A stretch of 64,000 bases of DNA from Akkermansia muciniphila (GTDB lineage: Bacteria; Verrucomicrobiota; Verrucomicrobiia; Verrucomicrobiales; Akkermansiaceae), in contig CAMDLP010000003.1 in assembly GCA_945901795.1 (NCBI GenBank), positions 1 through 64,000 of the forward strand, in the 5' to 3' direction. Positions 1 to 64,000 of this stretch are shown in pieces. Below the pieces are notes generated by a model. It was not told the origin of the DNA. It did not search any database and saw only the letters and a list, made by a program, of their open reading frames with translations. Within the stretch, counting starts at the first letter, position 1. Each line of letters begins with the position of its first letter. The translations under genes were made by a program, and so were the position numbers.

Positions 1-743
1 CTCTGTTTCCACGCCACCGGCCAACCCCTGGCCCAACGCACCTACAGCGGCAAAAAGGACGACTGCGAACTGCCCGTCGCCCAACGCCTCCTCGATAAAG
101 ACGCCGCCGACCAACTCGAAGGCGCCCTGGTGACGGGCGACGCCCTCAATACCCAAAAAAAACAGCTTTAACAATCATCAGCCACGGCGGCGACTACCTG
201 CTAGGCCTCAAAGACAACCAGCCCACCCTCCACCAACTCGCGCAGAGCAAACTTGCCGCTGTTCTCGACGAATGGTGTAGCGACTGGGAAAAAGACCACG
301 GCCGCATCGAACGCCGCCGCATCGCCCGGGTCGATTTGGATCAAGACATCAGTCTCTTTCCCGGCGCACGCCAGTTGATCCGGGTCACGCGCGAATGGAT
401 CGAGGGGAAAAGCGACGAGCTCAAAAGCGAGACCCGCTACTTCATCACCAGCCTCGAACGTGAGGTGAGAAGCGCCGTCCGCCTTGCGCAAGCCATCCGC
501 GGCCACTGGTCGGTGGAGAACAAAAACCACTGGAAACGAGACACCAGCCTATGGAAAGAAGACGCCTCGCGTCCGCGCAAGAAAGCCAGTGGAGGCCAAG
601 TCCTCGCCCTGTTGAGGGGAGCCATCCTGCGGCTTCACGACGCGGAAGTTTTCGAGACCCTCAACGCCGGCTTCCACCACCACAGCGCCAAACCCCACGC
701 CGCCTTGCGCCTCCTCAAAACTTCCCCTCCAAAAATCAGCTAA
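1..743 (+). pseudogene. ISAs1-family transposase, 3' part, frameshifted
   Basis: The window opens inside a DDE transposase of the ISAs1 (H-repeat-associated) kind. Frame 1 reads from the edge through YSGKKDDCELPVAQRLL and LVTGDALN and hits a stop at 169-171. Frame 3 takes over at an 8-A run (155-162), continues with ISHGGDYLLGLKDNQ, and runs to the stop at 741-743. The C-terminal RGHWSVENKNHW is the family's signature around the catalytic glutamate. Nine A residues instead of eight would give one continuous frame, so the lesion is a one-base loss, a sequencing slip in a homopolymer, or a -1 slip site (A_AAA_AAA in frame). ISAs1 elements normally encode transposase in one frame, so a broken copy is the default reading. 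The 5' part lies outside the window. Confidence 0.85.
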
Positions 744-759
744 CCAGACAACCGCCCTG
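1..759 (+). mobile_element. ISAs1-type insertion sequence, right end
   Basis: The transposase remnant ends at 743. The probable right terminus follows at about 759, where the sequence reads GCCCTG; read from outside, the end starts CAGGGC as ISAs1 ends usually do. The left end is outside the window, so the inverted repeat and target duplication cannot be verified. Just beyond it, tggcgaatct (760-769) pairs with agattcgcca (785-794), a 10-bp stem that may be a terminator-like hairpin or part of the target. The exact boundary is an inference. Confidence 0.5.
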
Positions 760-882
760 TGGCGAATCTGGCGAATGGGAGAAAAGATTCGCCATATTCG
801 CTCGATCCGCGGTGCCTTTCAATTCTTCACCTTTCATCAAGTTGGCGCTTGGCACCGGGATTGTGTGGCTTAAACCAAGCGC

Positions 883-1494
883 ATGGTGCTCGGCGTCCTT
901 GGTTCTGGTTCTGGTTCAAACATGCAGGCGATCCTTGACGCGATCGATGCGGGGACGCTCGACGCGCGGATCGCCATCGTGCTTTCGGACAATCCGGACG
1001 CGTTCATCCTGGAGCGGGCGCGCAAGCGCGGGATCGAGACCGGGGTGATCGACTGCCGGGGATTCAAGACGAAATTCCCGGAGGAAGCGCAGCAGGAAAC
1101 CGCCGCCCGCCTGAAAGCCGCCGGCGTGGGGCTCGTCTGCCTCGCCGGATTTCTCCGCCTCGTGAAGCGCCCGCTGCTCGACGTTTTTCCTAACCGGATT
1201 CTCAATATCCATCCGTCGCTGCTGCCGGCGTTTCCGGGGTTGGAGTCGTGGAAGCAGGCGCTCGACGCCGGTGCCAGCGAAGCGGGCTGCACGGTGCATT
1301 CCGTCGATGAAGGGATGGATACCGGGCCGATCATTTTGCAGGAAGCCGTGCCGATCCTGGCGGGCGACACTGCGGAATCCCTGCACGCCCGCATCCAGGT
1401 GGTGGAGCACCGGCTCTATCCGGCGGCGATCCGTCTGCTGATGGAAAGTGTCCCGGCTGTCTCAGCCGGGAGCGAAAGAGGACTTCACGGCTGA
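883..1494 (+). CDS. purN: phosphoribosylglycinamide formyltransferase (GAR transformylase)
   Basis: Transfers a formyl group from 10-formyl-THF to GAR, the third step of purine synthesis, in the cytoplasm. The 203-residue product has the phosphate-binding GSGSGSN near the N-terminus and NIHPSLLPAFPG, with Asn108 and His110 in the catalytic positions. HSVDEGMDTGP provides Asp146 (E. coli Asn106, His108, Asp144). Length is normal for PurN. The last dozen codons are written in a palindromic repeat (1448-1508) and the TGA stop at 1492-1494 lies inside that repeat, so the C-terminal tail looks recently added or altered. The gene converges on truB. Confidence 0.93.
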   Translation: MVLGVLGSGSGSNMQAILDAIDAGTLDARIAIVLSDNPDAFILERARKRGIETGVIDCRGFKTKFPEEAQQETAARLKAAGVGLVCLAGFLRLVKRPLLDVFPNRILNIHPSLLPAFPGLESWKQALDAGASEAGCTVHSVDEGMDTGPIILQEAVPILAGDTAESLHARIQVVEHRLYPAAIRLLMESVPAVSAGSERGLHG

Positions 1495-1508
1495 GACAGC
1501 CGGAACAC
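1448..1508. repeat. GGCTGTCTCAGCC palindromic repeat, copy 1
   Basis: gtgtcccggctgtctcagcc (1448 on) pairs with cggctgagacagccggaaca (1488 on), about 20 of 21 bp. It forms a strong hairpin between the convergent genes purN and truB and contains the purN stop codon. It probably acts as a bidirectional terminator. Related sequence occurs at 40911-40933 and 57798-57840, each time at a gene's 3' end. Confidence 0.75.
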
Positions 1509-1520
1509 AATTGATACTCG

Positions 1521-2255
1521 TCACGCCCCGCGCATCAGCGAGATTTCCGCTAGGGAAATGAGTGCCTTCAAGAGATCCTCGCGCGGCGCGGTCTTCAAGT
1601 CCGCGACAGTCACAGCACGATCCAGCGTGAACTTCCCGGACCGCGTGCGCCGCAGCGCGCTGAGATGCGCGCCGCAACCGAGCTGCGCGCCGATGTCGTG
1701 CGCGTAGGTCCGGACATAAAAGCCCTTGGAGCAATTCACGGTGAAGTCCACTTCCGGCAGTTCGATGCGCGTCACCTCGTTGGACGTGATATGCACCTTG
1801 CGCGGCTCGCGGACGATCTCGATGCCTTTTCTAGCAAGTTTGTAGAGCGGCACGCCGTCCTTCTTGATCGCGGAAACCATCGGCGGGATCTGTTCGAAGT
1901 CGCCCATGAAACCGTCGAAGGCGGCTTGGATTTGCTCCTTGGAATAATCTCCAACAGGTTTGGTTTCCAGCGTGTCGCCTTGGCGGTCCTGGGTGCTGGT
2001 CGTCGAGCCGAGCGTGAGCGTGCCCACGTATTGCTTATCCTCGCTCATCAGCAAATCCTGGATCTTGGTGGCCCGGCCGATGACTAACATCAGCAGTCCG
2101 GTCGCCATCGGGTCGAGGGTACCACAGTGGCCGATCTTCTTGGTGTTCAAGGCGCGGCGGGCGATGGCGACGACATCGTGCGATGTCATGTCTTCCGCTT
2201 TGTCGATCAATAGCACGCCGCTCGGGCCGTCTGAATCCATGGGATTGTTTCTCAT
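1521..2255 (-). CDS. truB: tRNA pseudouridine(55) synthase TruB
   Basis: Converts U55 to pseudouridine in the T-loop of tRNAs. The product is 244 residues, short but in the TruB range. It opens with SGVLLIDKAEDMTSHDV and contains GHCGTLDPMATGLLMLVIG, in which Asp48 is the nucleophile. Downstream are the RTRSGKFTLDRAVTV segments typical of the TruB core. The long C-terminal PUA-type extension of some family members is absent. The ATG at 2255 lies 14 bp after the nrnA stop, so the two are almost certainly co-transcribed; nrnA-truB adjacency is common in the infB-rbfA region of bacteria, although infB and rbfA are not here. It ends against the hairpin at 1448-1508. Confidence 0.95.
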   Translation of the reverse strand: MRNNPMDSDGPSGVLLIDKAEDMTSHDVVAIARRALNTKKIGHCGTLDPMATGLLMLVIGRATKIQDLLMSEDKQYVGTLTLGSTTSTQDRQGDTLETKPVGDYSKEQIQAAFDGFMGDFEQIPPMVSAIKKDGVPLYKLARKGIEIVREPRKVHITSNEVTRIELPEVDFTVNCSKGFYVRTYAHDIGAQLGCGAHLSALRRTRSGKFTLDRAVTVADLKTAPREDLLKALISLAEISLMRGA

Positions 2256-2269
2256 AAAGTGGGTGAAAG

Positions 2270-3277
2270 TCAGAGTCCGGCGGCTTCGATGCGGCGGTGG
2301 ATCGCGCCGAGCACCCGCGATTTCGCGTCTTCGAGCGGACCCGCCATGCGGATGCCGGCCGCCAGCGCGTGGCCGCCGCCGCCGAATTCGGTGGCAATCT
2401 CGCAGACGTTGAGGCGGCGGTCTTTCGAACGCATGGAAATCCGGATTTTCCCGTCCGGCAGCTCTTCGAAAAACACCGCGAGCTGCACGCCGCGGATCGC
2501 GCGGATCAGGTCGATGAGTCCCTCGCTGTCTTCTGGCAGCAAATCCAGATCAATCCGGAGTTGGTCGCGCATCGTCCAGTTAGCGACGAGTCCGTTTTCG
2601 GAAAGCTCCAGCGTGTTGAGCAGCGCGCGCATCAGCTCGAGGCGGCGGAACGGATAGTTGTCGTAGATGAGCGAGTTGATGGTCCCCACGTCCAGTCCGC
2701 GGCGGATCAAGTCGGCTCCGAGTTCATAGGTCGCCGCCGTAGTGGACGGATACTGGAACGAGCCAGTGTCGGTGGAGACGGCGACGTAAATCGCGTCGCG
2801 CGATTCCGCCGGCATCGGCAGGCCGAGCGCGAGGATGAGTTGATAGAGGATCTGGCCGGTCGCCGGGCTTTTCGAGTCGATCAGGTTCAGATCGCCGTAT
2901 TTCGGGTTGGAAACGTGGTGGTCGATGTTGAGCCAGATTTTCGCCTTGGAAGCGGCGTGCAGCGCTTTGTCGCCAAGCCGCGGCTTGGTCGCGGTGTCCA
3001 GGGCGATGGCGACTTCCACGTCCAGCGACTCGGCGGGCGGCAGCTCGATTTTTTCCGAGCCGGCCATGAACGCGAGGTTGTCCGGCAGCCCGTCCTCGTT
3101 GATGAGGCGCACGCTTTTTCCCGCGGCCATCAGCGCGTAGCCGAGCGCGAGCTGCGAGCCGATCGCATCGCCGTCCGGCCGCACGTGGCTGATCAGGACG
3201 AACGACTGGTGGTTGCGCAGGACTTCGCCGATTTGCTCGAAGCTGGCGTTTTCAGGAATGCTGGTGGATTCGCTCAT
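2270..3277 (-). CDS. nrnA: DHH-family phosphoesterase, NrnA-like (nanoRNase / pAp phosphatase)
   Basis: Likely degrades 2-5-nt RNA oligonucleotides and/or 3'-phosphoadenosine 5'-phosphate. The start chosen is the ATG at 3275-3277 (MSESTSIPENASFEQ), giving 335 residues as usual for NrnA; an in-frame upstream extension would run into the divergent recQ and has no family similarity. DHH-domain metal motifs are visible: SHVRPDGDAIGSQ, ALDTA, the DHH triad in NIDHHVSNP, and VSTDTGSFQY. The C-terminal DHHA1 domain carries the substrate-binding FGGGGHALAAG. It is the first gene of an nrnA-truB pair, divergent from recQ. Confidence 0.92.
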   Translation of the reverse strand: MSESTSIPENASFEQIGEVLRNHQSFVLISHVRPDGDAIGSQLALGYALMAAGKSVRLINEDGLPDNLAFMAGSEKIELPPAESLDVEVAIALDTATKPRLGDKALHAASKAKIWLNIDHHVSNPKYGDLNLIDSKSPATGQILYQLILALGLPMPAESRDAIYVAVSTDTGSFQYPSTTAATYELGADLIRRGLDVGTINSLIYDNYPFRRLELMRALLNTLELSENGLVANWTMRDQLRIDLDLLPEDSEGLIDLIRAIRGVQLAVFFEELPDGKIRISMRSKDRRLNVCEIATEFGGGGHALAAGIRMAGPLEDAKSRVLGAIHRRIEAAGL

Positions 3278-3395
3278 GGGGTGGAACCGCGGCGCGGGAG
3301 GCGGATTCTTCCCGCGAACCTCCTCCGCGCAAGGATAAACCTGAGAATCCGCTTCCCGCTTGCCTCTTCCCGCCTGCTTCTTCAATTCTCTTCCC

Positions 3396-5297
3396 GTGCT
3401 TGAAACCCTCCGCCACCATTTCGGCCACGCCGCCTTCCGCGAGGGCCAGGAACCGGTGGTCCGCGCCCTGTTGGACGGCCGCTCCGCGCTCGCCGTCTTC
3501 CCCACCGGCGGCGGGAAATCCCTCTGCTATCAGCTTCCCGCGCTGCTGTTGGACGGCCTCACGCTGATCGTCTCCCCGCTCATCGCACTGATGCGCGACC
3601 AAGTGGACACCCTCACCGCCAAGGGCATTTCCGCCGCCCGCCTCGACTCGACGCTCGATGCCGACCAGATCCGAGACGTTTACGCACGCCTCGACGCCGG
3701 CACGCTCAAGCTGCTCTACGTCGCTCCCGAGCGCTTCGCCAACGAAGCCTTCCGCCAGCGCCTCAAGCGCCTGCCCATCCAGCTCATCGCGATCGACGAA
3801 GCCCACTGCATCTCCGAGTGGGGCCACAATTTCCGCCCGGACTACCTCAAGCTGGCGAAAATCTGCCGTCGCCTGAAAGTCTCCCGCGTCCTCTGCCTCA
3901 CCGCCACCGCCACGCCCAAGGTCGCCCGCGACATCCGCAAGGCCTTCCGCATCGCCGCTGCAGACCACGTGCAGCTCAGTTTCCACCGCGCCAACCTCGA
4001 CCTCCGCGTCACACCCTGCACCGCCGCCGACCGGAAACACCTGCTGCTTGAAAAACTAACCGCCATCGACGGCCCCGCCGTCGTTTACGTCACCCGCCAG
4101 GAAACCGCCGAGGAAGTCGCCACCTTCCTCGCCAAGAACGGCCTCTCCGTCCGCGCCTATCACGCCGGCCTGCCCGCCGAGTTCCGCGCCGATGCCCAGA
4201 GCTCGTTCATGGCTGGCGACACCCGCATCATCGTCGCCACCATCGCTTTCGGCATGGGCATCGACAAATCCAACATCCGCGCCGTCTTCCACTACAACCT
4301 GCCAAAAAGCCTCGAAAACCACACCCAGGAAATCGGCCGCGCCGGGCGCGACGGCCAGCCCGCCACCTGCGAGATGCTCGCCTGCGGCGACGACCTCACC
4401 GTCCTCGAAAACTTCATCCACTCCGACGCCCCCTCGCCCCGAGCACTGGGAAATCTCATCGACCGCGTGCTCCGCCTCGGCCCCGTGTTCGACGTCTCGC
4501 CCTACGAACTCTCCACCATCTGCGACATCCGCCCCGGCGTCGTCGCCACCGTCATGACCTATCTGGAAATCGACGGGATCATCGAGGCCACCGGCACTTT
4601 TTACGCCACCTACCGCGCCAAGCTCCTCAACAAGCAGGATAAAATCCTCGCCGGTCTCTCCTCAGTTGAGCGGAAATTCATCCGGCAGATTCTCGATTCC
4701 GGCGAGATGAAACGCTGGTGGCTCTATTTCTATCCAACTCTCCTCGCGGAAAAATTTAACACCCCCCGCGACAAGATCGTCGCCGCCCTCAACGGGCTCC
4801 AATCCGCCGGCGACATCATCCTCAGCGTCTGGGGCGTCCGCCACGGCTACAAGCTCAAAAAGGACCCCGGCGACCTCAAACAGATCACCGCCGCCCTCGT
4901 CGAGAAATTCCAATCCCGCGAGCAAGCCGACCTCGCCCGCCTCCGCCAAGTCCTCGGTCTATCCGCCTACCGCGGCTGCCTCACCGGTTACCTCACCAAG
5001 CACTTCGGCGAGACGCTGAAGGAACCCTGCGGCCACTGCGACCGCTGCCGCGGCGTCCCCGCCAAGACCATCAAGCGCCCGAAGTTCCGCCGCGTCACCG
5101 ACGAGGAAATCGCCGCGATTAGAAAACTCGTCGATGAAAAGCACGCCGCGCTCAACACCCCACGCCAACTCGCCCGCTTCCTCTGCGGCATGGCCAGCCC
5201 CGCCACCACCCGCGCCCGACTCACCCGCAACAACACCTTCGCCCTGCTCGCCGATCTGCCGTTCGCGGAAGTGCTGGTCATCGCCGAAGTCGCTTGA
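3396..5297 (+). CDS. recQ: RecQ-family ATP-dependent DNA helicase
   Basis: A 3'-5' superfamily 2 helicase for recombination and fork repair. Visible motifs are FREGQEPVVRALL (motif 0), Walker A FPTGGGKSLCYQLPA, the DEAH-box IDEAHCISEWGHNFRP with the RecQ aromatic loop, LTATATP (III), IVATIAFGMGIDKSN (V) and QEIGRAGRDGQ (VI). A zinc-binding segment (YRGCL...PCGHCDRC) follows, then a winged-helix-like region. The C-terminus is short and does not show a clear HRDC domain. The GTG at 3396 gives the family-like start VLETLRHHFG; a TTG at 3360 in the same frame is possible. Neither has an obvious Shine-Dalgarno. Divergent from nrnA. Confidence 0.93.
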   Translation: MLETLRHHFGHAAFREGQEPVVRALLDGRSALAVFPTGGGKSLCYQLPALLLDGLTLIVSPLIALMRDQVDTLTAKGISAARLDSTLDADQIRDVYARLDAGTLKLLYVAPERFANEAFRQRLKRLPIQLIAIDEAHCISEWGHNFRPDYLKLAKICRRLKVSRVLCLTATATPKVARDIRKAFRIAAADHVQLSFHRANLDLRVTPCTAADRKHLLLEKLTAIDGPAVVYVTRQETAEEVATFLAKNGLSVRAYHAGLPAEFRADAQSSFMAGDTRIIVATIAFGMGIDKSNIRAVFHYNLPKSLENHTQEIGRAGRDGQPATCEMLACGDDLTVLENFIHSDAPSPRALGNLIDRVLRLGPVFDVSPYELSTICDIRPGVVATVMTYLEIDGIIEATGTFYATYRAKLLNKQDKILAGLSSVERKFIRQILDSGEMKRWWLYFYPTLLAEKFNTPRDKIVAALNGLQSAGDIILSVWGVRHGYKLKKDPGDLKQITAALVEKFQSREQADLARLRQVLGLSAYRGCLTGYLTKHFGETLKEPCGHCDRCRGVPAKTIKRPKFRRVTDEEIAAIRKLVDEKHAALNTPRQLARFLCGMASPATTRARLTRNNTFALLADLPFAEVLVIAEVA

Positions 5298-5327
5298 ACC
5301 GGTGAAATCACGCGCTACCCTGCCCGC

Positions 5328-6770
5328 TTGAACATCCTTCTCACAGGCGCCAACGGCTACATCGGACTCCGGCTGCTTCCGGCCTTGTTGGAGGCGGACC
5401 ACCGGGTCATCGCGCTGGTGCGCGACCGGGGCCGCTTCCCCGCCACGCAGTTCCAACCCTTTCTCGATGACGGTCGCCTGTCTCTGATCGAGGGCGACAT
5501 GCTCGATCCCGCCCGCCTGCCCGTGCCGCCGCTTGAAATCGATGCCGCGTATTACCTGCTGCATTCGATGGGTGCAGGCCAGGGATTCGAGGAGCGCGAG
5601 GCGGCTTGCGCCCGCAATTTCACCAACTGGCTGGAATCCACCGCCTGCCGCCGCGTCATCTATCTGGGCGGCCTGGTGCCCGCCGGGCCGCTGTCGCATC
5701 ACCTCCAGTCGCGCGAGAACGTCAACACGATCCTCCGCTCCGGCACGGTCCCGGTGACCACCTTGCGCGCTTCAATCATCGTCGGCTCGGGCTCGGCGTC
5801 GTTTGAAATCATCCGAGATCTGGTAGAAAAACTGCCGTTCATGATCACCCCGCGCTGGACCGGCACGCGCTGTCAGCCGATCTCGATCCGCAACGTGATC
5901 GGTTATCTCACCGGCTGCCTCGACACGCCGGAAACCATCGGCCAGGAGTTTGATATCGGCGGCCCGGAGATCCTCACCTACCGCGACCTGCTCCGCCAAT
6001 ACGCCGAAGCCCGCGGGCTCCGGCGCTGGTTCATTTCCGTGCCGCTGCTCACGCCGCGCCTATCAGCGGGCTGGCTGCGCTTCGTCACCGCCGCCACTCT
6101 GCCGCTGGCGAAGTCGCTGATCGAGTCGTTGCGCAACGAGACGGTTTGCCGCGACCACCGGATCGAAAAGCTCATTCCGCAGGAATTGATTTCCTATCAG
6201 GATGCGATCCGGCTGGCCTTCACCACCATCGCCCAGAACCGCGTGCCTTCGTCGTAGATCGACTCGCTGGCATCTGGCCGGCTCGATCCGGATTTCCTGC
6301 GGTCCATCCGCGTCCCCGAGCACGGCGTGCTGCGCGACAGGCAATGCGTCCCGCTCGGAGCGGACCGGGAAAAGGTGATCGACCGCGTCTGGTCGTTAGG
6401 TGGCCCGTTCGGCTGGCCGTCGATGAACTGGGCGTGGCGCGCCCGCGGGTGGGTGGACCGGATCGCCGGCGGCACCGGGCTGCGCCGCGGCCGGCGGCAT
6501 CCCCGCGAGCTGCGCGCCGGAGACGCGCTGGACTTCTGGCGCGTGGTCATGGCCGACCGCGCCAGCGACCCGGACTCCGCCCGGCTCATCCTCTACGCCG
6601 AGATGAAACTCCCCGGCGAGGCCTGGCTGGATTTTGAAATCACCCGCGGCGAACTCCGCCAGACGGCGACCTTCCGCCCGCGCGGGCTGCTAGGACGGCT
6701 TTACTGGTATGCCATCCTGCCGCTTCACTTCCTGTTATTTCCGCGGATGGCGGTGCGGCTGGCGAAATAG
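5328..6770 (+). pseudogene. NAD(P)-binding SDR / DUF2867 protein (YbjT-like) with an in-frame amber codon
   Basis: Residues 1-309 form an atypical short-chain dehydrogenase domain opening with the nucleotide-binding LLTGANGYIG. A TAG at 6255-6257 (codon 310) stops it after QNRVPSS. The same frame continues without another stop to 6770, and that part is the DUF2867 domain (WSLGGPFGWPSMNW, LRAGDALDFWRV, AEMKLPGEAWLDF, and a hydrophobic C-terminus). The whole would be about 480 residues, the length of YbjT-type proteins, in which a Trp is plausible at codon 310; TGG to TAG is a single change. A GTG at 6327 could restart the second half. The start is TTG at 5328. It is 30 bp after recQ and converges on the GH57 gene with a 2-bp gap. 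Could be a pseudogene, a readthrough case or a base-call error. Confidence 0.8.
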
Positions 6771-6772
6771 AA

Positions 6773-7969
6773 TCAGACGACTCCCTTCAGTTCCTGCGCG
6801 CGGCGGACGCGGATTTGCAAGTCCGCGAGCACGTTCATGAAATAGACATACGCGTCGTGGAGGCTCGGATAGGGCGTGAAATACTGGTGCACGCTGCCAT
6901 CGGCGCCGCCCTTGGTGGACATCCAGTAGAAGTGATCCGAGGTCTGCATTTTCGCCCAGGTGTCGGTGAGTTCCGGGTCGTTGACGGCGAGGATTTCCTG
7001 CTCCAGTCGGTTCACTTGGGTAATGGCTGCCTGCTGCATGTCATTGCCCATCCAAGCGGAGAGGTCGCGCTCGGTATCGGACCAGGAACTGAGGTAGCCG
7101 CTGCTGTATTCCCGGGTGGCCCGATAGAGCCCCACCGCGTCGGAGGGCGTCACCCACTGCAAGCCGGCCTCGTCGATCGCCTCGGGCATGGCCTCCCAGA
7201 AATCAAAAATCCCGGTCTCTTCCAACTGGTGCTCGCCGATCGTTTCGTAGGCCATGAAAAGGTTCACCACATCGCCCTCACACTTAGCGAGCCAGCTCGC
7301 GAATTTCTCCGGCGTCAGCGGATAGCCACTCCAGGACGGATCGGAAAAACGGAATCGCAGGTCGTCTGAAAGCGGCGTGTTTCTGAGCAGCGTCTTGATC
7401 CGCGCGGTCGTCGGCGCGCGGTAGAGATAGTTGGAAGAATGGCCGTTGAGATTTTTCTTGATGCTCTCGGCGATGATGCCTTCGAAGCCCATGGTCTCCG
7501 CCTTGGCGGCGATGGCGTCGTTGTAAATCAGCTCGGTGTTGCGGAACACACGCGGCCGGATGTGGAAAACCTGTTCGAGCTTCTGCAAATGGAGCTCCAC
7601 CTGGCGGTCGAATTCCTTGTTCGAGTGGACGAAGGCGAGCGAGTGATAGTAGGTCTCGGCCAGCAGCTCGACGCCGCCGGTGGCCACGAGTGCCCGGAAC
7701 GACTCCAGCACGTCCGGCCGATGGCGCTCCATTTGCTCGATGACGGTGCCGCTGATAGAAAGCGCCATCCGGAAGCGACCTTCGTTCTCCTCGACCATCC
7801 GCTGGAACATGCAGTTCGCGGGCAGGTAGCATTTTTCGGCGACCTTGTTGAGGATCTCGGCGTTCATCGCATCGTCTTCATAGACCGTGTTTTCGCCGGT
7901 CCGGAAGAAATCCCGGGAAAGCAGCCGGTTCGGTTGATGCACTTGGAAATAGAGGCAGACGTCAGGCAT
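6773..7969 (-). CDS. glycoside hydrolase family 57 amylase-like protein, acid/base Asp replaced by Ala
   Basis: The 398-residue product starts MPDVCLYFQVHQPNRL (ATG 7967-7969), with the HQP motif that opens GH57 catalytic domains. FRNTELIYND holds the expected nucleophile, Glu146. The family's acid/base motif, usually DYETFGEH, reads MAYETIGEHQ: residue 240 is Ala (GCC) where Asp is expected, 94 residues after the Glu, which is the right spacing. The fold is therefore GH57 and the family role would be hydrolysis or transfer at alpha-1,4-glucans, but chemistry may be lost. GH57-like homologues lacking catalytic residues are known. An upstream in-frame extension to 8500 overlaps moxR and is not believed. 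Divergent from moxR. Confidence 0.88.
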   Translation of the reverse strand: MPDVCLYFQVHQPNRLLSRDFFRTGENTVYEDDAMNAEILNKVAEKCYLPANCMFQRMVEENEGRFRMALSISGTVIEQMERHRPDVLESFRALVATGGVELLAETYYHSLAFVHSNKEFDRQVELHLQKLEQVFHIRPRVFRNTELIYNDAIAAKAETMGFEGIIAESIKKNLNGHSSNYLYRAPTTARIKTLLRNTPLSDDLRFRFSDPSWSGYPLTPEKFASWLAKCEGDVVNLFMAYETIGEHQLEETGIFDFWEAMPEAIDEAGLQWVTPSDAVGLYRATREYSSGYLSSWSDTERDLSAWMGNDMQQAAITQVNRLEQEILAVNDPELTDTWAKMQTSDHFYWMSTKGGADGSVHQYFTPYPSLHDAYVYFMNVLADLQIRVRRAQELKGVV

Positions 7970-8323
7970 GGGCTTGTGAGGTTGAAGGGTTTGCGGCGAG
8001 GTGGCGTATCTTCCAAGCAGATGCCGGGCCAAAATGGATGACCGGCAAACGGGAGGATGGCCACAATGCCAAGATTGAAGGCTCGCATGAAATTTTCCGG
8101 GTCGCAAGGAAGTTCCCGTGCCATTTCCGCGCGGAATGCCAAGCCGCGGCAGTTGGCGCTTGGATACCTCCGGCCCAGCGGGCAACTTCCGCCGCGTGCG
8201 CCCGCCCCGGACGGATTTTAGACGAGCCCGGGCGATTACGCCGCTTGGTAGGCGTGGCTTCCGGGTCACCCGAATCCACGCTTCCAGACTCCTCGAAATT
8301 CTCAGAATCAACGACATCGAATC
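7970..8323. other. 354-bp divergent intergenic region, GH57 / moxR
   Basis: Separates two divergent genes, so it should hold both promoters. I see no convincing -35/-10 pair, palindromic operator, tRNA or small gene in it. The sequence is GC-rich and without notable repeats. Confidence 0.5.
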
Positions 8324-9343
<1,020 letters not shown>

Positions 9344-9473
9344 AGAAATTGAGGGTTGAGAGTTGATGGTTGATAGGAAGAGAAGAACTGCGAATAGATT
9401 CCATGCTCTATTTCTTCCAATCTGCGTCCATCCTGTTCATCTGTGGTTCGATTCAATCTTTGAAATCTCCTTC

Positions 9474-10421
9474 ATGATCCCGCACAAGCCCAGCACGCCT
9501 ATCAGCGTTCAGGACGAGGCCCGCGCCGCAGAAATCCTCGGCCGCGTCCGGCGGATGGAAGTCCGCACCAACCGGCTGGTCGATGACTCGCTGGCCGGCC
9601 GCTACGCCAGCGTTTTCAAAGGCCGCGGCATGGACTTCGACCGGGTGCGGAACTACGTCCCGGGCGACGACGTGCGCACCATCGACTGGAATGTCACCGC
9701 GCGCACCGGCGATCCGCACGTGAAACTCTTCACCGAGGAGCGCGAACTGACGATCCTGCTGATGATCGACGTCAGCGCGTCCTCCGACTTCGGTTCCGTC
9801 GTCGATTCCAAGCGCGAGCTCGCTGCCGAAGCCGCGGGCGTGCTTGCCGCATCCGCGATTAGAAACCGCGACAAGGTCGGGCTGATTCTTTTCAGCGACT
9901 CGGTCGAGCTCTACATCCCGCCGGGAAAAGGCCGGATGCACATCATGCGGCTGATCCGCGAGACCTTGTTTTTCCAACCCGAGCAACGCGGCACCGATAT
10001 CGCCAAAGCCTTGGATTTCGCCAACCAAGTCATCCACCGAAAATCAGTGATTTTCCTCGTGTCGGATTTCTGCCTCGGCGCGCCGTTCGAGGAGCGGCTC
10101 AACCTGCTGCGCAACAAGCTGCAGGTCACTAACCGCCGCCACGACGTGATCGCCGTTTCCGTGACCGACCCGCGCGAGGAATCGCTGCCAGACGTCGGTC
10201 GGATCTGCATCGAGGACGCGGAAAGCGGCCAGGTCGTCGAGATCGACACCGGCAGCGCGAAAGTCCGCGAGGCGTTCGAAAAGCAATCCCGCCAGCGCCG
10301 CGAGCTCACCGCCGCGCGCATCCGTTCGCTCGGCGTGGACCTGCTGCAATTCCGCAACGGCGAGAACTGGATGCCCGCGCTGATGGGCTTCTTCCAAAGC
10401 CGCCGCCAACGTTCCGGCTGA
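9474..10421 (+). CDS. DUF58 protein with VWA-like fold
   Basis: 315 residues from the ATG at 9474 (MIPHKPSTPISVQDEARA); an in-frame extension upstream has no family character. The DUF58 signature GRYASVFKGRGMDFDRVRNY and YVPGDDVRTIDWN are present, followed by a VWA-type MIDAS in LMIDVSASSDFG (DxSxS). A single regular DUF58 domain is seen with no N-terminal membrane segment. DUF58 proteins sit beside MoxR in most genomes and are probable clients of it. The next gene starts 2 bp after its stop, so translation is probably coupled. Confidence 0.9.
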   Translation: MIPHKPSTPISVQDEARAAEILGRVRRMEVRTNRLVDDSLAGRYASVFKGRGMDFDRVRNYVPGDDVRTIDWNVTARTGDPHVKLFTEERELTILLMIDVSASSDFGSVVDSKRELAAEAAGVLAASAIRNRDKVGLILFSDSVELYIPPGKGRMHIMRLIRETLFFQPEQRGTDIAKALDFANQVIHRKSVIFLVSDFCLGAPFEERLNLLRNKLQVTNRRHDVIAVSVTDPREESLPDVGRICIEDAESGQVVEIDTGSAKVREAFEKQSRQRRELTAARIRSLGVDLLQFRNGENWMPALMGFFQSRRQRSG

Positions 10422-10423
10422 TC

Positions 10424-11014
10424 ATGTCCGATTTCATTTCCATGCTGCATCGTGCTTTCCTCGGTCTCCTGATCGCGGCGCTCACCTGCGATCTATCCGC
10501 CCAAGCTCCCGCCGCGGCGGAAGACATCCGCGGCCCGAAGGCACTGGTTGAAATCCCAGTGCCGGAAAAACCTCCGGTCCTGCTTTGGTCCTGCATCGGC
10601 GGCGCCGTGCTTTTGCTCGCTCTCGCCGCATATTTCTGGAAAAAACGCGCTCGCAAACAACGGCTCAAGAGTCCGCGGGAAATCGCGCTCGCCTCTCTAG
10701 CAGGACTGGAGACCAGCCGTGAAGCCATCGCCGCGGAAGCCTTCGCCAACCGCGCCGCGCAGACGGTGCGGCAGTATATCGCCGAGCGCTTCGGCCTCGC
10801 CGCGCCGCGCCGCACGACCGAGGAATTTCTCCGCGAGCTAGCGAACAAGGAAAGCTCCCCGCTCATCGGCGAGAGCGACCCATTGCGGGCGTTCTTGAAA
10901 TCCTGCGACCTCGCGAAATTCGCCGCCTCGCACCTCGACTCCACCCGTCGCGATGAACTGCTAGAGGCTGCGCGCGATTTCATCCACTCAACGTCCAAAC
11001 CCGCCACTCCATGA
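10424..11014 (+). CDS. DUF4381-type membrane protein of the Bat operon
   Basis: 196 residues: a signal-like hydrophobic N-terminus (HRAFLGLLIAALTCDLSAQ), a short periplasmic stretch with PVPEKPP, then one transmembrane segment (VLLWSCIGGAVLLLALAAYF), followed by a basic cytoplasmic linker and an alpha-helical tail (VRQYIAERFGLAAPRRTTEEF). This layout matches DUF4381 proteins that occur between DUF58 and batA. It overlaps batA by 4 nt. Its precise role is unknown; by context it is a scaffold or partner of the VWA proteins. Confidence 0.75.
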   Translation: MSDFISMLHRAFLGLLIAALTCDLSAQAPAAAEDIRGPKALVEIPVPEKPPVLLWSCIGGAVLLLALAAYFWKKRARKQRLKSPREIALASLAGLETSREAIAAEAFANRAAQTVRQYIAERFGLAAPRRTTEEFLRELANKESSPLIGESDPLRAFLKSCDLAKFAASHLDSTRRDELLEAARDFIHSTSKPATP

Positions 11015-12018
11015 CACAGAGTTTCGAGTTTCTTCACCCGGAGTTTCTGTTCCTCCTGCTTCTGCTGCCAGTGCTGGCATTTTGGAAAGGCCGCTGGGGC
11101 AGGCCCGTCGCCGTGCGGATGCCGTCCACGGACGACGCCATCAGTGTCGGCGCGCGGCCCCGCACCAAGGCCGGCGGTTTCCTCGCCTTCTTCGGGCTGC
11201 TATCATTCGCGCTGTTGATCATCGCCTTCGCCCGGCCGCGCCATGGCAAGGGCTCCACCGAAATCGAGGCCAGCGGGATCGATATCGTGCTCACGCTCGA
11301 CGTCTCCGGCTCGATGGAGGCGCTCGATTTCCAGCTTGAAGGCAAGCCGGTCAACCGCCTCGAAGTGGTGAAGAACGTCGTCGCCAAATTCGTCGGCCAG
11401 CGTCCTAACGACAAGCTCGGCATGGTCGCCTTCGCCGGGCGGCCATACCTGGTGAGTCCGCTCACGCTCGACCACGACTTCCTGGGCAAGCGCCTCGCGG
11501 ATGTGAAAATGGGCCAGGTCGAGGACGGCACCGCGATCGGTTCCGCCATCGCTTCCTCGGTCGATCATTTGCGCGGCTCCACCGCGAAATCACGGATCAT
11601 CATCCTGCTCACCGACGGCGTGAACAACGCCGGATCGGTCAATCCGCTCACCGCCGCCGAGGCCGCGAAGGCGTTGGGGATCAAGATTTACACCATCGGG
11701 GCGGGCATTCGCGGGGAAGCGCCGGTACCGGTGCAGGACGCCTTCGGCCGCACGCATTTGCAGACGATGAAGGTCGAGATCGACGAGGAAATGCTGCGCG
11801 AAGTCGCCACCGCCACCGGCGGGCAATCCTACCGCGCGACCGATACCGGCTCGCTGGAGAAAATCTACGACTCGATCAACCAGCTGGAAAAAACCACCCG
11901 CAAGCTCAAGAAATACCAGCAGTATGACGAGCTGTTTCTCTACTTCCTCGTCCCCGGACTCGCCTTCCTGCTGTTGGAACTGGTCCTGAGCCAAACCCGA
12001 TTCCGCCGCCTGCCATAA
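11011..12018 (+). CDS. batA: BatA-like VWA-domain membrane protein
   Basis: 335 residues with two N-terminal transmembrane segments (FLFLLLLLPVLAFW and FLAFFGLLSFALLIIAFA), a VWA domain with an intact MIDAS (LTLDVSGSMEA, a Thr in VEDGTAIGSA, LLTDGVNN), and a C-terminal transmembrane helix (LFLYFLVPGLAFLLLELVL). BatA proteins are inner-membrane VWA proteins proposed to form a complex with BatB-E assembled by MoxR. It starts inside the preceding gene's last codons and lies 2 bp before batB. Confidence 0.93.
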   Translation: MTQSFEFLHPEFLFLLLLLPVLAFWKGRWGRPVAVRMPSTDDAISVGARPRTKAGGFLAFFGLLSFALLIIAFARPRHGKGSTEIEASGIDIVLTLDVSGSMEALDFQLEGKPVNRLEVVKNVVAKFVGQRPNDKLGMVAFAGRPYLVSPLTLDHDFLGKRLADVKMGQVEDGTAIGSAIASSVDHLRGSTAKSRIIILLTDGVNNAGSVNPLTAAEAAKALGIKIYTIGAGIRGEAPVPVQDAFGRTHLQTMKVEIDEEMLREVATATGGQSYRATDTGSLEKIYDSINQLEKTTRKLKKYQQYDELFLYFLVPGLAFLLLELVLSQTRFRRLP

Positions 12019-12020
12019 TC

Positions 12021-13943
12021 ATGGACGACACCACCCTACATTTCGCCCAGCCGCTCTGGATCATCGCCGGCGTCGTCGCGTGCGCGGGCGTCGTCGGGTT
12101 GTTCATCAGCTTCGACCGCCGCCGGGAAGCGGACTTGACCAAGCTGATTCACCCGCGCTTCCGCCAGCGGCTAACCGAAGGCTTTTCCCCAGGCTTGCGG
12201 AACCTCAAGCGCGGCCTGTGGTTGCTCGCGGTGTTGCTGGTTTTCACCGCCGTCGCCCGCCCGCAGAAGGGCTACGAGTGGCGCGAGGTCAAGCGCAAGG
12301 GCATCGACATCCTCTTCGCCGTGGACACCTCGCGCAGCATGCTGGCGGACGATCTAACGCCAAACCGGCTCGAACGCGCGCGGCTTGGCATCATCGACTT
12401 CGTCTCCCGTTTGGAAGGCGACCGCGTCGGCCTGATTCCCTTCGCCGGAAGCGCGTTCGCGTTGTGCCCGCTAACGCTCGATTATGAGGCTTTCCGCGAA
12501 TCCCTGAACGCGCTTAATACCGATCTCATCCCGCGCCAAGGCACCGACCTCGCCAGCGCGATCAAGGAAGCCGAACGGCTTTTCAAAGAGAACGGCAACA
12601 ACCATCGCGTGCTCGTCCTGCTAACCGACGGCGAGGATCTCCAGGGCGACGTGATCGACGCCGCGAAGGCCGCCGCCAAGAATGGCATGGCCATTTACAC
12701 CATCGGCGTCGGCAGTCCCGAGGGTTCGACCATTCCGCTGGTGATGCGCAACGGGCGCAAGGATTTCGTCCGCGACGAAACCGGCAAAGTCGTGCGGACG
12801 ACGCTGGACGAATCGACCTTGAAAAAAATCGCCACGGAAACCAACGCGCTCTATGTCCCGCTGGGCCGCGGAGCCGAGGGCCTCAACAGGATCTACCAGG
12901 AAAAACTCCGGCTGGTGCCGAAGAGCGAGATGGACCAGCGGACGGAAAAAATCCCGTTGGAGCGCTTCGAGTGGCCGCTGGGAGCTGCGATCCTCCTGCT
13001 CTTGCTGGAGTTCTTCATCACCGACCGCCGCCGCGCGAAAAAAGTCCGGTCGCTGCCATCCGCTGCCAGGCGGAAGAAAATCGTCCCGCAAGCCACGGTC
13101 CTCGTGGCGATGTCATTCATTCTATCCGGTGCTTCGGATACCGTGGGCGCCACGCAAGATCCGCGCCGGATCTATAACGAAGGGACCGAGGCCTACACCA
13201 AGGGGGATTTCGCGAAAGCCTCCGACTCCCTGCGCGCCTCGCTGCGGACCCAGGATCTGGCGCTTCAGCAGCGCTCGTATTACAACCTCGGAAACACCCT
13301 CTATCGAACCGGCCAGGGGACGCTGGAGAAAGACCCGGAAGCGACGATCAAGACCTGGGAGGAATCCATCAAGGCGTATCAGGACGCTCTTTCCCTCAAT
13401 GCCGCGGACGAGGACGCCGGGTATAACAAGACGCTCGTTGAGAAAAAACTCGAGGAGTTGAAAAAACAACAGAAGCAGGACGATAAAAAAGACGATAAAG
13501 ATCAGAAGGACGACAAGGAAAAGAAAGACGACAAGGATCAGAAGGATGGAAAAGATCCGAAAGACAGCAAGGATTCCAAGGAAGGGAAGGACCCGAAAGA
13601 CGAGGAGAAGCCTGAGGACCAAAAAGATAACAAGGATGGAAAAGATCCCAAGGACGGCGACAAACCCGAGAACGGGAAGGATCCCAAAGACGGGACGAAA
13701 CCCGGTGAGGAAAAGTCCCCGCAGGATGGAAAGGACGCAAAGGAAGGCGGCGAGAAGCCCGATGAGAAACAACAAGGCGAGATGAGCAACGAGCGCGCCG
13801 AGAAACAGGAAATGACCGCCGAGGAAGCCAAGCAATTGCTGGAAGCCCTGCGCCAGGACGAGCGCACGGTGATTCCGATCCCCCAGCAGCCGCGCGGCCG
13901 CCTCGCCACCCCTGACAACTCGACCAAAGGCAAGACATGGTGA
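12021..13943 (+). CDS. batB: BatB-BatC fusion: VWA protein with TPR and Lys/Asp-rich tail
   Basis: 640 residues. The N-terminal half is BatB-like: two membrane segments, then VWA with MIDAS FAVDTSRSML, Thr in RQGTDLASA, and LLTDGEDLQG, then a transmembrane helix near residue 325. After a second hydrophobic stretch come TPR-like repeats (RIYNEGTEAYTKGDFAKAS, YYNLGNTLYRTG) corresponding to BatC. Residues about 475-600 are a low-complexity Lys/Asp/Glu tract built on KDPKDGK-like units. A conserved-looking end (TAEEAKQLLEALRQDERTV) follows. BatB and BatC are separate genes in many species, so this is a fusion. It overlaps batD by 7 nt. Confidence 0.9.
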   Translation: MDDTTLHFAQPLWIIAGVVACAGVVGLFISFDRRREADLTKLIHPRFRQRLTEGFSPGLRNLKRGLWLLAVLLVFTAVARPQKGYEWREVKRKGIDILFAVDTSRSMLADDLTPNRLERARLGIIDFVSRLEGDRVGLIPFAGSAFALCPLTLDYEAFRESLNALNTDLIPRQGTDLASAIKEAERLFKENGNNHRVLVLLTDGEDLQGDVIDAAKAAAKNGMAIYTIGVGSPEGSTIPLVMRNGRKDFVRDETGKVVRTTLDESTLKKIATETNALYVPLGRGAEGLNRIYQEKLRLVPKSEMDQRTEKIPLERFEWPLGAAILLLLLEFFITDRRRAKKVRSLPSAARRKKIVPQATVLVAMSFILSGASDTVGATQDPRRIYNEGTEAYTKGDFAKASDSLRASLRTQDLALQQRSYYNLGNTLYRTGQGTLEKDPEATIKTWEESIKAYQDALSLNAADEDAGYNKTLVEKKLEELKKQQKQDDKKDDKDQKDDKEKKDDKDQKDGKDPKDSKDSKEGKDPKDEEKPEDQKDNKDGKDPKDGDKPENGKDPKDGTKPGEEKSPQDGKDAKEGGEKPDEKQQGEMSNERAEKQEMTAEEAKQLLEALRQDERTVIPIPQQPRGRLATPDNSTKGKTW

Positions 13944-15739
13944 AAAGAATCCTGTTATATCTCGTGACCGTCGCGATGACGGCCGTTTCCGCCCTCGCCG
14001 CGGAAGTGGAGGCGACGCTCGACCGCGAATCCGTCCCTGCGGGAATTGGTGCCGTCCTGACGCTCCGGATTTCCGGCAGCAATGCCGGCAAGCCCGAGAT
14101 CCCCGAGGTCGCGAATCTCATCGTGGAGTCGCGCGGCCGGAGCCAGCAAATCCAGATCGTGAACGGACAAACCACCGCGTCCGTGACCTATACCTTTTTC
14201 GTCGGTTCGCAAACTCCGGGTGACTATCAGGTGCCGGCCATCGACGTCATGGTGGGCGGGCAAAAATTTTCCACCCAGCCGCTCAAGCTCAAGGTCCTGG
14301 ATTCCGCCGCAGCGCAACCACCCGCGAACACCCCGCAGAACCCATCCGGGGAAGAGACGGAGGACACCGGCGAGAAGCGATTCGGCTTTCTAACGGTCGA
14401 GCTGGCGGCCAACGAGCGGAAGCACGCGTATGTCGGCGAGATCGCACCGGTCCGCATCCGGGCATGGCTGCCTGCGGATTCGCGGGCGAATCTCCGCAGC
14501 GGCATCCAGCCGGAAGGGAAGGCGTTCACGCTCCATAACGTCAGCGGCCAGCCGCAGCAGACCCAGGAAATCAAGGACGGCAAGCGCTATACCGTCGTCA
14601 CCTGGTTCGGCGGAATCTCCGCGACCAAGGCGGGGAAATTCCCCGCCTCGCTCTCGGTGAACGCCACCGTGGCCGTGCGCGACACCGCCGCGCTCAAACA
14701 GCCGCGCAGGCGCACGGGCGGGCCCTTCGACGACCTTTTCGACCAGCTGAACACGCCGATGATCCAGAAGGACGTGACGCTGAAATCGGATGATCATGAA
14801 ATCGAAGTCCGGCCCTTGCCGACGGAAGGCCGACCAGACGGATTCACGGGAGCTGTTGGAGAGTTCAAGTTCGAAAGCGCGGGGATTCCTAACAATTGGA
14901 AGACCGGCGAGCCACAGCAGGTCAGCGCCCGCCTCAGCGGCACCGGAAACTTCGCGCTGCTGAACGCGCCCGCGCTCACCCCGGCGGACGCTTGGAAAAC
15001 ATATCCCGGCAAGGACGAGTTCCGGGCGGGCGATGAAACGTCGTTCTCCGGCAGCAAGGCGTTTCAATTCAGCGCGGTACCACGGAAGGGCGGCGCGCAA
15101 GAGGCGGCGCTGACTTTCTGTTATTTCGATCCCGCGGCCGCTGCTTACAAGACTCTTACCAGCCCGCTGACGAAAATCCAGGTCACCGGTGAGGACATCG
15201 TGGACGTCGAGCCAGCCATTGTTCCGGAAGTGAAGGAGCCCGAGAAGAAGATTCAGACTCTCGCGGCCCAGCGCGCGGAATTGTCACCGACGGGCTCGCT
15301 GGTGCCGCTGGTTTCGCGACCGCTGTTCAGTCGCTTGCTCGTTCTATCCGCAGGGCTTTGCTTGTTCGGCCCTATCCTCGGCTGGCTCCGCCGCCGCCGG
15401 AACGATCCGCAGCGCCGATCCGCCGCGGCGATGGAAAAGGCGACCCGCGAGGCGCTGGCCGCCGCCGGGAAGTGTGCCGCTGACGGCGATGTTCCCGGGT
15501 TTTTCGCCGCCGCGCGACTGGCCATCCAGCACCGTCTCGGAGCGCTGTGGAACCAAGCGCCGCAGGCGATCACGCTGGCGGAAGTCGCCGCCCGCATTCC
15601 CGGCGACTCGCCTGTCACCCGCTTCTTCCTTGAGGCGGACCGGCACGAATACAACCGCCATGCCTCGGACGGGATTTCGCCGCAATGGCACTCGCTGCTC
15701 GATGAGGCGCTGGCCTCACTCACTCCTTCCTCCCGCTGA
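13937..15739 (+). CDS. batD: BatD-like protein (oxygen tolerance family)
   Basis: 600 residues with an N-terminal signal peptide (ILLYLVTVAMTAVSALA) and beta-rich repeats typical of BatD (VEATLDRESVPAGIGAVLTL; VTYTFFVGSQTPGDYQVPAI; KDVTLKSDDHEIEVRPLP). One transmembrane helix lies near residue 470 (LVLSAGLCLFGPILGWL). A cytoplasmic helical tail resembles the DUF4381-type tail of the second gene. The extracytoplasmic part probably docks the VWA proteins. It overlaps batBC by 7 nt and lies 1 bp before batE, so it is tightly coupled. Confidence 0.92.
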   Translation: MVKRILLYLVTVAMTAVSALAAEVEATLDRESVPAGIGAVLTLRISGSNAGKPEIPEVANLIVESRGRSQQIQIVNGQTTASVTYTFFVGSQTPGDYQVPAIDVMVGGQKFSTQPLKLKVLDSAAAQPPANTPQNPSGEETEDTGEKRFGFLTVELAANERKHAYVGEIAPVRIRAWLPADSRANLRSGIQPEGKAFTLHNVSGQPQQTQEIKDGKRYTVVTWFGGISATKAGKFPASLSVNATVAVRDTAALKQPRRRTGGPFDDLFDQLNTPMIQKDVTLKSDDHEIEVRPLPTEGRPDGFTGAVGEFKFESAGIPNNWKTGEPQQVSARLSGTGNFALLNAPALTPADAWKTYPGKDEFRAGDETSFSGSKAFQFSAVPRKGGAQEAALTFCYFDPAAAAYKTLTSPLTKIQVTGEDIVDVEPAIVPEVKEPEKKIQTLAAQRAELSPTGSLVPLVSRPLFSRLLVLSAGLCLFGPILGWLRRRRNDPQRRSAAAMEKATREALAAAGKCAADGDVPGFFAAARLAIQHRLGALWNQAPQAITLAEVAARIPGDSPVTRFFLEADRHEYNRHASDGISPQWHSLLDEALASLTPSSR

Positions 15740-15740
15740 C

Positions 15741-16484
15741 ATGACCAAGAATTTATTCCTCGGCCTGCTCTGCCTGTTGCTCGGAACGGCGGCGGCATTC
15801 GCTAACGATTTCGATCGGGCAAACGGGCAATTCAAAGCCGGCGACTTCTCCGGAGCCGCCTCCGCGTATGAGAAAATCCTCGCCGCCGAAGGTCCGCGCG
15901 CGACGGTTTTCTACAACCTCGGAAACAGCTATCAGCAGCTCAAGCGATACGGCCCGGCCATCCTCGCCTACGAGCGCGCCCGCCTGCTCACGCCGCGCGA
16001 TCCGGACCTATTGGCCAATCTCGCGCTCGCCCGCAAGGCCGCCACCGTCGCCGAGGTCCCCGGCCCATACCCGCGGCTCGACGTCGCGCTCAATTATCTC
16101 AGTCCGAACGAATGGTCGTGGCTCGTCGCCGGCAGCGCGTTGTTTCTCGGTTGTCTTGCGGTGGTCTGCGGGGCGGTGAAACTGCCGCGGCGGTGGGTGG
16201 TGGGGCCTGCCTGCCTCGCGGGAGTTTGCATCATCGCCGGAGCCACCGCCCTCTATCTGCAGCGCGTGGAGACCGGCCGGGGCGTGGTTCTATCCGCGGA
16301 CGCGGCCGTCCGGCTGTCGCCGTTTGAAAAGGCCGAATCGCTGGGCACGCCCGGTGTTGGACGGATCGTCCGGCTCGGTGCGAGAAGCGGGGATTTCCAA
16401 TACATCGAGGTCCCTGGCGCGAGTCTCAGCGGCTGGATGGCGGGCAAGGACGTCGCGGCCATTGAGGCGGGAGCTCCGCGGTAA
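15741..16484 (+). CDS. batE: BatE-like TPR and SH3-like protein
   Basis: 247 residues from the ATG at 15741: signal peptide (LFLGLLCLLLGTAAAFA), TPR repeats (FDRANGQFKAGDFSGAA, VFYNLGNSYQQLKRYGPAI), two transmembrane helices (SWLVAGSALFLGCLAVVC; PACLAGVCIIAGATALYL) and a C-terminal bacterial SH3-like segment ending in SGWMAGKDVAAIE. This is the usual BatE layout. It is the last gene of the moxR-bat operon, followed by stacked palindromes and a shared terminator. An upstream in-frame extension overlaps batD and is not real. Confidence 0.9.
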   Translation: MTKNLFLGLLCLLLGTAAAFANDFDRANGQFKAGDFSGAASAYEKILAAEGPRATVFYNLGNSYQQLKRYGPAILAYERARLLTPRDPDLLANLALARKAATVAEVPGPYPRLDVALNYLSPNEWSWLVAGSALFLGCLAVVCGAVKLPRRWVVGPACLAGVCIIAGATALYLQRVETGRGVVLSADAAVRLSPFEKAESLGTPGVGRIVRLGARSGDFQYIEVPGASLSGWMAGKDVAAIEAGAPR

Positions 16485-16502
16485 CCAGATCGATTTGGGA
16501 CT

Positions 16503-16572
16503 GCTCCGACATGTCGGAGCTTTCCCGCTGGCTGACATGTCAGCCAGCGGGAAAGCGGGGACGTGTCCCCGC
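16503..16572. repeat. three stacked palindromes centred on ACATGT/ACGTGT
   Basis: In 70 bp lie GCTCCGACATGTCGGAGC (16503-16520, perfect), a perfect 34-nt palindrome beginning TTTCCCGCTGGCTGACA (16521-16554), and GCGGGGACGTGTCCCCGC (16555-16572, perfect except near the centre). They abut end to end just after the batE stop. They may be a REP-type cluster or a protein-binding array; no gene fits here. Confidence 0.7.
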
Positions 16573-16584
16573 AGTCCACATGAA

Positions 16585-16614
16585 AAAGCCGCTCCGGTTT
16601 CCCGGAGCGGCTTT
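16585..16614. terminator. bidirectional terminator between batE and ppdK
   Basis: aaagccgctccgg (16585-16597) pairs perfectly with ccggagcggcttt (16602-16614) around a 4-nt loop. The A-rich 5' side and T-rich 3' side make it usable for both convergent transcripts, the bat operon from the left and ppdK from the right. Confidence 0.8.
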
Positions 16615-16641
16615 GGAATCATTCGCTAGAATGAAGGGAAC

Positions 16642-19473
<2,832 letters not shown>

Positions 19474-19906
19474 CGTTGTGGTGATATCGAGTTAGGAGCG
19501 TTGACGACTGGAATTTTGGGAAATAATTCACCCGGCCCAGCGCAAGGCGCGGGAGGCTATGCAGCCGGCCTAGCGGTGTCAACGGAGCAGTTACAGGAAA
19601 AAAACGTCCGAAAATAGAGGGGAAACGCCCGCCCGAAAGATCGTTTTCCGACAGGTAAAGCCATCAAGAATTCAGCCGCAAAAAAGGACGAGGAAAGGCT
19701 GGCCCGGAGTGTTGCTTTGAGTGCGATGCCTTTCAAGATTCGAGCCGGGAAGACTGTGCATCCGGCAGAGCCGGAGCCGCCGTGGGCGCGAGCAGAGCGT
19801 CGCGCACTCCGGAGTGCGGCACGCTCTGCTGCTGCCGCCAGCGGGGGCGGATGGAAGCTCTTCCTCTTCACCGCGAAACCTTCCAATCAGATTGACGCAC
19901 TGAAAA
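19474..19906. other. 433-bp intergenic region upstream of ppdK
   Basis: Lies between the ppdK start and the 3' end of the coaE-rho gene, both on the minus strand, so it must contain the ppdK promoter. No clear promoter was identified. Its distal part holds copy A of a dispersed palindromic repeat (19755-19866). I see no gene or RNA otherwise. Confidence 0.5.
19755..19866 (+). repeat. dispersed two-module palindromic repeat, copy A
   Basis: Module 1 reads gcatccggcagagccggag then gagcagagcgtcgcgcac, tccggagtgcgg, cacgctctgct. Module 2 reads gctgccgccagcgg, ggatggaagctct. Copies occur at 22214-22345 (inverted) and 40955-41120 (modules in the opposite order). The core GCGCACTCCGGAGTGCG is itself palindromic. 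Confidence 0.75.
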
Positions 19907-21829
19907 TCAGCGGAGGCCCCGGAGCAGCAGTTCGGCGTTGGTCTTGGTGGCTTTGAGATTCGTCAGCAGAGTCTCGATGGCGTCGCCGATGGGAAGCCCG
20001 GCGAGCTGCTTGCGGATGTCCACGACTTTGAGGAATTCGTCGGGATGATAGAGCCGGTCGTCGTTGCGGGTGCCGGACTGGGGGATGTGAATCGCGGGAT
20101 AAACCCGCCGCTCGGCGAGCTCGCGATCCAAGCGGACCTCCATGTTGCCGGTGCCTTTGAATTCTTCGAAAACCACGTCGTCCAGACGGCTCTCGGTTTC
20201 CACCAGAGCGGTCGCGAGGATGGTCAGCGAGCCGCCTTCCTCGACATTGCGCGCCGTGCCGAAAAACTTGCGGGACTTTTGCAACGCCACCGGGCTGACG
20301 CCGCCGGAGCCGATCGGGCCGCCCTGCATCGCCGAATTGTGGCCACGGGCGAGACGGGTGAGGCTGTCCAAAAGGAGGATCACGTCCTTGCCTTGCTCGA
20401 CGAGCCGCTTGGCGCGCTCGATGACCAGATCCGCGACCTGCGCGTGGCGGCGGGGCGACTCGTCGAAGGTCGAGGCGAACACCTGCGAACCGACGGTTTC
20501 TTCGAAATCGGTGACTTCTTCCGGGCGCTCGTCGAGCAGCAGGATGATGAGCTCGGCGTCCGGGTGGTTCATGCGGATCGAGCGGGCGATTTGCTTGAGC
20601 AAGATGGTCTTTCCACCGCGTGGAGGCGCAACGATGATCCCTCGCTGTCCCTTGCCGAGCGGCGCGATGAGATCGATGGCGCGCACGCCGAGAAAATCAT
20701 TCCCCTCCCCTTCCAAATGAATCCGTTGATCCGGGAACAGCGGCGTGAGGCGGTCGAATTCCTTCGGCGGCTGATAGTCGGCGACGGGCGTGCCTTCGAC
20801 TTCGATGAGTTCGTAACCGGAGAGGTATTTGCCACGCTCGCGGGGCGCGCGCACCCGGACATTGACCCGCTGCCCCATGCGCAGGCCATGATCACGGACC
20901 AAGTTCGTGCTGAGGTGAATGTCATCCGGGCCGGGACGGAAACTGCGTTGCGGATCTCTCAGCATCGCGAAATTGTCCTTCCCCAACTCGAGGATGCCCT
21001 CGCAGACCAGGCCCGTGCCTTCGTAGCCGTAAAAGCAGAGCAGCTCGTATACCAGCTGGCTTTTCGGGATGCCGCCTTGGATTCTGGCAGGCACCGCCTC
21101 GGCCATCGCTTGCAGCTCGGCGAGCGACTTGAGGCGGAATGAATTGATATCGATGGAAACCGGCACCGATGGAAGGGTGGCGGCGGCGGTCGCGGATTGG
21201 GATTCCGGAGCTTGGGGGTCGGTGGGTAGAGTCATGAGAAATACTTGGGCGAAACGGCGAATTTGAGAGCGGAGCACGGCGGGCGGACCTTCGTTCCAAA
21301 AAACCACATCCGCGCGGGACATTTTTTCCTGAACCGGAAGTTGGGCGGCGAGGATCGACTCGATCAAAAGATCATCGAACCCACTGCGCGCCTTGAGCCG
21401 CTGAATCTGAGTGGAACGGGAAGAAGCGACAACGAGCACCTGGGTCTGGCCGAAATCGAATCCCTTCTCAAAGAAGAGCGGAACGTCTGCGACGAATAAT
21501 TCCGCCCCCCGTTTACCAGCCTGTTCGAGGGAATCAAGACATTCCTGCCGCACCCGCGGATGAAGGATCGCCTCCAGCCGGAGTCGGGCGGCGTCATCCG
21601 CGAAAACCCGGCCGCGCAGGAAATGGCGGTCGATCCTACCCCGCGCATCGAGCGCATCGCGGCCGAAGGCCTCGGACACAATCGCCGCGACCTCGGGATC
21701 CGCCTCGAGCAAGCGGTGGACCGCCTCGTCGCAGTCGAAAATCGCCACCCTCGGCAGCCACTCGCGCAGCAAGCGGCAAACCGTGGATTTCCCCGAGGCG
21801 ATTCCGCCCGTCAGCGCCATCACTTGCAT
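19907..21829 (-). CDS. coaE-rho: dephospho-CoA kinase fused in frame to transcription terminator Rho
   Basis: One open frame of about 640 residues. Residues 1-195 are CoaE (last step of CoA synthesis): P-loop LTGGIASGKSTVCRLL, FDCDEAVHRLL, LHPRVRQECL, VADVPLFFEKGFD. Without a stop it continues from about residue 199 (MTLPTDPQ, ATG 21233-21235) into a complete Rho helicase: LAELQAMAEAVPARIQG, RNA-binding YGYEGTGLVCEGILEL, Walker A APPRGGKT, Walker B VILLLDSLTRLARGHN, Q/R-loop GSLTILATALVETESRLD, and FKGTGNMEVRLDRELAERRV. Rho alone would be 442 residues, a normal length. The internal ATG lacks a clear Shine-Dalgarno, so either a fusion protein or independent initiation is possible. The CoaE start is uncertain among several ATGs between 21820 and 21850. 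Confidence 0.9.
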   Translation of the reverse strand: MQVMALTGGIASGKSTVCRLLREWLPRVAIFDCDEAVHRLLEADPEVAAIVSEAFGRDALDARGRIDRHFLRGRVFADDAARLRLEAILHPRVRQECLDSLEQAGKRGAELFVADVPLFFEKGFDFGQTQVLVVASSRSTQIQRLKARSGFDDLLIESILAAQLPVQEKMSRADVVFWNEGPPAVLRSQIRRFAQVFLMTLPTDPQAPESQSATAAATLPSVPVSIDINSFRLKSLAELQAMAEAVPARIQGGIPKSQLVYELLCFYGYEGTGLVCEGILELGKDNFAMLRDPQRSFRPGPDDIHLSTNLVRDHGLRMGQRVNVRVRAPRERGKYLSGYELIEVEGTPVADYQPPKEFDRLTPLFPDQRIHLEGEGNDFLGVRAIDLIAPLGKGQRGIIVAPPRGGKTILLKQIARSIRMNHPDAELIILLLDERPEEVTDFEETVGSQVFASTFDESPRRHAQVADLVIERAKRLVEQGKDVILLLDSLTRLARGHNSAMQGGPIGSGGVSPVALQKSRKFFGTARNVEEGGSLTILATALVETESRLDDVVFEEFKGTGNMEVRLDRELAERRVYPAIHIPQSGTRNDDRLYHPDEFLKVVDIRKQLAGLPIGDAIETLLTNLKATKTNAELLLRGLR

Positions 21830-22356
21830 GGGAAAAGCATGCATGGGCATGAGCTGCAGAGGCAAGACGCAAGATTCAAGACGCAAGGCCGAGCGGCTCG
21901 AAAAATGATACCAGCTCTATGAATTAAAGCGACGGACTGGGGTAGGAAGAGTCTCAAAGGTCAAAGGTCAGCTCAGAATTCGCGGTTCATCGACTTTTGA
22001 CCTTCAGACATTCGACTTTTAGACCCATGGTCCAGCTTGCGATTTGTCAGGCCCTTGCTGGCTTGCAAATCGGAATACAGAATATCAATATGCAAGTTTA
22101 CCGGACTCATCCTATCCCATCGGGGAAAAGATCACGGTTTCTGCGGCGAGTGACCTGCCTGATGGTTGGCAACGGAAACCATCGACCTCAGGAAGGACGC
22201 AGATGCCACAGTTTGGTGCTGCCTGCCGGACATGTGTGAGCGTCTTCTGCGGAATGAAGAGCTCCGCACCGCATGGAGCAGAGCTTCCATCCGCCGCTGG
22301 CGGCAGCAGAGCTTGCCGCACTCCGGAGTGCGCGATGCTCTGCTCGGCGTGGCGGC
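21830..22356. other. about 530-bp intergenic region with repeat copy B
   Basis: Upstream of coaE-rho. Near 21955-22025, AAGGTCAAAGGTC is followed by CGACTTTTGACCTT, giving a 9-bp inverted repeat (aaggtcaaa / tttgacctt). The right half is the inverted copy B of the dispersed repeat. No gene is supported; short open frames here lie in repeat sequence. Confidence 0.5.
22214..22345 (-). repeat. dispersed two-module palindromic repeat, copy B
   Basis: Read on the minus strand: gagcagagcatcgcgcac, tccggagtgcggcaagctct, then gctgccgccagcggcgga, tggaagctctgctccatgcg and gcggagctcttca...gcagaagacgctc. Same modules and order as copy A, with a longer module 2. It lies immediately downstream of the stop of the next gene (22357). 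Confidence 0.75.
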
Positions 22357-23067
22357 CTACTCTGGAGCCGGTCCGGCGGCGGAGCCATCAGTCCCGGGCG
22401 GGGCCTGCTCCGGGGGGGCGAGCTTCAAAGCTTGGAGCCGTTCAAGCGCCAGTTGACGGAGCTTTTCTGGAGTTCCGGCGAGTTCCTCGTTCTCCAGCAC
22501 GAAGGCTAGCTGTTCGGTTGCTTGAGTGCGGATGTCCTGGTCGCCATGGCCCATGAGGCCGAGATAGCCCTCGATCTGCTGTTTCGGCCGGTCACCGTGG
22601 TTGGCGAGTCCCTCGAAATAGCGTTGTGCCAAATCCACCGGCAGCGACGGATCGGTCGCCAGTGCGGCGAAGGCACCGAAGTCGAGGTTCAGGCCGTGGG
22701 CCAATGCCTCTGCGCGCTCTCCTTCGGAAAGTTCGCGGCTGCGGGCAATCACGCACAATTCTTTGGCCGCCAGACTCTCGGACAGCGAATCGTCCGTGAG
22801 AATCCGCTCCACCTGTGGAAACTGACTGGCGGTCAACTCAGCTTGCCCTGGGATTCGCTTGTGCGAGGAGCGGGTGGCATGCGGCGCAGCGGACCCATCC
22901 AGAGACGCCGAAGGATCCGCTCCCGCGCCGTTGACGGACACGGATTCTTCAGGCTGCTGCCCGGAGTTCATCAAAACCAGGAACACGGCGAGCCCCAACG
23001 CGAGCAAGGCACCCGCGAGCCACCAGCGGCTCCGGAAAGAGGTTGTTTTGCTGTTGCGGGTGCTCAT
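22357..23067 (-). CDS. single-pass membrane protein of unknown function
   Basis: 236 residues, not recognised. A basic N-terminus (NSKTTSFRSRWW) is followed by one transmembrane helix (LAGALLALGLAVFLVLM), a Ser/Ala-rich linker, and from about residue 75 an alpha-helical region (FPQVERILTDDSLSESLAAK; ALATDPSLPVDLAQRYFEGL; THEAT-like spacing with IRTQATEQLAFVLEN). This suggests an extracytoplasmic helical-repeat domain. Pro/Ala/Gly-rich end. Start ATG 23065-23067. It stands alone between two repeat clusters. Confidence 0.65.
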   Translation of the reverse strand: MSTRNSKTTSFRSRWWLAGALLALGLAVFLVLMNSGQQPEESVSVNGAGADPSASLDGSAAPHATRSSHKRIPGQAELTASQFPQVERILTDDSLSESLAAKELCVIARSRELSEGERAEALAHGLNLDFGAFAALATDPSLPVDLAQRYFEGLANHGDRPKQQIEGYLGLMGHGDQDIRTQATEQLAFVLENEELAGTPEKLRQLALERLQALKLAPPEQAPPGTDGSAAGPAPE

Positions 23068-23099
23068 CGGAGGTCCTGTCGCGGGTCATGATTTGTAAA

Positions 23100-23221
23100 A
23101 ACGTGGCTGGAGCGTCTCGCTCCAGTCCGTTGTCCGGGCGTCTCGCCCGGATCTGATAGGCGCGGGGCGAGACGCCCCCCGCAACGGTCTGGCGCGAGAC
23201 GCGCCAGCCACTTTCCCGCCG
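23100..23221. repeat. cluster of four palindromes with GCGTCTCGC / GCGAGACGC cores
   Basis: The 120 bp are bounded by gtggctgg and ccagccac and contain ctggagcgtctcgctccag, ccgggcgtctcgcccgg, gcggggcgagacgccccccgc and ctggcgcgagacgcgccag. Each is an inverted repeat around the same 7-9-nt core but with different arms. The cluster lies between the ends of two minus-strand genes. REP/BIME-like. Confidence 0.75.
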
Positions 23222-23222
23222 A

Positions 23223-26200
23223 TCAGTAGAATTCCTGCTTAATGGTGTGCTTGATTCCGGCGATGGTGATCTCCGCCTCGCGGCGGACGTTGGTGAAATT
23301 CTGAGCCACGTTGATCACCACCGTGCCGTTGCCGTCGCCAGGTGTCGTGAGGCTCGGTCCGGTCTCGCCAGCCACACTGCTCACCGTGGCGGTGAGCCAA
23401 TTGGCTGAGGAAGGAATCACCACAGCCCAAGCACCTGCGGTGCCAACCGTGATCGTGTAGGAGGTCGCCGCCGCGCGAACGGACTCGTTCTTCAGCGGGT
23501 AAACCGAGGTGATTTCGGGATTGAGTCCGGAGGTATTGGCCTCGACCACGAAGTCGCCTGCGGAGAGACCGCTGGTGTAGTAGCCCTTGAACGTTTTGCT
23601 CTTCTGCACCACCACGGCATAACCCTTGGTCGGCGCATTCAAGAGGTTGCGGGTCACGTCGGTGCGGGTATAGCTGAGAGACAACAACCCGGAACTCGAC
23701 GTGAAGGTCGCCTTGGAGCGGTCATTCTGGGTGGCGGGGATGGTCATCTGGCCGTTCGTCGCCCAAGTGCCTACTTTTTGCACGCCGTCGAAGTTTCCGC
23801 CCAGCCAGTTGAAGACTGAGTTGTTGGCGCTCGGCGAGAAGCTCGCCAGTGGCAGCACCCCCGTGGCCGGCGGATAGTAGCGGGAACCCGTCAGCTCGCG
23901 AAGCTGGTCAAAGCCCGACGGGAACAAGCTGCCCGTCGCTCCGACGGCGCTGAACAAGCGCACTGAGCCGTCGAAATCGCTCTGTCCCGACAGGTCCTGA
24001 AGCTTGAGCGTCCCGATCAGCACGGTGCGAGCCTTGGAGCTGCTCCGGCTGAACAGCGGGATCAGATCGCCATTCACAATCGGCGCGGAATACGAGCTGC
24101 TGCTGCCGTCCGGAAGATAGATCTTGAACGCCACCTGACCGCTGGTGCTGATCGAGCCGGTCGCCACGGCACTGCCGGCAGGACCGGAAGCACTGGTGAG
24201 CAGCGCTGCCTCGAAGGTCACCTTGCCGGCTGAGAGGTAAGCATAGGACTTCGAGTAGAGCGTGTGGCGCAACTGGAAGTAGAGCGTGCCACCCGTGCGG
24301 GTCTTGAAGTTACCCTCGATGTAATACTTGTTCACGCCCTGTTTCACCAGGTTCATCGTGACGGAGATCAGGCCGCTGGTCGGGTTCGGAATACCGGTGA
24401 AGGCTCCCGTCGCCGAGAAACTGCTTTTGAACGAGCTGTCCACAACCAGTCCCAGCAAGGACGAGGAGAACGAGCCTTTGCTCGAAAGCCGCAGGTTCTG
24501 CTTGAAGGATTGGCCGCTCTTCGGATCGAACACCAAACCCGCGTAATCCCCGCTGACCAGGCTGTTGCCAAACGGAATCACTTCCGTGCCCGTGCCCGGG
24601 CCGAAGGACGGCGTGTTGGGATCTGTTTGAGTGAGGTTAAGCTCGTCGTCGTCGCTGATGCCATCGCCGTCGGTGTCCAGCACGTCGAACTCCAATGGGT
24701 CGGTTCCGGCATCCACTTCGGCCCCATCACTGAGCCCATCGCCGTCGGTGTCCGCCACGGTCGGGTTGGTGCCTGTGTTCACGGCAGAGACAAAGATCCC
24801 GGTATTGGTTTCGACCTTGTCACTCAGTCCGTCGCCGTCGGTGTCGGCCACGGTCGGGTTGGTGCCTGTGTTCGTTGCGGAAACAAAGAGACCGGTGTTG
24901 GTTTCGACTCCGTCATTCAAACCGTCACCGTCGGTGTCGGCCTTGGTCGGATCGGTGGCGACCCTCGGCGGCACCGGATTGATCTCGTCATAGTCCTGGA
25001 TTCCATCACCATCCGAATCCATATTGAGAATTGGAAAGGTTCCCAGTGCGTAGGTGGTGAGGAGCGAGGTGTCGGCAGTGGTTTTCTTCGAGGTGGTGAA
25101 GAGCCAGTAGGCAAAATCCGGCGTGATCCGTGAAGTGTTGAGCAGGTTGGTTCCGACCGTGGTAACGACGGTGCGCGTGAGGCTGCTATCGTAATGGGCC
25201 ACCACGGCTGCGGGAAGATTGCCGTCACCTCCGGGGAGATCCGTGGCGTTTTCCCAGATCACCGCCTGTTCGTTGGTGACGAAGAGCGCGCGGGATTGAT
25301 TGGTCCCAAGGTAGGAAAACCCAGCGCCGCCGGCGCGCAGCCAGATGAGCTTGCTGGAGTCCTCATCGTAAACCAAAGCGGAACCATCAACGGGATTGAC
25401 GGTGCCGGTGACGGCGGAGGTGGTGATGGCATCGGTGAGAACGGCGGTGGATCGGAGGGCCGCCGTACTGCCAAGCAGGTAGGTGCGGACGGTTTTTTTG
25501 TCGGTATCCAGCGTGTAGATGAACTTCTGGTCGCCGACGCGGGCGTAGTTGGTGAGATCCAGTACCTTCTCGGTGGCAGTAAATAGGGCAATGGCTGTGG
25601 GCAAACCGACCAGGCTGCCGGTGGATAAGCTACGGCGCTGCTCCTTGATGACTCCGGCGGTGTCCGCATAGACCAAGCGGGTGTTGGAACAGAACAAGAC
25701 CTGGATGACCGACCCAGTTTGGAAGAGGACACTTCGACCTTGGCTATCAAACCAATGATACTGGTCTGTGTAGACCGCCGGTGTCAGTTTGGGATTGGTC
25801 TGCACATCCGGGATTTTGACCGCAATGGATCCGTCCGAACCATGGCCGATGGAGCTGACACCAGGCCCAGTCACGCCAATGCCAAAGTCAGGAACAGGCC
25901 TGACGGGAATCGACAGTGCTTTGACAAACTGAACCCCCGCATCGAAGGTGACGCGGTAGAAGCGAATGTCGGCGTCGTCGCTATTGTTTATGGGACCAGG
26001 CGTTTCGGCGCCATTGTCTTTGCGGGTGGTGCTGATGAAAGTGAGGGCACCCGTGGTGGTGGTGGCAGGGGCCGTCTCTACGACTTCCTTGCCTTGGAAG
26101 GTGACCGGCGAGGAGGTAACGGTGGCGCTGCCGGCAACCGCACGGAACATCGTCAAACTCGCGTTGGGCCGGGCCGGGTAGGAATTGAAATCGACGAAAC

Positions 26201-27797
26201 GGTTGCTCCAGACGAGACACTCCGAGTTGGTGACAAACAAGGGGATTGCCTGGGCGCTATCTGGCAGCAGGCGGACCACCCCCGCGCTGTCGATCCAAGT
26301 GAGCACGCCGCTGGCGTCGAGGACGCATTTCGAGCCATCGTCGCCGTAGCGGTTGAACTCCATGCGGTTGCCAAAGGGCGTGTAGGGCACCGGGATGGTG
26401 ACCGGAACCTCATTCTTGAATTGCGAGAACTTGTAGAGATCCTCAGGCGGGATCACAGCAGGCTTGCTGGCAGGATCCCTCGGGTTTGTAGGCGGAACCG
26501 CATTCAGCTCCTGGGAGTCGCTGGCACCATCGCCGTCGGTGTCCGGCAACAGAGGATTGGAAGTGAAACCACCCACGCCGTTGATTTCGATCCCATCGGA
26601 GACGCCGTCAGCATCGGTGTCCGCGCTTGTCGGATTGGTCAACGAGGTGTCCACTTCGAATTGATTGGTAAGACCATCACCATCCGTGTCCTTTGTGACA
26701 TCGGCCACCAAGGGATCATTGCCATAGTTCGACTCCTGAAGGTCCGTGAGCCCGTCGCCATCGGTATCGACCAAAGTCGGATTGCTGCCAAATGCAAGCT
26801 CCTGGCCATCATTGAGGCCGTCGCCGTCGGTGTCCGCCACCAGAGGATTGGAAGTGAAACCACCCACAGCAGGGTTGGTTTCGATTCCATCCGTTACGCC
26901 GTCAGCGTCGGTATCCGCATTGGCTGGCTGGGTGGGACGCAGCTCGAGCAAGTAGCCGCGTGTGGTGACGACTTGGGCAGTCTCCCATGTGAAAGCGCTG
27001 CCAGCGCTGAGGAAAACGCCCTCTTGGGAGTTGACGCGATTCCCAGGAAGGAGGTCGCTGGCCCAATTGACATAGGCGCCGGGAACGGGGGAAGAGACGC
27101 GACCGGAGAATTGACGGATCGAAGCGGTGGCAGTGGCTCCCGTCCCAGCACCGGTGATGGTGACGAAAGGTGCCGATGTGTAGCCGGATCCGGGGTTAAG
27201 AATCGCGATGCCAGTGACTTGGCCGGCAACGACCGTGGCGACAGCGGTCGCACCCGTTCCACCACCGCCGGCAATTGTGACAGTGGTCGTATTGGTGTAG
27301 CCTGTGCCGGGAGCGGTCACCGCCGCAGCGGAGACATTAGCATTGGCGGCGAGGGTCAACAGAGCAGCGGCAAGAGCACCGCCGCCATTGCCACCGGAGA
27401 TGGTGACGGTGGGCGCGGCCGTGTAATAAGTCCCTCCATCTCCGGTAACGGTGATGGACTGAATCCGCCCCGCGCTGAGAGTGACAGCGGTAGTCGGACC
27501 GGTGCCTAAGGAAACTGTGGCTGCAGCTCCGGAGCCACCGCCAACGGGAGTGAAGCTGACACCTGTCGGAGCAACGGTATAGGATCCCCTGCTGGTGATG
27601 GTAACACCCGTCACCACACCACCGCTCACGGTCGCGATCGCGGTGGCACCACTGCCAGTGCCGCCGATGAAACTCACCGTTGGGGGATTCACATACAAGG
27701 AACCACCCGCCGTCACGGTGACCGAGGATACTCCAGATGCTCCCGAGAATAAAACTACTGGTGGACTGGTGTAACCGTATCCGGCATTGGAAACCAC
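23223..27797 (-). CDS. giant secreted TSP3-repeat protein, surviving main reading frame
   Basis: 1524-residue open frame (GTG at 27797), clearly the rest of a longer gene that begins at 28465. Order: about five tandem 40-residue Gly-rich repeats (GYGYTSPPVVLFSG; GTGATAVATVVAGQVTG); first calcium-binding thrombospondin type 3 cluster (ADTDGDGLNDGQE, VDTDGDGLTDLQE); a long beta-rich region of propeller-like repeats; second TSP3 cluster (KADTDGDGLNDGVETNT); a beta domain; and a C-terminal BACON-like domain (WLTATVSSVAGETG ... EAEITIAGIKHTIKQ). An extracellular adhesive or structural role is likely from composition only. It follows the pilus-type block on the same strand. Confidence 0.75.
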   Translation of the reverse strand: MVSNAGYGYTSPPVVLFSGASGVSSVTVTAGGSLYVNPPTVSFIGGTGSGATAIATVSGGVVTGVTITSRGSYTVAPTGVSFTPVGGGSGAAATVSLGTGPTTAVTLSAGRIQSITVTGDGGTYYTAAPTVTISGGNGGGALAAALLTLAANANVSAAAVTAPGTGYTNTTTVTIAGGGGTGATAVATVVAGQVTGIAILNPGSGYTSAPFVTITGAGTGATATASIRQFSGRVSSPVPGAYVNWASDLLPGNRVNSQEGVFLSAGSAFTWETAQVVTTRGYLLELRPTQPANADTDADGVTDGIETNPAVGGFTSNPLVADTDGDGLNDGQELAFGSNPTLVDTDGDGLTDLQESNYGNDPLVADVTKDTDGDGLTNQFEVDTSLTNPTSADTDADGVSDGIEINGVGGFTSNPLLPDTDGDGASDSQELNAVPPTNPRDPASKPAVIPPEDLYKFSQFKNEVPVTIPVPYTPFGNRMEFNRYGDDGSKCVLDASGVLTWIDSAGVVRLLPDSAQAIPLFVTNSECLVWSNRFVDFNSYPARPNASLTMFRAVAGSATVTSSPVTFQGKEVVETAPATTTTGALTFISTTRKDNGAETPGPINNSDDADIRFYRVTFDAGVQFVKALSIPVRPVPDFGIGVTGPGVSSIGHGSDGSIAVKIPDVQTNPKLTPAVYTDQYHWFDSQGRSVLFQTGSVIQVLFCSNTRLVYADTAGVIKEQRRSLSTGSLVGLPTAIALFTATEKVLDLTNYARVGDQKFIYTLDTDKKTVRTYLLGSTAALRSTAVLTDAITTSAVTGTVNPVDGSALVYDEDSSKLIWLRAGGAGFSYLGTNQSRALFVTNEQAVIWENATDLPGGDGNLPAAVVAHYDSSLTRTVVTTVGTNLLNTSRITPDFAYWLFTTSKKTTADTSLLTTYALGTFPILNMDSDGDGIQDYDEINPVPPRVATDPTKADTDGDGLNDGVETNTGLFVSATNTGTNPTVADTDGDGLSDKVETNTGIFVSAVNTGTNPTVADTDGDGLSDGAEVDAGTDPLEFDVLDTDGDGISDDDELNLTQTDPNTPSFGPGTGTEVIPFGNSLVSGDYAGLVFDPKSGQSFKQNLRLSSKGSFSSSLLGLVVDSSFKSSFSATGAFTGIPNPTSGLISVTMNLVKQGVNKYYIEGNFKTRTGGTLYFQLRHTLYSKSYAYLSAGKVTFEAALLTSASGPAGSAVATGSISTSGQVAFKIYLPDGSSSSYSAPIVNGDLIPLFSRSSSKARTVLIGTLKLQDLSGQSDFDGSVRLFSAVGATGSLFPSGFDQLRELTGSRYYPPATGVLPLASFSPSANNSVFNWLGGNFDGVQKVGTWATNGQMTIPATQNDRSKATFTSSSGLLSLSYTRTDVTRNLLNAPTKGYAVVVQKSKTFKGYYTSGLSAGDFVVEANTSGLNPEITSVYPLKNESVRAAATSYTITVGTAGAWAVVIPSSANWLTATVSSVAGETGPSLTTPGDGNGTVVINVAQNFTNVRREAEITIAGIKHTIKQEFY

Positions 27798-27812
27798 AAC
27801 GCGGGAAATTCG

Positions 27813-28465
27813 CTACGAGAGGATTGACTCGACCGGATTACTCAGGGTGAGCGTGCGGGCCGCGGAATTGATGGCGGTGATCGTTGTTCCCGAGGGCACA
27901 CCAGAGGCGACAAATGGCCGCCCAACCGTCAAGGCACCAACGTTCACCACATTGTGACGGTCGAGCTGCCGGGAGTCAAATCGGCAAAGACGGCGGAACC
28001 CAGTTCGGAAAGGTTGATGGGAATGGCAAGAGTGGAGCCGAAATCCGCCCACCGGTATTGCCCGTCTTTGCCGATGTCTTGCGCGCCGATCCAGAGTGGC
28101 CTGGCGAGGGTAACGCTGGGATCGTAGTTATTTGGCAGCGGGTTTGGCAGAGCCGTAGTCAACAAACCACGCTTGACCTGGTAAAGCTTGTCCAAGCTGT
28201 CGATCACGACCAAACGACCACCCTTGGACGCCGCATCAGCTAACGCGGCCTCGAAGGTGAATGGCCCGGTCACAATCTTAAAAGGATACACTTCAGCTCG
28301 ATCGAGAAGTCCGTCGCCATCGGTGTCCGTGTCATATGGGTCACTGCCGATGACGAGTTCCTCGCTATCAGACAGGAAGTCGGAATCAGCATCCTGAGCG
28401 TAAGCCGGAAATCAAACAGCTAGAATGCCGATGAGCGGCAGGGTGCGGGCGAGATAGGGCTTCAT
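27813..28465 (-). pseudogene. broken 5' part of the giant secreted gene (signal peptide, TSP3, lectin-like)
   Basis: An ATG at 28463-28465 starts a signal peptide MKPYLARTLPLIGILAV, then TGA at 28412-28414, then FPAYAQ in the same frame. It continues through a TSP3 unit (DPYDTDTDGDGLLDRAE) and a C-type-lectin-like domain (GPFTFEAALADAASKGGRLV; PLWIGAQDIGKDGQYRWADF). Near 27950 the frame shifts by one base (TPGSSTVT to VNVGALTVG). The new frame runs to a TAG at 27813-27815, beyond which it is the frame of the 1524-residue product. So three lesions separate start codon and main frame. Without them the protein would have about 1745 residues. Confidence 0.75.
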
Positions 28466-28637
28466 GATGGGGCAAGGAAAATTCGAGTTTTGTGCGAGGA
28501 ATCGGGTGCTGGAAGGAAAGGGACGGTAAGGAGTCGGGGCGGGAGCGGGATGATGAGTTGGGCGGCTTCAAGGCCGCCCGGAGGAGGCTTCCCCGGCCCG
28601 CTGGCGAGCGGAACCGGGAGAAGCGCTCCGGATGCGC

Positions 28638-31244
28638 TCAGAGCGGCGGTAGGACTCCGTCGTCGAGAACCGTGCCGCCAGCGGCCGGAACCGGGACGGA
28701 TTGACCGGCGTCCGCGCCGCGGAGCGGACGACCGGTCGCGTCGATGATCTGCGCGGTGACGAAGATGATCAGGTTGCTCTTGATGCGGTTCTCGCCCTTG
28801 CTCTGGAACAGGCGGCCGATGATTGGGATGTCGCCGAGAATCGGCACCTTGTCCTCGACGTTCTGGACGTCTTCACGCATCAGGCCGCCGACGGCCACGG
28901 TATAGCCGTCATAGATGGTGAGCGCGGTGTTGACGCGGCGGACCGAGAACACCGGCATTTCGATGCGGTTCTCGGTGAGGGTGACGGTGTTCTGCTCGGT
29001 GCCGATGATATTGCCGAGAGGATCGAAAATGTTCGTCGGGGCGGCGGTTTGGATCGGACTGCCGTAGTTGATGAAGCCCTCGAATTCGACGATTTCCGGG
29101 ACGAAGCGGAGGTCGATGACGAAGTCGTTCTCGCCGATGGTGGGCTCGATTTCAAGGGTCACGCCGAGATTGCGGGTCACGAACGCGGTCGGTGTGGACC
29201 CCCCGGTAATCGCAGTACCGCCACCACCACCACCAAACTGGCCGCCACCGCCGCCGTTGTTTTGGGGGATTTCCGGGGGTTCGTATTCGCTCGGGTAGAT
29301 AAATTCACGGATGATCTCGATGGTGGCCTTCTGACCGGACTTGGCGGTGACCGAGGGAGCCGTCATGAGATCGATGCCCTTTTTCTGGGACAGGCCGCGC
29401 ATGATCATCTTGACCTGGCCATCCGAGAAGAGACCGGTGAGCGACATGATCCCAGGGGCCACATTCGACTGCTGGGCCGTGCGGCTCGGGTTGTTGAGAA
29501 TCGCATCGATGCTGTTACGGTTGATGGCAGTGTCTCCGCTGCGGTTGCCGCCGGTCACGATGTTGCTGACGTCGTTCGCGCCGAGCAGTGGCACGCCAGG
29601 AACGAGCGGGCCGCTGAAATCATTGCCGACGCGGGACGGTTGATTTCCCGCGGTGCCGCCGGCACCGAAGACGTCGCCGCTGCCAAAAGGACCGACGATC
29701 CAGTCGAAGCCGAGCTCCTCGTTATTCTCTTGGGAGATTTCGATGAACTTGGTGGTGATTTTCACCTGCTTTGGGGTTTTGCTGATCGTCTGGACGAGCT
29801 GCTCGACCTTGTCGAGTTCGGTCGGGGTGTTGGTGACGAGCAGGACGCCGGAGTTGCTCAAGGTGGCGGAACTGCCGTCAGCGAAGACGATGCCCGCGTT
29901 TTTGAGGAGCTCGAGAATCGGCTTGCGAGCCGTCAAGGTGGCGGTGCCACCGGGCTTGGTCTCGGCGAACGGATCGACTGCGGCAGCGCCACCATCGGCA
30001 CCGCCACCGCTGCTATCGAGCGCGGTGTTGAAATCAGGCGGCACGCGGAAGGTGCGGGTGAAGCTATCTTCACCGCCTTCGGCCAGCGGCACGAGCGTGA
30101 CGGCGAAGTCATCCACTTTGGTGCGGAGCTTGGTTTGGTCGCAGATGTATTTGAGGGCCACGGCGAGCGGCACGTTGCGAATCCGGAGTTCGCGGACCCG
30201 GAGCGTCCCCGGATCGGTGACGGCGAGCGGCAGGGCGTCACCGCCTCCCGCAGGCACCCCGGCATCGCCGGCAGCCGCGGTGGGTTTCGGGCGGCGGATG
30301 ACGAAGTTCACGCCTTTGCGGGCGGGATCGAGCTCGGTGGTGTCGAGCTCGGCGGCACGCAGGCGGAGGAAATCAATCGCTTCCTCGACCGTGGTGTCTT
30401 CGAAATCAATCCGTGGAATGATGATGTTCTTGAGTTTGGCAGTGATGTAAGCCACGCCGGAGCTCATGGCGTCCGAGCCGAAATTGCCCTGGTCGACGAG
30501 CGGCGCATCCGCAGGCACTGCGAGCTCCCAAGCGGCGTCCACCTGGCCAAGAAGCTCGGCGCGGGTGTGGTCGTAAGCGGCGCGGTAGTAGTCAGCCTTG
30601 GCGGAGGCGATTTTCTCTAAGCCGCGGCGGGCGGCGGAGTTGTAGGCGTCCACGCGGAGGACGTTGCTGTATTCGTTCTTGGCCTCGTCGTATTTGCCGA
30701 GATTGAAATTGCCCTCTGCAGTGTAAAGTCCGCGGCGCACCTTATCGATGTTCTGGGTGTGCTCGAAAGTGAGGGCCGGATTGTTGCGGATCGGATCGTC
30801 GAGATACCCGAGCTCCTGTTTGGCGGTGGCGTTGTTCGGATCGACGGCGAGCACTCCCTCGAGAAGCGCGCGGGCTTCGGGATATTTACCGACCTTGCGG
30901 TGCTGCATGGCGAGCGCGACGCTGGCGTCGCTCAAATGCGAGATGTAACTCTGACGGCGGTCCGAAACCATCGGCGCGTCAGGAAGAATCCCGATCGCCT
31001 GCGAATATTTGTCGACCGCCTGCTGATAGTCACCCTTGGCATACGCCGTGCGGCCGTCATTCAAGAGCGCGTCACCTTGGATGACCGCATCCTGGCGGCG
31101 GATCATTTCGCGCTGGGCAAGGCCGCTGAGGCCGGAGCTGCCTTCGCCGGCGTTGGCAACCATGACGGTGGCGGGCATGGAGGATGCCACTGCCATCAAC
31201 ACGAGGGCAGTGTGACTGGAACGGTAAATTGGCGTTTTTTGCAT
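28638..31244 (-). CDS. secretin with N-terminal TPR region, Amuc_1098-like (PilQ-type)
   Basis: 868 residues forming an outer-membrane secretin. Signal peptide (TALVLMAVASSMPATVMVA), then TPR-type helices (NDGRTAYAKGDYQQAVDKY; PEARALLEGVLAVDPNNATA; GKYDEAKNEYSNVL). These are followed by a short secretin/TonB-like N0 region (VEEAIDFLRLRAAEL, IRNVPLAVALKYICDQ), N-domain (ILELLKNAGIVF, VEQLVQTISKTPKQVKITT), and the secretin core ending VPILGDIPIIGRLFQSK and NLIIFVTAQIID. A Gly-rich insertion (GGGGGQFGGGGGG) interrupts the core. It is the last gene of a five-gene block that mirrors Akkermansia Amuc_1102-1098. Confidence 0.9.
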   Translation of the reverse strand: MQKTPIYRSSHTALVLMAVASSMPATVMVANAGEGSSGLSGLAQREMIRRQDAVIQGDALLNDGRTAYAKGDYQQAVDKYSQAIGILPDAPMVSDRRQSYISHLSDASVALAMQHRKVGKYPEARALLEGVLAVDPNNATAKQELGYLDDPIRNNPALTFEHTQNIDKVRRGLYTAEGNFNLGKYDEAKNEYSNVLRVDAYNSAARRGLEKIASAKADYYRAAYDHTRAELLGQVDAAWELAVPADAPLVDQGNFGSDAMSSGVAYITAKLKNIIIPRIDFEDTTVEEAIDFLRLRAAELDTTELDPARKGVNFVIRRPKPTAAAGDAGVPAGGGDALPLAVTDPGTLRVRELRIRNVPLAVALKYICDQTKLRTKVDDFAVTLVPLAEGGEDSFTRTFRVPPDFNTALDSSGGGADGGAAAVDPFAETKPGGTATLTARKPILELLKNAGIVFADGSSATLSNSGVLLVTNTPTELDKVEQLVQTISKTPKQVKITTKFIEISQENNEELGFDWIVGPFGSGDVFGAGGTAGNQPSRVGNDFSGPLVPGVPLLGANDVSNIVTGGNRSGDTAINRNSIDAILNNPSRTAQQSNVAPGIMSLTGLFSDGQVKMIMRGLSQKKGIDLMTAPSVTAKSGQKATIEIIREFIYPSEYEPPEIPQNNGGGGGQFGGGGGGTAITGGSTPTAFVTRNLGVTLEIEPTIGENDFVIDLRFVPEIVEFEGFINYGSPIQTAAPTNIFDPLGNIIGTEQNTVTLTENRIEMPVFSVRRVNTALTIYDGYTVAVGGLMREDVQNVEDKVPILGDIPIIGRLFQSKGENRIKSNLIIFVTAQIIDATGRPLRGADAGQSVPVPAAGGTVLDDGVLPPL

Positions 31245-31304
31245 GGTGAGATGGAGTTATCTGGAGATGTTTTCGAGGTTTGGAAAGCGATTTATTGAAA
31301 GATT

Positions 31305-32357
31305 CTATTCGGCGGCCGCAGGCAGGCCTCCCTTGCCGATCTGGAAGGTTTTGGTCTCCCCGGCCGGGTTGGTGTATTCGACGGTCACCGACTCGGGAGT
31401 GACGATCTTGGCGAGGTAGTCTTTTTTCGGGCTGTCAGGAGGAAGCGCGAATTGGGTGTTTTCCTCGACTTGGAACTCCTTGCCGTTGAGGCCGAGCGCT
31501 TCGAGCGAGAAAACGGCGGTGCGGTCGTATTTCAGGTGCTCGCCCTTGCGCTCCTCCGAGAGCGGTGCCGGGAATTCATAGATGACGCCCTTTTTGTTCG
31601 GACGCTGGTCCTCAATCCGCACGATGGTCACTTCCATCTCGATGTTGATCTTCTTGCTGAGCTCCTTGCGGACTTCCGAGCCGAGGAGCTTGAAGCGGCC
31701 CTTCATCGGAGGTTTTGCGAAGAAGAGCCCGTCGGGAGCGATCATGTCAGCGGCTCCGGTTTGGTTCGAGCCACCCTTGGTGTCTTGGTATTTGAAGGGG
31801 AATTTTCCCTCCGATCCGTATCCCGGACGCAGCACCCAGGCGAGGCTTTCGTCCTTCACATACATCAGCTTGGCGATCAGGGAAGGAACCGACTTGGCGT
31901 TGTTAGGATCGGTCTTGGCTTGGAATTCCTCGAGGTTGGAGAAACCGTCCTGATCGGGATCCCGGCTCGGAGAATCCGCGAAACCGGGGTCGAGGCGGTT
32001 CTCAATCCACCAGATGTTGGGGATCGGCGGATGGACGGGCGCGTCCTTGAGCAGGTCGATCGGTTTTTCCGGGGCGAGGCTGGAGACAAACAGCGGGATC
32101 CCGGTGAACAGGTCCACCGGCCGGTCGCCGTCAAGGGCCTGGGTCCAGGCGCGGTCGAGCTTGAGGGACGAGAGCGTCTTGGGGATGAGATCGGCATCGC
32201 GGACGGCGGCGTTGTTGCTGCCTTGGCCCTTGAGTCCCGCGCCGAAGTCTTGTTCGACACTTGAAAACTTGGAGTAACCCATGAAGGCGAGGCCGAGGGC
32301 GACCGCAACGGTTCCGCCGAGGGCGGCTTTTTCGTAATTCTTTGCAAACCAGGACAT
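31305..32357 (-). CDS. Amuc_1099-like pilus-locus protein
   Basis: 350 residues. A short cytoplasmic start (MSWFAKNYEKAALG) leads into one transmembrane helix (TVAVALGLAFMGYSKF), then a soluble periplasmic region containing IWWIENRLDPGFADSPSRDPDQ and a single EF-hand-like loop (RDPDQDGFSNLEEFQAKTDP). The rest is beta-rich. Its place between the secretin gene and the Amuc_1100-like gene is that of Amuc_1099 in Akkermansia and of PilP in classical type IV pilus operons; a periplasmic alignment or linker role is an inference. It starts 26 bp after the upstream gene's stop. Confidence 0.8.
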   Translation of the reverse strand: MSWFAKNYEKAALGGTVAVALGLAFMGYSKFSSVEQDFGAGLKGQGSNNAAVRDADLIPKTLSSLKLDRAWTQALDGDRPVDLFTGIPLFVSSLAPEKPIDLLKDAPVHPPIPNIWWIENRLDPGFADSPSRDPDQDGFSNLEEFQAKTDPNNAKSVPSLIAKLMYVKDESLAWVLRPGYGSEGKFPFKYQDTKGGSNQTGAADMIAPDGLFFAKPPMKGRFKLLGSEVRKELSKKINIEMEVTIVRIEDQRPNKKGVIYEFPAPLSEERKGEHLKYDRTAVFSLEALGLNGKEFQVEENTQFALPPDSPKKDYLAKIVTPESVTVEYTNPAGETKTFQIGKGGLPAAAE

Positions 32358-32383
32358 GGTCGGGAGATGGGCGGTTGTCAGGG

Positions 32384-33349
32384 TTAAGGAAGTTTCTTCG
32401 CGGGAAGAAATTGGAGGACATCAAGCCGGAGAAACACTTGGACCTGCTCATTTCCAAGAACTTGTGCGAGAATGCGGCCGGTGTCAGCGGCTTTGGGAGC
32501 TTCCTCCGCAGGAACGGCCGCCGGGGCGGCGGCGTCATCGCCCGGCAGCACGAATCCTCCGGCGAAGGCGTCCGCGGCAGCGCCGGCCTTGGCGGGGGCT
32601 GCCGGCTTGTCGAACTTGGCATCGGCGGTCCGTGGCGGATCTTTTTTCTCGTTGGTGATGCGCAGCGAGCGGATCACGACAAACTGGTTCTCCGGCTGGG
32701 TGATGGAGGAAAGGAACTCGCGCGCCGACTTCTCGGGACCGACGAAGGTGATTTCCAACGGAAACGTCCGCGCGGCGGCGGTGGTGGAAGGCGTGTATTC
32801 CTTCCCCTCTTCCTCAGGCAGGGCGGGGCGATGGAGGTTCTTCAAGCCGGCAGGCTTGGCCTTGGCCAGCTCAAGCATCAGGTGCTTGATGGAAGCGAGC
32901 TGATAGTCGAGAACCCCGGTGGTCTTGGCGGGGGCCAGAGAGGTTTTGTAACCTTCAAAGCCGACGAAAAACGCTTCCGGGACAGTGGCTTCGGCATCCT
33001 CGAAGGCTTTGCGGACCTCCGTGTTGGCGGCCAGCACGCGCGTCGTGAATTCCTGGGGACTGATGTTGGTGATTTCCTTGGGACGGAAAGGCGCGAAGGT
33101 GGTCTGGAGGGATTCCACCGATTGGCGATAACCATCAAGAGCCTTGCGCTTGGCGTCGCGGTTGGCGGCGGTCGGATAGAGCGGGAGTCTTTCGAAACTG
33201 GCGACGTCAGCGGCGGCGGCGGCGAATTTCTCCTTGGCTTGCGCGTAGCGGCTGGAGCCCTGGGAGCCGGCGAAAATCAGCAGGATGGCACCCGCGAGGG
33301 TTCCTCCCCCGAGGGCGACGATGAACTTGTTATCCTTAATCCAACTCAT
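32384..33349 (-). CDS. Amuc_1100 homologue (PilO-like pilus-locus protein)
   Basis: 321 residues, against 317 for Amuc_1100. N-terminus MSWIKDNKFIVALGGGTLAG with one transmembrane helix, a coiled-coil region (RYAQAKEKFAAAAADVASFE), a middle helix pair (SIKHLMLELAKAKPAGLKNL), then PLEITFVGPEKSAREFLSSI and VIRSLRITNEKKDPP, which parallel PLEIAFQGDRESVLKAMNAI and TVNSIRIRNERMMPP of Amuc_1100 as I recall it. A Pro/Ala linker and a final beta strand (EQVQVFLRLDVLQF) also match. Amuc_1100 is a membrane-associated protein reported to signal through TLR2; structurally it resembles PilO/PilN. In an environmental relative the original role is presumably pilus or secretion assembly. Confidence 0.88.
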   Translation of the reverse strand: MSWIKDNKFIVALGGGTLAGAILLIFAGSQGSSRYAQAKEKFAAAAADVASFERLPLYPTAANRDAKRKALDGYRQSVESLQTTFAPFRPKEITNISPQEFTTRVLAANTEVRKAFEDAEATVPEAFFVGFEGYKTSLAPAKTTGVLDYQLASIKHLMLELAKAKPAGLKNLHRPALPEEEGKEYTPSTTAAARTFPLEITFVGPEKSAREFLSSITQPENQFVVIRSLRITNEKKDPPRTADAKFDKPAAPAKAGAAADAFAGGFVLPGDDAAAPAAVPAEEAPKAADTGRILAQVLGNEQVQVFLRLDVLQFLPAKKLP

Positions 33350-33377
33350 ATTTCAGAAGGCAAATTGTTGACGAAGA

Positions 33378-35234
33378 TTACTTAACGGCGGCTTCGCGGG
33401 CCAATGGCAGGGTGATTTCAAAAGGCAGACCCAGCTCGCCGGCCTTGCCCGCCACGGTGATGTTGAGGATTTGATCGTCGTTGAGAACGATCTCCGCGCC
33501 TTTGGCGTCCTTGACCTTGAAGCGGAAACCGGTGGATTTATCACGCAGGTTTTTCAAGAGCTCGGAAACCACGTTCTGGCTTTTTACGGTCTCGCGCCAG
33601 AAGCCTTTGATGCGGACGGCGTTGGCGGTCACCACGGCGGTAGGGCCCGGCTTTCTGCCTTGGGCGGGGGGCTCGATCTTGAGATCCGCCAGCGAGGAGC
33701 TGCCATAAGTGGTGGACGGGAACTCGGGCTTCACGACGGATTTGCCGTTCTGATCCTTGGCGTCCGGCTTGCCGCGGGCGATTGTCGCACCCGGCGGCGG
33801 CGGAACGTAGCCGTGAAGCGGCTCCAAATCAGTCACCCAGACCGCGTCGCTGGCCAAGGCACCACGGACTTCGGCCAGCAGGTCCATCCAGAAGACGTGG
33901 GCGGATTCCGCGTCGGTGTAGCCCGTGGCGATTTGGCGGAGGCCGTCCTCCTTTTTGAGAAGTTGATCGATGTCCGCCTTGATCGGAGCCAGCGCATCGC
34001 GCGTATCCTCCATCGCCTGCGCCTCTTCGGCCGCTTTGGAGCCTGCGATGTTTTCGAAAGCCGCCCATACCGCGATCCCACCCAACAACACGACGGCGGC
34101 CGCAATCAGGAACGGCTTGCGTCGGTCCGCCGCGCGGGACTGTTCGACGACTTGGGGCACGAGATCAATATTGATGGCGGATTTGCCGATTCCGCGCAGG
34201 CCGAGGCCGACGAGCTCGCCCATCAGGTGACCTTCGCTTTGGACGACGGCGGGATCGACATTCTTGCCGATGATGACATTTCTAACCGGGTTGAAATACT
34301 CGACCGGGAGATTGAGCTTCTCGTGGAAAAACTCGAGCGTGTAGGGGAGATTGGCCCCTCCGCCTGCGAGAAGCACGCGGCGGGGAGCGCTTCCGCCGTG
34401 CTGGCTGCGGTAATAGTTGGTGGTGCGGGCGATTTCCGCAGGAAGGCGGGTCAGCGCGTTGCGAATGACCATGGCGAGCGCGGCCACCGCTTCGTCCAGT
34501 TGCTCGGTGTGGCCGCCACCCAAGGCGACGAGACCGTTGGCGATCTTCTGGTGCTCGGCCTCCATGAAGGAAATGCCGTATTCCTTGGCGATCGACGCAG
34601 TGACCGCCGCACCGCCGATGGCAATGCTGCGGGTGAAAAACCGGCGGCCTTCGATGTAGAGCAGATTGCTGGTTTTCGCGCCGATATCGATCAGCAGAAT
34701 CGGCTCTTCGGGATTGCCGTAAGTGGCGCAGAATGCGTTGTAAATCGCCATCGGGGCGACATCGACCTCCGCAGTGCCGAGACCGCTGTCGTTGACCGCG
34801 GTATTGATTTCCTCAAGCGCGTCGGCCTTGATGGCGACGATGACGACCTCCTTCTCGGTCGCGCCTTCGATGAGCTCGTAATCCCAAACGACTTCCTGCA
34901 GCGGGAAAGGCACATGTTGCTGCGCCTCGAAAGTGACGAGCTGCTCGATGTTGTCGTCTTGCAGCGGCGGCAGTTTGACGAAGCGGGTGAAAACCGACTG
35001 GCCGGAAATCGCGTAGCGGGCCTTGACCTTGCCGACTTTGAGTCGCTGGGCGAGATCGGCGATGGCGATCCGGGTCTGGGAGATTTTGGAGGCGTCGAGC
35101 GCGGGATCCGCGATGATGGATTCGGAGCCATAAGCCGTAAGGGTCAAGCTGCCGCTTTTCGAGACTTCGAAAACGGCCATGCCGATGCGCTGGGATCCGA
35201 TGTTGAGTGTGACGGTCGTCTGATTGTCAGCCAT
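33378..35234 (-). CDS. pilM: PilM-like actin-fold protein fused to a PilN-like domain (Amuc_1101-like)
   Basis: 618 residues. The first 350 form an FtsA/PilM actin-like ATPase (VTLNIGSQRIGMAVFEV phosphate 1; ILLIDIGAKTSNLLYIEG phosphate 2; VLLAGGGANLPYTLEFFHE adenosine motif). A transmembrane helix near residue 376-396 (FLIAAAVVLLGGIAVW) is followed by a coiled coil and a periplasmic ferredoxin-like region (AVRIKGFWRETVKSQNVVSE), as in PilN. In proteobacteria PilM and PilN are separate proteins that bind each other through PilN's N-terminus, so this is a natural fusion of partners. It lies upstream of the PilO-like gene on the same strand. Confidence 0.85.
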   Translation of the reverse strand: MADNQTTVTLNIGSQRIGMAVFEVSKSGSLTLTAYGSESIIADPALDASKISQTRIAIADLAQRLKVGKVKARYAISGQSVFTRFVKLPPLQDDNIEQLVTFEAQQHVPFPLQEVVWDYELIEGATEKEVVIVAIKADALEEINTAVNDSGLGTAEVDVAPMAIYNAFCATYGNPEEPILLIDIGAKTSNLLYIEGRRFFTRSIAIGGAAVTASIAKEYGISFMEAEHQKIANGLVALGGGHTEQLDEAVAALAMVIRNALTRLPAEIARTTNYYRSQHGGSAPRRVLLAGGGANLPYTLEFFHEKLNLPVEYFNPVRNVIIGKNVDPAVVQSEGHLMGELVGLGLRGIGKSAINIDLVPQVVEQSRAADRRKPFLIAAAVVLLGGIAVWAAFENIAGSKAAEEAQAMEDTRDALAPIKADIDQLLKKEDGLRQIATGYTDAESAHVFWMDLLAEVRGALASDAVWVTDLEPLHGYVPPPPGATIARGKPDAKDQNGKSVVKPEFPSTTYGSSSLADLKIEPPAQGRKPGPTAVVTANAVRIKGFWRETVKSQNVVSELLKNLRDKSTGFRFKVKDAKGAEIVLNDDQILNITVAGKAGELGLPFEITLPLAREAAVK

Positions 35235-35288
35235 GATTCGGTAGATATAGAAGAGAAGGCGTGGAGAGAGAAACGGAGGCAGATCCGC

Positions 35289-35915
35289 TCAGCGCCGTTC
35301 CACGCTGACTTCCGCATAGCGGTCCCACCACATCGGACTGAAGGGTGTCTCAGTCTTGTTGAGAAGCTGCACCTTGTCGCTGCGTGAAATTTTATCGGAA
35401 GCCGCGCTCCACCAGCCGACTTTGCCCTTGCTGGTTTCTTGGGCGACTTTCTCACCGTTGATGAGCACCTCGTAGCCGACGTATTCGACCGAGGATTTGC
35501 CGGCGCGGTCGAAGCCGGTGAGCCGTTTGATCGACGACGGCGAGAGATAGACCGAGCAGTAAACGTCTTCCGAAACAGGCACGTTGACGTGGTCGATGTC
35601 CTTGGTGAGAAGCAGAAAAGTGCCGGACTTTTCGGGGTTTTTCACCGCGATGTACCACTTCACGGTGATCTTGTCGCAGGTCTTGGTCGGCGGCTCCGGG
35701 CTGAGGGAGATTTGCAGCTTGGCTTCGATTTCGAGCCAGTCCTTGGGTTTGAAGGACTTGTTTTTGGTTCCTCCGAACTCCGGGGAGGGAATGTCATCAA
35801 AGGCCGGCTTATCAGCAAGAACCTTGGCGGCCTGGCCGGAGGCGCTTCCGATCGAGAGCGCGGCGATGAATGCGGAGGCGGTGATTGCGAAGGATTTGCG
35901 GAGCAGAGTGTTCAT
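35289..35915 (-). CDS. Amuc_1102-like secreted protein
   Basis: 208 residues from the ATG at 35913-35915; a longer in-frame reading to 36011 precedes the signal peptide and is unlikely. Signal peptide LLRKSFAITASAFIAALSIG, then a beta-rich domain (DWLEIEAKLQISLSP, KITVKWYIAVKNPEKSGTFL, VSEDVYCSVYLSPSSIKRL, YVGYEVLINGEKV). The size, fold impression and position upstream of pilM match Amuc_1102 of Akkermansia, described as an immunoglobulin-like pilus-locus protein. It is the first gene of the five-gene block; its promoter should lie in 35916-36072 with that of aroD on the other strand. Confidence 0.8.
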   Translation of the reverse strand: MNTLLRKSFAITASAFIAALSIGSASGQAAKVLADKPAFDDIPSPEFGGTKNKSFKPKDWLEIEAKLQISLSPEPPTKTCDKITVKWYIAVKNPEKSGTFLLLTKDIDHVNVPVSEDVYCSVYLSPSSIKRLTGFDRAGKSSVEYVGYEVLINGEKVAQETSKGKVGWWSAASDKISRSDKVQLLNKTETPFSPMWWDRYAEVSVERR

Positions 35916-36072
35916 ACGGCTTGGGTTTAGGAAGAACCTAGGGAGTTGGGTTTCGGGTTGACGAGAGAAAATGACGGATTCCGGATAAAAATTTGTCCGC
36001 TGTAATGACATTTACTCCTTGCCTCGGTTACAAGCGATTGACGAGCCGCGCTTTGGCGCGCATCACTCGGCC

Positions 36073-36789
36073 ATGGCGCATGTAAATTTTCTGCTGGAAA
36101 CCCCGCAGCCGAGGGTCGTCGGGAGCTTTGGCAGCTCGCTCGACCTGCGCGAGGCTTCCGCATCATCGGTCCGGGAATGCTGCGACATCGCGGAGATCCG
36201 GCTGGATCTTTTAAGCGCCGAGGACGGGGAAACCAACCCTTCGCGCTGGGCTCACCTGTCAGAAATCCCGCTGCTGTTCACCGCGCGCCGGATCGAGGAA
36301 GGCGGCGCGCTGGCGATCGGACCGGAGGCGCGGATGCGCTTGCTGCGCAGCGCGCTCGATCAGGCCGCGTGGATCGACATCGAGGTGGCCAGCATCCGCG
36401 AGATGGGCGGGCTTTTGAAGGAACTCGCCGAGCGGGAAATCCCGTGGATCGCCTCCTATCATGATTTCAACAAGCTCCCCGCAACCGCCGCGCTGGAAGA
36501 CGCAGCGAGGCAGGCGAAAGACGCCGGAGCCGCGGTTTTCAAGGCGGCTGCCAAGCTCGCCTCCCCGGCGGATCTCGCGCGGTTAGCGGATTTCCAACTG
36601 GCGGACCACGGGATCCCGGTCGCCACCATGGGCATGGGACCGCTGGCTCCGGTCTCGCGGTTGCTGTGCGCGCAATCCGGCAGCGTCCTCAACTACGGCT
36701 ACCTCGGCACCACCGCGACCGCCCCCGGCCAGTGGGACAGCGCTTTATTGAAAACCGCCATCTCGCGGCTGGTCCCGTTCCACCTCTAG
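36073..36789 (+). CDS. aroD: type I 3-dehydroquinate dehydratase
   Basis: Third step of the shikimate pathway through a Schiff base. 238 residues from ATG 36073 (MAHVNFLLETPQPRVVGSFG). The type I signature is visible: CDIAEIRLDLL at the first substrate-binding strand, IASYHDFNKLP with the catalytic His, AAVFKAAAKLAS with the Schiff-base Lys, and GMGPLAPVSRLLCAQSGS with the C-terminal phosphate/carboxylate site, ending NYGYLG. Length fits AroD. Its last codons overlap the 3' end of the convergent helicase gene by 4 nt. Confidence 0.9.
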   Translation: MAHVNFLLETPQPRVVGSFGSSLDLREASASSVRECCDIAEIRLDLLSAEDGETNPSRWAHLSEIPLLFTARRIEEGGALAIGPEARMRLLRSALDQAAWIDIEVASIREMGGLLKELAEREIPWIASYHDFNKLPATAALEDAARQAKDAGAAVFKAAAKLASPADLARLADFQLADHGIPVATMGMGPLAPVSRLLCAQSGSVLNYGYLGTTATAPGQWDSALLKTAISRLVPFHL

Positions 36790-38783
36790 CCGATGACTTC
36801 CACCGGCGCGTCCGGCAGCGCTTTCAGAAACGCCTTGCCGTAGCGCTTGGTTAGAATGCGGTTGTCCAGAATGCAGACCAAGCCCTTATCGCGCTCGGTG
36901 CGGATCAGACGGCCGACCCCTTGCCGCATTTTCAAAATCGCTTCCGGCACCGAGTAGTCCATGAACGGATTTCCTCCCGCCGCCTCGATCGCTTCCAGCC
37001 GCGACGCCGTGAGCGGATGGTCCGGCACCGCGAACGGCAGACGCGTCACGATCACGTTAGAAAGCGCCTCGCCCGGCACGTCCACGCCGGTCCAGAAACT
37101 ATCCGTTCCGAACAACACGCTGTGCACGTCGTTGCGAAATTCCTCGATCATCTTGTGCCGCGGCATCCCGTCGCCCTGCATGAAAACCCGCCAGCCCTGC
37201 GTCCGGAAAAAGTGCTCCAGCCGCTGCGCCGCGTCGCGCATCGTGCGGTAGCTGGTGAACAGCACGAAGGCCCGGCCGTCGCTTTCTAACACGGACAGGC
37301 GGATTCCCTCCGCGAGCAGCTCGTCGTAGCGCGGCGTCCCGGGATCCGGCACGGATTTGTAAATGCGGATCTTCATCTGCCGCTGATAGTCGAACGGGCT
37401 GCCGATGCACAGCGCCCGGGCGTTTTCCGCGCCCACGCGGCCGCGGAAGTAGCCGAGCTTCGGGTCCCCCACCCCGAGCGTCGCGCTCGTCAGCACCAGG
37501 CTTTTCTTGCCGGAAAACAACAGCGGCCGCAGCTTGTCCGCCACGTTCACCGGCGCGGCGTGGAGGCTGAACTGCTGCTCGTCGCGCCCGCTTTTCTCCA
37601 CCCAATACACGCTGTCATCCGTCGCCTGATCCAGGAAAACCCCGATCGAGCCGTGCGCCTCGCGCAGCCGCCGCGACGCGTCCTGCAGCTCGGAACGCGT
37701 CGTCTCCGACTCCTCGTCCGCCGCAAGATTGTCGATCTCCAGCCAGAGATTCCGCAACGGTTCCGCCAGCGTGTTAGGCACGACCTCCGTCTCGCGGATG
37801 CGGCACTCCTTCGAGAAATTCCCGAACTTCGCCACATCCCCGACCTGATGGAAAAACCGGTCCGCCGCGATCAACGCCGACTCCACCGCCGTCAGCGCCG
37901 ACGCCCGGCGGAACGCCTTCAACAAACCCTTGCGCGTCTTCGGATGATAGAGCCGTTGCAGGTCGAAGCGCAGCCCGGATTGGGACACCCGCAGCCCGAG
38001 CTGGATCGCCGCGACCTGCTCGATGGTGTGCGCCTCGTCAAGGATCGCGAAATCATTGGGAAACAAAAACCCGCCGGTCTTTTTCTCGTCCTCGTCGTCC
38101 GTCGGCTCGTCGTCGGTATTCAGCAGCGCGAAGAACAAGGTGTGGTTCACCACGATCAATTTCGCGTCTGCCGCCGCCTTGCGGGCTTCCTGAAAAAAGC
38201 AGTTGCCGCGCGGCCCGCAGTGGCGCGCCGTGCACAGGTGCGCCTCGCTGCACACTTGCAGCCAGACCTTCATCTGCGGTTGGAAATCCAAATCGCTGAG
38301 CGTGCCGTCGCGGGTTTTTTCCGCCCACTTGGCGATCGCTTCGAGCTCGTCGTTCTCGGTGTTCGTGAAAAGGTCCGCCGATTGCTCGAACGCCCGCCGC
38401 AGCCGCAGCGGGCACAAATAATTCTGCCGCCCCTTCAAGAGCACCGCCGGAAGCTCCTCGCCGAGGATTTTCCGCACGATCGGAATATCCTTCCTGACCA
38501 ACTGCTCCTGCAAGTTGATCGTGTGCGTGGAAATGACCCCCTTCCGCCCCGTCTCCAGCGCGAACCGCGCGGCCGGCAGCAGATACGCCAGCGATTTCCC
38601 CACCCCGGTGCCCGCCTCCGCCACCAGCGGATTCGCGCCGATGAGCGCTTCCGCCACCGCCACCGCCAGCTCCTGCTGCTGCGGCCGGTATTCGAAATCG
38701 CGTGATTTCGCCAGCAGGCCTTTCCGCGAAAAAGCCTCCCGCACCGCATCGCTGAATCCGGGGATCGGTTGGCCTTCGGTCAT
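36786..38783 (-). CDS. dinG: DinG/XPD-type ATP-dependent DNA helicase
   Basis: 665 residues. ATG 38783 is chosen because GGGAG lies 9 nt upstream; ATG 38792 is an alternative. Motifs: YRPQQQELAVAVAEAL (Q-like), Walker A AEAGTGVGKSLAYLLPA, GVISTHTINLQEQL (Ia), four Cys in an Fe-S domain (YLCPL, VCSEAHLC, RHCGPRGNC), DEAH-box AILDEAHTIEQ, LTSATLG (III), FWTGVDVPGEALSNVIV (V), and motif VI QGVGRLIRTERDKG. The family unwinds 5'-3' and resolves R-loops and other structures. No exonuclease domain is present. Divergent from the LptG-like gene, convergent with aroD. Confidence 0.92.
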   Translation of the reverse strand: MTEGQPIPGFSDAVREAFSRKGLLAKSRDFEYRPQQQELAVAVAEALIGANPLVAEAGTGVGKSLAYLLPAARFALETGRKGVISTHTINLQEQLVRKDIPIVRKILGEELPAVLLKGRQNYLCPLRLRRAFEQSADLFTNTENDELEAIAKWAEKTRDGTLSDLDFQPQMKVWLQVCSEAHLCTARHCGPRGNCFFQEARKAAADAKLIVVNHTLFFALLNTDDEPTDDEDEKKTGGFLFPNDFAILDEAHTIEQVAAIQLGLRVSQSGLRFDLQRLYHPKTRKGLLKAFRRASALTAVESALIAADRFFHQVGDVAKFGNFSKECRIRETEVVPNTLAEPLRNLWLEIDNLAADEESETTRSELQDASRRLREAHGSIGVFLDQATDDSVYWVEKSGRDEQQFSLHAAPVNVADKLRPLLFSGKKSLVLTSATLGVGDPKLGYFRGRVGAENARALCIGSPFDYQRQMKIRIYKSVPDPGTPRYDELLAEGIRLSVLESDGRAFVLFTSYRTMRDAAQRLEHFFRTQGWRVFMQGDGMPRHKMIEEFRNDVHSVLFGTDSFWTGVDVPGEALSNVIVTRLPFAVPDHPLTASRLEAIEAAGGNPFMDYSVPEAILKMRQGVGRLIRTERDKGLVCILDNRILTKRYGKAFLKALPDAPVEVIG

Positions 38784-38913
38784 GGAAATCATCTCCCGGC
38801 CATCGCATCCGGCATTGGCCTTCCTGCCAAGCCGCAACTTCGCGCAGCGCCGCCATAACGCGCTCGACAGCTCTCCCCTGCCACCTCCACTGTCTCCCGC
38901 CCGCGGCCGGTCC

Positions 38914-40281
38914 ATGAATTTTTTCCGCAACCATCTCTTGCGCTTCCTGCTCCCCCTCGCGCTCGCCGCCGTAGGGGTCGCGATCTGCGCCGTGCTCGTC
39001 CCCGCGGAAACCGCCGCCGTCCGCGAGCAGCTCGTCGGTTTCCCGGACTCCGATTTCCAAGCCCACCAAGCGCGCCCACTCATCCTCACCGTCCTGTGCT
39101 TTCTACCCGCGCTCGCCGCTTTCTGCTACGCCCTCGGCAGCACCTTGGACCGCTACATCACCCGCCAGTTCGCCGGGATTTTCGCCGTCTGCCTCGGCGC
39201 GCTGCTGATGATCTGGCTGCTGATGGACATGGCCGACAAGATCGGCGATTTCCGCGAATCCAAGAACCTCATCGCGACCATCGTCAATTTCTACGCCGCC
39301 CGCTCGCCGGCGATCTTGCTCCTGTTATTGCCATACAGCCTGCTGCTCGCGCTGCTTTATGCGCTGGGAAAACTTTCCAGCAGCCGCGAAATCATCGCCA
39401 TGATCCAGGCCGGCCGCAGCGTGATCCGGATCACCTTGCCGCTCATCATCGCCGGTCTGTTTTTCAGCCTGATAGGCCTCGGACTCAACTACCAATGGGC
39501 CCCTGCCGCCGAGGGCAACATCGACAACATCCTGGCCCAAGCCAGCGGCAAACAAGCCACCGAGGCCACCCGCGTGCTCTATCGGAATGCAACCAGCCGC
39601 CGCTTGTGGATGATCGGCGCGTTTCCCCATGACTACCAGAAGGGCAAGGCGCTGCAGGACGTCGAGATCACCACCACCCGCGAGGACAAAACCCTGGAAA
39701 GCCGCCTCTGCGCCAAGCGCGCCTTCTGGGACCGCTCGACCCGCCGCTGGACTTTCGAGGAGGCCGTCACCGGAAATTATCCGCCCAAACAAGCTCCGGT
39801 TTTTGAAACCCATCCCGCGCCAGTGACCATCGACACCTGGAGCGAAACCCCGTGGCAGCTCATCAAGCCCGGCCTCAGCGCCGAAAACCTCGGCGTCCCG
39901 GACCTCAGCAGCTGGCTCAAAGCCTGGTCACAAAACGGCCAGTTCGCCGATCCAGCAGCCTACCTCACGCATTGGCACTACCGCTGGGCGCTGCCCTTCG
40001 CCTGCCTCGTCACGGTGCTGTTAGCCACCCCACTGGGCATCCACTTTTCCCGCCGCGGTCCGGGCGGCGGGATCTTCCTCGCCGTGGTCCTCTCCGCGCT
40101 GATGTTGCTTTTCTCCAGCATCTCCCTCGCCCTCGGCGAATCCGGCACCCTCCGCCCGGAACACGCCGCCTGGCTTCCCAACATCACCTTCTCCCTGCTC
40201 GGACTCTATCTCTTCCACCGCCGGATCTCCGGCCAATCGATCTACCTGATTCTCCGCCGTCTCATACCCGGCAACGACTGA
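38914..40281 (+). CDS. LptF/LptG-family permease (YjgP/YjgQ)
   Basis: 455 residues from ATG 38914 (MNFFRNHLLRFLLPLALAAV). Two N-terminal hydrophobic segments precede the conserved LptF/G start LDRYITRQFAGIFAVCLGAL. Then come two more helices with the LLPYSLLLALLYALGKLSSS and REIIAMIQAGRSVIRI coupling segment, a large periplasmic beta-jellyroll domain (residues about 190-345), and two C-terminal helices (LPFACLVTVLLATPLGIHF; IFLAVVLSALMLLFSS). It is a transmembrane subunit of the Lpt lipopolysaccharide-extraction transporter. The extra N-terminal hairpin is unusual. F versus G cannot be decided. Confidence 0.88.
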   Translation: MNFFRNHLLRFLLPLALAAVGVAICAVLVPAETAAVREQLVGFPDSDFQAHQARPLILTVLCFLPALAAFCYALGSTLDRYITRQFAGIFAVCLGALLMIWLLMDMADKIGDFRESKNLIATIVNFYAARSPAILLLLLPYSLLLALLYALGKLSSSREIIAMIQAGRSVIRITLPLIIAGLFFSLIGLGLNYQWAPAAEGNIDNILAQASGKQATEATRVLYRNATSRRLWMIGAFPHDYQKGKALQDVEITTTREDKTLESRLCAKRAFWDRSTRRWTFEEAVTGNYPPKQAPVFETHPAPVTIDTWSETPWQLIKPGLSAENLGVPDLSSWLKAWSQNGQFADPAAYLTHWHYRWALPFACLVTVLLATPLGIHFSRRGPGGGIFLAVVLSALMLLFSSISLALGESGTLRPEHAAWLPNITFSLLGLYLFHRRISGQSIYLILRRLIPGND

Positions 40282-40295
40282 ACCACTCCTCTCCC

Positions 40296-40901
40296 ATGGC
40301 TATTGCAGAACCCTGGCATGTCCGCTCCCGCGGCCGCGAATGCGCCGCCGCCCAACGTCCCTTCGTCGATGGCGAAACCATCGTCACCGCCCTTTTCCCC
40401 GACCCCGAATCCAGCGGCTACCTCCGCCGCGACTATTGCGTGGAAGGCTGGGCGACCTATCAGGAAACCGGCGGCAAGCCCTTCTCCTTCTGGCGCACCA
40501 CCTACACCGCCATCCAAAACAACGATGCCGCTATCGCCGCCGAAAGACTCAGCGCCGAGGAAATCCTCCAACGCCTGGTGGAAGAGGACGAGGACCACAC
40601 CGAAAACGCCCGCTTCATCCTCGCCGTGATGTTGGAGCGGCAAAAACTCCTGCGCGAGACCGACAGCCAGCGCACCCCCAGCGGCATCCTGCGCGTTTAC
40701 GAACACCGCAAGACCGGCGAGGTCTTCATCGTCAAGGATCCCGACATTCCCCTCAGCCAGGTGGAAGCGGTCCAGAACGAAGTTTTCATCCTCCTCGAAA
40801 ACAACGGCCGCACCCCGAGCCCGGAACAGGAACCCACCCCGGAAGCACTACCGGACGAGACTCCCAATTCCCCTGCCGACCCAGCGCCGCCCGACGCCTA
40901 A
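40296..40901 (+). CDS. conserved hypothetical protein
   Basis: 201 residues, start ATG 40296, 14 bp after the LptF/G stop, so probably co-transcribed. No named domain was recognised. The N-terminal half has a C-x-A-type pattern (RSRGRECAAAQRPFVDGETI), then YLRRDYCVEGWATYQ and FSFWRTTY. The middle is helical (ILQRLVEEDEDHTENARFIL; LAVMLERQKLLRE), and a basic-then-beta segment follows (ILRVYEHRKTGEVFIVKDP). The C-terminal 40 residues are Pro/Glu-rich and probably disordered. Probably cytoplasmic, since no signal or membrane helix is present. Confidence 0.75.
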   Translation: MAIAEPWHVRSRGRECAAAQRPFVDGETIVTALFPDPESSGYLRRDYCVEGWATYQETGGKPFSFWRTTYTAIQNNDAAIAAERLSAEEILQRLVEEDEDHTENARFILAVMLERQKLLRETDSQRTPSGILRVYEHRKTGEVFIVKDPDIPLSQVEAVQNEVFILLENNGRTPSPEQEPTPEALPDETPNSPADPAPPDA

Positions 40902-40910
40902 ACAAGTGTG

Positions 40911-40933
40911 TCCCGACTGTCTCAGCCGGGAGG
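40911..40933 (+). repeat. GGCTGTCTCAGCC repeat, copy 2
   Basis: gtgtcccgactgtctcagcc matches the left arm of the hairpin at 1448-1508 with one change. It lies 10 bp after a stop codon. The right arm is not obvious here. Confidence 0.65.
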
Positions 40934-40954
40934 AAAAGCGCATCGCACCTTGGA

Positions 40955-41120
40955 CTGCTGCAGCCTGCTGCCGCTAGCGGGGGATGGAAGCTCTGCTCCA
41001 TGCGGGGCGGAGCTCTTCACGGCGCAGAAGACGCTCCGCACCGCATCCGGCAGAGCCGGAGTTACCGTGGGCGCGAGCAGAGCATCGCGCACTCCGGAGT
41101 GCGGCACGCTCTGCTCACTG
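40955..41120 (+). repeat. dispersed two-module palindromic repeat, copy C
   Basis: Module 2 comes first (ctgctgccgctagcggggga, tggaagctctgctccatgcg, gcggagctcttcacggcgca, gaagacgctccgcacc), then module 1 (gcatccggcagagccggagt, gggcgcgagcagagcatcgc, gcactccggagtgcggcacg, ctctgctc). The order is the reverse of copies A and B, as expected if longer arrays of alternating modules exist elsewhere. Confidence 0.75.
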
Positions 41121-41357
41121 TAGAGGATAGAAAACGGGAAAAATGATCGAAGCTGAGTCATGAACGCCTCCATCACCGCAGTTCGTGAACGCGCCGTGCA
41201 AGGAGTGACGCGGCCGTTTCCATGTGCTGCGGGAGCCACTCGGTATTTTGTGAAGGGGGGCTTATCCGGGGAGGAATTCGCTGTGCAGCGAGTGGGGAGG
41301 GAACATCGAACATCGAACGTCGAAGTGGAGAGCTGGCGAGGCGACCGGTGATCGCGG

Positions 41358-44300
41358 CTACGGGGAAGACGGCCCGATCTGAATGAACAGCCGCCGCTCG
41401 GCCCCGGCTGGCAGATCTGCTGCGGGGATGAGAACGGAGGTCTCGGTGGCGGGCCAGTCGGCCGCTTTGAAAATGCCGACATCTTTCCAACTGCCAAGAT
41501 CGCTCGACGCACGGACCTGATAGTCGCGACCGGGGACGGTCTGGATGAGGGCGGAAGCGCCTGCGGGACCGGGGGTGAGATTGAGCGTCTTCATCACGCT
41601 CGTGCGGTCCGTGGGGCTGGTGCCGGCCTGGTATTCCGCGAGGTCGTTCATGCCGTCATTGTCACTATCAAGAGTGGCGGAGAGCTGGTTGAGGCCGGGA
41701 GCGAAGGCGAGCTCCCACGAGTCCTTGAGGCCGTCCCCGTCCTCATCATCCTTGCCGCCGAAGCCGAGGGTGATGGAGAACAGGTAGTCGCGCTGGAAAA
41801 GTGCTCCGGGGAGGTAAGGGGCCGGATAACGGAAGGGCACCACCGGCGCTTGCCCGAGCTCGAGGATGGCTCCCCGGTCCTCGGAGTCGTAGCGGTAGAA
41901 AATGGAATCTCCTCCATGGATGAAACTAACCGCCCCGGCCTGGGTCCCGGGGCTGCCGTCGGGTAAATTGTCCACGAAGCCCGGTGCGATCGTTTCGCCG
42001 GGAGCAACGACGATGGTGGCGGGCGCGCCTGAGAACGGCACGTCATTGTTTCCAACAGAGTAAACCGGCCGGGCGTCGCCGATGGCCAGCACCGTGAAGT
42101 CGCCGGGACCGTTGATCCGCACCACGAAGGGGGTCAGCGGATCGGTGACTTGCGAGGCGTGGAAGCGGAAACGGTCGACACTGACGGTGAGCGTCCCGGT
42201 GCCTTGGTTGGTGAAGGCTTCGGCTTGATTGATGACGAAGTTCGACTTCCCGCCGTCGGGCTGTTTATACCCCGCTTGGTCGAGGTTGTTGCCCATTTGG
42301 AGGGCGGAGACGATGTAAGTGAAGGCGAAGTGATAGTCGCGGGCATGATGGGTGATGAGATTGGTTCCCGGGACCGGAGCGCTGCCGAGCGTGAGCGAGC
42401 CGGCATTGCTGTCCAAGAGGCCGCCGCCATGCCAGACGGCGGTGCCTCCGTCGGTCCAGGCGATGACTTCCGCGCCGCTGCCGCCGCTGCCGTTAGGGTT
42501 GGCATCGAGGAAGCCGGGGGCGATCGACTCGCCCGGAAGCAGGGTGACGCTGAGCGGCGCATCGCTGAAGGCGAGGTTGTTCCCGCCGGTCGAGTAGCCG
42601 CTGCGGGTGCTGCCGATGGCGAGGACGGTGAAATTGTCCGGGGCGTTGATTTTCACGACGAAGGGCGTGAGCGGATCGCCGGCGAGCTGGGCGTGGAAGG
42701 AAAAGCGGTCGAGCCGCAGGGTGACGGGACTCGATTCGGTGTTGGTGTAGATGGCGTTCTTTTGGATCACCATGTTCGAGCGCCACGGATTGCTCACCGG
42801 TGAAGCGAGCTCGCCGCCGAGTTCGAGGCTGATGGAGAACAGGTAGTCGCGCCGGAAGCCGCTCCCCCCGGTGTACGGAAACGGGACCAGCGGCGGCTGA
42901 CCGACGACGAGGGTGGCTCCGAGATTGAGGACGTCGTAGTAATAGGTGATGAGGTCGGCGGTTTGAGAGCCCACCTCGTAGATGAAGCTGAGCGCGCCGT
43001 TCTGGCTTCCCGGGGTGCCGTTCGGCAGGTTGTCGACGAAGCCGGGAGCGATGGTTTCGCCGGGGGCGAGCACGAGGGTGGCGGGCGTGCCGGAGAAGGG
43101 CAGGTCATTGTTTCCCACCTCGTAGGCGGTCTGGGGGCTGCCGACGGCCAGCAGGGTGAAATTTCCCGGGCTGTTGATGCGGACGATGAACGGAGTCAAC
43201 GGATCGGTGACGCGGCTGGCATGGAAACGGAAGCGATCCACGGTGACGGTTAGGTTTCCACCGGTGGTGTTGGTAAAGGAATCGGTGTGGTTGACGACGA
43301 AGTTCGAGTTCGCGCCATCGGCAGTCTTGAAGCCCGGCAGATCGAGACTGTTGCCCAACTGAAGCGAGGAGAAATGGTAAGTGACGGCGAATTGATAGTC
43401 GCGGGCTTGATTGGCGATGAGATTGGTTCCCGGGACCGGGGCGCTACCGAGAGTGAGCGAGCCGGCATCGCCGTCCAAGGGGCCGCCGCCATGCCAGACG
43501 GAAGTGACGCCGTCAGTCCAGGAGACGACTTCCGCGCCGCCGCCGCCACTGCCGTTAGGATTGGCATCGAGGAAGCCGGGGGCGATCGACTCGCCCGGTT
43601 GCAGGGTGATGCTGAGCGGGGCATCGCTGAAGGCCAGGTCGTTCGCGCCGGAGGAATAGCCGCTGCGGGTAGTGCCGATGGCGACGACGGTGAAATCGTC
43701 CGGGGCATTCACCCGCACGAAGAAGGGCGTGACCGGGTCTCCGGCGAGGTTCGCATGGAAGGAAAAGCGGTCCAACAGCACGGTGACGGGACTGGATCCG
43801 GTATTGGTGTAAGTGGCGTTTTTTTGGATGACCATGTTGGATTTCCAAACCTCGCCGCCGGTGCTTCCGCCGGGTGCGCCGGTGATGCCGAGGTCTCCAC
43901 CGCCGAAGAAACTCTGTGACTTGGTGCACGAGTCGGCGTTCATCGAGAGAATCCAGTTAGCCACCCGCGCGACGGAGGCGTAATCGACCGGACCGCGGGC
44001 GATCGGCGGCATCACGATGGGCGAGTTGTGCGCGCTGATGCGCTGGAAGAGCACGGAGTTGTCCAAGCTACCGGGCTTGATCACCGCGGGTGCGGACAGG
44101 CCGAGGCCGTCGATCACGGGCCCGCAGACGAGCGACTGGTTGGTCAGCGGCGTGGTGAACCGGGCGTCGAAGAACGCGCGGGAACTTCCGTCCGGCTGAT
44201 GGCAATGCGAGCAGTTGCTGTCGAGGTAGGAGCGGACGTATTTCTCGTCGGATAGATCCGGATCACGGATGTCGCCGGAGGTGATCACGCTGGCGAGATC

Positions 44301-47195
44301 CGCGGCCTTGAGATTTCTCGGGATGAAGCCGGCGGCGCTGAAGGATTCGATCTGGTTGGCGGTGACGCCGCCCGGATAGGCTAGGCTGCGGTTCAACTGG
44401 CGGGTGCGGAATCCGAGCACGGGCCCGGTGCCCGCCTGGTGACACTGCATGCACTGGTTGCGGGACGGATAGAGATAGTCGAACGTTTGTCCGTCGAGCG
44501 TCAGCGGCTCGGTGAGGCCGTCCTCGATCAGGTCCGCCTCGGCGCCGCCGGGACGCCATTTGTAAGTCACGCCGCCCCAGCCGTCGTTGCCGTGGACGAA
44601 GAGCCGCGTCTCAAGCGGCGCGTCGTTGTCCGGGCGGGCGAAGTGCTTGACGAACACGGTGCCGACCGGGAACTGCCAGGCTTGATTCTCGCTGTAGGTG
44701 ATTTGCTCCCCCGGCGTGTTAGGAACGCCGTCGTTGGGAATCATCACCCAGCGCTTGTTTGAAAGTCCGGACGACCAGAGCGGCATGTTGACATCGTAGG
44801 GAACCATGCCCTGCGCTGGCGTGAGCGTGGCGAGGTCGGAGAAGATTCCGGTTTGGGAAAGCAGCGGCGGGTATTCCCAGGTCTCGCCGCTAACGGTGCC
44901 GGCGCGCTTGATGCGGAAGATCTTGCCGCCGCCCGCGGTGCCCGCGCCCATTTGCAGGAGGAGCAGCTCGTTGCTCGAATCGACGCCGAAGGAGCTGATG
45001 CCGTTCCAGATCGTGCCCGCGCGGCCTTGGCCGATCTGCGTCACGGAGAGCGTGGCGTTAGTCGCCGCATCGTATTCCAGCGCGTAGTAGAGCTGGGTGC
45101 TGTTATCGCCGAAAATGTATTTCCCGGCGAGTTCGGGAATCGCCGCGCCGCGGTAAACGTAGCCGCCGATGATGCAGTTTCCCTGGGTGTGATCGAATTG
45201 GTAAACCGGCCCGCGCTCGGTGCCAATCAGCGGGTCGGGTTTGACGCGGAAGCCGTCGGCGTTGCCTTCCTTGTAGTTCCACTGGAAATTGAGGCCCGGC
45301 TGGTCCATCACGTCCACTTCCTCCCAGTTCGCCGCGCCCACATCGCCGATCCAGAAACGGTTGCCGACCGGGTCGTAAGTCATCCGGTGCGGCTCGCGCA
45401 GGCCGATGGCATAGTATTCCTCGAGCGCCCCCGCCACACCGGTCCAGGGATTGTCATTCGGGATATAATAGCCCTGGGTGTAGGTGTGATCGATGGTGTT
45501 GACGTTGATTTCACCAGCCTGCAGCGGCGGTTCAGCGGGCTGGTTGACAATTGGATGGCTGACCGCGCCTCCCAGCATGTCCACGTCCATCCGCCAGACG
45601 CCGGAGCGCGCGCGGTCGTCGATTTTCTGGGTGTGCGGGGTGGAATCCGCGCTTTCCGTGCCCTCGTCGCCGAGGCTCAGATAGAGGAAACCGTCGCCGC
45701 CGAAGACCAGTCCGCCGCCGTCGTGACCTTTGACGGTATCGAACTGCTGGATCATGACCCACTCGCTGGCGGGGTCGAAAGCCGAGGTCGCGGGATTCCA
45801 AGTGAAGCGCGAGAGGCGGGCGTAATAGGGGTTGTTCGAATCAACGACGGCGTCCGGATTGTCCGTCGGATGGTGGAGATAATAAACGTAAAGATAGTCC
45901 TTCGCGGCGCTTTGACCGAACTGCGGATGAAAGGCGCAGCCGAGGATGCCGCCGTGTTTGTGGGTCGGAGCTCCCTGATCCCAGTTCATATACCAGACGC
46001 GGTCGCGGATATCGAGCGCGGTGGCGAGTTGCGCCGGAGTGGCGGCGTCATTGTCCGGGAGGCGGAAGATCCGGCCGTCCATTTCGGCAACCATCATTTC
46101 ACTGCCGGATCCGGGCCAGGGCAGGGCGGCGATCGGCGACTCCCAACTCAAGTTAGAGAAGGCGGCGACGGTATCCACCTGGGTGGGAACGATGGAGAGC
46201 GTGGGGAGTTTGCCGTTGGAAAATGGCGCAACGGGCTTAGCGCCACCGAAGCCGGCGACGCCCTCGGTGTAGGGGCGGAGCGAGACCGCGCTGGTCGGGA
46301 AATCCGACGGCACGGCGGTGCCCGGATCTTTTTGGGCGCACCATTTCAGTGCGCGGACCAGCGTTTCCTGAAACGCGGCGCAGCGCATGCCTTCGGGTTC
46401 CGCCTGGTCTGACCAGATGTGGCCGTAGGTCGAGGCGTAAACGCGGCCGGTGCCGTAAGCCACGGTCCACTCGACCGGATGCTGGAGCGCGGGCTGGCCC
46501 GCCGCCGGATCGGGGTCGGTGGCGTAGGACAGGATTTTCACGTTTGCCGCGAGATTGGGATCGATGCCGCGGGGGAAACGCACGACTTCCAAGTCGGCGG
46601 CGAACCACGAGTTCGGCAAGCCCGCGTGGATCGGGTGGACGGCGGGCAACCCGTGGCGTTTGACCAGCACGTTGGCGCGGGCACCGTGCCCGGTGGCCAG
46701 GCCGGAGCCGGGAGGATGGACGAGCAGCGAATCGTCCGCATTCACCGTGAAGGCGGTGCCGGTGTTAGAGTCATGCCAGGTGAGACCGACGATTTCCTGA
46801 TACTCCTGCCAGGCGGTGAACGCTTGGTTCGCCTCGTGGAAGGCGAGGAAGCCGCCGCCGGTTTGAACGTACGCCGCGAAAGCGGTTTGGACGCCGAGCG
46901 GCCAAGACGCGCCTCCGGTGGCGTTGCTGTATCCGGAAAGGACGACGTCGTAGTTGGAAAAATTGGGATTCCACGCCGCCCACTCCGGGCTGGCGACATC
47001 CTGCGGCACGAGGGTGACGTCCATTTGGAACGAGCCGTCGCGGGAGAGAACGGACCGGAGATTCTCGATCCGGCGCTGCCAGTCGTGATTGCTGGCTCCC
47101 TCGATGACGAGGACCTTGGTCACGGCCGCGACTCCAACTTCTGATAGGGAAAGGACGGCGAAAACCGACCAAACGAGGTATTTGGGGAGATTCAT
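41358..47195 (-). CDS. giant secreted ThuA / PQQ-dehydrogenase / dihaem cytochrome protein with long repeats
   Basis: 1945 residues from ATG 47195. Signal peptide (YLVWSVFAVLSLSEVGVA); ThuA-like domain about 25-285 (VLVIEGASNHDWQRRI, GGGFLAFHEANQAF); glucose/sorbosone-dehydrogenase-type PQQ beta-propeller about 325-780 (GGILGCAFHPQF, GLREPHRMTYDP). A dihaem region follows with CMQCH near residue 915 and CSHCH near 995, as in SO_2930-type proteins. About 700 residues are then built as A-B-A'-B' repeats of about 177 residues, and a TSP3-like stretch (EDGDGLKDSWE) and a beta domain close it. Probably a cell-surface sugar or lactone oxidation enzyme passing electrons to its own haems; substrate unknown. 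Monocistronic, convergent with the 40296 gene. Confidence 0.88.
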   Translation of the reverse strand: MNLPKYLVWSVFAVLSLSEVGVAAVTKVLVIEGASNHDWQRRIENLRSVLSRDGSFQMDVTLVPQDVASPEWAAWNPNFSNYDVVLSGYSNATGGASWPLGVQTAFAAYVQTGGGFLAFHEANQAFTAWQEYQEIVGLTWHDSNTGTAFTVNADDSLLVHPPGSGLATGHGARANVLVKRHGLPAVHPIHAGLPNSWFAADLEVVRFPRGIDPNLAANVKILSYATDPDPAAGQPALQHPVEWTVAYGTGRVYASTYGHIWSDQAEPEGMRCAAFQETLVRALKWCAQKDPGTAVPSDFPTSAVSLRPYTEGVAGFGGAKPVAPFSNGKLPTLSIVPTQVDTVAAFSNLSWESPIAALPWPGSGSEMMVAEMDGRIFRLPDNDAATPAQLATALDIRDRVWYMNWDQGAPTHKHGGILGCAFHPQFGQSAAKDYLYVYYLHHPTDNPDAVVDSNNPYYARLSRFTWNPATSAFDPASEWVMIQQFDTVKGHDGGGLVFGGDGFLYLSLGDEGTESADSTPHTQKIDDRARSGVWRMDVDMLGGAVSHPIVNQPAEPPLQAGEINVNTIDHTYTQGYYIPNDNPWTGVAGALEEYYAIGLREPHRMTYDPVGNRFWIGDVGAANWEEVDVMDQPGLNFQWNYKEGNADGFRVKPDPLIGTERGPVYQFDHTQGNCIIGGYVYRGAAIPELAGKYIFGDNSTQLYYALEYDAATNATLSVTQIGQGRAGTIWNGISSFGVDSSNELLLLQMGAGTAGGGKIFRIKRAGTVSGETWEYPPLLSQTGIFSDLATLTPAQGMVPYDVNMPLWSSGLSNKRWVMIPNDGVPNTPGEQITYSENQAWQFPVGTVFVKHFARPDNDAPLETRLFVHGNDGWGGVTYKWRPGGAEADLIEDGLTEPLTLDGQTFDYLYPSRNQCMQCHQAGTGPVLGFRTRQLNRSLAYPGGVTANQIESFSAAGFIPRNLKAADLASVITSGDIRDPDLSDEKYVRSYLDSNCSHCHQPDGSSRAFFDARFTTPLTNQSLVCGPVIDGLGLSAPAVIKPGSLDNSVLFQRISAHNSPIVMPPIARGPVDYASVARVANWILSMNADSCTKSQSFFGGGDLGITGAPGGSTGGEVWKSNMVIQKNATYTNTGSSPVTVLLDRFSFHANLAGDPVTPFFVRVNAPDDFTVVAIGTTRSGYSSGANDLAFSDAPLSITLQPGESIAPGFLDANPNGSGGGGAEVVSWTDGVTSVWHGGGPLDGDAGSLTLGSAPVPGTNLIANQARDYQFAVTYHFSSLQLGNSLDLPGFKTADGANSNFVVNHTDSFTNTTGGNLTVTVDRFRFHASRVTDPLTPFIVRINSPGNFTLLAVGSPQTAYEVGNNDLPFSGTPATLVLAPGETIAPGFVDNLPNGTPGSQNGALSFIYEVGSQTADLITYYYDVLNLGATLVVGQPPLVPFPYTGGSGFRRDYLFSISLELGGELASPVSNPWRSNMVIQKNAIYTNTESSPVTLRLDRFSFHAQLAGDPLTPFVVKINAPDNFTVLAIGSTRSGYSTGGNNLAFSDAPLSVTLLPGESIAPGFLDANPNGSGGSGAEVIAWTDGGTAVWHGGGLLDSNAGSLTLGSAPVPGTNLITHHARDYHFAFTYIVSALQMGNNLDQAGYKQPDGGKSNFVINQAEAFTNQGTGTLTVSVDRFRFHASQVTDPLTPFVVRINGPGDFTVLAIGDARPVYSVGNNDVPFSGAPATIVVAPGETIAPGFVDNLPDGSPGTQAGAVSFIHGGDSIFYRYDSEDRGAILELGQAPVVPFRYPAPYLPGALFQRDYLFSITLGFGGKDDEDGDGLKDSWELAFAPGLNQLSATLDSDNDGMNDLAEYQAGTSPTDRTSVMKTLNLTPGPAGASALIQTVPGRDYQVRASSDLGSWKDVGIFKAADWPATETSVLIPAADLPAGAERRLFIQIGPSSP
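41724..43847 (-). repeat. 1062-bp internal tandem duplication in the giant ThuA/PQQ gene
   Basis: Unit 1 (42786-43847) and unit 2 (41724-42785) align with an exact offset of 1062 bp (354 codons), for example the Trp codons at 43847 and 42785 that begin WKSNMVIQKN and WRSNMVIQKN. The DNA stretch cgaggaagccgggggcgatc recurs at the same offset near 43570 and 42508. Each unit is itself two related 177-residue domains (DRFSFHA...PGFLDANPNGSGG; DRFRFHAS...PGFVDNLPNG). Confidence 0.85.
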
Positions 47196-47341
47196 AAAAA
47201 AGGGGGAATGTAGGAACAGCATCTGCCGTGCCGAGACGATGAGGAGCGGAGGCAGCTCAACAACGTTTCACGTGCCATGCTACATCATCCCGCTTGTGGT
47301 GCAAGATGTTCGTATCACGTGATCACGTAGGATCCCGGGTT

Positions 47342-48775
47342 TCAGGAACTCGTCAACGCGTGCCGCCAGAAAAGCCGGTTTTCGCCCGCCTGAAATCGAT
47401 AGACCCGCTCGCCGTCAACTCCCGGCGCGCTGCTGTCCGACTCGAGGGTGGCTCCACTCCCGGAAACCCCGGCCACCTCCCAATCCGAAAGATCGCGGCT
47501 GCATTCCAACCGCAACACGAAGCCCTGCGCCAAAGCCCTGCCGGACACGGGCACCCGCAGGCTCCGGACGCCGTTTTCCAAAACCATCACGGGCCCCTCA
47601 TCCCAGATCATGGGATTGAGACGGAGCATGAACTCCATACCATTGGAAAACGCGTCGCCGTCGTCGTTTGCCGCCAGCGAGGCCGTCGCCCCGTACTCGT
47701 CGGCCCACTTGCCGAAGAAGTCCCCGCCTTCGGAAATCCGCAAGTCATCGAAAACGATGCTTGAACCCAGATCCGGCGTGGTCGAGCGGACCTCCAGCGT
47801 CAGTTTGCCGTCCGGCCCAGCGAGCACCGGAACCTCGACCAAGCTGTAGCCATCCGACCATTTCTGACTGATCGTCCTCACGAGGGAAGTGACGACCTGG
47901 CGGTTGGCCAGCACCTCACCGGTCATATTGCCGTCATACCAACCAATGTGCCGGGCATGCAGAAATGAAACCGTGTAAGCCCCGCCCGGAATGAGCCCCG
48001 TGATCGTCTGGGCGATCCCGCCCGGACCCGACCCGCCCACATCCAGCACGTTGGTTTCCTCGGGAGCATTGGCTTGATTGAATTGAATGACATCGACGTT
48101 CTCCCTCGTCACCCGCCATCCCGGAAGGGCATCGCCGGAAAGAAGCTCGTTGAACTCCCCGGCGATGTTCGGATTGCCCGTCGGATCGCCGATCGGGCTT
48201 TCAAAGCCGCCATTGACCAAGGCCCGCCCGCCGCGGGCATCCGCCACGGGGGTCAGATCCGCCCACGATTCCTCCGGCGGCAGCGGCAATCCGCCCACTT
48301 CGATCCTGACGTTATCGACCAACAGCCCGGCACTCCCGCTCTCCAGCGATTCAATCCGCAAGACCGCCGTGGTGGCTCCGGGCACGAACTCGAAACCATT
48401 GGCACTTAAATATTTATCCGCCTGCCCGTTGTGGATCTCGCCGATCTGCACGCCATCGATCTTCACCCGTGCGTCGGCAAGGTCTCCCGTCCCGGCCTGA
48501 GCCAGATAGGCGAGCCGCACCGTGTGAACCTGTCCGACTACCAATTCGCTGAAGGTCTGCTCGATAAATCCGTTCGCCAAATTCAGGCACTTGGTTCCCT
48601 CGAAGGCGAATCCGGTTTCCACTGTGACGTCGGCCGACGTCCAGCCCGTGAGATCCTCCTCAAAACCGGGATTCAATCCGACCGGCGCTCCGAAAAGCCC
48701 CCCCGGAAAAAGGAAGGCTGCAAACAACGGGGAGTAAAAGGAAACCGACAGCTTTCTGATAGATGGGGGAGTCAC
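47342..48775 (-). CDS. secreted two-domain protein, DUF642/CBM-like, paralogue 2
   Basis: 477 residues, start GTG 48773-48775. Signal peptide (FYSPLFAAFLFPGGLFGA) then two beta-sandwich domains of DUF642/carbohydrate-binding appearance: NPGFEEDLTGWTSADVTVET and ALVNGGFESPIGDPTGNP...VDVIQFNQ...GGSGPGGIAQTITGL. The C-terminal part has an EF-hand-like DDGDAFSNGMEFMLRLNP and a final domain (LRLECSRDLSDWEVAGVSGS; YRFQAGENRLFWRHAL) that also ends other verrucomicrobial secreted proteins. Highly similar over its full length to the product of 48865-50277, so the pair is a tandem duplication. Function unknown; polysaccharide or cell-wall binding is a guess. Confidence 0.75.
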   Translation of the reverse strand: MTPPSIRKLSVSFYSPLFAAFLFPGGLFGAPVGLNPGFEEDLTGWTSADVTVETGFAFEGTKCLNLANGFIEQTFSELVVGQVHTVRLAYLAQAGTGDLADARVKIDGVQIGEIHNGQADKYLSANGFEFVPGATTAVLRIESLESGSAGLLVDNVRIEVGGLPLPPEESWADLTPVADARGGRALVNGGFESPIGDPTGNPNIAGEFNELLSGDALPGWRVTRENVDVIQFNQANAPEETNVLDVGGSGPGGIAQTITGLIPGGAYTVSFLHARHIGWYDGNMTGEVLANRQVVTSLVRTISQKWSDGYSLVEVPVLAGPDGKLTLEVRSTTPDLGSSIVFDDLRISEGGDFFGKWADEYGATASLAANDDGDAFSNGMEFMLRLNPMIWDEGPVMVLENGVRSLRVPVSGRALAQGFVLRLECSRDLSDWEVAGVSGSGATLESDSSAPGVDGERVYRFQAGENRLFWRHALTSS

Positions 48776-48864
48776 GACTGCACATTAACCGCTTCCAACG
48801 ACGCGCTTCAATACCTTGATCGCGTAGGTTGACAGGTTTTGAAAAATGGAGACATCGCCAGTTA

Positions 48865-50277
48865 TCAAGGGCTCGTCAGCGCGTGTCGCCAGAAGATTTT
48901 GCTCTCCCCGGCTTGGAATCGATAGACCCGCTCGCCGTCGATTCCCGGAACGCTGCTGTCCGACTCGAGGGTGATTCCACTCCCGGAAACCCCGGCCACC
49001 TCCCAATCGGATAGATCGCGGCTACACTCCAACCGCAGCCCGAAACCTTGCGCCAAAGCCTCGCCGGACACGGGCACCCGCAGGCGCCGGACCCCGTTTT
49101 CCAAAACCATCCGCGGACCGTCACTCCTCACGGTGGGATCGAGACGGAGGGCGAACTCCATTCCATTGGAAAACGAGTCGCCGTCGTCGTTTGCCGCCAG
49201 CGAGGCCGTCACGCCGAATTTCGCGGCCCACTTGCCGAAGAAGTCCCCGCCTTTCGCAATCCGGAAGTCGTCGTAAACGATGTTCCCACCTTGATCCAAG
49301 TTGGTCGAGCGCACCTCGACCGTCAGCCTGCCGTCCTGCCCCGCGATCACCGGGATACTCAGCAGGCTGTAGCCTTGGTTCCATGTCTGGTTGATCGTCC
49401 TCACCAGCGAGGCGACGACCTGCCGGTTAGCGAGGAAATCCCCGGTCATGTTGGCGGTGCCCCAGTAAACGTGCCGGGCATGCCAGAAGGAAACCGTGTA
49501 GGCCGCGCCCGCAGCGAGACCCGTGATCGTCTGGGCGATCCCGCCGGGACCGTGACCACCGGTATCCAAAGCATTCGCTCCTTGCGGCGGTTTCGCGGAG
49601 TTGGACTTGATGACATCGACGTTCTCGCGGGTGACCAGCCAGCCCGGCAGGGAAAATCCGCACAGATGCTCGTTGCCAGCGGGGCCGCTGTTGTTCGGAT
49701 CGTTGGTCGGACTTCCGATCGCGCTCTCGAAGCCGCCATTCACCAAGGCCCGCCCGCCGCGCGCATCCGTCATGACCTGAAGATCCGCCCAAGCCTTTTC
49801 CGGCGGCAGCGGCAATCCGCCGGTCTCGATCCGGACGGCGTCGATCCGCAGCCCGTTCGTCCCGGTTTCCAGCGACTCGACCCGCAAGACCGCGGTGGCG
49901 GCCGCCGCGATGAACTCGAATCCATTGCAACTCAGGTATTCCGTCGTTTGGCCGTTGTGAATCTCGCCGATGGCCACGCCGTCGATTTTCACCCGCGCAT
50001 GGCCGAGCAAATAGTTCGCCCCCGTCCAAATGTAGGCGAGCCGGACCTTGTGGCGCTGCCCGGCCACCAGCCCGCTGACAGTCTGCGAGACAAATCCGTT
50101 TTTCAAATTCTGACGCTTGGTGCCCTCGAAAGCACCTCCGGTTTCCACCGCGACATTGGAATTCGTCCAGCCCGTGAGGCCGCTCTCAAAGCCGGTATTC
50201 GTTCCGACCGGAGCCGCTAACAGCGAAGCCGGGGACAAAAAGGCAGCAAGCCATCGTGCGTGAATGTAACCGGACAT
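48865..50277 (-). CDS. secreted two-domain protein, DUF642/CBM-like, paralogue 1
   Basis: 470 residues, start ATG 50275-50277 (MSGYIHARWLAAFLSP). Same architecture as its downstream neighbour: signal peptide, NTGFESGLTGWTNSNVAVET, ALVNGGFESAIGSPTNDPNN, GGHGPGGIAQTITGL, DDGDSFSNGMEFALRLDP, and an almost identical last 60 residues (LRLECSRDLSDWEVAGVSGS). Many stretches are identical at DNA level, which points to a recent duplication. The gap between the two is 89 bp, so they may form one transcript. No anchor or sorting motif was recognised at the C-terminus. Confidence 0.75.
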   Translation of the reverse strand: MSGYIHARWLAAFLSPASLLAAPVGTNTGFESGLTGWTNSNVAVETGGAFEGTKRQNLKNGFVSQTVSGLVAGQRHKVRLAYIWTGANYLLGHARVKIDGVAIGEIHNGQTTEYLSCNGFEFIAAAATAVLRVESLETGTNGLRIDAVRIETGGLPLPPEKAWADLQVMTDARGGRALVNGGFESAIGSPTNDPNNSGPAGNEHLCGFSLPGWLVTRENVDVIKSNSAKPPQGANALDTGGHGPGGIAQTITGLAAGAAYTVSFWHARHVYWGTANMTGDFLANRQVVASLVRTINQTWNQGYSLLSIPVIAGQDGRLTVEVRSTNLDQGGNIVYDDFRIAKGGDFFGKWAAKFGVTASLAANDDGDSFSNGMEFALRLDPTVRSDGPRMVLENGVRRLRVPVSGEALAQGFGLRLECSRDLSDWEVAGVSGSGITLESDSSVPGIDGERVYRFQAGESKIFWRHALTSP

Positions 50278-50355
50278 CTGGGGGGATGGGAAACTAGCTC
50301 AGGCTTCCGCGACGTTCCAGCCAAAAATCGGACCTACCTGAGGCCTTGGGAAAAA

Positions 50356-50910
50356 TTAACGCAATCCGGCCGCGATATTCTCCGCCAGGCGGGCGAGCAG
50401 ACGGGATTGGGCGGCGACCATCGCGGCGTAACCGTCGGATGCCAGCGGCTCGCGGTCCACGAAGGTGCGGGAGGCTTTCAGCTTGCGGTCCGGCAGGGAA
50501 TACGCGCGCCAACCCGCCTCGATGACCGCGTAGCCTTCCGCCTCGCTGTGGAGCTGGCGGACGTCGAGAGTGACCTGATAGTCGATCTCCTCGTCCCGTT
50601 GCCACGGGTAGGTGCGGACGTTGCCGGTTTTCATTTCGCGGCCGAGGTTGGCGGCCGTGACGCGGGCGATCGAGGCGGACAGATCGCCGGCCCAGCGGTT
50701 GTCCTCCGAGACGGCGAGTTGGTTAGGACCTTGCTGGATGACGAGATTCGGGCGGTCGATGTATTCCGCGAGTGCGATCGGTCCGACCCCGATGCCGGTC
50801 CCGCCACCCGAGGGCGCGGGGCCTTTGGCGGTGAGGACGTAGAAATTCTTGTTAGGCCCGGCACAACCGGCGAGCAGCAGCACGGCAAGGAGAATGAAAA
50901 AACGATTCAT
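50356..50910 (-). CDS. pqiC: PqiC-like ABC-transport auxiliary lipoprotein
   Basis: 184 residues from ATG 50908-50910. Lipoprotein signal FFILLAVLLLAGCAGP with lipobox LAGC. The DUF330/ABC_trans_aux domain follows (FYVLTAKGPAP; IGVGPIALAEYIDRPNLVIQ; NRWAGDLSASIARVTAANLG; QVTLDVRQLHSEAEGYAVIE). PqiC is an outer-membrane-anchored partner of the PqiB tube in lipid transport between membranes. It follows pqiB by 13 bp in a pqiA-pqiA-pqiB-pqiC operon. An in-frame upstream extension overlaps pqiB and lacks a signal sequence. Confidence 0.88.
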   Translation of the reverse strand: MNRFFILLAVLLLAGCAGPNKNFYVLTAKGPAPSGGGTGIGVGPIALAEYIDRPNLVIQQGPNQLAVSEDNRWAGDLSASIARVTAANLGREMKTGNVRTYPWQRDEEIDYQVTLDVRQLHSEAEGYAVIEAGWRAYSLPDRKLKASRTFVDREPLASDGYAAMVAAQSRLLARLAENIAAGLR

Positions 50911-50923
50911 GGTGAGATAAGGA

Positions 50924-52561
50924 TTAGCGCCCGGCTTTCGGGGCTTTGGGGATGGAATTGCCCGAGCCATCCTTGCCGAAGATCAGCGAGTTAGGCTTTT
51001 CCTCAAGGGTGTTGGTCATGGACTTCATGGACCTCAAGGCCGCGCGGAGTTCATCGAGAGTGCGGAGCAAGTCGCCCTGGATCGCGCCGTCCGGGCCGAC
51101 GCTGGTGACGGATTTTTCAAGCGCGGCCAGCGTGTTTTTCAAGTCTGCGGGAAGGTTGGCGAACGCCTCGGAATCCAGCGTCTTGCGGGCGGCGGCGATG
51201 GTGACGGTCGCCTCCTCGGCCAGCGTGTCGATTTTCTTCATGGTTCCCTCAAGTGGCAGGGCCTGAACCTTGTCGAGGATGGCGGTGAGCTTGGCTTCCA
51301 ACTGGGCGAGACCCGAGGAAACCGTGGGGATCGAAGGGTAATCACCGACTTTGGTCAGCTCGGCGGGCTGCGGGTCATTGTAGTAGTCGAGGTCCACATA
51401 CAGCGCACCGGTGAGCAAGCTGCCGGTTTTCAAAGCGGCCCGCAGGCCACGGGCGACCGCTTCCTTGAGGAACTCCCCGTCGGGCTTGCTGACTTTCTCA
51501 GCCGCCTCGCGACGCAACAGGGAGGGGTCGATTTCCACTAACACCGGAATCCGCGAATCGTCGGCGGCCTTCAGATAGTCGAACGAAATATCCGCGACCC
51601 GCCCGATGGGGATGCCGCGGAATTCCACGGGAGCCGCCTTGACCAGCCCGCGGACCGATTGGTCGAAGAGCAGCACGAATTCCATCGTGGGATTGAAGGT
51701 GGATTGATTCGCCGCGTCTTCGTCTGAGAAAAGCGTGAATGTCGCGCCATCCGCCGCGGGAGGCCCGGGCGCGATTCCCTCCGGCACGCCGAAGGCCGCG
51801 CCGCCGGAGACCATCGCTTGGAACGACGGGGTCCGCACTTTGAAACCATCCGCCCCGGCGCTGATGTCGATGCCGCTGGTGTTCCAGAAACGGGTGTTTT
51901 CTTTCACCAGGGAGCTGTATTCCGCGCTGACGAAGGCATCGTAGGTGACTCGCTGGCCTTCGAGATCGAGCTTGCGGCTTTCAATCCGCCCGACTTCAAA
52001 GCCACGATGATAAATCGGCGAGCCCGCCGTGAGCGAGCCCGCTTGCTCGGCGGTTAGGACGATCCGATGCCCGGGAATGTCGCGATTGGTGGGCAGCGGC
52101 GTCTCCAAGCCTTCGAAGTGATGGACCACTTCGCCATCCGCCGGGCCGGGGTCGAGCTCGATGTAGGCGCCGGTGATCAGGGTCCCGAGGCCGGAAATGT
52201 CGGTGGTGGAAACCCGCGGGCGGACGACCCAGAAATTCGCCCCGTCTCGCAACAGGCGCCCGGAATCCGGATTGAGCTCAAGTCGCACGACGACCGATTT
52301 CAAATCCTCCGCCAAGGTGACTTCCTTGACCAATCCAACCCGGACCGAACGACAGCGAACCTCCGTTTTCTCCGCCCCAATTCCGTCCGCCGTGTCGAAG
52401 CGGACATACGCGACCGGGCCCTGCGCGCTGACGCTGCGGTAAATCATCCAGCCGCCGATGATCAGTGCCAGAATGGGAACCACCCACACGATGTTCCAGC
52501 GTTGCGCCGCCCTTAACTCCGGCGTCGCGGCGGGAGGTGATGTCGTTTCCGTTTCGCTCAA
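50924..52561 (-). CDS. pqiB: PqiB-like MCE-domain intermembrane transport protein
   Basis: 545 residues, matching E. coli PqiB in size. One N-terminal transmembrane helix (IVWVVPILALIIGGWMIY), then three MCE/MlaD domains (ISAQGPVAYVRFDTADGIGA without the first residue; YHRGFEVGRIESRKLDLEGQ; VEFRGIPIGRVADISFDYLK), and a long C-terminal helical region (LEAKLTAILDKVQALPLEG, IDTLAEEATVTIAAARKTL) that forms the needle in PqiB. It bridges inner and outer membranes for lipid trafficking. Its start overlaps the preceding pqiA half by 4 nt. Confidence 0.92.
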   Translation of the reverse strand: MSETETTSPPAATPELRAAQRWNIVWVVPILALIIGGWMIYRSVSAQGPVAYVRFDTADGIGAEKTEVRCRSVRVGLVKEVTLAEDLKSVVVRLELNPDSGRLLRDGANFWVVRPRVSTTDISGLGTLITGAYIELDPGPADGEVVHHFEGLETPLPTNRDIPGHRIVLTAEQAGSLTAGSPIYHRGFEVGRIESRKLDLEGQRVTYDAFVSAEYSSLVKENTRFWNTSGIDISAGADGFKVRTPSFQAMVSGGAAFGVPEGIAPGPPAADGATFTLFSDEDAANQSTFNPTMEFVLLFDQSVRGLVKAAPVEFRGIPIGRVADISFDYLKAADDSRIPVLVEIDPSLLRREAAEKVSKPDGEFLKEAVARGLRAALKTGSLLTGALYVDLDYYNDPQPAELTKVGDYPSIPTVSSGLAQLEAKLTAILDKVQALPLEGTMKKIDTLAEEATVTIAAARKTLDSEAFANLPADLKNTLAALEKSVTSVGPDGAIQGDLLRTLDELRAALRSMKSMTNTLEEKPNSLIFGKDGSGNSIPKAPKAGR

Positions 52562-53208
52562 GTGTCTGTTTTTTTAAGAGTTGATGAATCGAGTTGGAGC
52601 ATTTCAAGCCGGTCCCACAAGAGTCGGGGATCGAAGCTCATTGCTGCGAACATGGTAAGCACGACCACCCCGCCGAATGCAAGCGCGCCGGGCCCGGGCG
52701 TGACGGTCATGTAATTGCCGAGCTGCACCAGCGCCACTAAAATCCCCACCACGAAGATATCCACCATTGACCACCGCCCCATGAGCTCGGTGAACCAATA
52801 CATTTTCCCGAGCATCGCGGGCGACGGGTGCAGCTTCCCCGAAGCGGCCAAGCAAAGCCAGCTGATGGCGATGATTTTGAGCAGCGGAATCAAGATGGAC
52901 GCCGTCAAAATAACCAGCGCGATCGGGTAAGCCCCGCCTTTCCAAAAGTAAATGATCCCCCCGACGATCGTGTTGCTGGTCACCACGCCCAGCTCCACCA
53001 TCGTCATCATTGGCAGGAAATTCGCCGGGATATACAGAGCGGTAGCGGCCAGCATGAACGCCATCGTCCGCCTGACACTATCCGGTTTCCGCAGGTGCAG
53101 ACGCGACCCGCAGCGGGGGCAGCGCCCGAGGCTGACCGGAGAAACCTTCCCGCACGTGTGGCACCCCGCCAATCCCCGCGCCGCCGCTCGTGGCAATGAT
53201 CCGCTCAT
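52558..53208 (-). CDS. PqiA-like membrane protein, second half
   Basis: 216 residues from ATG 53206-53208. A zinc-ribbon-like CHTCGKVS...CPRCG is followed by four transmembrane helices with the PqiA pattern YIPANFLPMMTMVELG and TELMGRWSMVDIFVVGILVA, ending AMSFDPRLLWDRLE. E. coli PqiA is a single protein with two such domains; here each domain is its own gene, overlapping by 4 nt, so the two products probably dimerise. An inner-membrane partner of PqiB. Confidence 0.87.
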   Translation of the reverse strand: MSGSLPRAAARGLAGCHTCGKVSPVSLGRCPRCGSRLHLRKPDSVRRTMAFMLAATALYIPANFLPMMTMVELGVVTSNTIVGGIIYFWKGGAYPIALVILTASILIPLLKIIAISWLCLAASGKLHPSPAMLGKMYWFTELMGRWSMVDIFVVGILVALVQLGNYMTVTPGPGALAFGGVVVLTMFAAMSFDPRLLWDRLEMLQLDSSTLKKTDT

Positions 53209-53870
53209 CGTTTCGCCACCTCCAAGCGATCCCAAAGTTCATCCCGGTCGATGCCAGAAACCGCCGCCGCCATGCACAGCATCACCGCGCCGAACGCCCA
53301 GAAGCCCGGACCGAAATGGACGTCCGCCAGCTTGTTCAGCTTCAGCAGACTGACTAACACTCCCAACAGGAACACCTCGATCATGTTCCATGGCTCGGTC
53401 TTGTTCAGCCACTTGGCGACATGGATCGCCCCCGGCGCGATCCTTCCGAACAGGAGCGGACCGCAAACATAAAGCAGCCCGCCCGCCAGTGACAGCGGAG
53501 TGACGATCGTGAAAAGCGCCAGCGCCACACCCAACAAAGGACTGCCCTCCGCGATCAACGCTCTCGTCCCGGACACCAGGTTCAAAGTCGTCCGGATGCC
53601 CGCCGCATCCATCGTCAGAAACGGAAACCAGTTCACCACGAACATCAAAACCAGCGCCGCGATGGAAAACGAAGTCACCCGCGCCAGCGAGGCCGGGCGA
53701 TTTTGATAGAGAACCGCCCCGCAGCAGCGGCAACGGGCAGCCACGCCCTCTACCAGAGGCGTGGCTTCGTGCAGGGTGTCACAAAAATGACACGCCGAAT
53801 AATGCGGCCCGCCCGGCGGCCGCGGCCAGGGATGCAAGGCCCGCCTGGTTCTGGAAAACGATCTTCTCAT
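53205..53870 (-). CDS. PqiA-like membrane protein, first half
   Basis: 221 residues from ATG 53868-53870, one base after the preceding gene's stop. A Cys motif CHFCDTLHE...CRCCG is followed by helices with MFVVNWFPFLTMDAAGIRTT and EPWNMIEVFLLGVLVSLLKL, and the end GIDRDELWDRLE, which matches the end of the other half. Together with the next gene it makes up a split PqiA. The close spacing to the FAH-family gene suggests one transcript of five genes. Confidence 0.87.
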   Translation of the reverse strand: MRRSFSRTRRALHPWPRPPGGPHYSACHFCDTLHEATPLVEGVAARCRCCGAVLYQNRPASLARVTSFSIAALVLMFVVNWFPFLTMDAAGIRTTLNLVSGTRALIAEGSPLLGVALALFTIVTPLSLAGGLLYVCGPLLFGRIAPGAIHVAKWLNKTEPWNMIEVFLLGVLVSLLKLNKLADVHFGPGFWAFGAVMLCMAAAVSGIDRDELWDRLEVAKR

Positions 53871-53871
53871 C

Positions 53872-54726
53872 TTATCGAAGGGCCACCACCCGCTGGGCGA
53901 GTTCGCCCAAACCCTCCACACCACATTCCACAAAATCCCCCGCTTGCAAGTATTTCGGCGGGCGCATCCCCATCGCCACCCCGCTCGGAGTCCCCGTCGC
54001 CAGCACATCGCCGGGCAGCAAGGTCATGAAACGGCTGACGTAACTGATCAACTGCCGGATGGAAAACGACATGTCCCCGGTCCAACTGTTCTGCCGCAGT
54101 TCCCCGTTCACCTTGCACCACAAGCGCAGTTTCTGGGGATCGCCAATCTCATCCGCGGTCACCAGCCACGGCCCCATCGGCGCGAAGCTGTCCGCACTCT
54201 TCCCCTTGGTCCACTGCCCACCCATTTCCTTCTGAAAGGCCCGCTCCGAGAAATCGCAGAACGTCGAGTAACCCGCGATGTAATCCATCGCTTCCCGCTC
54301 ATCGACATACGACGCCGTCCGCCCGATCACCACCGCGAGCTCCACCTCGTAATCGAGCTTCGTCGAGCCGCGCGGGATGATCACATCGTCGGTCGGCCCG
54401 CTCCACGCGCTCGTCGCTTTCATGAAAATCGTCGGCTCCGTCGGAATCCCTTCCCCCAGCTCCTTGGCATGCTCGAGGTAGTTTTTCCCGATGCAAACCA
54501 ATTTCGAAGGCCGCTCCACCGCCGGCCCGAGCCTGACCAAAGGATCCACCTCGCCCCCTCCCGGACAGCCGTCCGCCACCCACTCCGCAAGCGACTCGAT
54601 CCCGCTCATCGCGAAAAACCCCTCGTCGTAATCGTTGAATTCACCGCTCGCGTCGATCAAGCGCCCGTCCGGCAACAGGATTCCCGGCTCCTCACGCCCC
54701 TCGTCACCGAACCGGATCAATTTCAT
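53872..54726 (-). CDS. fumarylacetoacetate hydrolase (FAH) family protein
   Basis: 284 residues, the common size of FAH-fold 2-hydroxyhepta-dienedioate isomerase/ureidoglycolate lyase-like enzymes. Visible metal and active-site motifs: VCIGKNYLEHAKELG, EPTIFMKATSAWSGP, LDYEVELAVVIGR (acidic Mg ligands) and GDVLATGTPSGVAMGM. Substrates of this family vary (beta-diketones, oxaloacetate), so the reaction cannot be named. It lies directly upstream of the pqi genes with a 1-bp gap to the first, although a functional link is not evident. Confidence 0.88.
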   Translation of the reverse strand: MKLIRFGDEGREEPGILLPDGRLIDASGEFNDYDEGFFAMSGIESLAEWVADGCPGGGEVDPLVRLGPAVERPSKLVCIGKNYLEHAKELGEGIPTEPTIFMKATSAWSGPTDDVIIPRGSTKLDYEVELAVVIGRTASYVDEREAMDYIAGYSTFCDFSERAFQKEMGGQWTKGKSADSFAPMGPWLVTADEIGDPQKLRLWCKVNGELRQNSWTGDMSFSIRQLISYVSRFMTLLPGDVLATGTPSGVAMGMRPPKYLQAGDFVECGVEGLGELAQRVVALR

Positions 54727-55151
54727 GCGCGCGATGTAGCAAATGGGCCGGGATTGAGGAAACCGAATCTTCGGGAAACCCCACAGGGCGAAAAACAGGC
54801 AAAAAAAGAAGCGGCCCGACTGATCATCACTCCTAGGAAAAACCCATTAACCCGGGAGGCATCTCAGTCGGACCGCCTTGTCTTGCGACAGGGAGAAACT
54901 TGCATCTCCCCACCCGGCTGGCAAGAAATAAGTTCAAAAAAATAAAAATTCCCGCGCCGCCCCCGCAAAATCAGCCTTCCGCCGGATCGTTCCAAGTCTT
55001 AAAACCGGATCCTGAGCCCGCGCCAGCACGTCAAGTCGCCGAATCCGATTGAATATTCCGCACGCCCACCGGGTCTCTCAAACTGCGGGGCGGGTAAATT
55101 CCCTTGAAATACCCCGCGTCTCGTTTACCAGTGTCTCCATCGTCAACATCC
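54727..55151. other. 425-bp divergent intergenic region with hairpins
   Basis: Separates the FAH gene (minus) from the glycine-zipper lipoprotein (plus). The left half has three consecutive hairpins and a terminator-like A/T run (see candidate RNA 54801-54925). The right half is unremarkable apart from an A-rich stretch at 54926-54950. No short coding frame is convincing. Confidence 0.55.
54801..54925 (-). ncRNA. candidate small structured RNA ending in a Rho-independent terminator
   Basis: On the minus strand the sequence has a hairpin ggagatgcaagtttctcc, then tgtcgcaagaca, then a 13-position stem gcggtccgactga / tcagtcgggccgc (12 pairs; plus-strand arms 54864-54876 and 54811-54823) with an inner ctccc...ggag stem, followed by TTCTTTTTTT. 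This is the shape of a short transcript with a strong terminator. There is no minus-strand gene immediately upstream that would need it. I do not recognise an Rfam family. Strand is inferred from the T-run. Confidence 0.45.
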
Positions 55152-55403
55152 ATGAAATCAATCGTTCTATCCCTCGCCAGCGCCATCACGGCGATCGCCC
55201 TTTCCAACTGCGCCGCACCCGCCGGCCCTAACACGCAACGCGGTGCCGCCACCGGAGCCTTGGGCGGCGCGCTTCTCGGCGGAGTCATCGGCCACCAATC
55301 CGGCCGCGCCCTCGAAGGTGCCGCGCTCGGAGCCGCCGGTGGAGCGGTCGTCGGCGGCACCTACGGCAATGCCCGCGACCAGGAACAATACGGTCGCTAC
55401 TGA
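55152..55403 (+). CDS. small glycine-zipper lipoprotein
   Basis: 83 residues from ATG 55152. Signal peptide with lipobox-like end (SAITAIALSNCAAP, Cys at LSNC), then a glycine-zipper domain (GAATGALGGALLGGVIGHQS and LEGAALGAAGGAVVGGTYG), as in YMGG-type or SmpA/Rick17-like outer-membrane lipoproteins. Probably an outer-membrane-associated small protein; function unknown. It is followed after 17 bp by a strong terminator and appears monocistronic. Confidence 0.8.
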   Translation: MKSIVLSLASAITAIALSNCAAPAGPNTQRGAATGALGGALLGGVIGHQSGRALEGAALGAAGGAVVGGTYGNARDQEQYGRY

Positions 55404-55420
55404 AATCCGCTTCTTTCTCG

Positions 55421-55458
55421 AAACGGGACGTCCGATTTCCGAACGTCCCGTTTTTTTT
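55421..55458 (+). terminator. Rho-independent terminator of the glycine-zipper gene
   Basis: aaacgggacgt (55421-55431) pairs with acgtcccgttt (55443-55453) across an 11-nt loop, followed by a run of T to 55458. A textbook intrinsic terminator before the dsbD start. Confidence 0.9.
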
Positions 55459-55499
55459 GGATGAAAATCCACCCCCGCGTTTCTTAGACTCACTTGCCC

Positions 55500-57596
55500 A
55501 TGCACCGCATCACCCATTTTCTCCTCATCCTCGTCTTCAGCGTGTCCGCCGCATCGGGCCAAACGGAAACCCTCTCTTCAGCCGCCAATCTGCTATCCGA
55601 GGAGAAGGCCATCGCTCCCGGCAAGCCATTCACCCTCGCTCTCAAGCTCGACCATCCCCAGAATTGGCACAGCTACTATCAGAACAGCGGCGGCATCGAG
55701 CAATCGCCCGCCATCAAATGGACCCTGCCGCCGGGCTTCACCGCCGGCCCGATCCAGTGGCCGGTCCCCGAGGTCAAGGACGGCTACTTCGGGAAAAGCT
55801 TCGTCTATCCGGGCAGCCCGGTGTTCCTCGTCGAGATCACCGCTCCGGCCACCCTTGAAACCGGCAAAACCATCACCCTCACCGCCGACGCATCCTGGCA
55901 AATCTGCGAGGAAAGCTGCCTCAACGAAGAAAAATCCTTCACGCTCAACCTCCCGGTGGCGGCCGCTTCGGAAAAGGATCCGGCGATCGCCGGACTGTTC
56001 GAAAAAGCCCGCGCCAGCCAACCCGCGAAACTCACCAACGCGAAGATCTCCGCCCGGCCCGAGGGAAACGAAATCCTACTCCGCGTGGAACCCGGTGAAA
56101 TTATCGACAGCGATCCCACCGATTTCATCCCGGACCAACCCTTCATCAAATCAGCCAGCTCCGGCGGGTCGATCCAGCGCGACGGCGACGCGTGGCTGAT
56201 CCGCCTGCCCCGCGCGACCCAGGACCCACTCGACAACGACATCCCCCAGGGAAACTCGTTCTCCGGCATCCTCCTCGGCACCCGCCCGGTCTTGATTCCA
56301 GAAACAGCTATCGGAATTCTCGTCCCCGCCGCCATCAGCGCCCCTCCCCCGCCCTTGCCGTTTTCCACGTTTCTCAAAATCTTCGGCGGCATGTTTCTGG
56401 GAGGCTTGATCCTCAATCTCATGCCCTGCGTGTTTCCCGTCATCGGCCTCAAGATCATGGGCTTCGTCCAACAGGCCGGCCATGACCGGAAAAAAATCGT
56501 GGTTCACGGTCTGGTCTTCGCCGCGGGCGTGCTGCTGTCCTTCTGGGTGCTTTCCCTCGCGCTCTTTCTGGGAGGAATCACCAGCTGGGGCAACCAGCTT
56601 CAAGATCCGCGCGTCACCCTGGGGACGATCCTCATCATGCTGCTCTTGGGCATGAACCTGTTCGGCGTCTTTGAAATCGGCACCTCCGTCACGGGAATCG
56701 GCGGAAACCTGGTTCAAAAACAAGGCGTCGCGGGCACCTTCTTCTCGGGCGTGCTGGCGACGCTGATCGCCACTCCCTGCTCCGGTCCTTTTCTAGCAGT
56801 TGCCATCGGGGTCGCCGTAACCTTGCCCGCGATTCCCTTTTTCACTGCGTTCACCTTCATGGCCATCGGCCTGGCACTGCCGTATCTCGTGCTGTCGATA
56901 TTTCCCGCCCTGGTCGAAAAGCTACCGCGCCCCGGGCCGTGGATGGAGTCGTTCAAGCAAGGGATGTCGTTTCTGTTATTCGCCACCGCGGCGATCTTCC
57001 TCTGGGTTTACAGCGCCCAGGTGTTCGACCTCAACGAAGGGCAAAAAGGCCTCTGGGTCATGCTCGGACTCAGCGCGGTAGCCACCGCCGCGTGGATCTA
57101 CGGCCGCTGGAACCAGCCGGTTAGGAGCTCTTCAGTCCGCATGCGCGCCAAGGTCTTGGCGGCACTTCTCTGCACCGGAGGAATCCTCCTCGCCTGGCCC
57201 TGGCCCGCTAGGCAGCCCCAAGCCGATACCGGAAACGCGAGGATCTCCGCCGAATGGGGAACCTGGTCCCAGCAAGAGGAGGACCGCCTGCTTGCCGAAG
57301 GCCGGCCGGTCTTTGTCGATTACACCGCCAAGTGGTGCCTGACCTGCCAGCTCAACAAAAGCCGCGCCTACACCCGGCCGGTGATTGATTTGATAGAGAA
57401 AAAGGGCGTCGTCCTGCTCAAGGCGGACAAGACCAACCCGAGCCCCGCCATCGATGCCAAGCTCAAGCAATTGGGCCGCAGCGCGATCCCCGTCAACGTC
57501 CTGCTCGTCCCCGGCAAGGAACCGCAAATCACACCCGCCCTGCTCACCCCGGATTACCTCCTTGAACTATTCAGCAGGGAAATCCCGGCGAAATAG
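55500..57596 (+). CDS. dsbD: DsbD-type thiol:disulfide interchange protein
   Basis: 698 residues, start ATG 55500 (TTG 55494 also in frame). Moves electrons from cytoplasmic thioredoxin to periplasmic proteins. Signal peptide (ITHFLLILVFSVSAASG), N-terminal periplasmic beta domain (residues 25-280; SWQICEESCLNEEKSF with two Cys), eight-helix CcdA-like membrane domain with Cys in NLMPCVFPVIGLKIMGF (about 310) and ATPCSGPFLAVAIG (about 426), and C-terminal thioredoxin domain with WCLTCQ at 612-617. All three redox pairs appear to be present. It is flanked by a terminator upstream and a repeat downstream, so it is probably monocistronic. Confidence 0.92.
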   Translation: MHRITHFLLILVFSVSAASGQTETLSSAANLLSEEKAIAPGKPFTLALKLDHPQNWHSYYQNSGGIEQSPAIKWTLPPGFTAGPIQWPVPEVKDGYFGKSFVYPGSPVFLVEITAPATLETGKTITLTADASWQICEESCLNEEKSFTLNLPVAAASEKDPAIAGLFEKARASQPAKLTNAKISARPEGNEILLRVEPGEIIDSDPTDFIPDQPFIKSASSGGSIQRDGDAWLIRLPRATQDPLDNDIPQGNSFSGILLGTRPVLIPETAIGILVPAAISAPPPPLPFSTFLKIFGGMFLGGLILNLMPCVFPVIGLKIMGFVQQAGHDRKKIVVHGLVFAAGVLLSFWVLSLALFLGGITSWGNQLQDPRVTLGTILIMLLLGMNLFGVFEIGTSVTGIGGNLVQKQGVAGTFFSGVLATLIATPCSGPFLAVAIGVAVTLPAIPFFTAFTFMAIGLALPYLVLSIFPALVEKLPRPGPWMESFKQGMSFLLFATAAIFLWVYSAQVFDLNEGQKGLWVMLGLSAVATAAWIYGRWNQPVRSSSVRMRAKVLAALLCTGGILLAWPWPARQPQADTGNARISAEWGTWSQQEEDRLLAEGRPVFVDYTAKWCLTCQLNKSRAYTRPVIDLIEKKGVVLLKADKTNPSPAIDAKLKQLGRSAIPVNVLLVPGKEPQITPALLTPDYLLELFSREIPAK

Positions 57597-57831
57597 CCTC
57601 CAGCCCGCCCCATCGCTGCAGCGGTAGGGCCGGGCGGCCTCGCCCCGCCCTGACTGCCCCTGAGGGTGAGATACTCGTGCGAAAGCCATTGAGCCGCTCA
57701 TTTCATCCTCTTCCCGTCATCGTCGCCGGATTGCCGCCGAATTTCGGGGAGGCGAGATGAGCGGAATCGCAGCCGAAGAAACGGCTGGCTGAGGAATCCG
57801 GCTGAGACAGCCGGAACACATTTCCGGTTTC
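57597..57831. other. 235-bp region between convergent dsbD and cinA
   Basis: Contains ggccgggcggcctcgccccgccc, a GC-rich imperfect hairpin shortly after dsbD, and ends in the GGCTGAGACAGCC repeat (57798-57840). No gene seen. Confidence 0.5.
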
Positions 57832-57840
57832 TCAGCCGGG
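57798..57840. repeat. GGCTGTCTCAGCC palindromic repeat, copy 3
   Basis: ccggctgagacagccggaac (57798 on) is the right arm of the copy at 1448-1508. It is followed after a few bases by ccggtttctcagccggg (57824-57840), giving a hairpin. The cinA stop codon (57832-57834) lies in it, just as the purN stop lies in copy 1. Confidence 0.7.
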
Positions 57841-59100
57841 CAGCGGCTCCAGCACCTTCAGCCTCCTCCTCACCGCCTCCAGCGCTGCCTGACTAACAGC
57901 TAGTTTGAAATCCTTGCGATTGCGCGGATGAAATACGCGGAACGCCTCCGTCGGGCCACCCCGCAACGCCACCGCGATCCAAGCCGTGCCCACCGGCTTC
58001 TCCTCCGAGCCGCCGCCCGGACCGGCGATGCCGGTGACGGACACCGCGATACCCGCGCCACTCTTCTCCAGCGCCCCCTCCGCCATCGCACGGGCGACGA
58101 CCTCGCTCACCACGCCGTTAATTTCGAGATCCGACGGTGAAACTCCGAGCATCCCCGTCTTCGCCTCGTTCGCGTAAGTCACGAAGCCGTGGGTAAAAAC
58201 CTCGCTCGCGCCCGGAACGTTGGTGATTCGGTTAGCGATGAGCCCGCCGGTGCAACTCTCGGCAGTGGCGAAGGTCATCCCGCGCTCCTTGAGCAGACGA
58301 ACCACGGTTTCTTCCATCGAGCTTTCATCATCGCTGATTAGATAGTTGCCGAACCGTTCGAGCGCAATCTTCCGCCCCGCTCCCAAAGCCGCGGCATCGC
58401 CGATCAGGCGCAAGTCCACCTCGCCGATGTGCGCGCAGTAGCCGTATTCCAAACCCGGAACCGCCGCCAGACGCGCGTCGATGCCCTGGTGGAAATCACT
58501 CTCTCCGATCCCGGTGAATTTCAACACCAGCGCTTCATGAAGATTCTCCACTCCCGCCAAGGCGCGCAAGCGCGGCACCACCTCCGCATGATACATCGGA
58601 TAGAGTTCACGCGGCGGCCCCGGAAGAAGGAACACCGCAGCGTTCGACCGCCCGTTGAGCCGCGGCGGCACATAGATCCCCGGTGCCGTGCCATTGGGAT
58701 TGGGTAAAATATCCGCGCCCACCGGACACAGCGCCTGCTTGAGATTCGCGTCCACCATCGGCTTATCACGCAGGGCGAAAAATCCTTCTAACGAGCGCAA
58801 CGCCGCTTCATCCGTGATCAATTCCAGCCCCAGCACCTCCGCGGTGATTTCGCGGGTGAGATCGTCGCTCGTCGGACCCAGCCCGCCGGTCACGATCACC
58901 GCATCCGCCCGGCCCAGCGCTTCCTGGAGCGAATCGCGGATCGCATCGCCATCCGGCACCGTCGTCTGGCGGGAGACCCGTAGGCCCAGCTTGAAAAGCT
59001 CCCGGCCGAACCACGCGCCGTGGGTGTTGAGCGTGTTTCCTAGCAGGAGTTCGGTTCCGGTGTTGATGACTTCGATTTTCACTGCGCAAATCTGCGACAT
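57832..59100 (-). CDS. cinA: CinA-family protein (nicotinamide-nucleotide amidase / competence-damage inducible)
   Basis: 422 residues, the full-length CinA architecture. The N-terminal MoeA/MogA-like domain (VINTGTELLLGNTLNTHGAW; DAVIVTGGLGPTSDDLTREI; FLLPGPPRELYPMY) corresponds to the ADP-ribose pyrophosphatase-type part. The C-terminal PncC domain (FATAESCTGGLIANRITNVP; SVTGIAGPGGGSEEKPVGT) deamidates NMN. Role: recycling of pyridine nucleotides; in some bacteria linked to competence. The last residues (EPLPG) are encoded by the repeat at 57798-57840. The ATG at 59100 lies 26 bp after the VTT gene's stop, same strand. Confidence 0.93.
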   Translation of the reverse strand: MSQICAVKIEVINTGTELLLGNTLNTHGAWFGRELFKLGLRVSRQTTVPDGDAIRDSLQEALGRADAVIVTGGLGPTSDDLTREITAEVLGLELITDEAALRSLEGFFALRDKPMVDANLKQALCPVGADILPNPNGTAPGIYVPPRLNGRSNAAVFLLPGPPRELYPMYHAEVVPRLRALAGVENLHEALVLKFTGIGESDFHQGIDARLAAVPGLEYGYCAHIGEVDLRLIGDAAALGAGRKIALERFGNYLISDDESSMEETVVRLLKERGMTFATAESCTGGLIANRITNVPGASEVFTHGFVTYANEAKTGMLGVSPSDLEINGVVSEVVARAMAEGALEKSGAGIAVSVTGIAGPGGGSEEKPVGTAWIAVALRGGPTEAFRVFHPRNRKDFKLAVSQAALEAVRRRLKVLEPLPG

Positions 59101-59126
59101 CCCGGCACAGACTCAAGGGCTGATAT

Positions 59127-59747
59127 TCAACGCGCGATCCGGCCGGCCAGCAGCCACAGCAACGCCGGCACCAGCAAGCTCAATCCAAACGCCCACCCCG
59201 GTGCCTCGTGCCCCGCCCGGCCGATCGCTGCGAATAGAAATCCCATCGGCACGCTGCCGCAGGCCAAGGCCGTTGCAAATCTCCTGAACGGCATCCGCAC
59301 CAACCCCGCCGTGCAGGAAATCACTTCGGGTAAAATCGGCAAAGCCCGCGACAAGGCCACCACCCAGCCACCCCCACTCGCGAAAAGTAGCCGGCCCTTT
59401 TCGTAATCCAGATCTCCCAGCCATCGCCGCGCGAACCGCTCGCCGAAAAGCCAGCCAAGCCCGTATCCCGTCATCCCGGCTAACATCAAGCCCGCCGCCG
59501 CCACCAAACCACCGACGAAAGTCCCGTAAATGTAGCCCAGCGCCGAAATCACCACCGTGCTGGGAACCGGCAAAGCCAAGTCACCCGCTAACAAAGCGAT
59601 ACCCGCCGCCCAGGCCCACGGTCCGGCGCTTTCCAGCCATGCCACGCTACCCGCGAGGGTGAAGCGTTCATCCCAGCCCGCGCCCCAGATCGCCCAAGTG
59701 CCAAGGACGAGAATTGCAAGCGCCAAAAACCACAGTGCCAGCCTCAT
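59127..59747 (-). CDS. VTT-domain (DedA/TVP38-like) membrane protein
   Basis: 206 residues with about six hydrophobic segments. The VTT signature is present: ALPVPSTVVISALGYIYGTF (reentrant loop), GYGLGWLFGERFARRW, and SRALPILPEVISCTAGLVRM ahead of PFRRF. Family members are lipid scramblases or transporters of undecaprenyl phosphate or phospholipid-type substrates; which applies here is unknown. It starts 11 bp after the metH stop on the same strand and is followed by cinA, so the three may be co-transcribed. Confidence 0.85.
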   Translation of the reverse strand: MRLALWFLALAILVLGTWAIWGAGWDERFTLAGSVAWLESAGPWAWAAGIALLAGDLALPVPSTVVISALGYIYGTFVGGLVAAAGLMLAGMTGYGLGWLFGERFARRWLGDLDYEKGRLLFASGGGWVVALSRALPILPEVISCTAGLVRMPFRRFATALACGSVPMGFLFAAIGRAGHEAPGWAFGLSLLVPALLWLLAGRIAR

Positions 59748-59758
59748 AATCAGTTAGT

Positions 59759-63205
<3,447 letters not shown>

Positions 63206-63210
63206 TTGGA

Positions 63211-63717
63211 TGAAGCGAAACGCGGAGGACGCAGAGGAAGAGGAGGAAGACGCGGAGGGTCTATTGGGGAAAATTGATGACGTGGCGTTTGATGCCGTCG
63301 CGGAGAAGGATCACGTTGAAATTGATGAGCAGGCCCAGACACTTGTTGGACAAACGCATGTAGGTGTGAAGCTGGGCTTCGTGGATTGGAACGATTACCG
63401 AGACGGTTTTGATTTCAACAACGACGCATTCATCGACCAGAAGATCGATTCGATAAGCCTCTTCGTCCAGGTGCTCTCCTTTGTAGAAAACCTCGGTCGG
63501 AACCTGACGCCGTGAAGGAATGCCTCGCAAGAGAAGCTCCCGTTGCAAAGCCGCTTCGTAAACGCGCTCCAACAAGCCCGGCCCAAGCTCACGATGAACC
63601 TCCATCGCAGCATCAACAATGACGCCCGACAAGCTGTTCAGTTCATTCTTCGTTTTCATAAATCCAAATTCTCAGCGTCTTCCTCTGCGTCCTCTGCGTC
63701 CTCCGCGTTTCGCTTCA
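63211..63717 (-). mobile_element. GxxExxY island with 28-nt inverted repeats between the two metH genes
   Basis: tgaagcgaaacgcggaggac (63211 on) and its exact reverse complement ending at 63717 form a 28-nt perfect inverted repeat. Beyond it both arms continue with gaggaagacgc-like repeats of a gcagagga unit. The right arm begins with the TGA stop of the homocysteine module and the left arm ends 5 bp before the ATG of the second metH gene. Only one gene (GxxExxY) lies between. Confidence 0.75.
63261..63659 (-). CDS. GxxExxY protein (PD-(D/E)XK nuclease-like)
   Basis: 132 residues, start ATG 63657-63659. The family name motif is present in [13 protein letters not shown], and the C-terminal half has [18 protein letters not shown], the Asp...Glu-x-Lys layout of a PD-(D/E)XK nuclease fold, then [19 protein letters not shown] and GIKRHVINF. 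The GxxExxY family is widespread and its function is not established. It is transcribed in the metH direction, 55 bp after the stop of the homocysteine module and 55 bp before the next metH start, and is bounded by inverted repeats, so it is probably an inserted unit and not part of the pathway. Confidence 0.88.
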
Positions 63718-64000
63718 CCCGATCACCGGCACCTCGCGCGGGGCATATTTCGAGACGGCTTTTGCAATGGCTGCGACGTGCTCAGGCGTGTTTCCACAGC
63801 AGCCACCTGCTAGATTCAAGAGTCCCGCTTTGGCGAATTCTGCCATGTAGTCATACATGTGCTGAGGCTCCAAATCAAAGCCGGTGGGCGCGAGCGGGTT
63901 GGGCAGGCCGGCATTCGGATAACAGGAAATGCAGGTGGCGGCGCACTCGGAGAGCTCTTCAAGGTGGGGCCGCATCAGGTCGGGACCGAGCGAGCAGTTC
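63715..64000 (-). CDS. metH: methionine synthase homocysteine-binding module, C-terminal part (cut by window edge)
   Basis: The frame is open to the window edge (reading [18 protein letters not shown] before the first internal Met). Motifs NCSLGP and [17 protein letters not shown] carry the three Cys that bind zinc in the MetH homocysteine methyltransferase barrel, and [19 protein letters not shown] is the family's typical loop. The product ends at REVPVIG, which aligns with the linker before the folate module in single-chain MetH (E. coli continues into CRLSG; the next gene starts near HALRLSG). The stop codon at 63715-63717 is the first triplet of the inverted repeat. So it is either a module-split MetH or a gene cut in two by the GxxExxY island. 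Confidence 0.88.

What the first reader, a model, noticed from the sequence alone, without database searches (positions are those of the whole stretch)
41358..47195. ThuA, PQQ dehydrogenase and dihaem cytochrome in one 1945-residue secreted protein
An oxidoreductase, its likely electron acceptor and a ThuA domain are joined with about 700 residues of surface-type repeats. It may oxidise sugars on the cell surface and pass electrons to an outer-membrane partner. The combination with the long repeats looks uncommon.
Basis: partly seen in the sequence, partly recalled or inferred. Interest (0 to 1): 0.5.

Follow-up and report, generated by a model that had tools for sequence, protein, structure and literature searches.

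The report
Secreted sugar-oxidase-like fusion with dihaem cytochrome
One very long, probably secreted bacterial protein joins a sugar-handling domain, a sugar-dehydrogenase-like propeller, a two-haem cytochrome and four lectin-like modules; the same build recurs in related Verrucomicrobiota, so it is real, but its cofactor site is altered and its reaction is unproven.

Summary
Confirmed, with corrections. The 1945-residue ORF (41358-47195, minus) has a signal-like N-terminus, ThuA, a GSDH-fold propeller, a TIGR03806-like dihaem cytochrome, four units A-B-A'-B', then a TSP3-type/CTD tail. The full build occurs at 18 loci in 17 genomes of one Verrucomicrobiota family, with 1, 2 or 4 units; GSDH-cytochrome fusions without ThuA are widespread across phyla. 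The units are not generic surface repeats: 41 of 47 hits lie in proteins that also hold this cytochrome, and the B unit's model resembles a lectin-like jelly roll. 'PQQ dehydrogenase' is the weak part: the catalytic His (112/113) and Arg (113/113) are kept, but the Arg-x-Arg motif of known PQQ sugar dehydrogenases is found in only 3/113 (one Arg may remain in orthologues), the best PDB match by sequence is human HHIP, and PqqC was found in 0 of 20 genomes. Two tandem upstream genes encode a double jelly-roll that is fused into such proteins elsewhere, so they are probable partners. A Maribacter homologue has a T9SS tail, which supports a surface or secreted place. Best reading: a surface quinohaemoprotein-like sugar dehydrogenase, a new variant of a known kind.

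The parts
41358..47195 (-). whole CDS, 1945 aa (alternative ATG at 47222 gives 1954 aa)
   Evidence: orthologues
47124..47195 (-). signal-peptide-like N-terminus, about residues 1-24 (MNLPKYLVWSVFAVLSLSEVGVAA)
   Evidence: read by eye from the translation; no signal-peptide program was available
46341..47117 (-). ThuA domain, residues 27-285
   Evidence: Pfam PF06283 E=2.6e-18; solved relative 4e5v E=3.3e-34
44898..46184 (-). GSDH-fold propeller, about residues 338-766; His491, Arg600; Arg-x-Arg motif absent
43941..44870 (-). TIGR03806-like dihaem c-type cytochrome domain
44439..44453 (-). haem motif 1, CMQCH, residues 915-919; candidate distal ligand His851 (36/37)
44199..44213 (-). haem motif 2, CSHCH, residues 995-999; candidate distal ligand Met1062 (37/37, MPP)
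43380..43850 (-). unit A1
42816..43379 (-). unit B1
42318..42785 (-). unit A2
41757..42317 (-). unit B2
41361..41750 (-). TSP3-type Asp-rich repeats plus C-terminal domain
   Evidence: PF18884 E=2.8e-4, 21.1 bits, under its cut-off of 25; alignment A6
47342..48775 (-). upstream choice-of-anchor-C-like gene with signal-like N-terminus, probable functional partner
   Evidence: TIGR04362 E=2.2e-20, 73.5 bits, under its cut-off of 120; module fused in homologues
48865..50277 (-). tandem paralogue of the previous gene (69% identical)

Best explanation
A secreted, probably cell-surface, quinohaemoprotein-like dehydrogenase. Lectin-like jelly-roll units (and the two separate upstream jelly-roll proteins) hold the protein on a glycan or matrix. 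The propeller oxidises a bound carbohydrate at its conserved His491/Arg600 site with a scavenged quinone cofactor, most simply PQQ bound without the usual Arg-x-Arg motif. Electrons pass to the two c haems next in the chain and from there to an unidentified acceptor. ThuA handles the sugar or its oxidised product. SHOWN by computation: domains, order, predicted fold, haem motifs, conservation, recurrence, PqqC not found. INFERRED: cofactor, substrate, direction of electron flow, surface location, roles of ThuA and the units.
For: ThuA, GSDH and TIGR03806 matches. The 782-aa GSDH-cytochrome model (mean pLDDT 82.6) matches PQQ sugar dehydrogenases 7cgz/3a9g/2ism/2g8s (Z 36.6-37.1, rmsd 2.5-2.8, 319-337 aligned) and HHIP 7pgm (Z 37.5, rmsd 2.9, 343 aligned), a tie. 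His491 in 112 of 113 and Arg600 in 113 of 113 aligned homologues; in sGDH, His144 and Arg228 are the proposed catalytic pair (PMC6881810, passages). Both CXXCH motifs and Met1062 invariant in 37 of 37. The unit mostly sits in proteins with this cytochrome: 41 of 47 hits in 21 of 254 genomes, and it follows it in Maribacter, Oligoflexales, Thiogranum and Cellvibrionaceae records too. The B-unit model resembles the lectin-like domain of Cwp84 (4d59: Z 10.7, rmsd 3.3, 150 aligned). The Maribacter homologue ends in a T9SS type A sorting domain, 33.3 bits over a cut-off of 23.
Against: Arg-x-Arg motif found in the aligned segment of only 3 of 113 and not in the window. A sequence profile prefers HHIP (3.4e-38), described as lacking several PQQ-binding residues, over sGDH (3.8e-20). 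PqqC in 0 of 20 genomes; the model does ring in 8 of 288 genomes of the phylum, 6 over cut-off. No redox partner among ten neighbouring ORFs scanned (39096-41357 not scanned). TIGR03806 score is under its cut-off. Unit model has mean pLDDT of only 73. No T9SS tail in the window protein. The match of His491 to sGDH His144 rests on the HHIP alignment and the motif: in the big alignment the control L016's own His did not fall in that column.
Confidence: 0.45

Rival explanations
1. The propeller is a non-catalytic binding platform, as in human HHIP, and the dihaem domain is the only redox part (electron relay or terminal reductase docked on a glycan or matrix).
For: HHIP is the best profile match in the PDB and ties for the best structural match; Arg-x-Arg motif lost; HHIP was solved with heparin (7pgm title); PqqC not found.
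Against: The His/Arg pair is kept in 112/113 and 113/113 across phyla, which a mere scaffold would not need; PMC4133262 (passage) says HHIP keeps the His too, so this argument is not decisive.
Confidence: 0.27
2. It is an oxidoreductase of this fold acting on something other than a sugar, or with a cofactor other than PQQ.
For: Altered cofactor pocket: Glu/Gln601 where sGDH has Asn229, and Val619, in 16/16 orthologue rows; Arg725 in 15/16 orthologue rows but 17/113 overall; PqqC not found.
Against: ThuA and lectin/CBM-like modules point to carbohydrates; fungal AA12 binds PQQ with other residues (PMC6881789, passages).
Confidence: 0.2
3. Electrons run the other way: the haems receive electrons from the cell and the propeller/ThuA part is reductive or sensory.
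For: Nothing computed fixes direction; TIGR03806's namesake SO_2930 is listed as outer-membrane/extracellular in Shewanella (PMC4837345, one passage, a table).
Against: The characterised cytochrome fusion of this propeller fold that I read about is a dehydrogenase (PMC4133262, PMC6881789, passages).
Confidence: 0.06
4. Fusion is an assembly or gene-calling artefact.
For: Draft genome (120 contigs); two of the 18 loci are frame-split (L055, L068).
Against: 18 loci in 17 genomes share the order, at 51-91% identity over the aligned part of the core.
Confidence: 0.02

Closest known systems
   Same: ThuA - GSDH - dihaem cytochrome - unit(s) - TSP3/CTD; 51-91% identity over the aligned part of the ThuA-GSDH-cytochrome core
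   Different: 1, 2 or 4 units; JB025 has an extra N-terminal jelly-roll that in the window is part of separate upstream genes
GSDH-TIGR03806 fusions without ThuA (Maribacter, Oligoflexales, Thiogranum and others)
   Same: propeller directly followed by the dihaem domain, in these three by the same unit; 51/50/42% identity
   Different: no ThuA; other C-terminal modules (Maribacter: beta/gamma crystallins plus T9SS tail; Thiogranum: F5/8 C and choice-of-anchor C)
PQQ soluble glucose / aldose sugar dehydrogenases (A. calcoaceticus sGDH, E. coli Asd)
   Same: propeller fold, catalytic His and Arg
   Different: no Arg-x-Arg motif; fused to haem, ThuA and jelly-roll modules
Hedgehog-interacting protein HHIP
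   Same: closest propeller by sequence and tied by structure; no Arg-x-Arg in the aligned segment
   Different: animal, no haem domain, ligand-binding rather than enzymatic (recalled)
Coprinopsis cinerea pyranose dehydrogenase (AA8 cytochrome b - AA12 PQQ - CBM1)
   Same: works-like analogue: secreted propeller dehydrogenase fused to a cytochrome and a carbohydrate-binding module (PMC4133262, passages)
   Different: cytochrome b of another fold; different domain order; more distant propeller (6jt5 Z 26.1)
Planctomycete-specific cytochrome (PSCyt) proteins of Verrucomicrobia
   Same: haem proteins, some joined to carbohydrate-binding modules (PMC5615132, passages)
   Different: different cytochrome families (PSCyt1 E=0.049, under cut-off); PSD domains, no GSDH mentioned in the passages

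Membership tests
Pfam GSDH (PF07995) fold family | profile score over cut-off | tested here: met
   66.6 bits against 25; Z 32-37 to solved PQQ sugar dehydrogenases
PQQ-dependent sugar dehydrogenase (sGDH/Asd) | catalytic His (sGDH His144) and Arg (Arg228) | tested here: met
   His491 112/113, Arg600 113/113; Arg mapped through 2g8s, His through HHIP; the control L016's His was not in the same column
PQQ-dependent sugar dehydrogenase (sGDH/Asd) | Arg-x-Arg before the last blade (sGDH 406/408; 406 recalled, 408 in PMC6881789) | tested here: not met
   present in 7cdy, 2g8s, 3a9g, 2ism, 1c9u and own-genome L016; in 3 of 113 here, not in the window; the aligner set the window's lone Arg725 against the second Arg of L016
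PQQ-dependent sugar dehydrogenase (sGDH/Asd) | Lys377 of sGDH | tested here: inconclusive
   Ser699 here, but L016 has Ala in that column and 7cdy has Ala in the aligned GALAQ stretch, so it does not define the family
PQQ-dependent sugar dehydrogenase (sGDH/Asd) | PQQ binding and sugar oxidation | not testable with these tools
   needs protein
NCBIfam TIGR03806 (SO2930-type dihaem c) | score over curated cut-off | tested here: not met
   220.7-226 against 313.3 bits although full length; 0 of 260 family genomes exceed it
NCBIfam TIGR03806 (SO2930-type dihaem c) | two CXXCH motifs | tested here: met
   37 of 37 aligned
ThuA (PF06283) | profile score over cut-off | tested here: met
   67.5 against 33.4
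Quinohaemoprotein dehydrogenase | quinone-enzyme domain and haem in one chain | tested here: inconclusive
   fold and haem motifs present; quinone binding unproven
T9SS substrate | C-terminal sorting domain | tested here: not met
   no Por_Secre_tail in the window protein at E<=1; present in the Maribacter homologue
PSCyt cytochromes | PSCyt1 over cut-off | tested here: not met
   14.7 against 22 bits

The most novel reading that the evidence does not exclude
The propeller belongs to a widespread bacterial, haem-coupled HHIP-type clade that keeps the catalytic His/Arg but has replaced the PQQ carboxylate clamp, so it uses PQQ in a new way or another cofactor, on glycans held by a dedicated jelly-roll unit. 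It would then be the redox-active counterpart of the animal HHIP/HHIPL receptors.
Probability: 0.2. Interest if true: 0.7.

Novelty: new variant of a known kind. Interest (0 to 1): 0.42.

Why it matters
It defines a recurrent, cross-phylum redox architecture (HHIP-like propeller plus TIGR03806-like dihaem domain) with an uncharacterised jelly-roll unit that mostly accompanies it. If catalytic, it would couple glycan oxidation outside the cell to an electron chain in bacteria in which no PqqC was found, and it would place the animal receptor HHIP beside a bacterial redox clade. A bench assay of one soluble fragment would settle the cofactor.

Tried and rejected
Conserved neighbourhood (15 orthologue loci of 11-18 kb): only sister G103 (L055) shares the window's neighbours; two further matches (L053 at 39%, L068 at 42%) are to window genes more than 13 kb from the CDS. 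So gene context gives no redox partner. Ten neighbouring ORFs were scanned: PqiABC-like genes (ABC_trans_aux, MlaD, PqiA, PqiA), a helicase, PilM, dehydroquinase, FAA hydrolase and the two upstream jelly-roll genes; ORFs in 39096-41357 were not scanned. The unit: no PDB relative by sequence (best E=1.4) and no Foldseek match at E<=0.001; VIA-align gives a lectin-like jelly roll for the B unit. The dihaem domain: no convincing PDB relative by sequence (best E=0.16); it was not folded alone, so I make no claim on its fold. PqqE matched in 20 of 20 genomes and in 14 of 14 controls, never over cut-off (best 78.8 against 381.35), so those are read as other radical-SAM proteins. 'Generic surface repeat' rejected. 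CTD as a genome-wide sorting tail: 9 hits in the own genome, 6 of them weak (E 2.4e-6 to 2.4e-4) and mostly in the TSP3 part, so not pursued. Literature: searches showed no title or abstract start describing this architecture in the held open-access library (one search was too broad: 20,196 papers, 5 listed); apart from six papers of which I read passages, I saw listings only, and subscription papers were not searched. Rows left out: A1 holds 37 of 41 GSDH-cytochrome stretches; A3 and A4 hold 23 of those 37; A2 holds 13 rows, two of them the window's halves, without L053, L068, L074, L084; A5/A6 come from 12 of 16 ORFs and the HMMs from 14 of 16. Only 40 regions were fetched from the many hits. 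Rows under 330 aa or without both domains were dropped. The 113 rows contain the same protein twice for at least L053/L090 and L062/L128, so the 16 orthologue rows are 15 distinct proteins.

Full report
Observation. The ORF is real and open, and the three domain calls are right: ThuA 2.6e-18 and GSDH 3.1e-18, TIGR03806 dihaem cytochrome 2.5e-65 over its full length but below its curated cut-off. ThuA has a solved relative (4e5v, 3.3e-34). CXXCH motifs lie at residues 915 and 995. Residues 1116-1812 are four units, A1-B1-A2-B2, with A1/A2 79.6%, B1/B2 63.5% and A/B 42.5-50.7% identity. The tail is a TSP3-type Asp-rich stretch plus a C-terminal domain.

Recurrence. TIGR03806 rings at E<=1e-20 in 75 of 260 genomes of the same family, over its cut-off in none. 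In the 40 regions fetched (annotated) and, the complete build (ThuA - GSDH - cytochrome - unit(s) - CTD) is present at 18 loci in 17 genomes, including the window; two of the loci, L055 and L068, are frame-split. Identity to the window over the aligned part of the ThuA-GSDH-cytochrome core is 51-91% (split ORFs align only in part). Contig lengths tie G142, of the window's genus, to MAG 'Verrucomicrobiota bacterium JB025' (82360 bp) and G187, of its family, to Roseibacillus ishigakijimensis (185205 bp), so the window is from Verrucomicrobiota. Unit number is 1, 2 or 4. In a tree of 53 units, A-type and B-type units form largely separate groups (L224 and L222 do not fit). The window's A1 and A2 cluster with the sister's only A (support 0.985), A2 being the nearer (0.858), and B2 pairs with the sister's B (0.821), so the A-B pair was duplicated around or shortly before the split from the sister.

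Wider family. By record titles, GSDH directly followed by the dihaem domain occurs in Verrucomicrobiota, Bacteroidota, Gammaproteobacteria, Planctomycetota, Myxococcota, Oligoflexia and others. Of those 79 loci, 2 carry a fused ThuA and 1 has a separate ThuA ORF nearby (many loci are cut by contig ends). Maribacter (51% identity) has propeller, cytochrome, one unit, crystallin-like modules and a T9SS type A tail over cut-off, which is the best evidence for a surface or secreted place.

The propeller. The AlphaFold model of propeller plus cytochrome has mean pLDDT 82.6. HHIP (7pgm Z 37.5, rmsd 2.9, 343 aligned) and PQQ sugar dehydrogenases (7cgz, 3a9g, 2ism, 2g8s; Z 36.6-37.1) tie; sGDH entries follow at Z 32-34 and fungal AA12 at 26-27. 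A sequence profile prefers HHIP (3.4e-38) over sGDH (3.8e-20). The residues that matter: His491 in 112 of 113 and Arg600 in 113 of 113 homologues, read as sGDH His144/Arg228 (roles from PMC6881810, passages). The Arg is mapped through 2g8s, the His through HHIP. In the big alignment the control L016's own His was not in that column, a weakness. The Arg-x-Arg that precedes the last blade in 7cdy, 2g8s, 3a9g, 2ism and 1c9u, and in the genome's own Asd-type enzyme L016, is found in 3 of 113 and not in the window. Against a full loss: the aligner set Arg725 of the window against the second Arg of L016, and Arg725 is kept in 15 of 16 orthologue rows (17 of 113 overall), so one Arg of the clamp may remain in the orthologues. 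Position 601 (sGDH Asn229) is Glu or Gln in 16 of 16 orthologue rows. PMC4133262 (passages) reports that several PQQ-binding residues are also missing in HHIP and in the fungal enzyme CcSDH, yet CcSDH is PQQ-dependent. So the loss does not exclude PQQ, and it does not support it either.

Cofactor supply. PqqC: 0 of 20 genomes searched, 17 of which hold the full protein; one of these, G091, is only 72% complete, and no control genome rang. The same model rings in 8 of 288 genomes of the phylum, 6 over cut-off, so it works there. PQQ, if used, would have to be taken up, as PMC6881789 (passage) says for E. coli. The own genome also holds L016, an Asd-type dehydrogenase fused to a cytochrome c, with the Arg-x-Arg.

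Haems. Both CXXCH motifs and Met1062 (MPP) are invariant in 37 of 37; His851 in 36 of 37 is the candidate second ligand of haem 1. Ligand roles are inference.

The units. With profile A5, 47 hits in 21 of 254 genomes; 41 of the 47 lie in ORFs that also hold the cytochrome. The exceptions are G096:C110 (2 hits), G086, G243, G223 and G237 (1 each); the G223 ORF is cut by its contig end. The unit model (mean pLDDT 73) gives no Foldseek match at E<=0.001. By VIA-align the B unit matches the lectin-like domain of Cwp84 (4d59, Z 10.7, rmsd 3.3, 150 aligned). A glycan- or matrix-binding role is therefore likely but not shown.

Upstream genes. Two tandem genes (47342-48775, 48865-50277, 69% identical) carry a double jelly-roll of choice-of-anchor-C type, under that model's cut-off; the jelly-roll wording is inference from the weak CBM_4_9 and TIGR04362 matches. 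In the own genome only these two copies were found, plus one weak hit (E=1.9e-4). The same module is fused to the N-terminus of the JB025 orthologue (57% over 142 aa) and to the C-terminus of GSDH-cytochrome proteins in Thiogranum (37.5% over 320) and JB025 (39% over 318); the comparison set was loci of this family, so it is biased. As a check, 9 of 254 family genomes have a match to the gene. Eight of these cover the jelly-roll part, and all 8 also have the full ThuA protein. In six of those eight the gene lies on another contig or over 1 Mb away, and shared ancestry is not corrected for. The sister G103 lacks the two genes at this place. I read this as a likely functional link.

Mechanism. 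Shown: anatomy, conservation, recurrence. Inferred: surface glycan binding by units and upstream proteins, oxidation in the propeller, haem relay, ThuA acting on sugar. The electron acceptor is unknown.

Literature. Searches of the open-access library listed no paper describing this architecture. PMC5615132 (passages) describes other cytochrome-CBM fusions in Verrucomicrobia (PSCyt). PMC4837345 (one passage) lists SO_2930 as outer-membrane/extracellular. The ThuA function is recalled and touched on in one passage of PMC12022489.

Verdict. A real, recurrent architecture and a new variant of a known kind. The sugar/PQQ reading is plausible, not established.

Noticed in passing
window 47342-50277 (-): Tandem pair of choice-of-anchor-C-like genes, absent from the same place in sister genome G103 (L055) and fused to homologues of the main protein elsewhere.
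   Followed up: yes
window 50356-54008 (-): ABC_trans_aux, MlaD, PqiA, PqiA in a row: a PqiABC-type lipid-transport operon.
   Followed up: no
L016 (G000:C50): Own-genome fusion of an N-terminal cytochrome c with an Asd-type PQQ dehydrogenase that keeps Arg-x-Arg, in a genome in which no PqqC was found.
   Followed up: partly
L225:6377-9219 (-) and L222:5937-14627 (-): Relatives with GSDH-like and unit matches but no cytochrome match; the G086 case may be an assembly deletion, the G096 case is a 2897-aa ORF.
   Followed up: partly
window 16642-19473, 23223-27797, 28638-31244, 59759-63205: Other very long minus-strand ORFs; 23223-27797 has two hits of the CTD profile in its TSP3 part.
   Followed up: no
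L135:716-10872 (+): Haloferula sp. BvORR071 has two tandem GSDH-cytochrome ORFs whose cytochrome match is split by about 190 residues.
   Followed up: no
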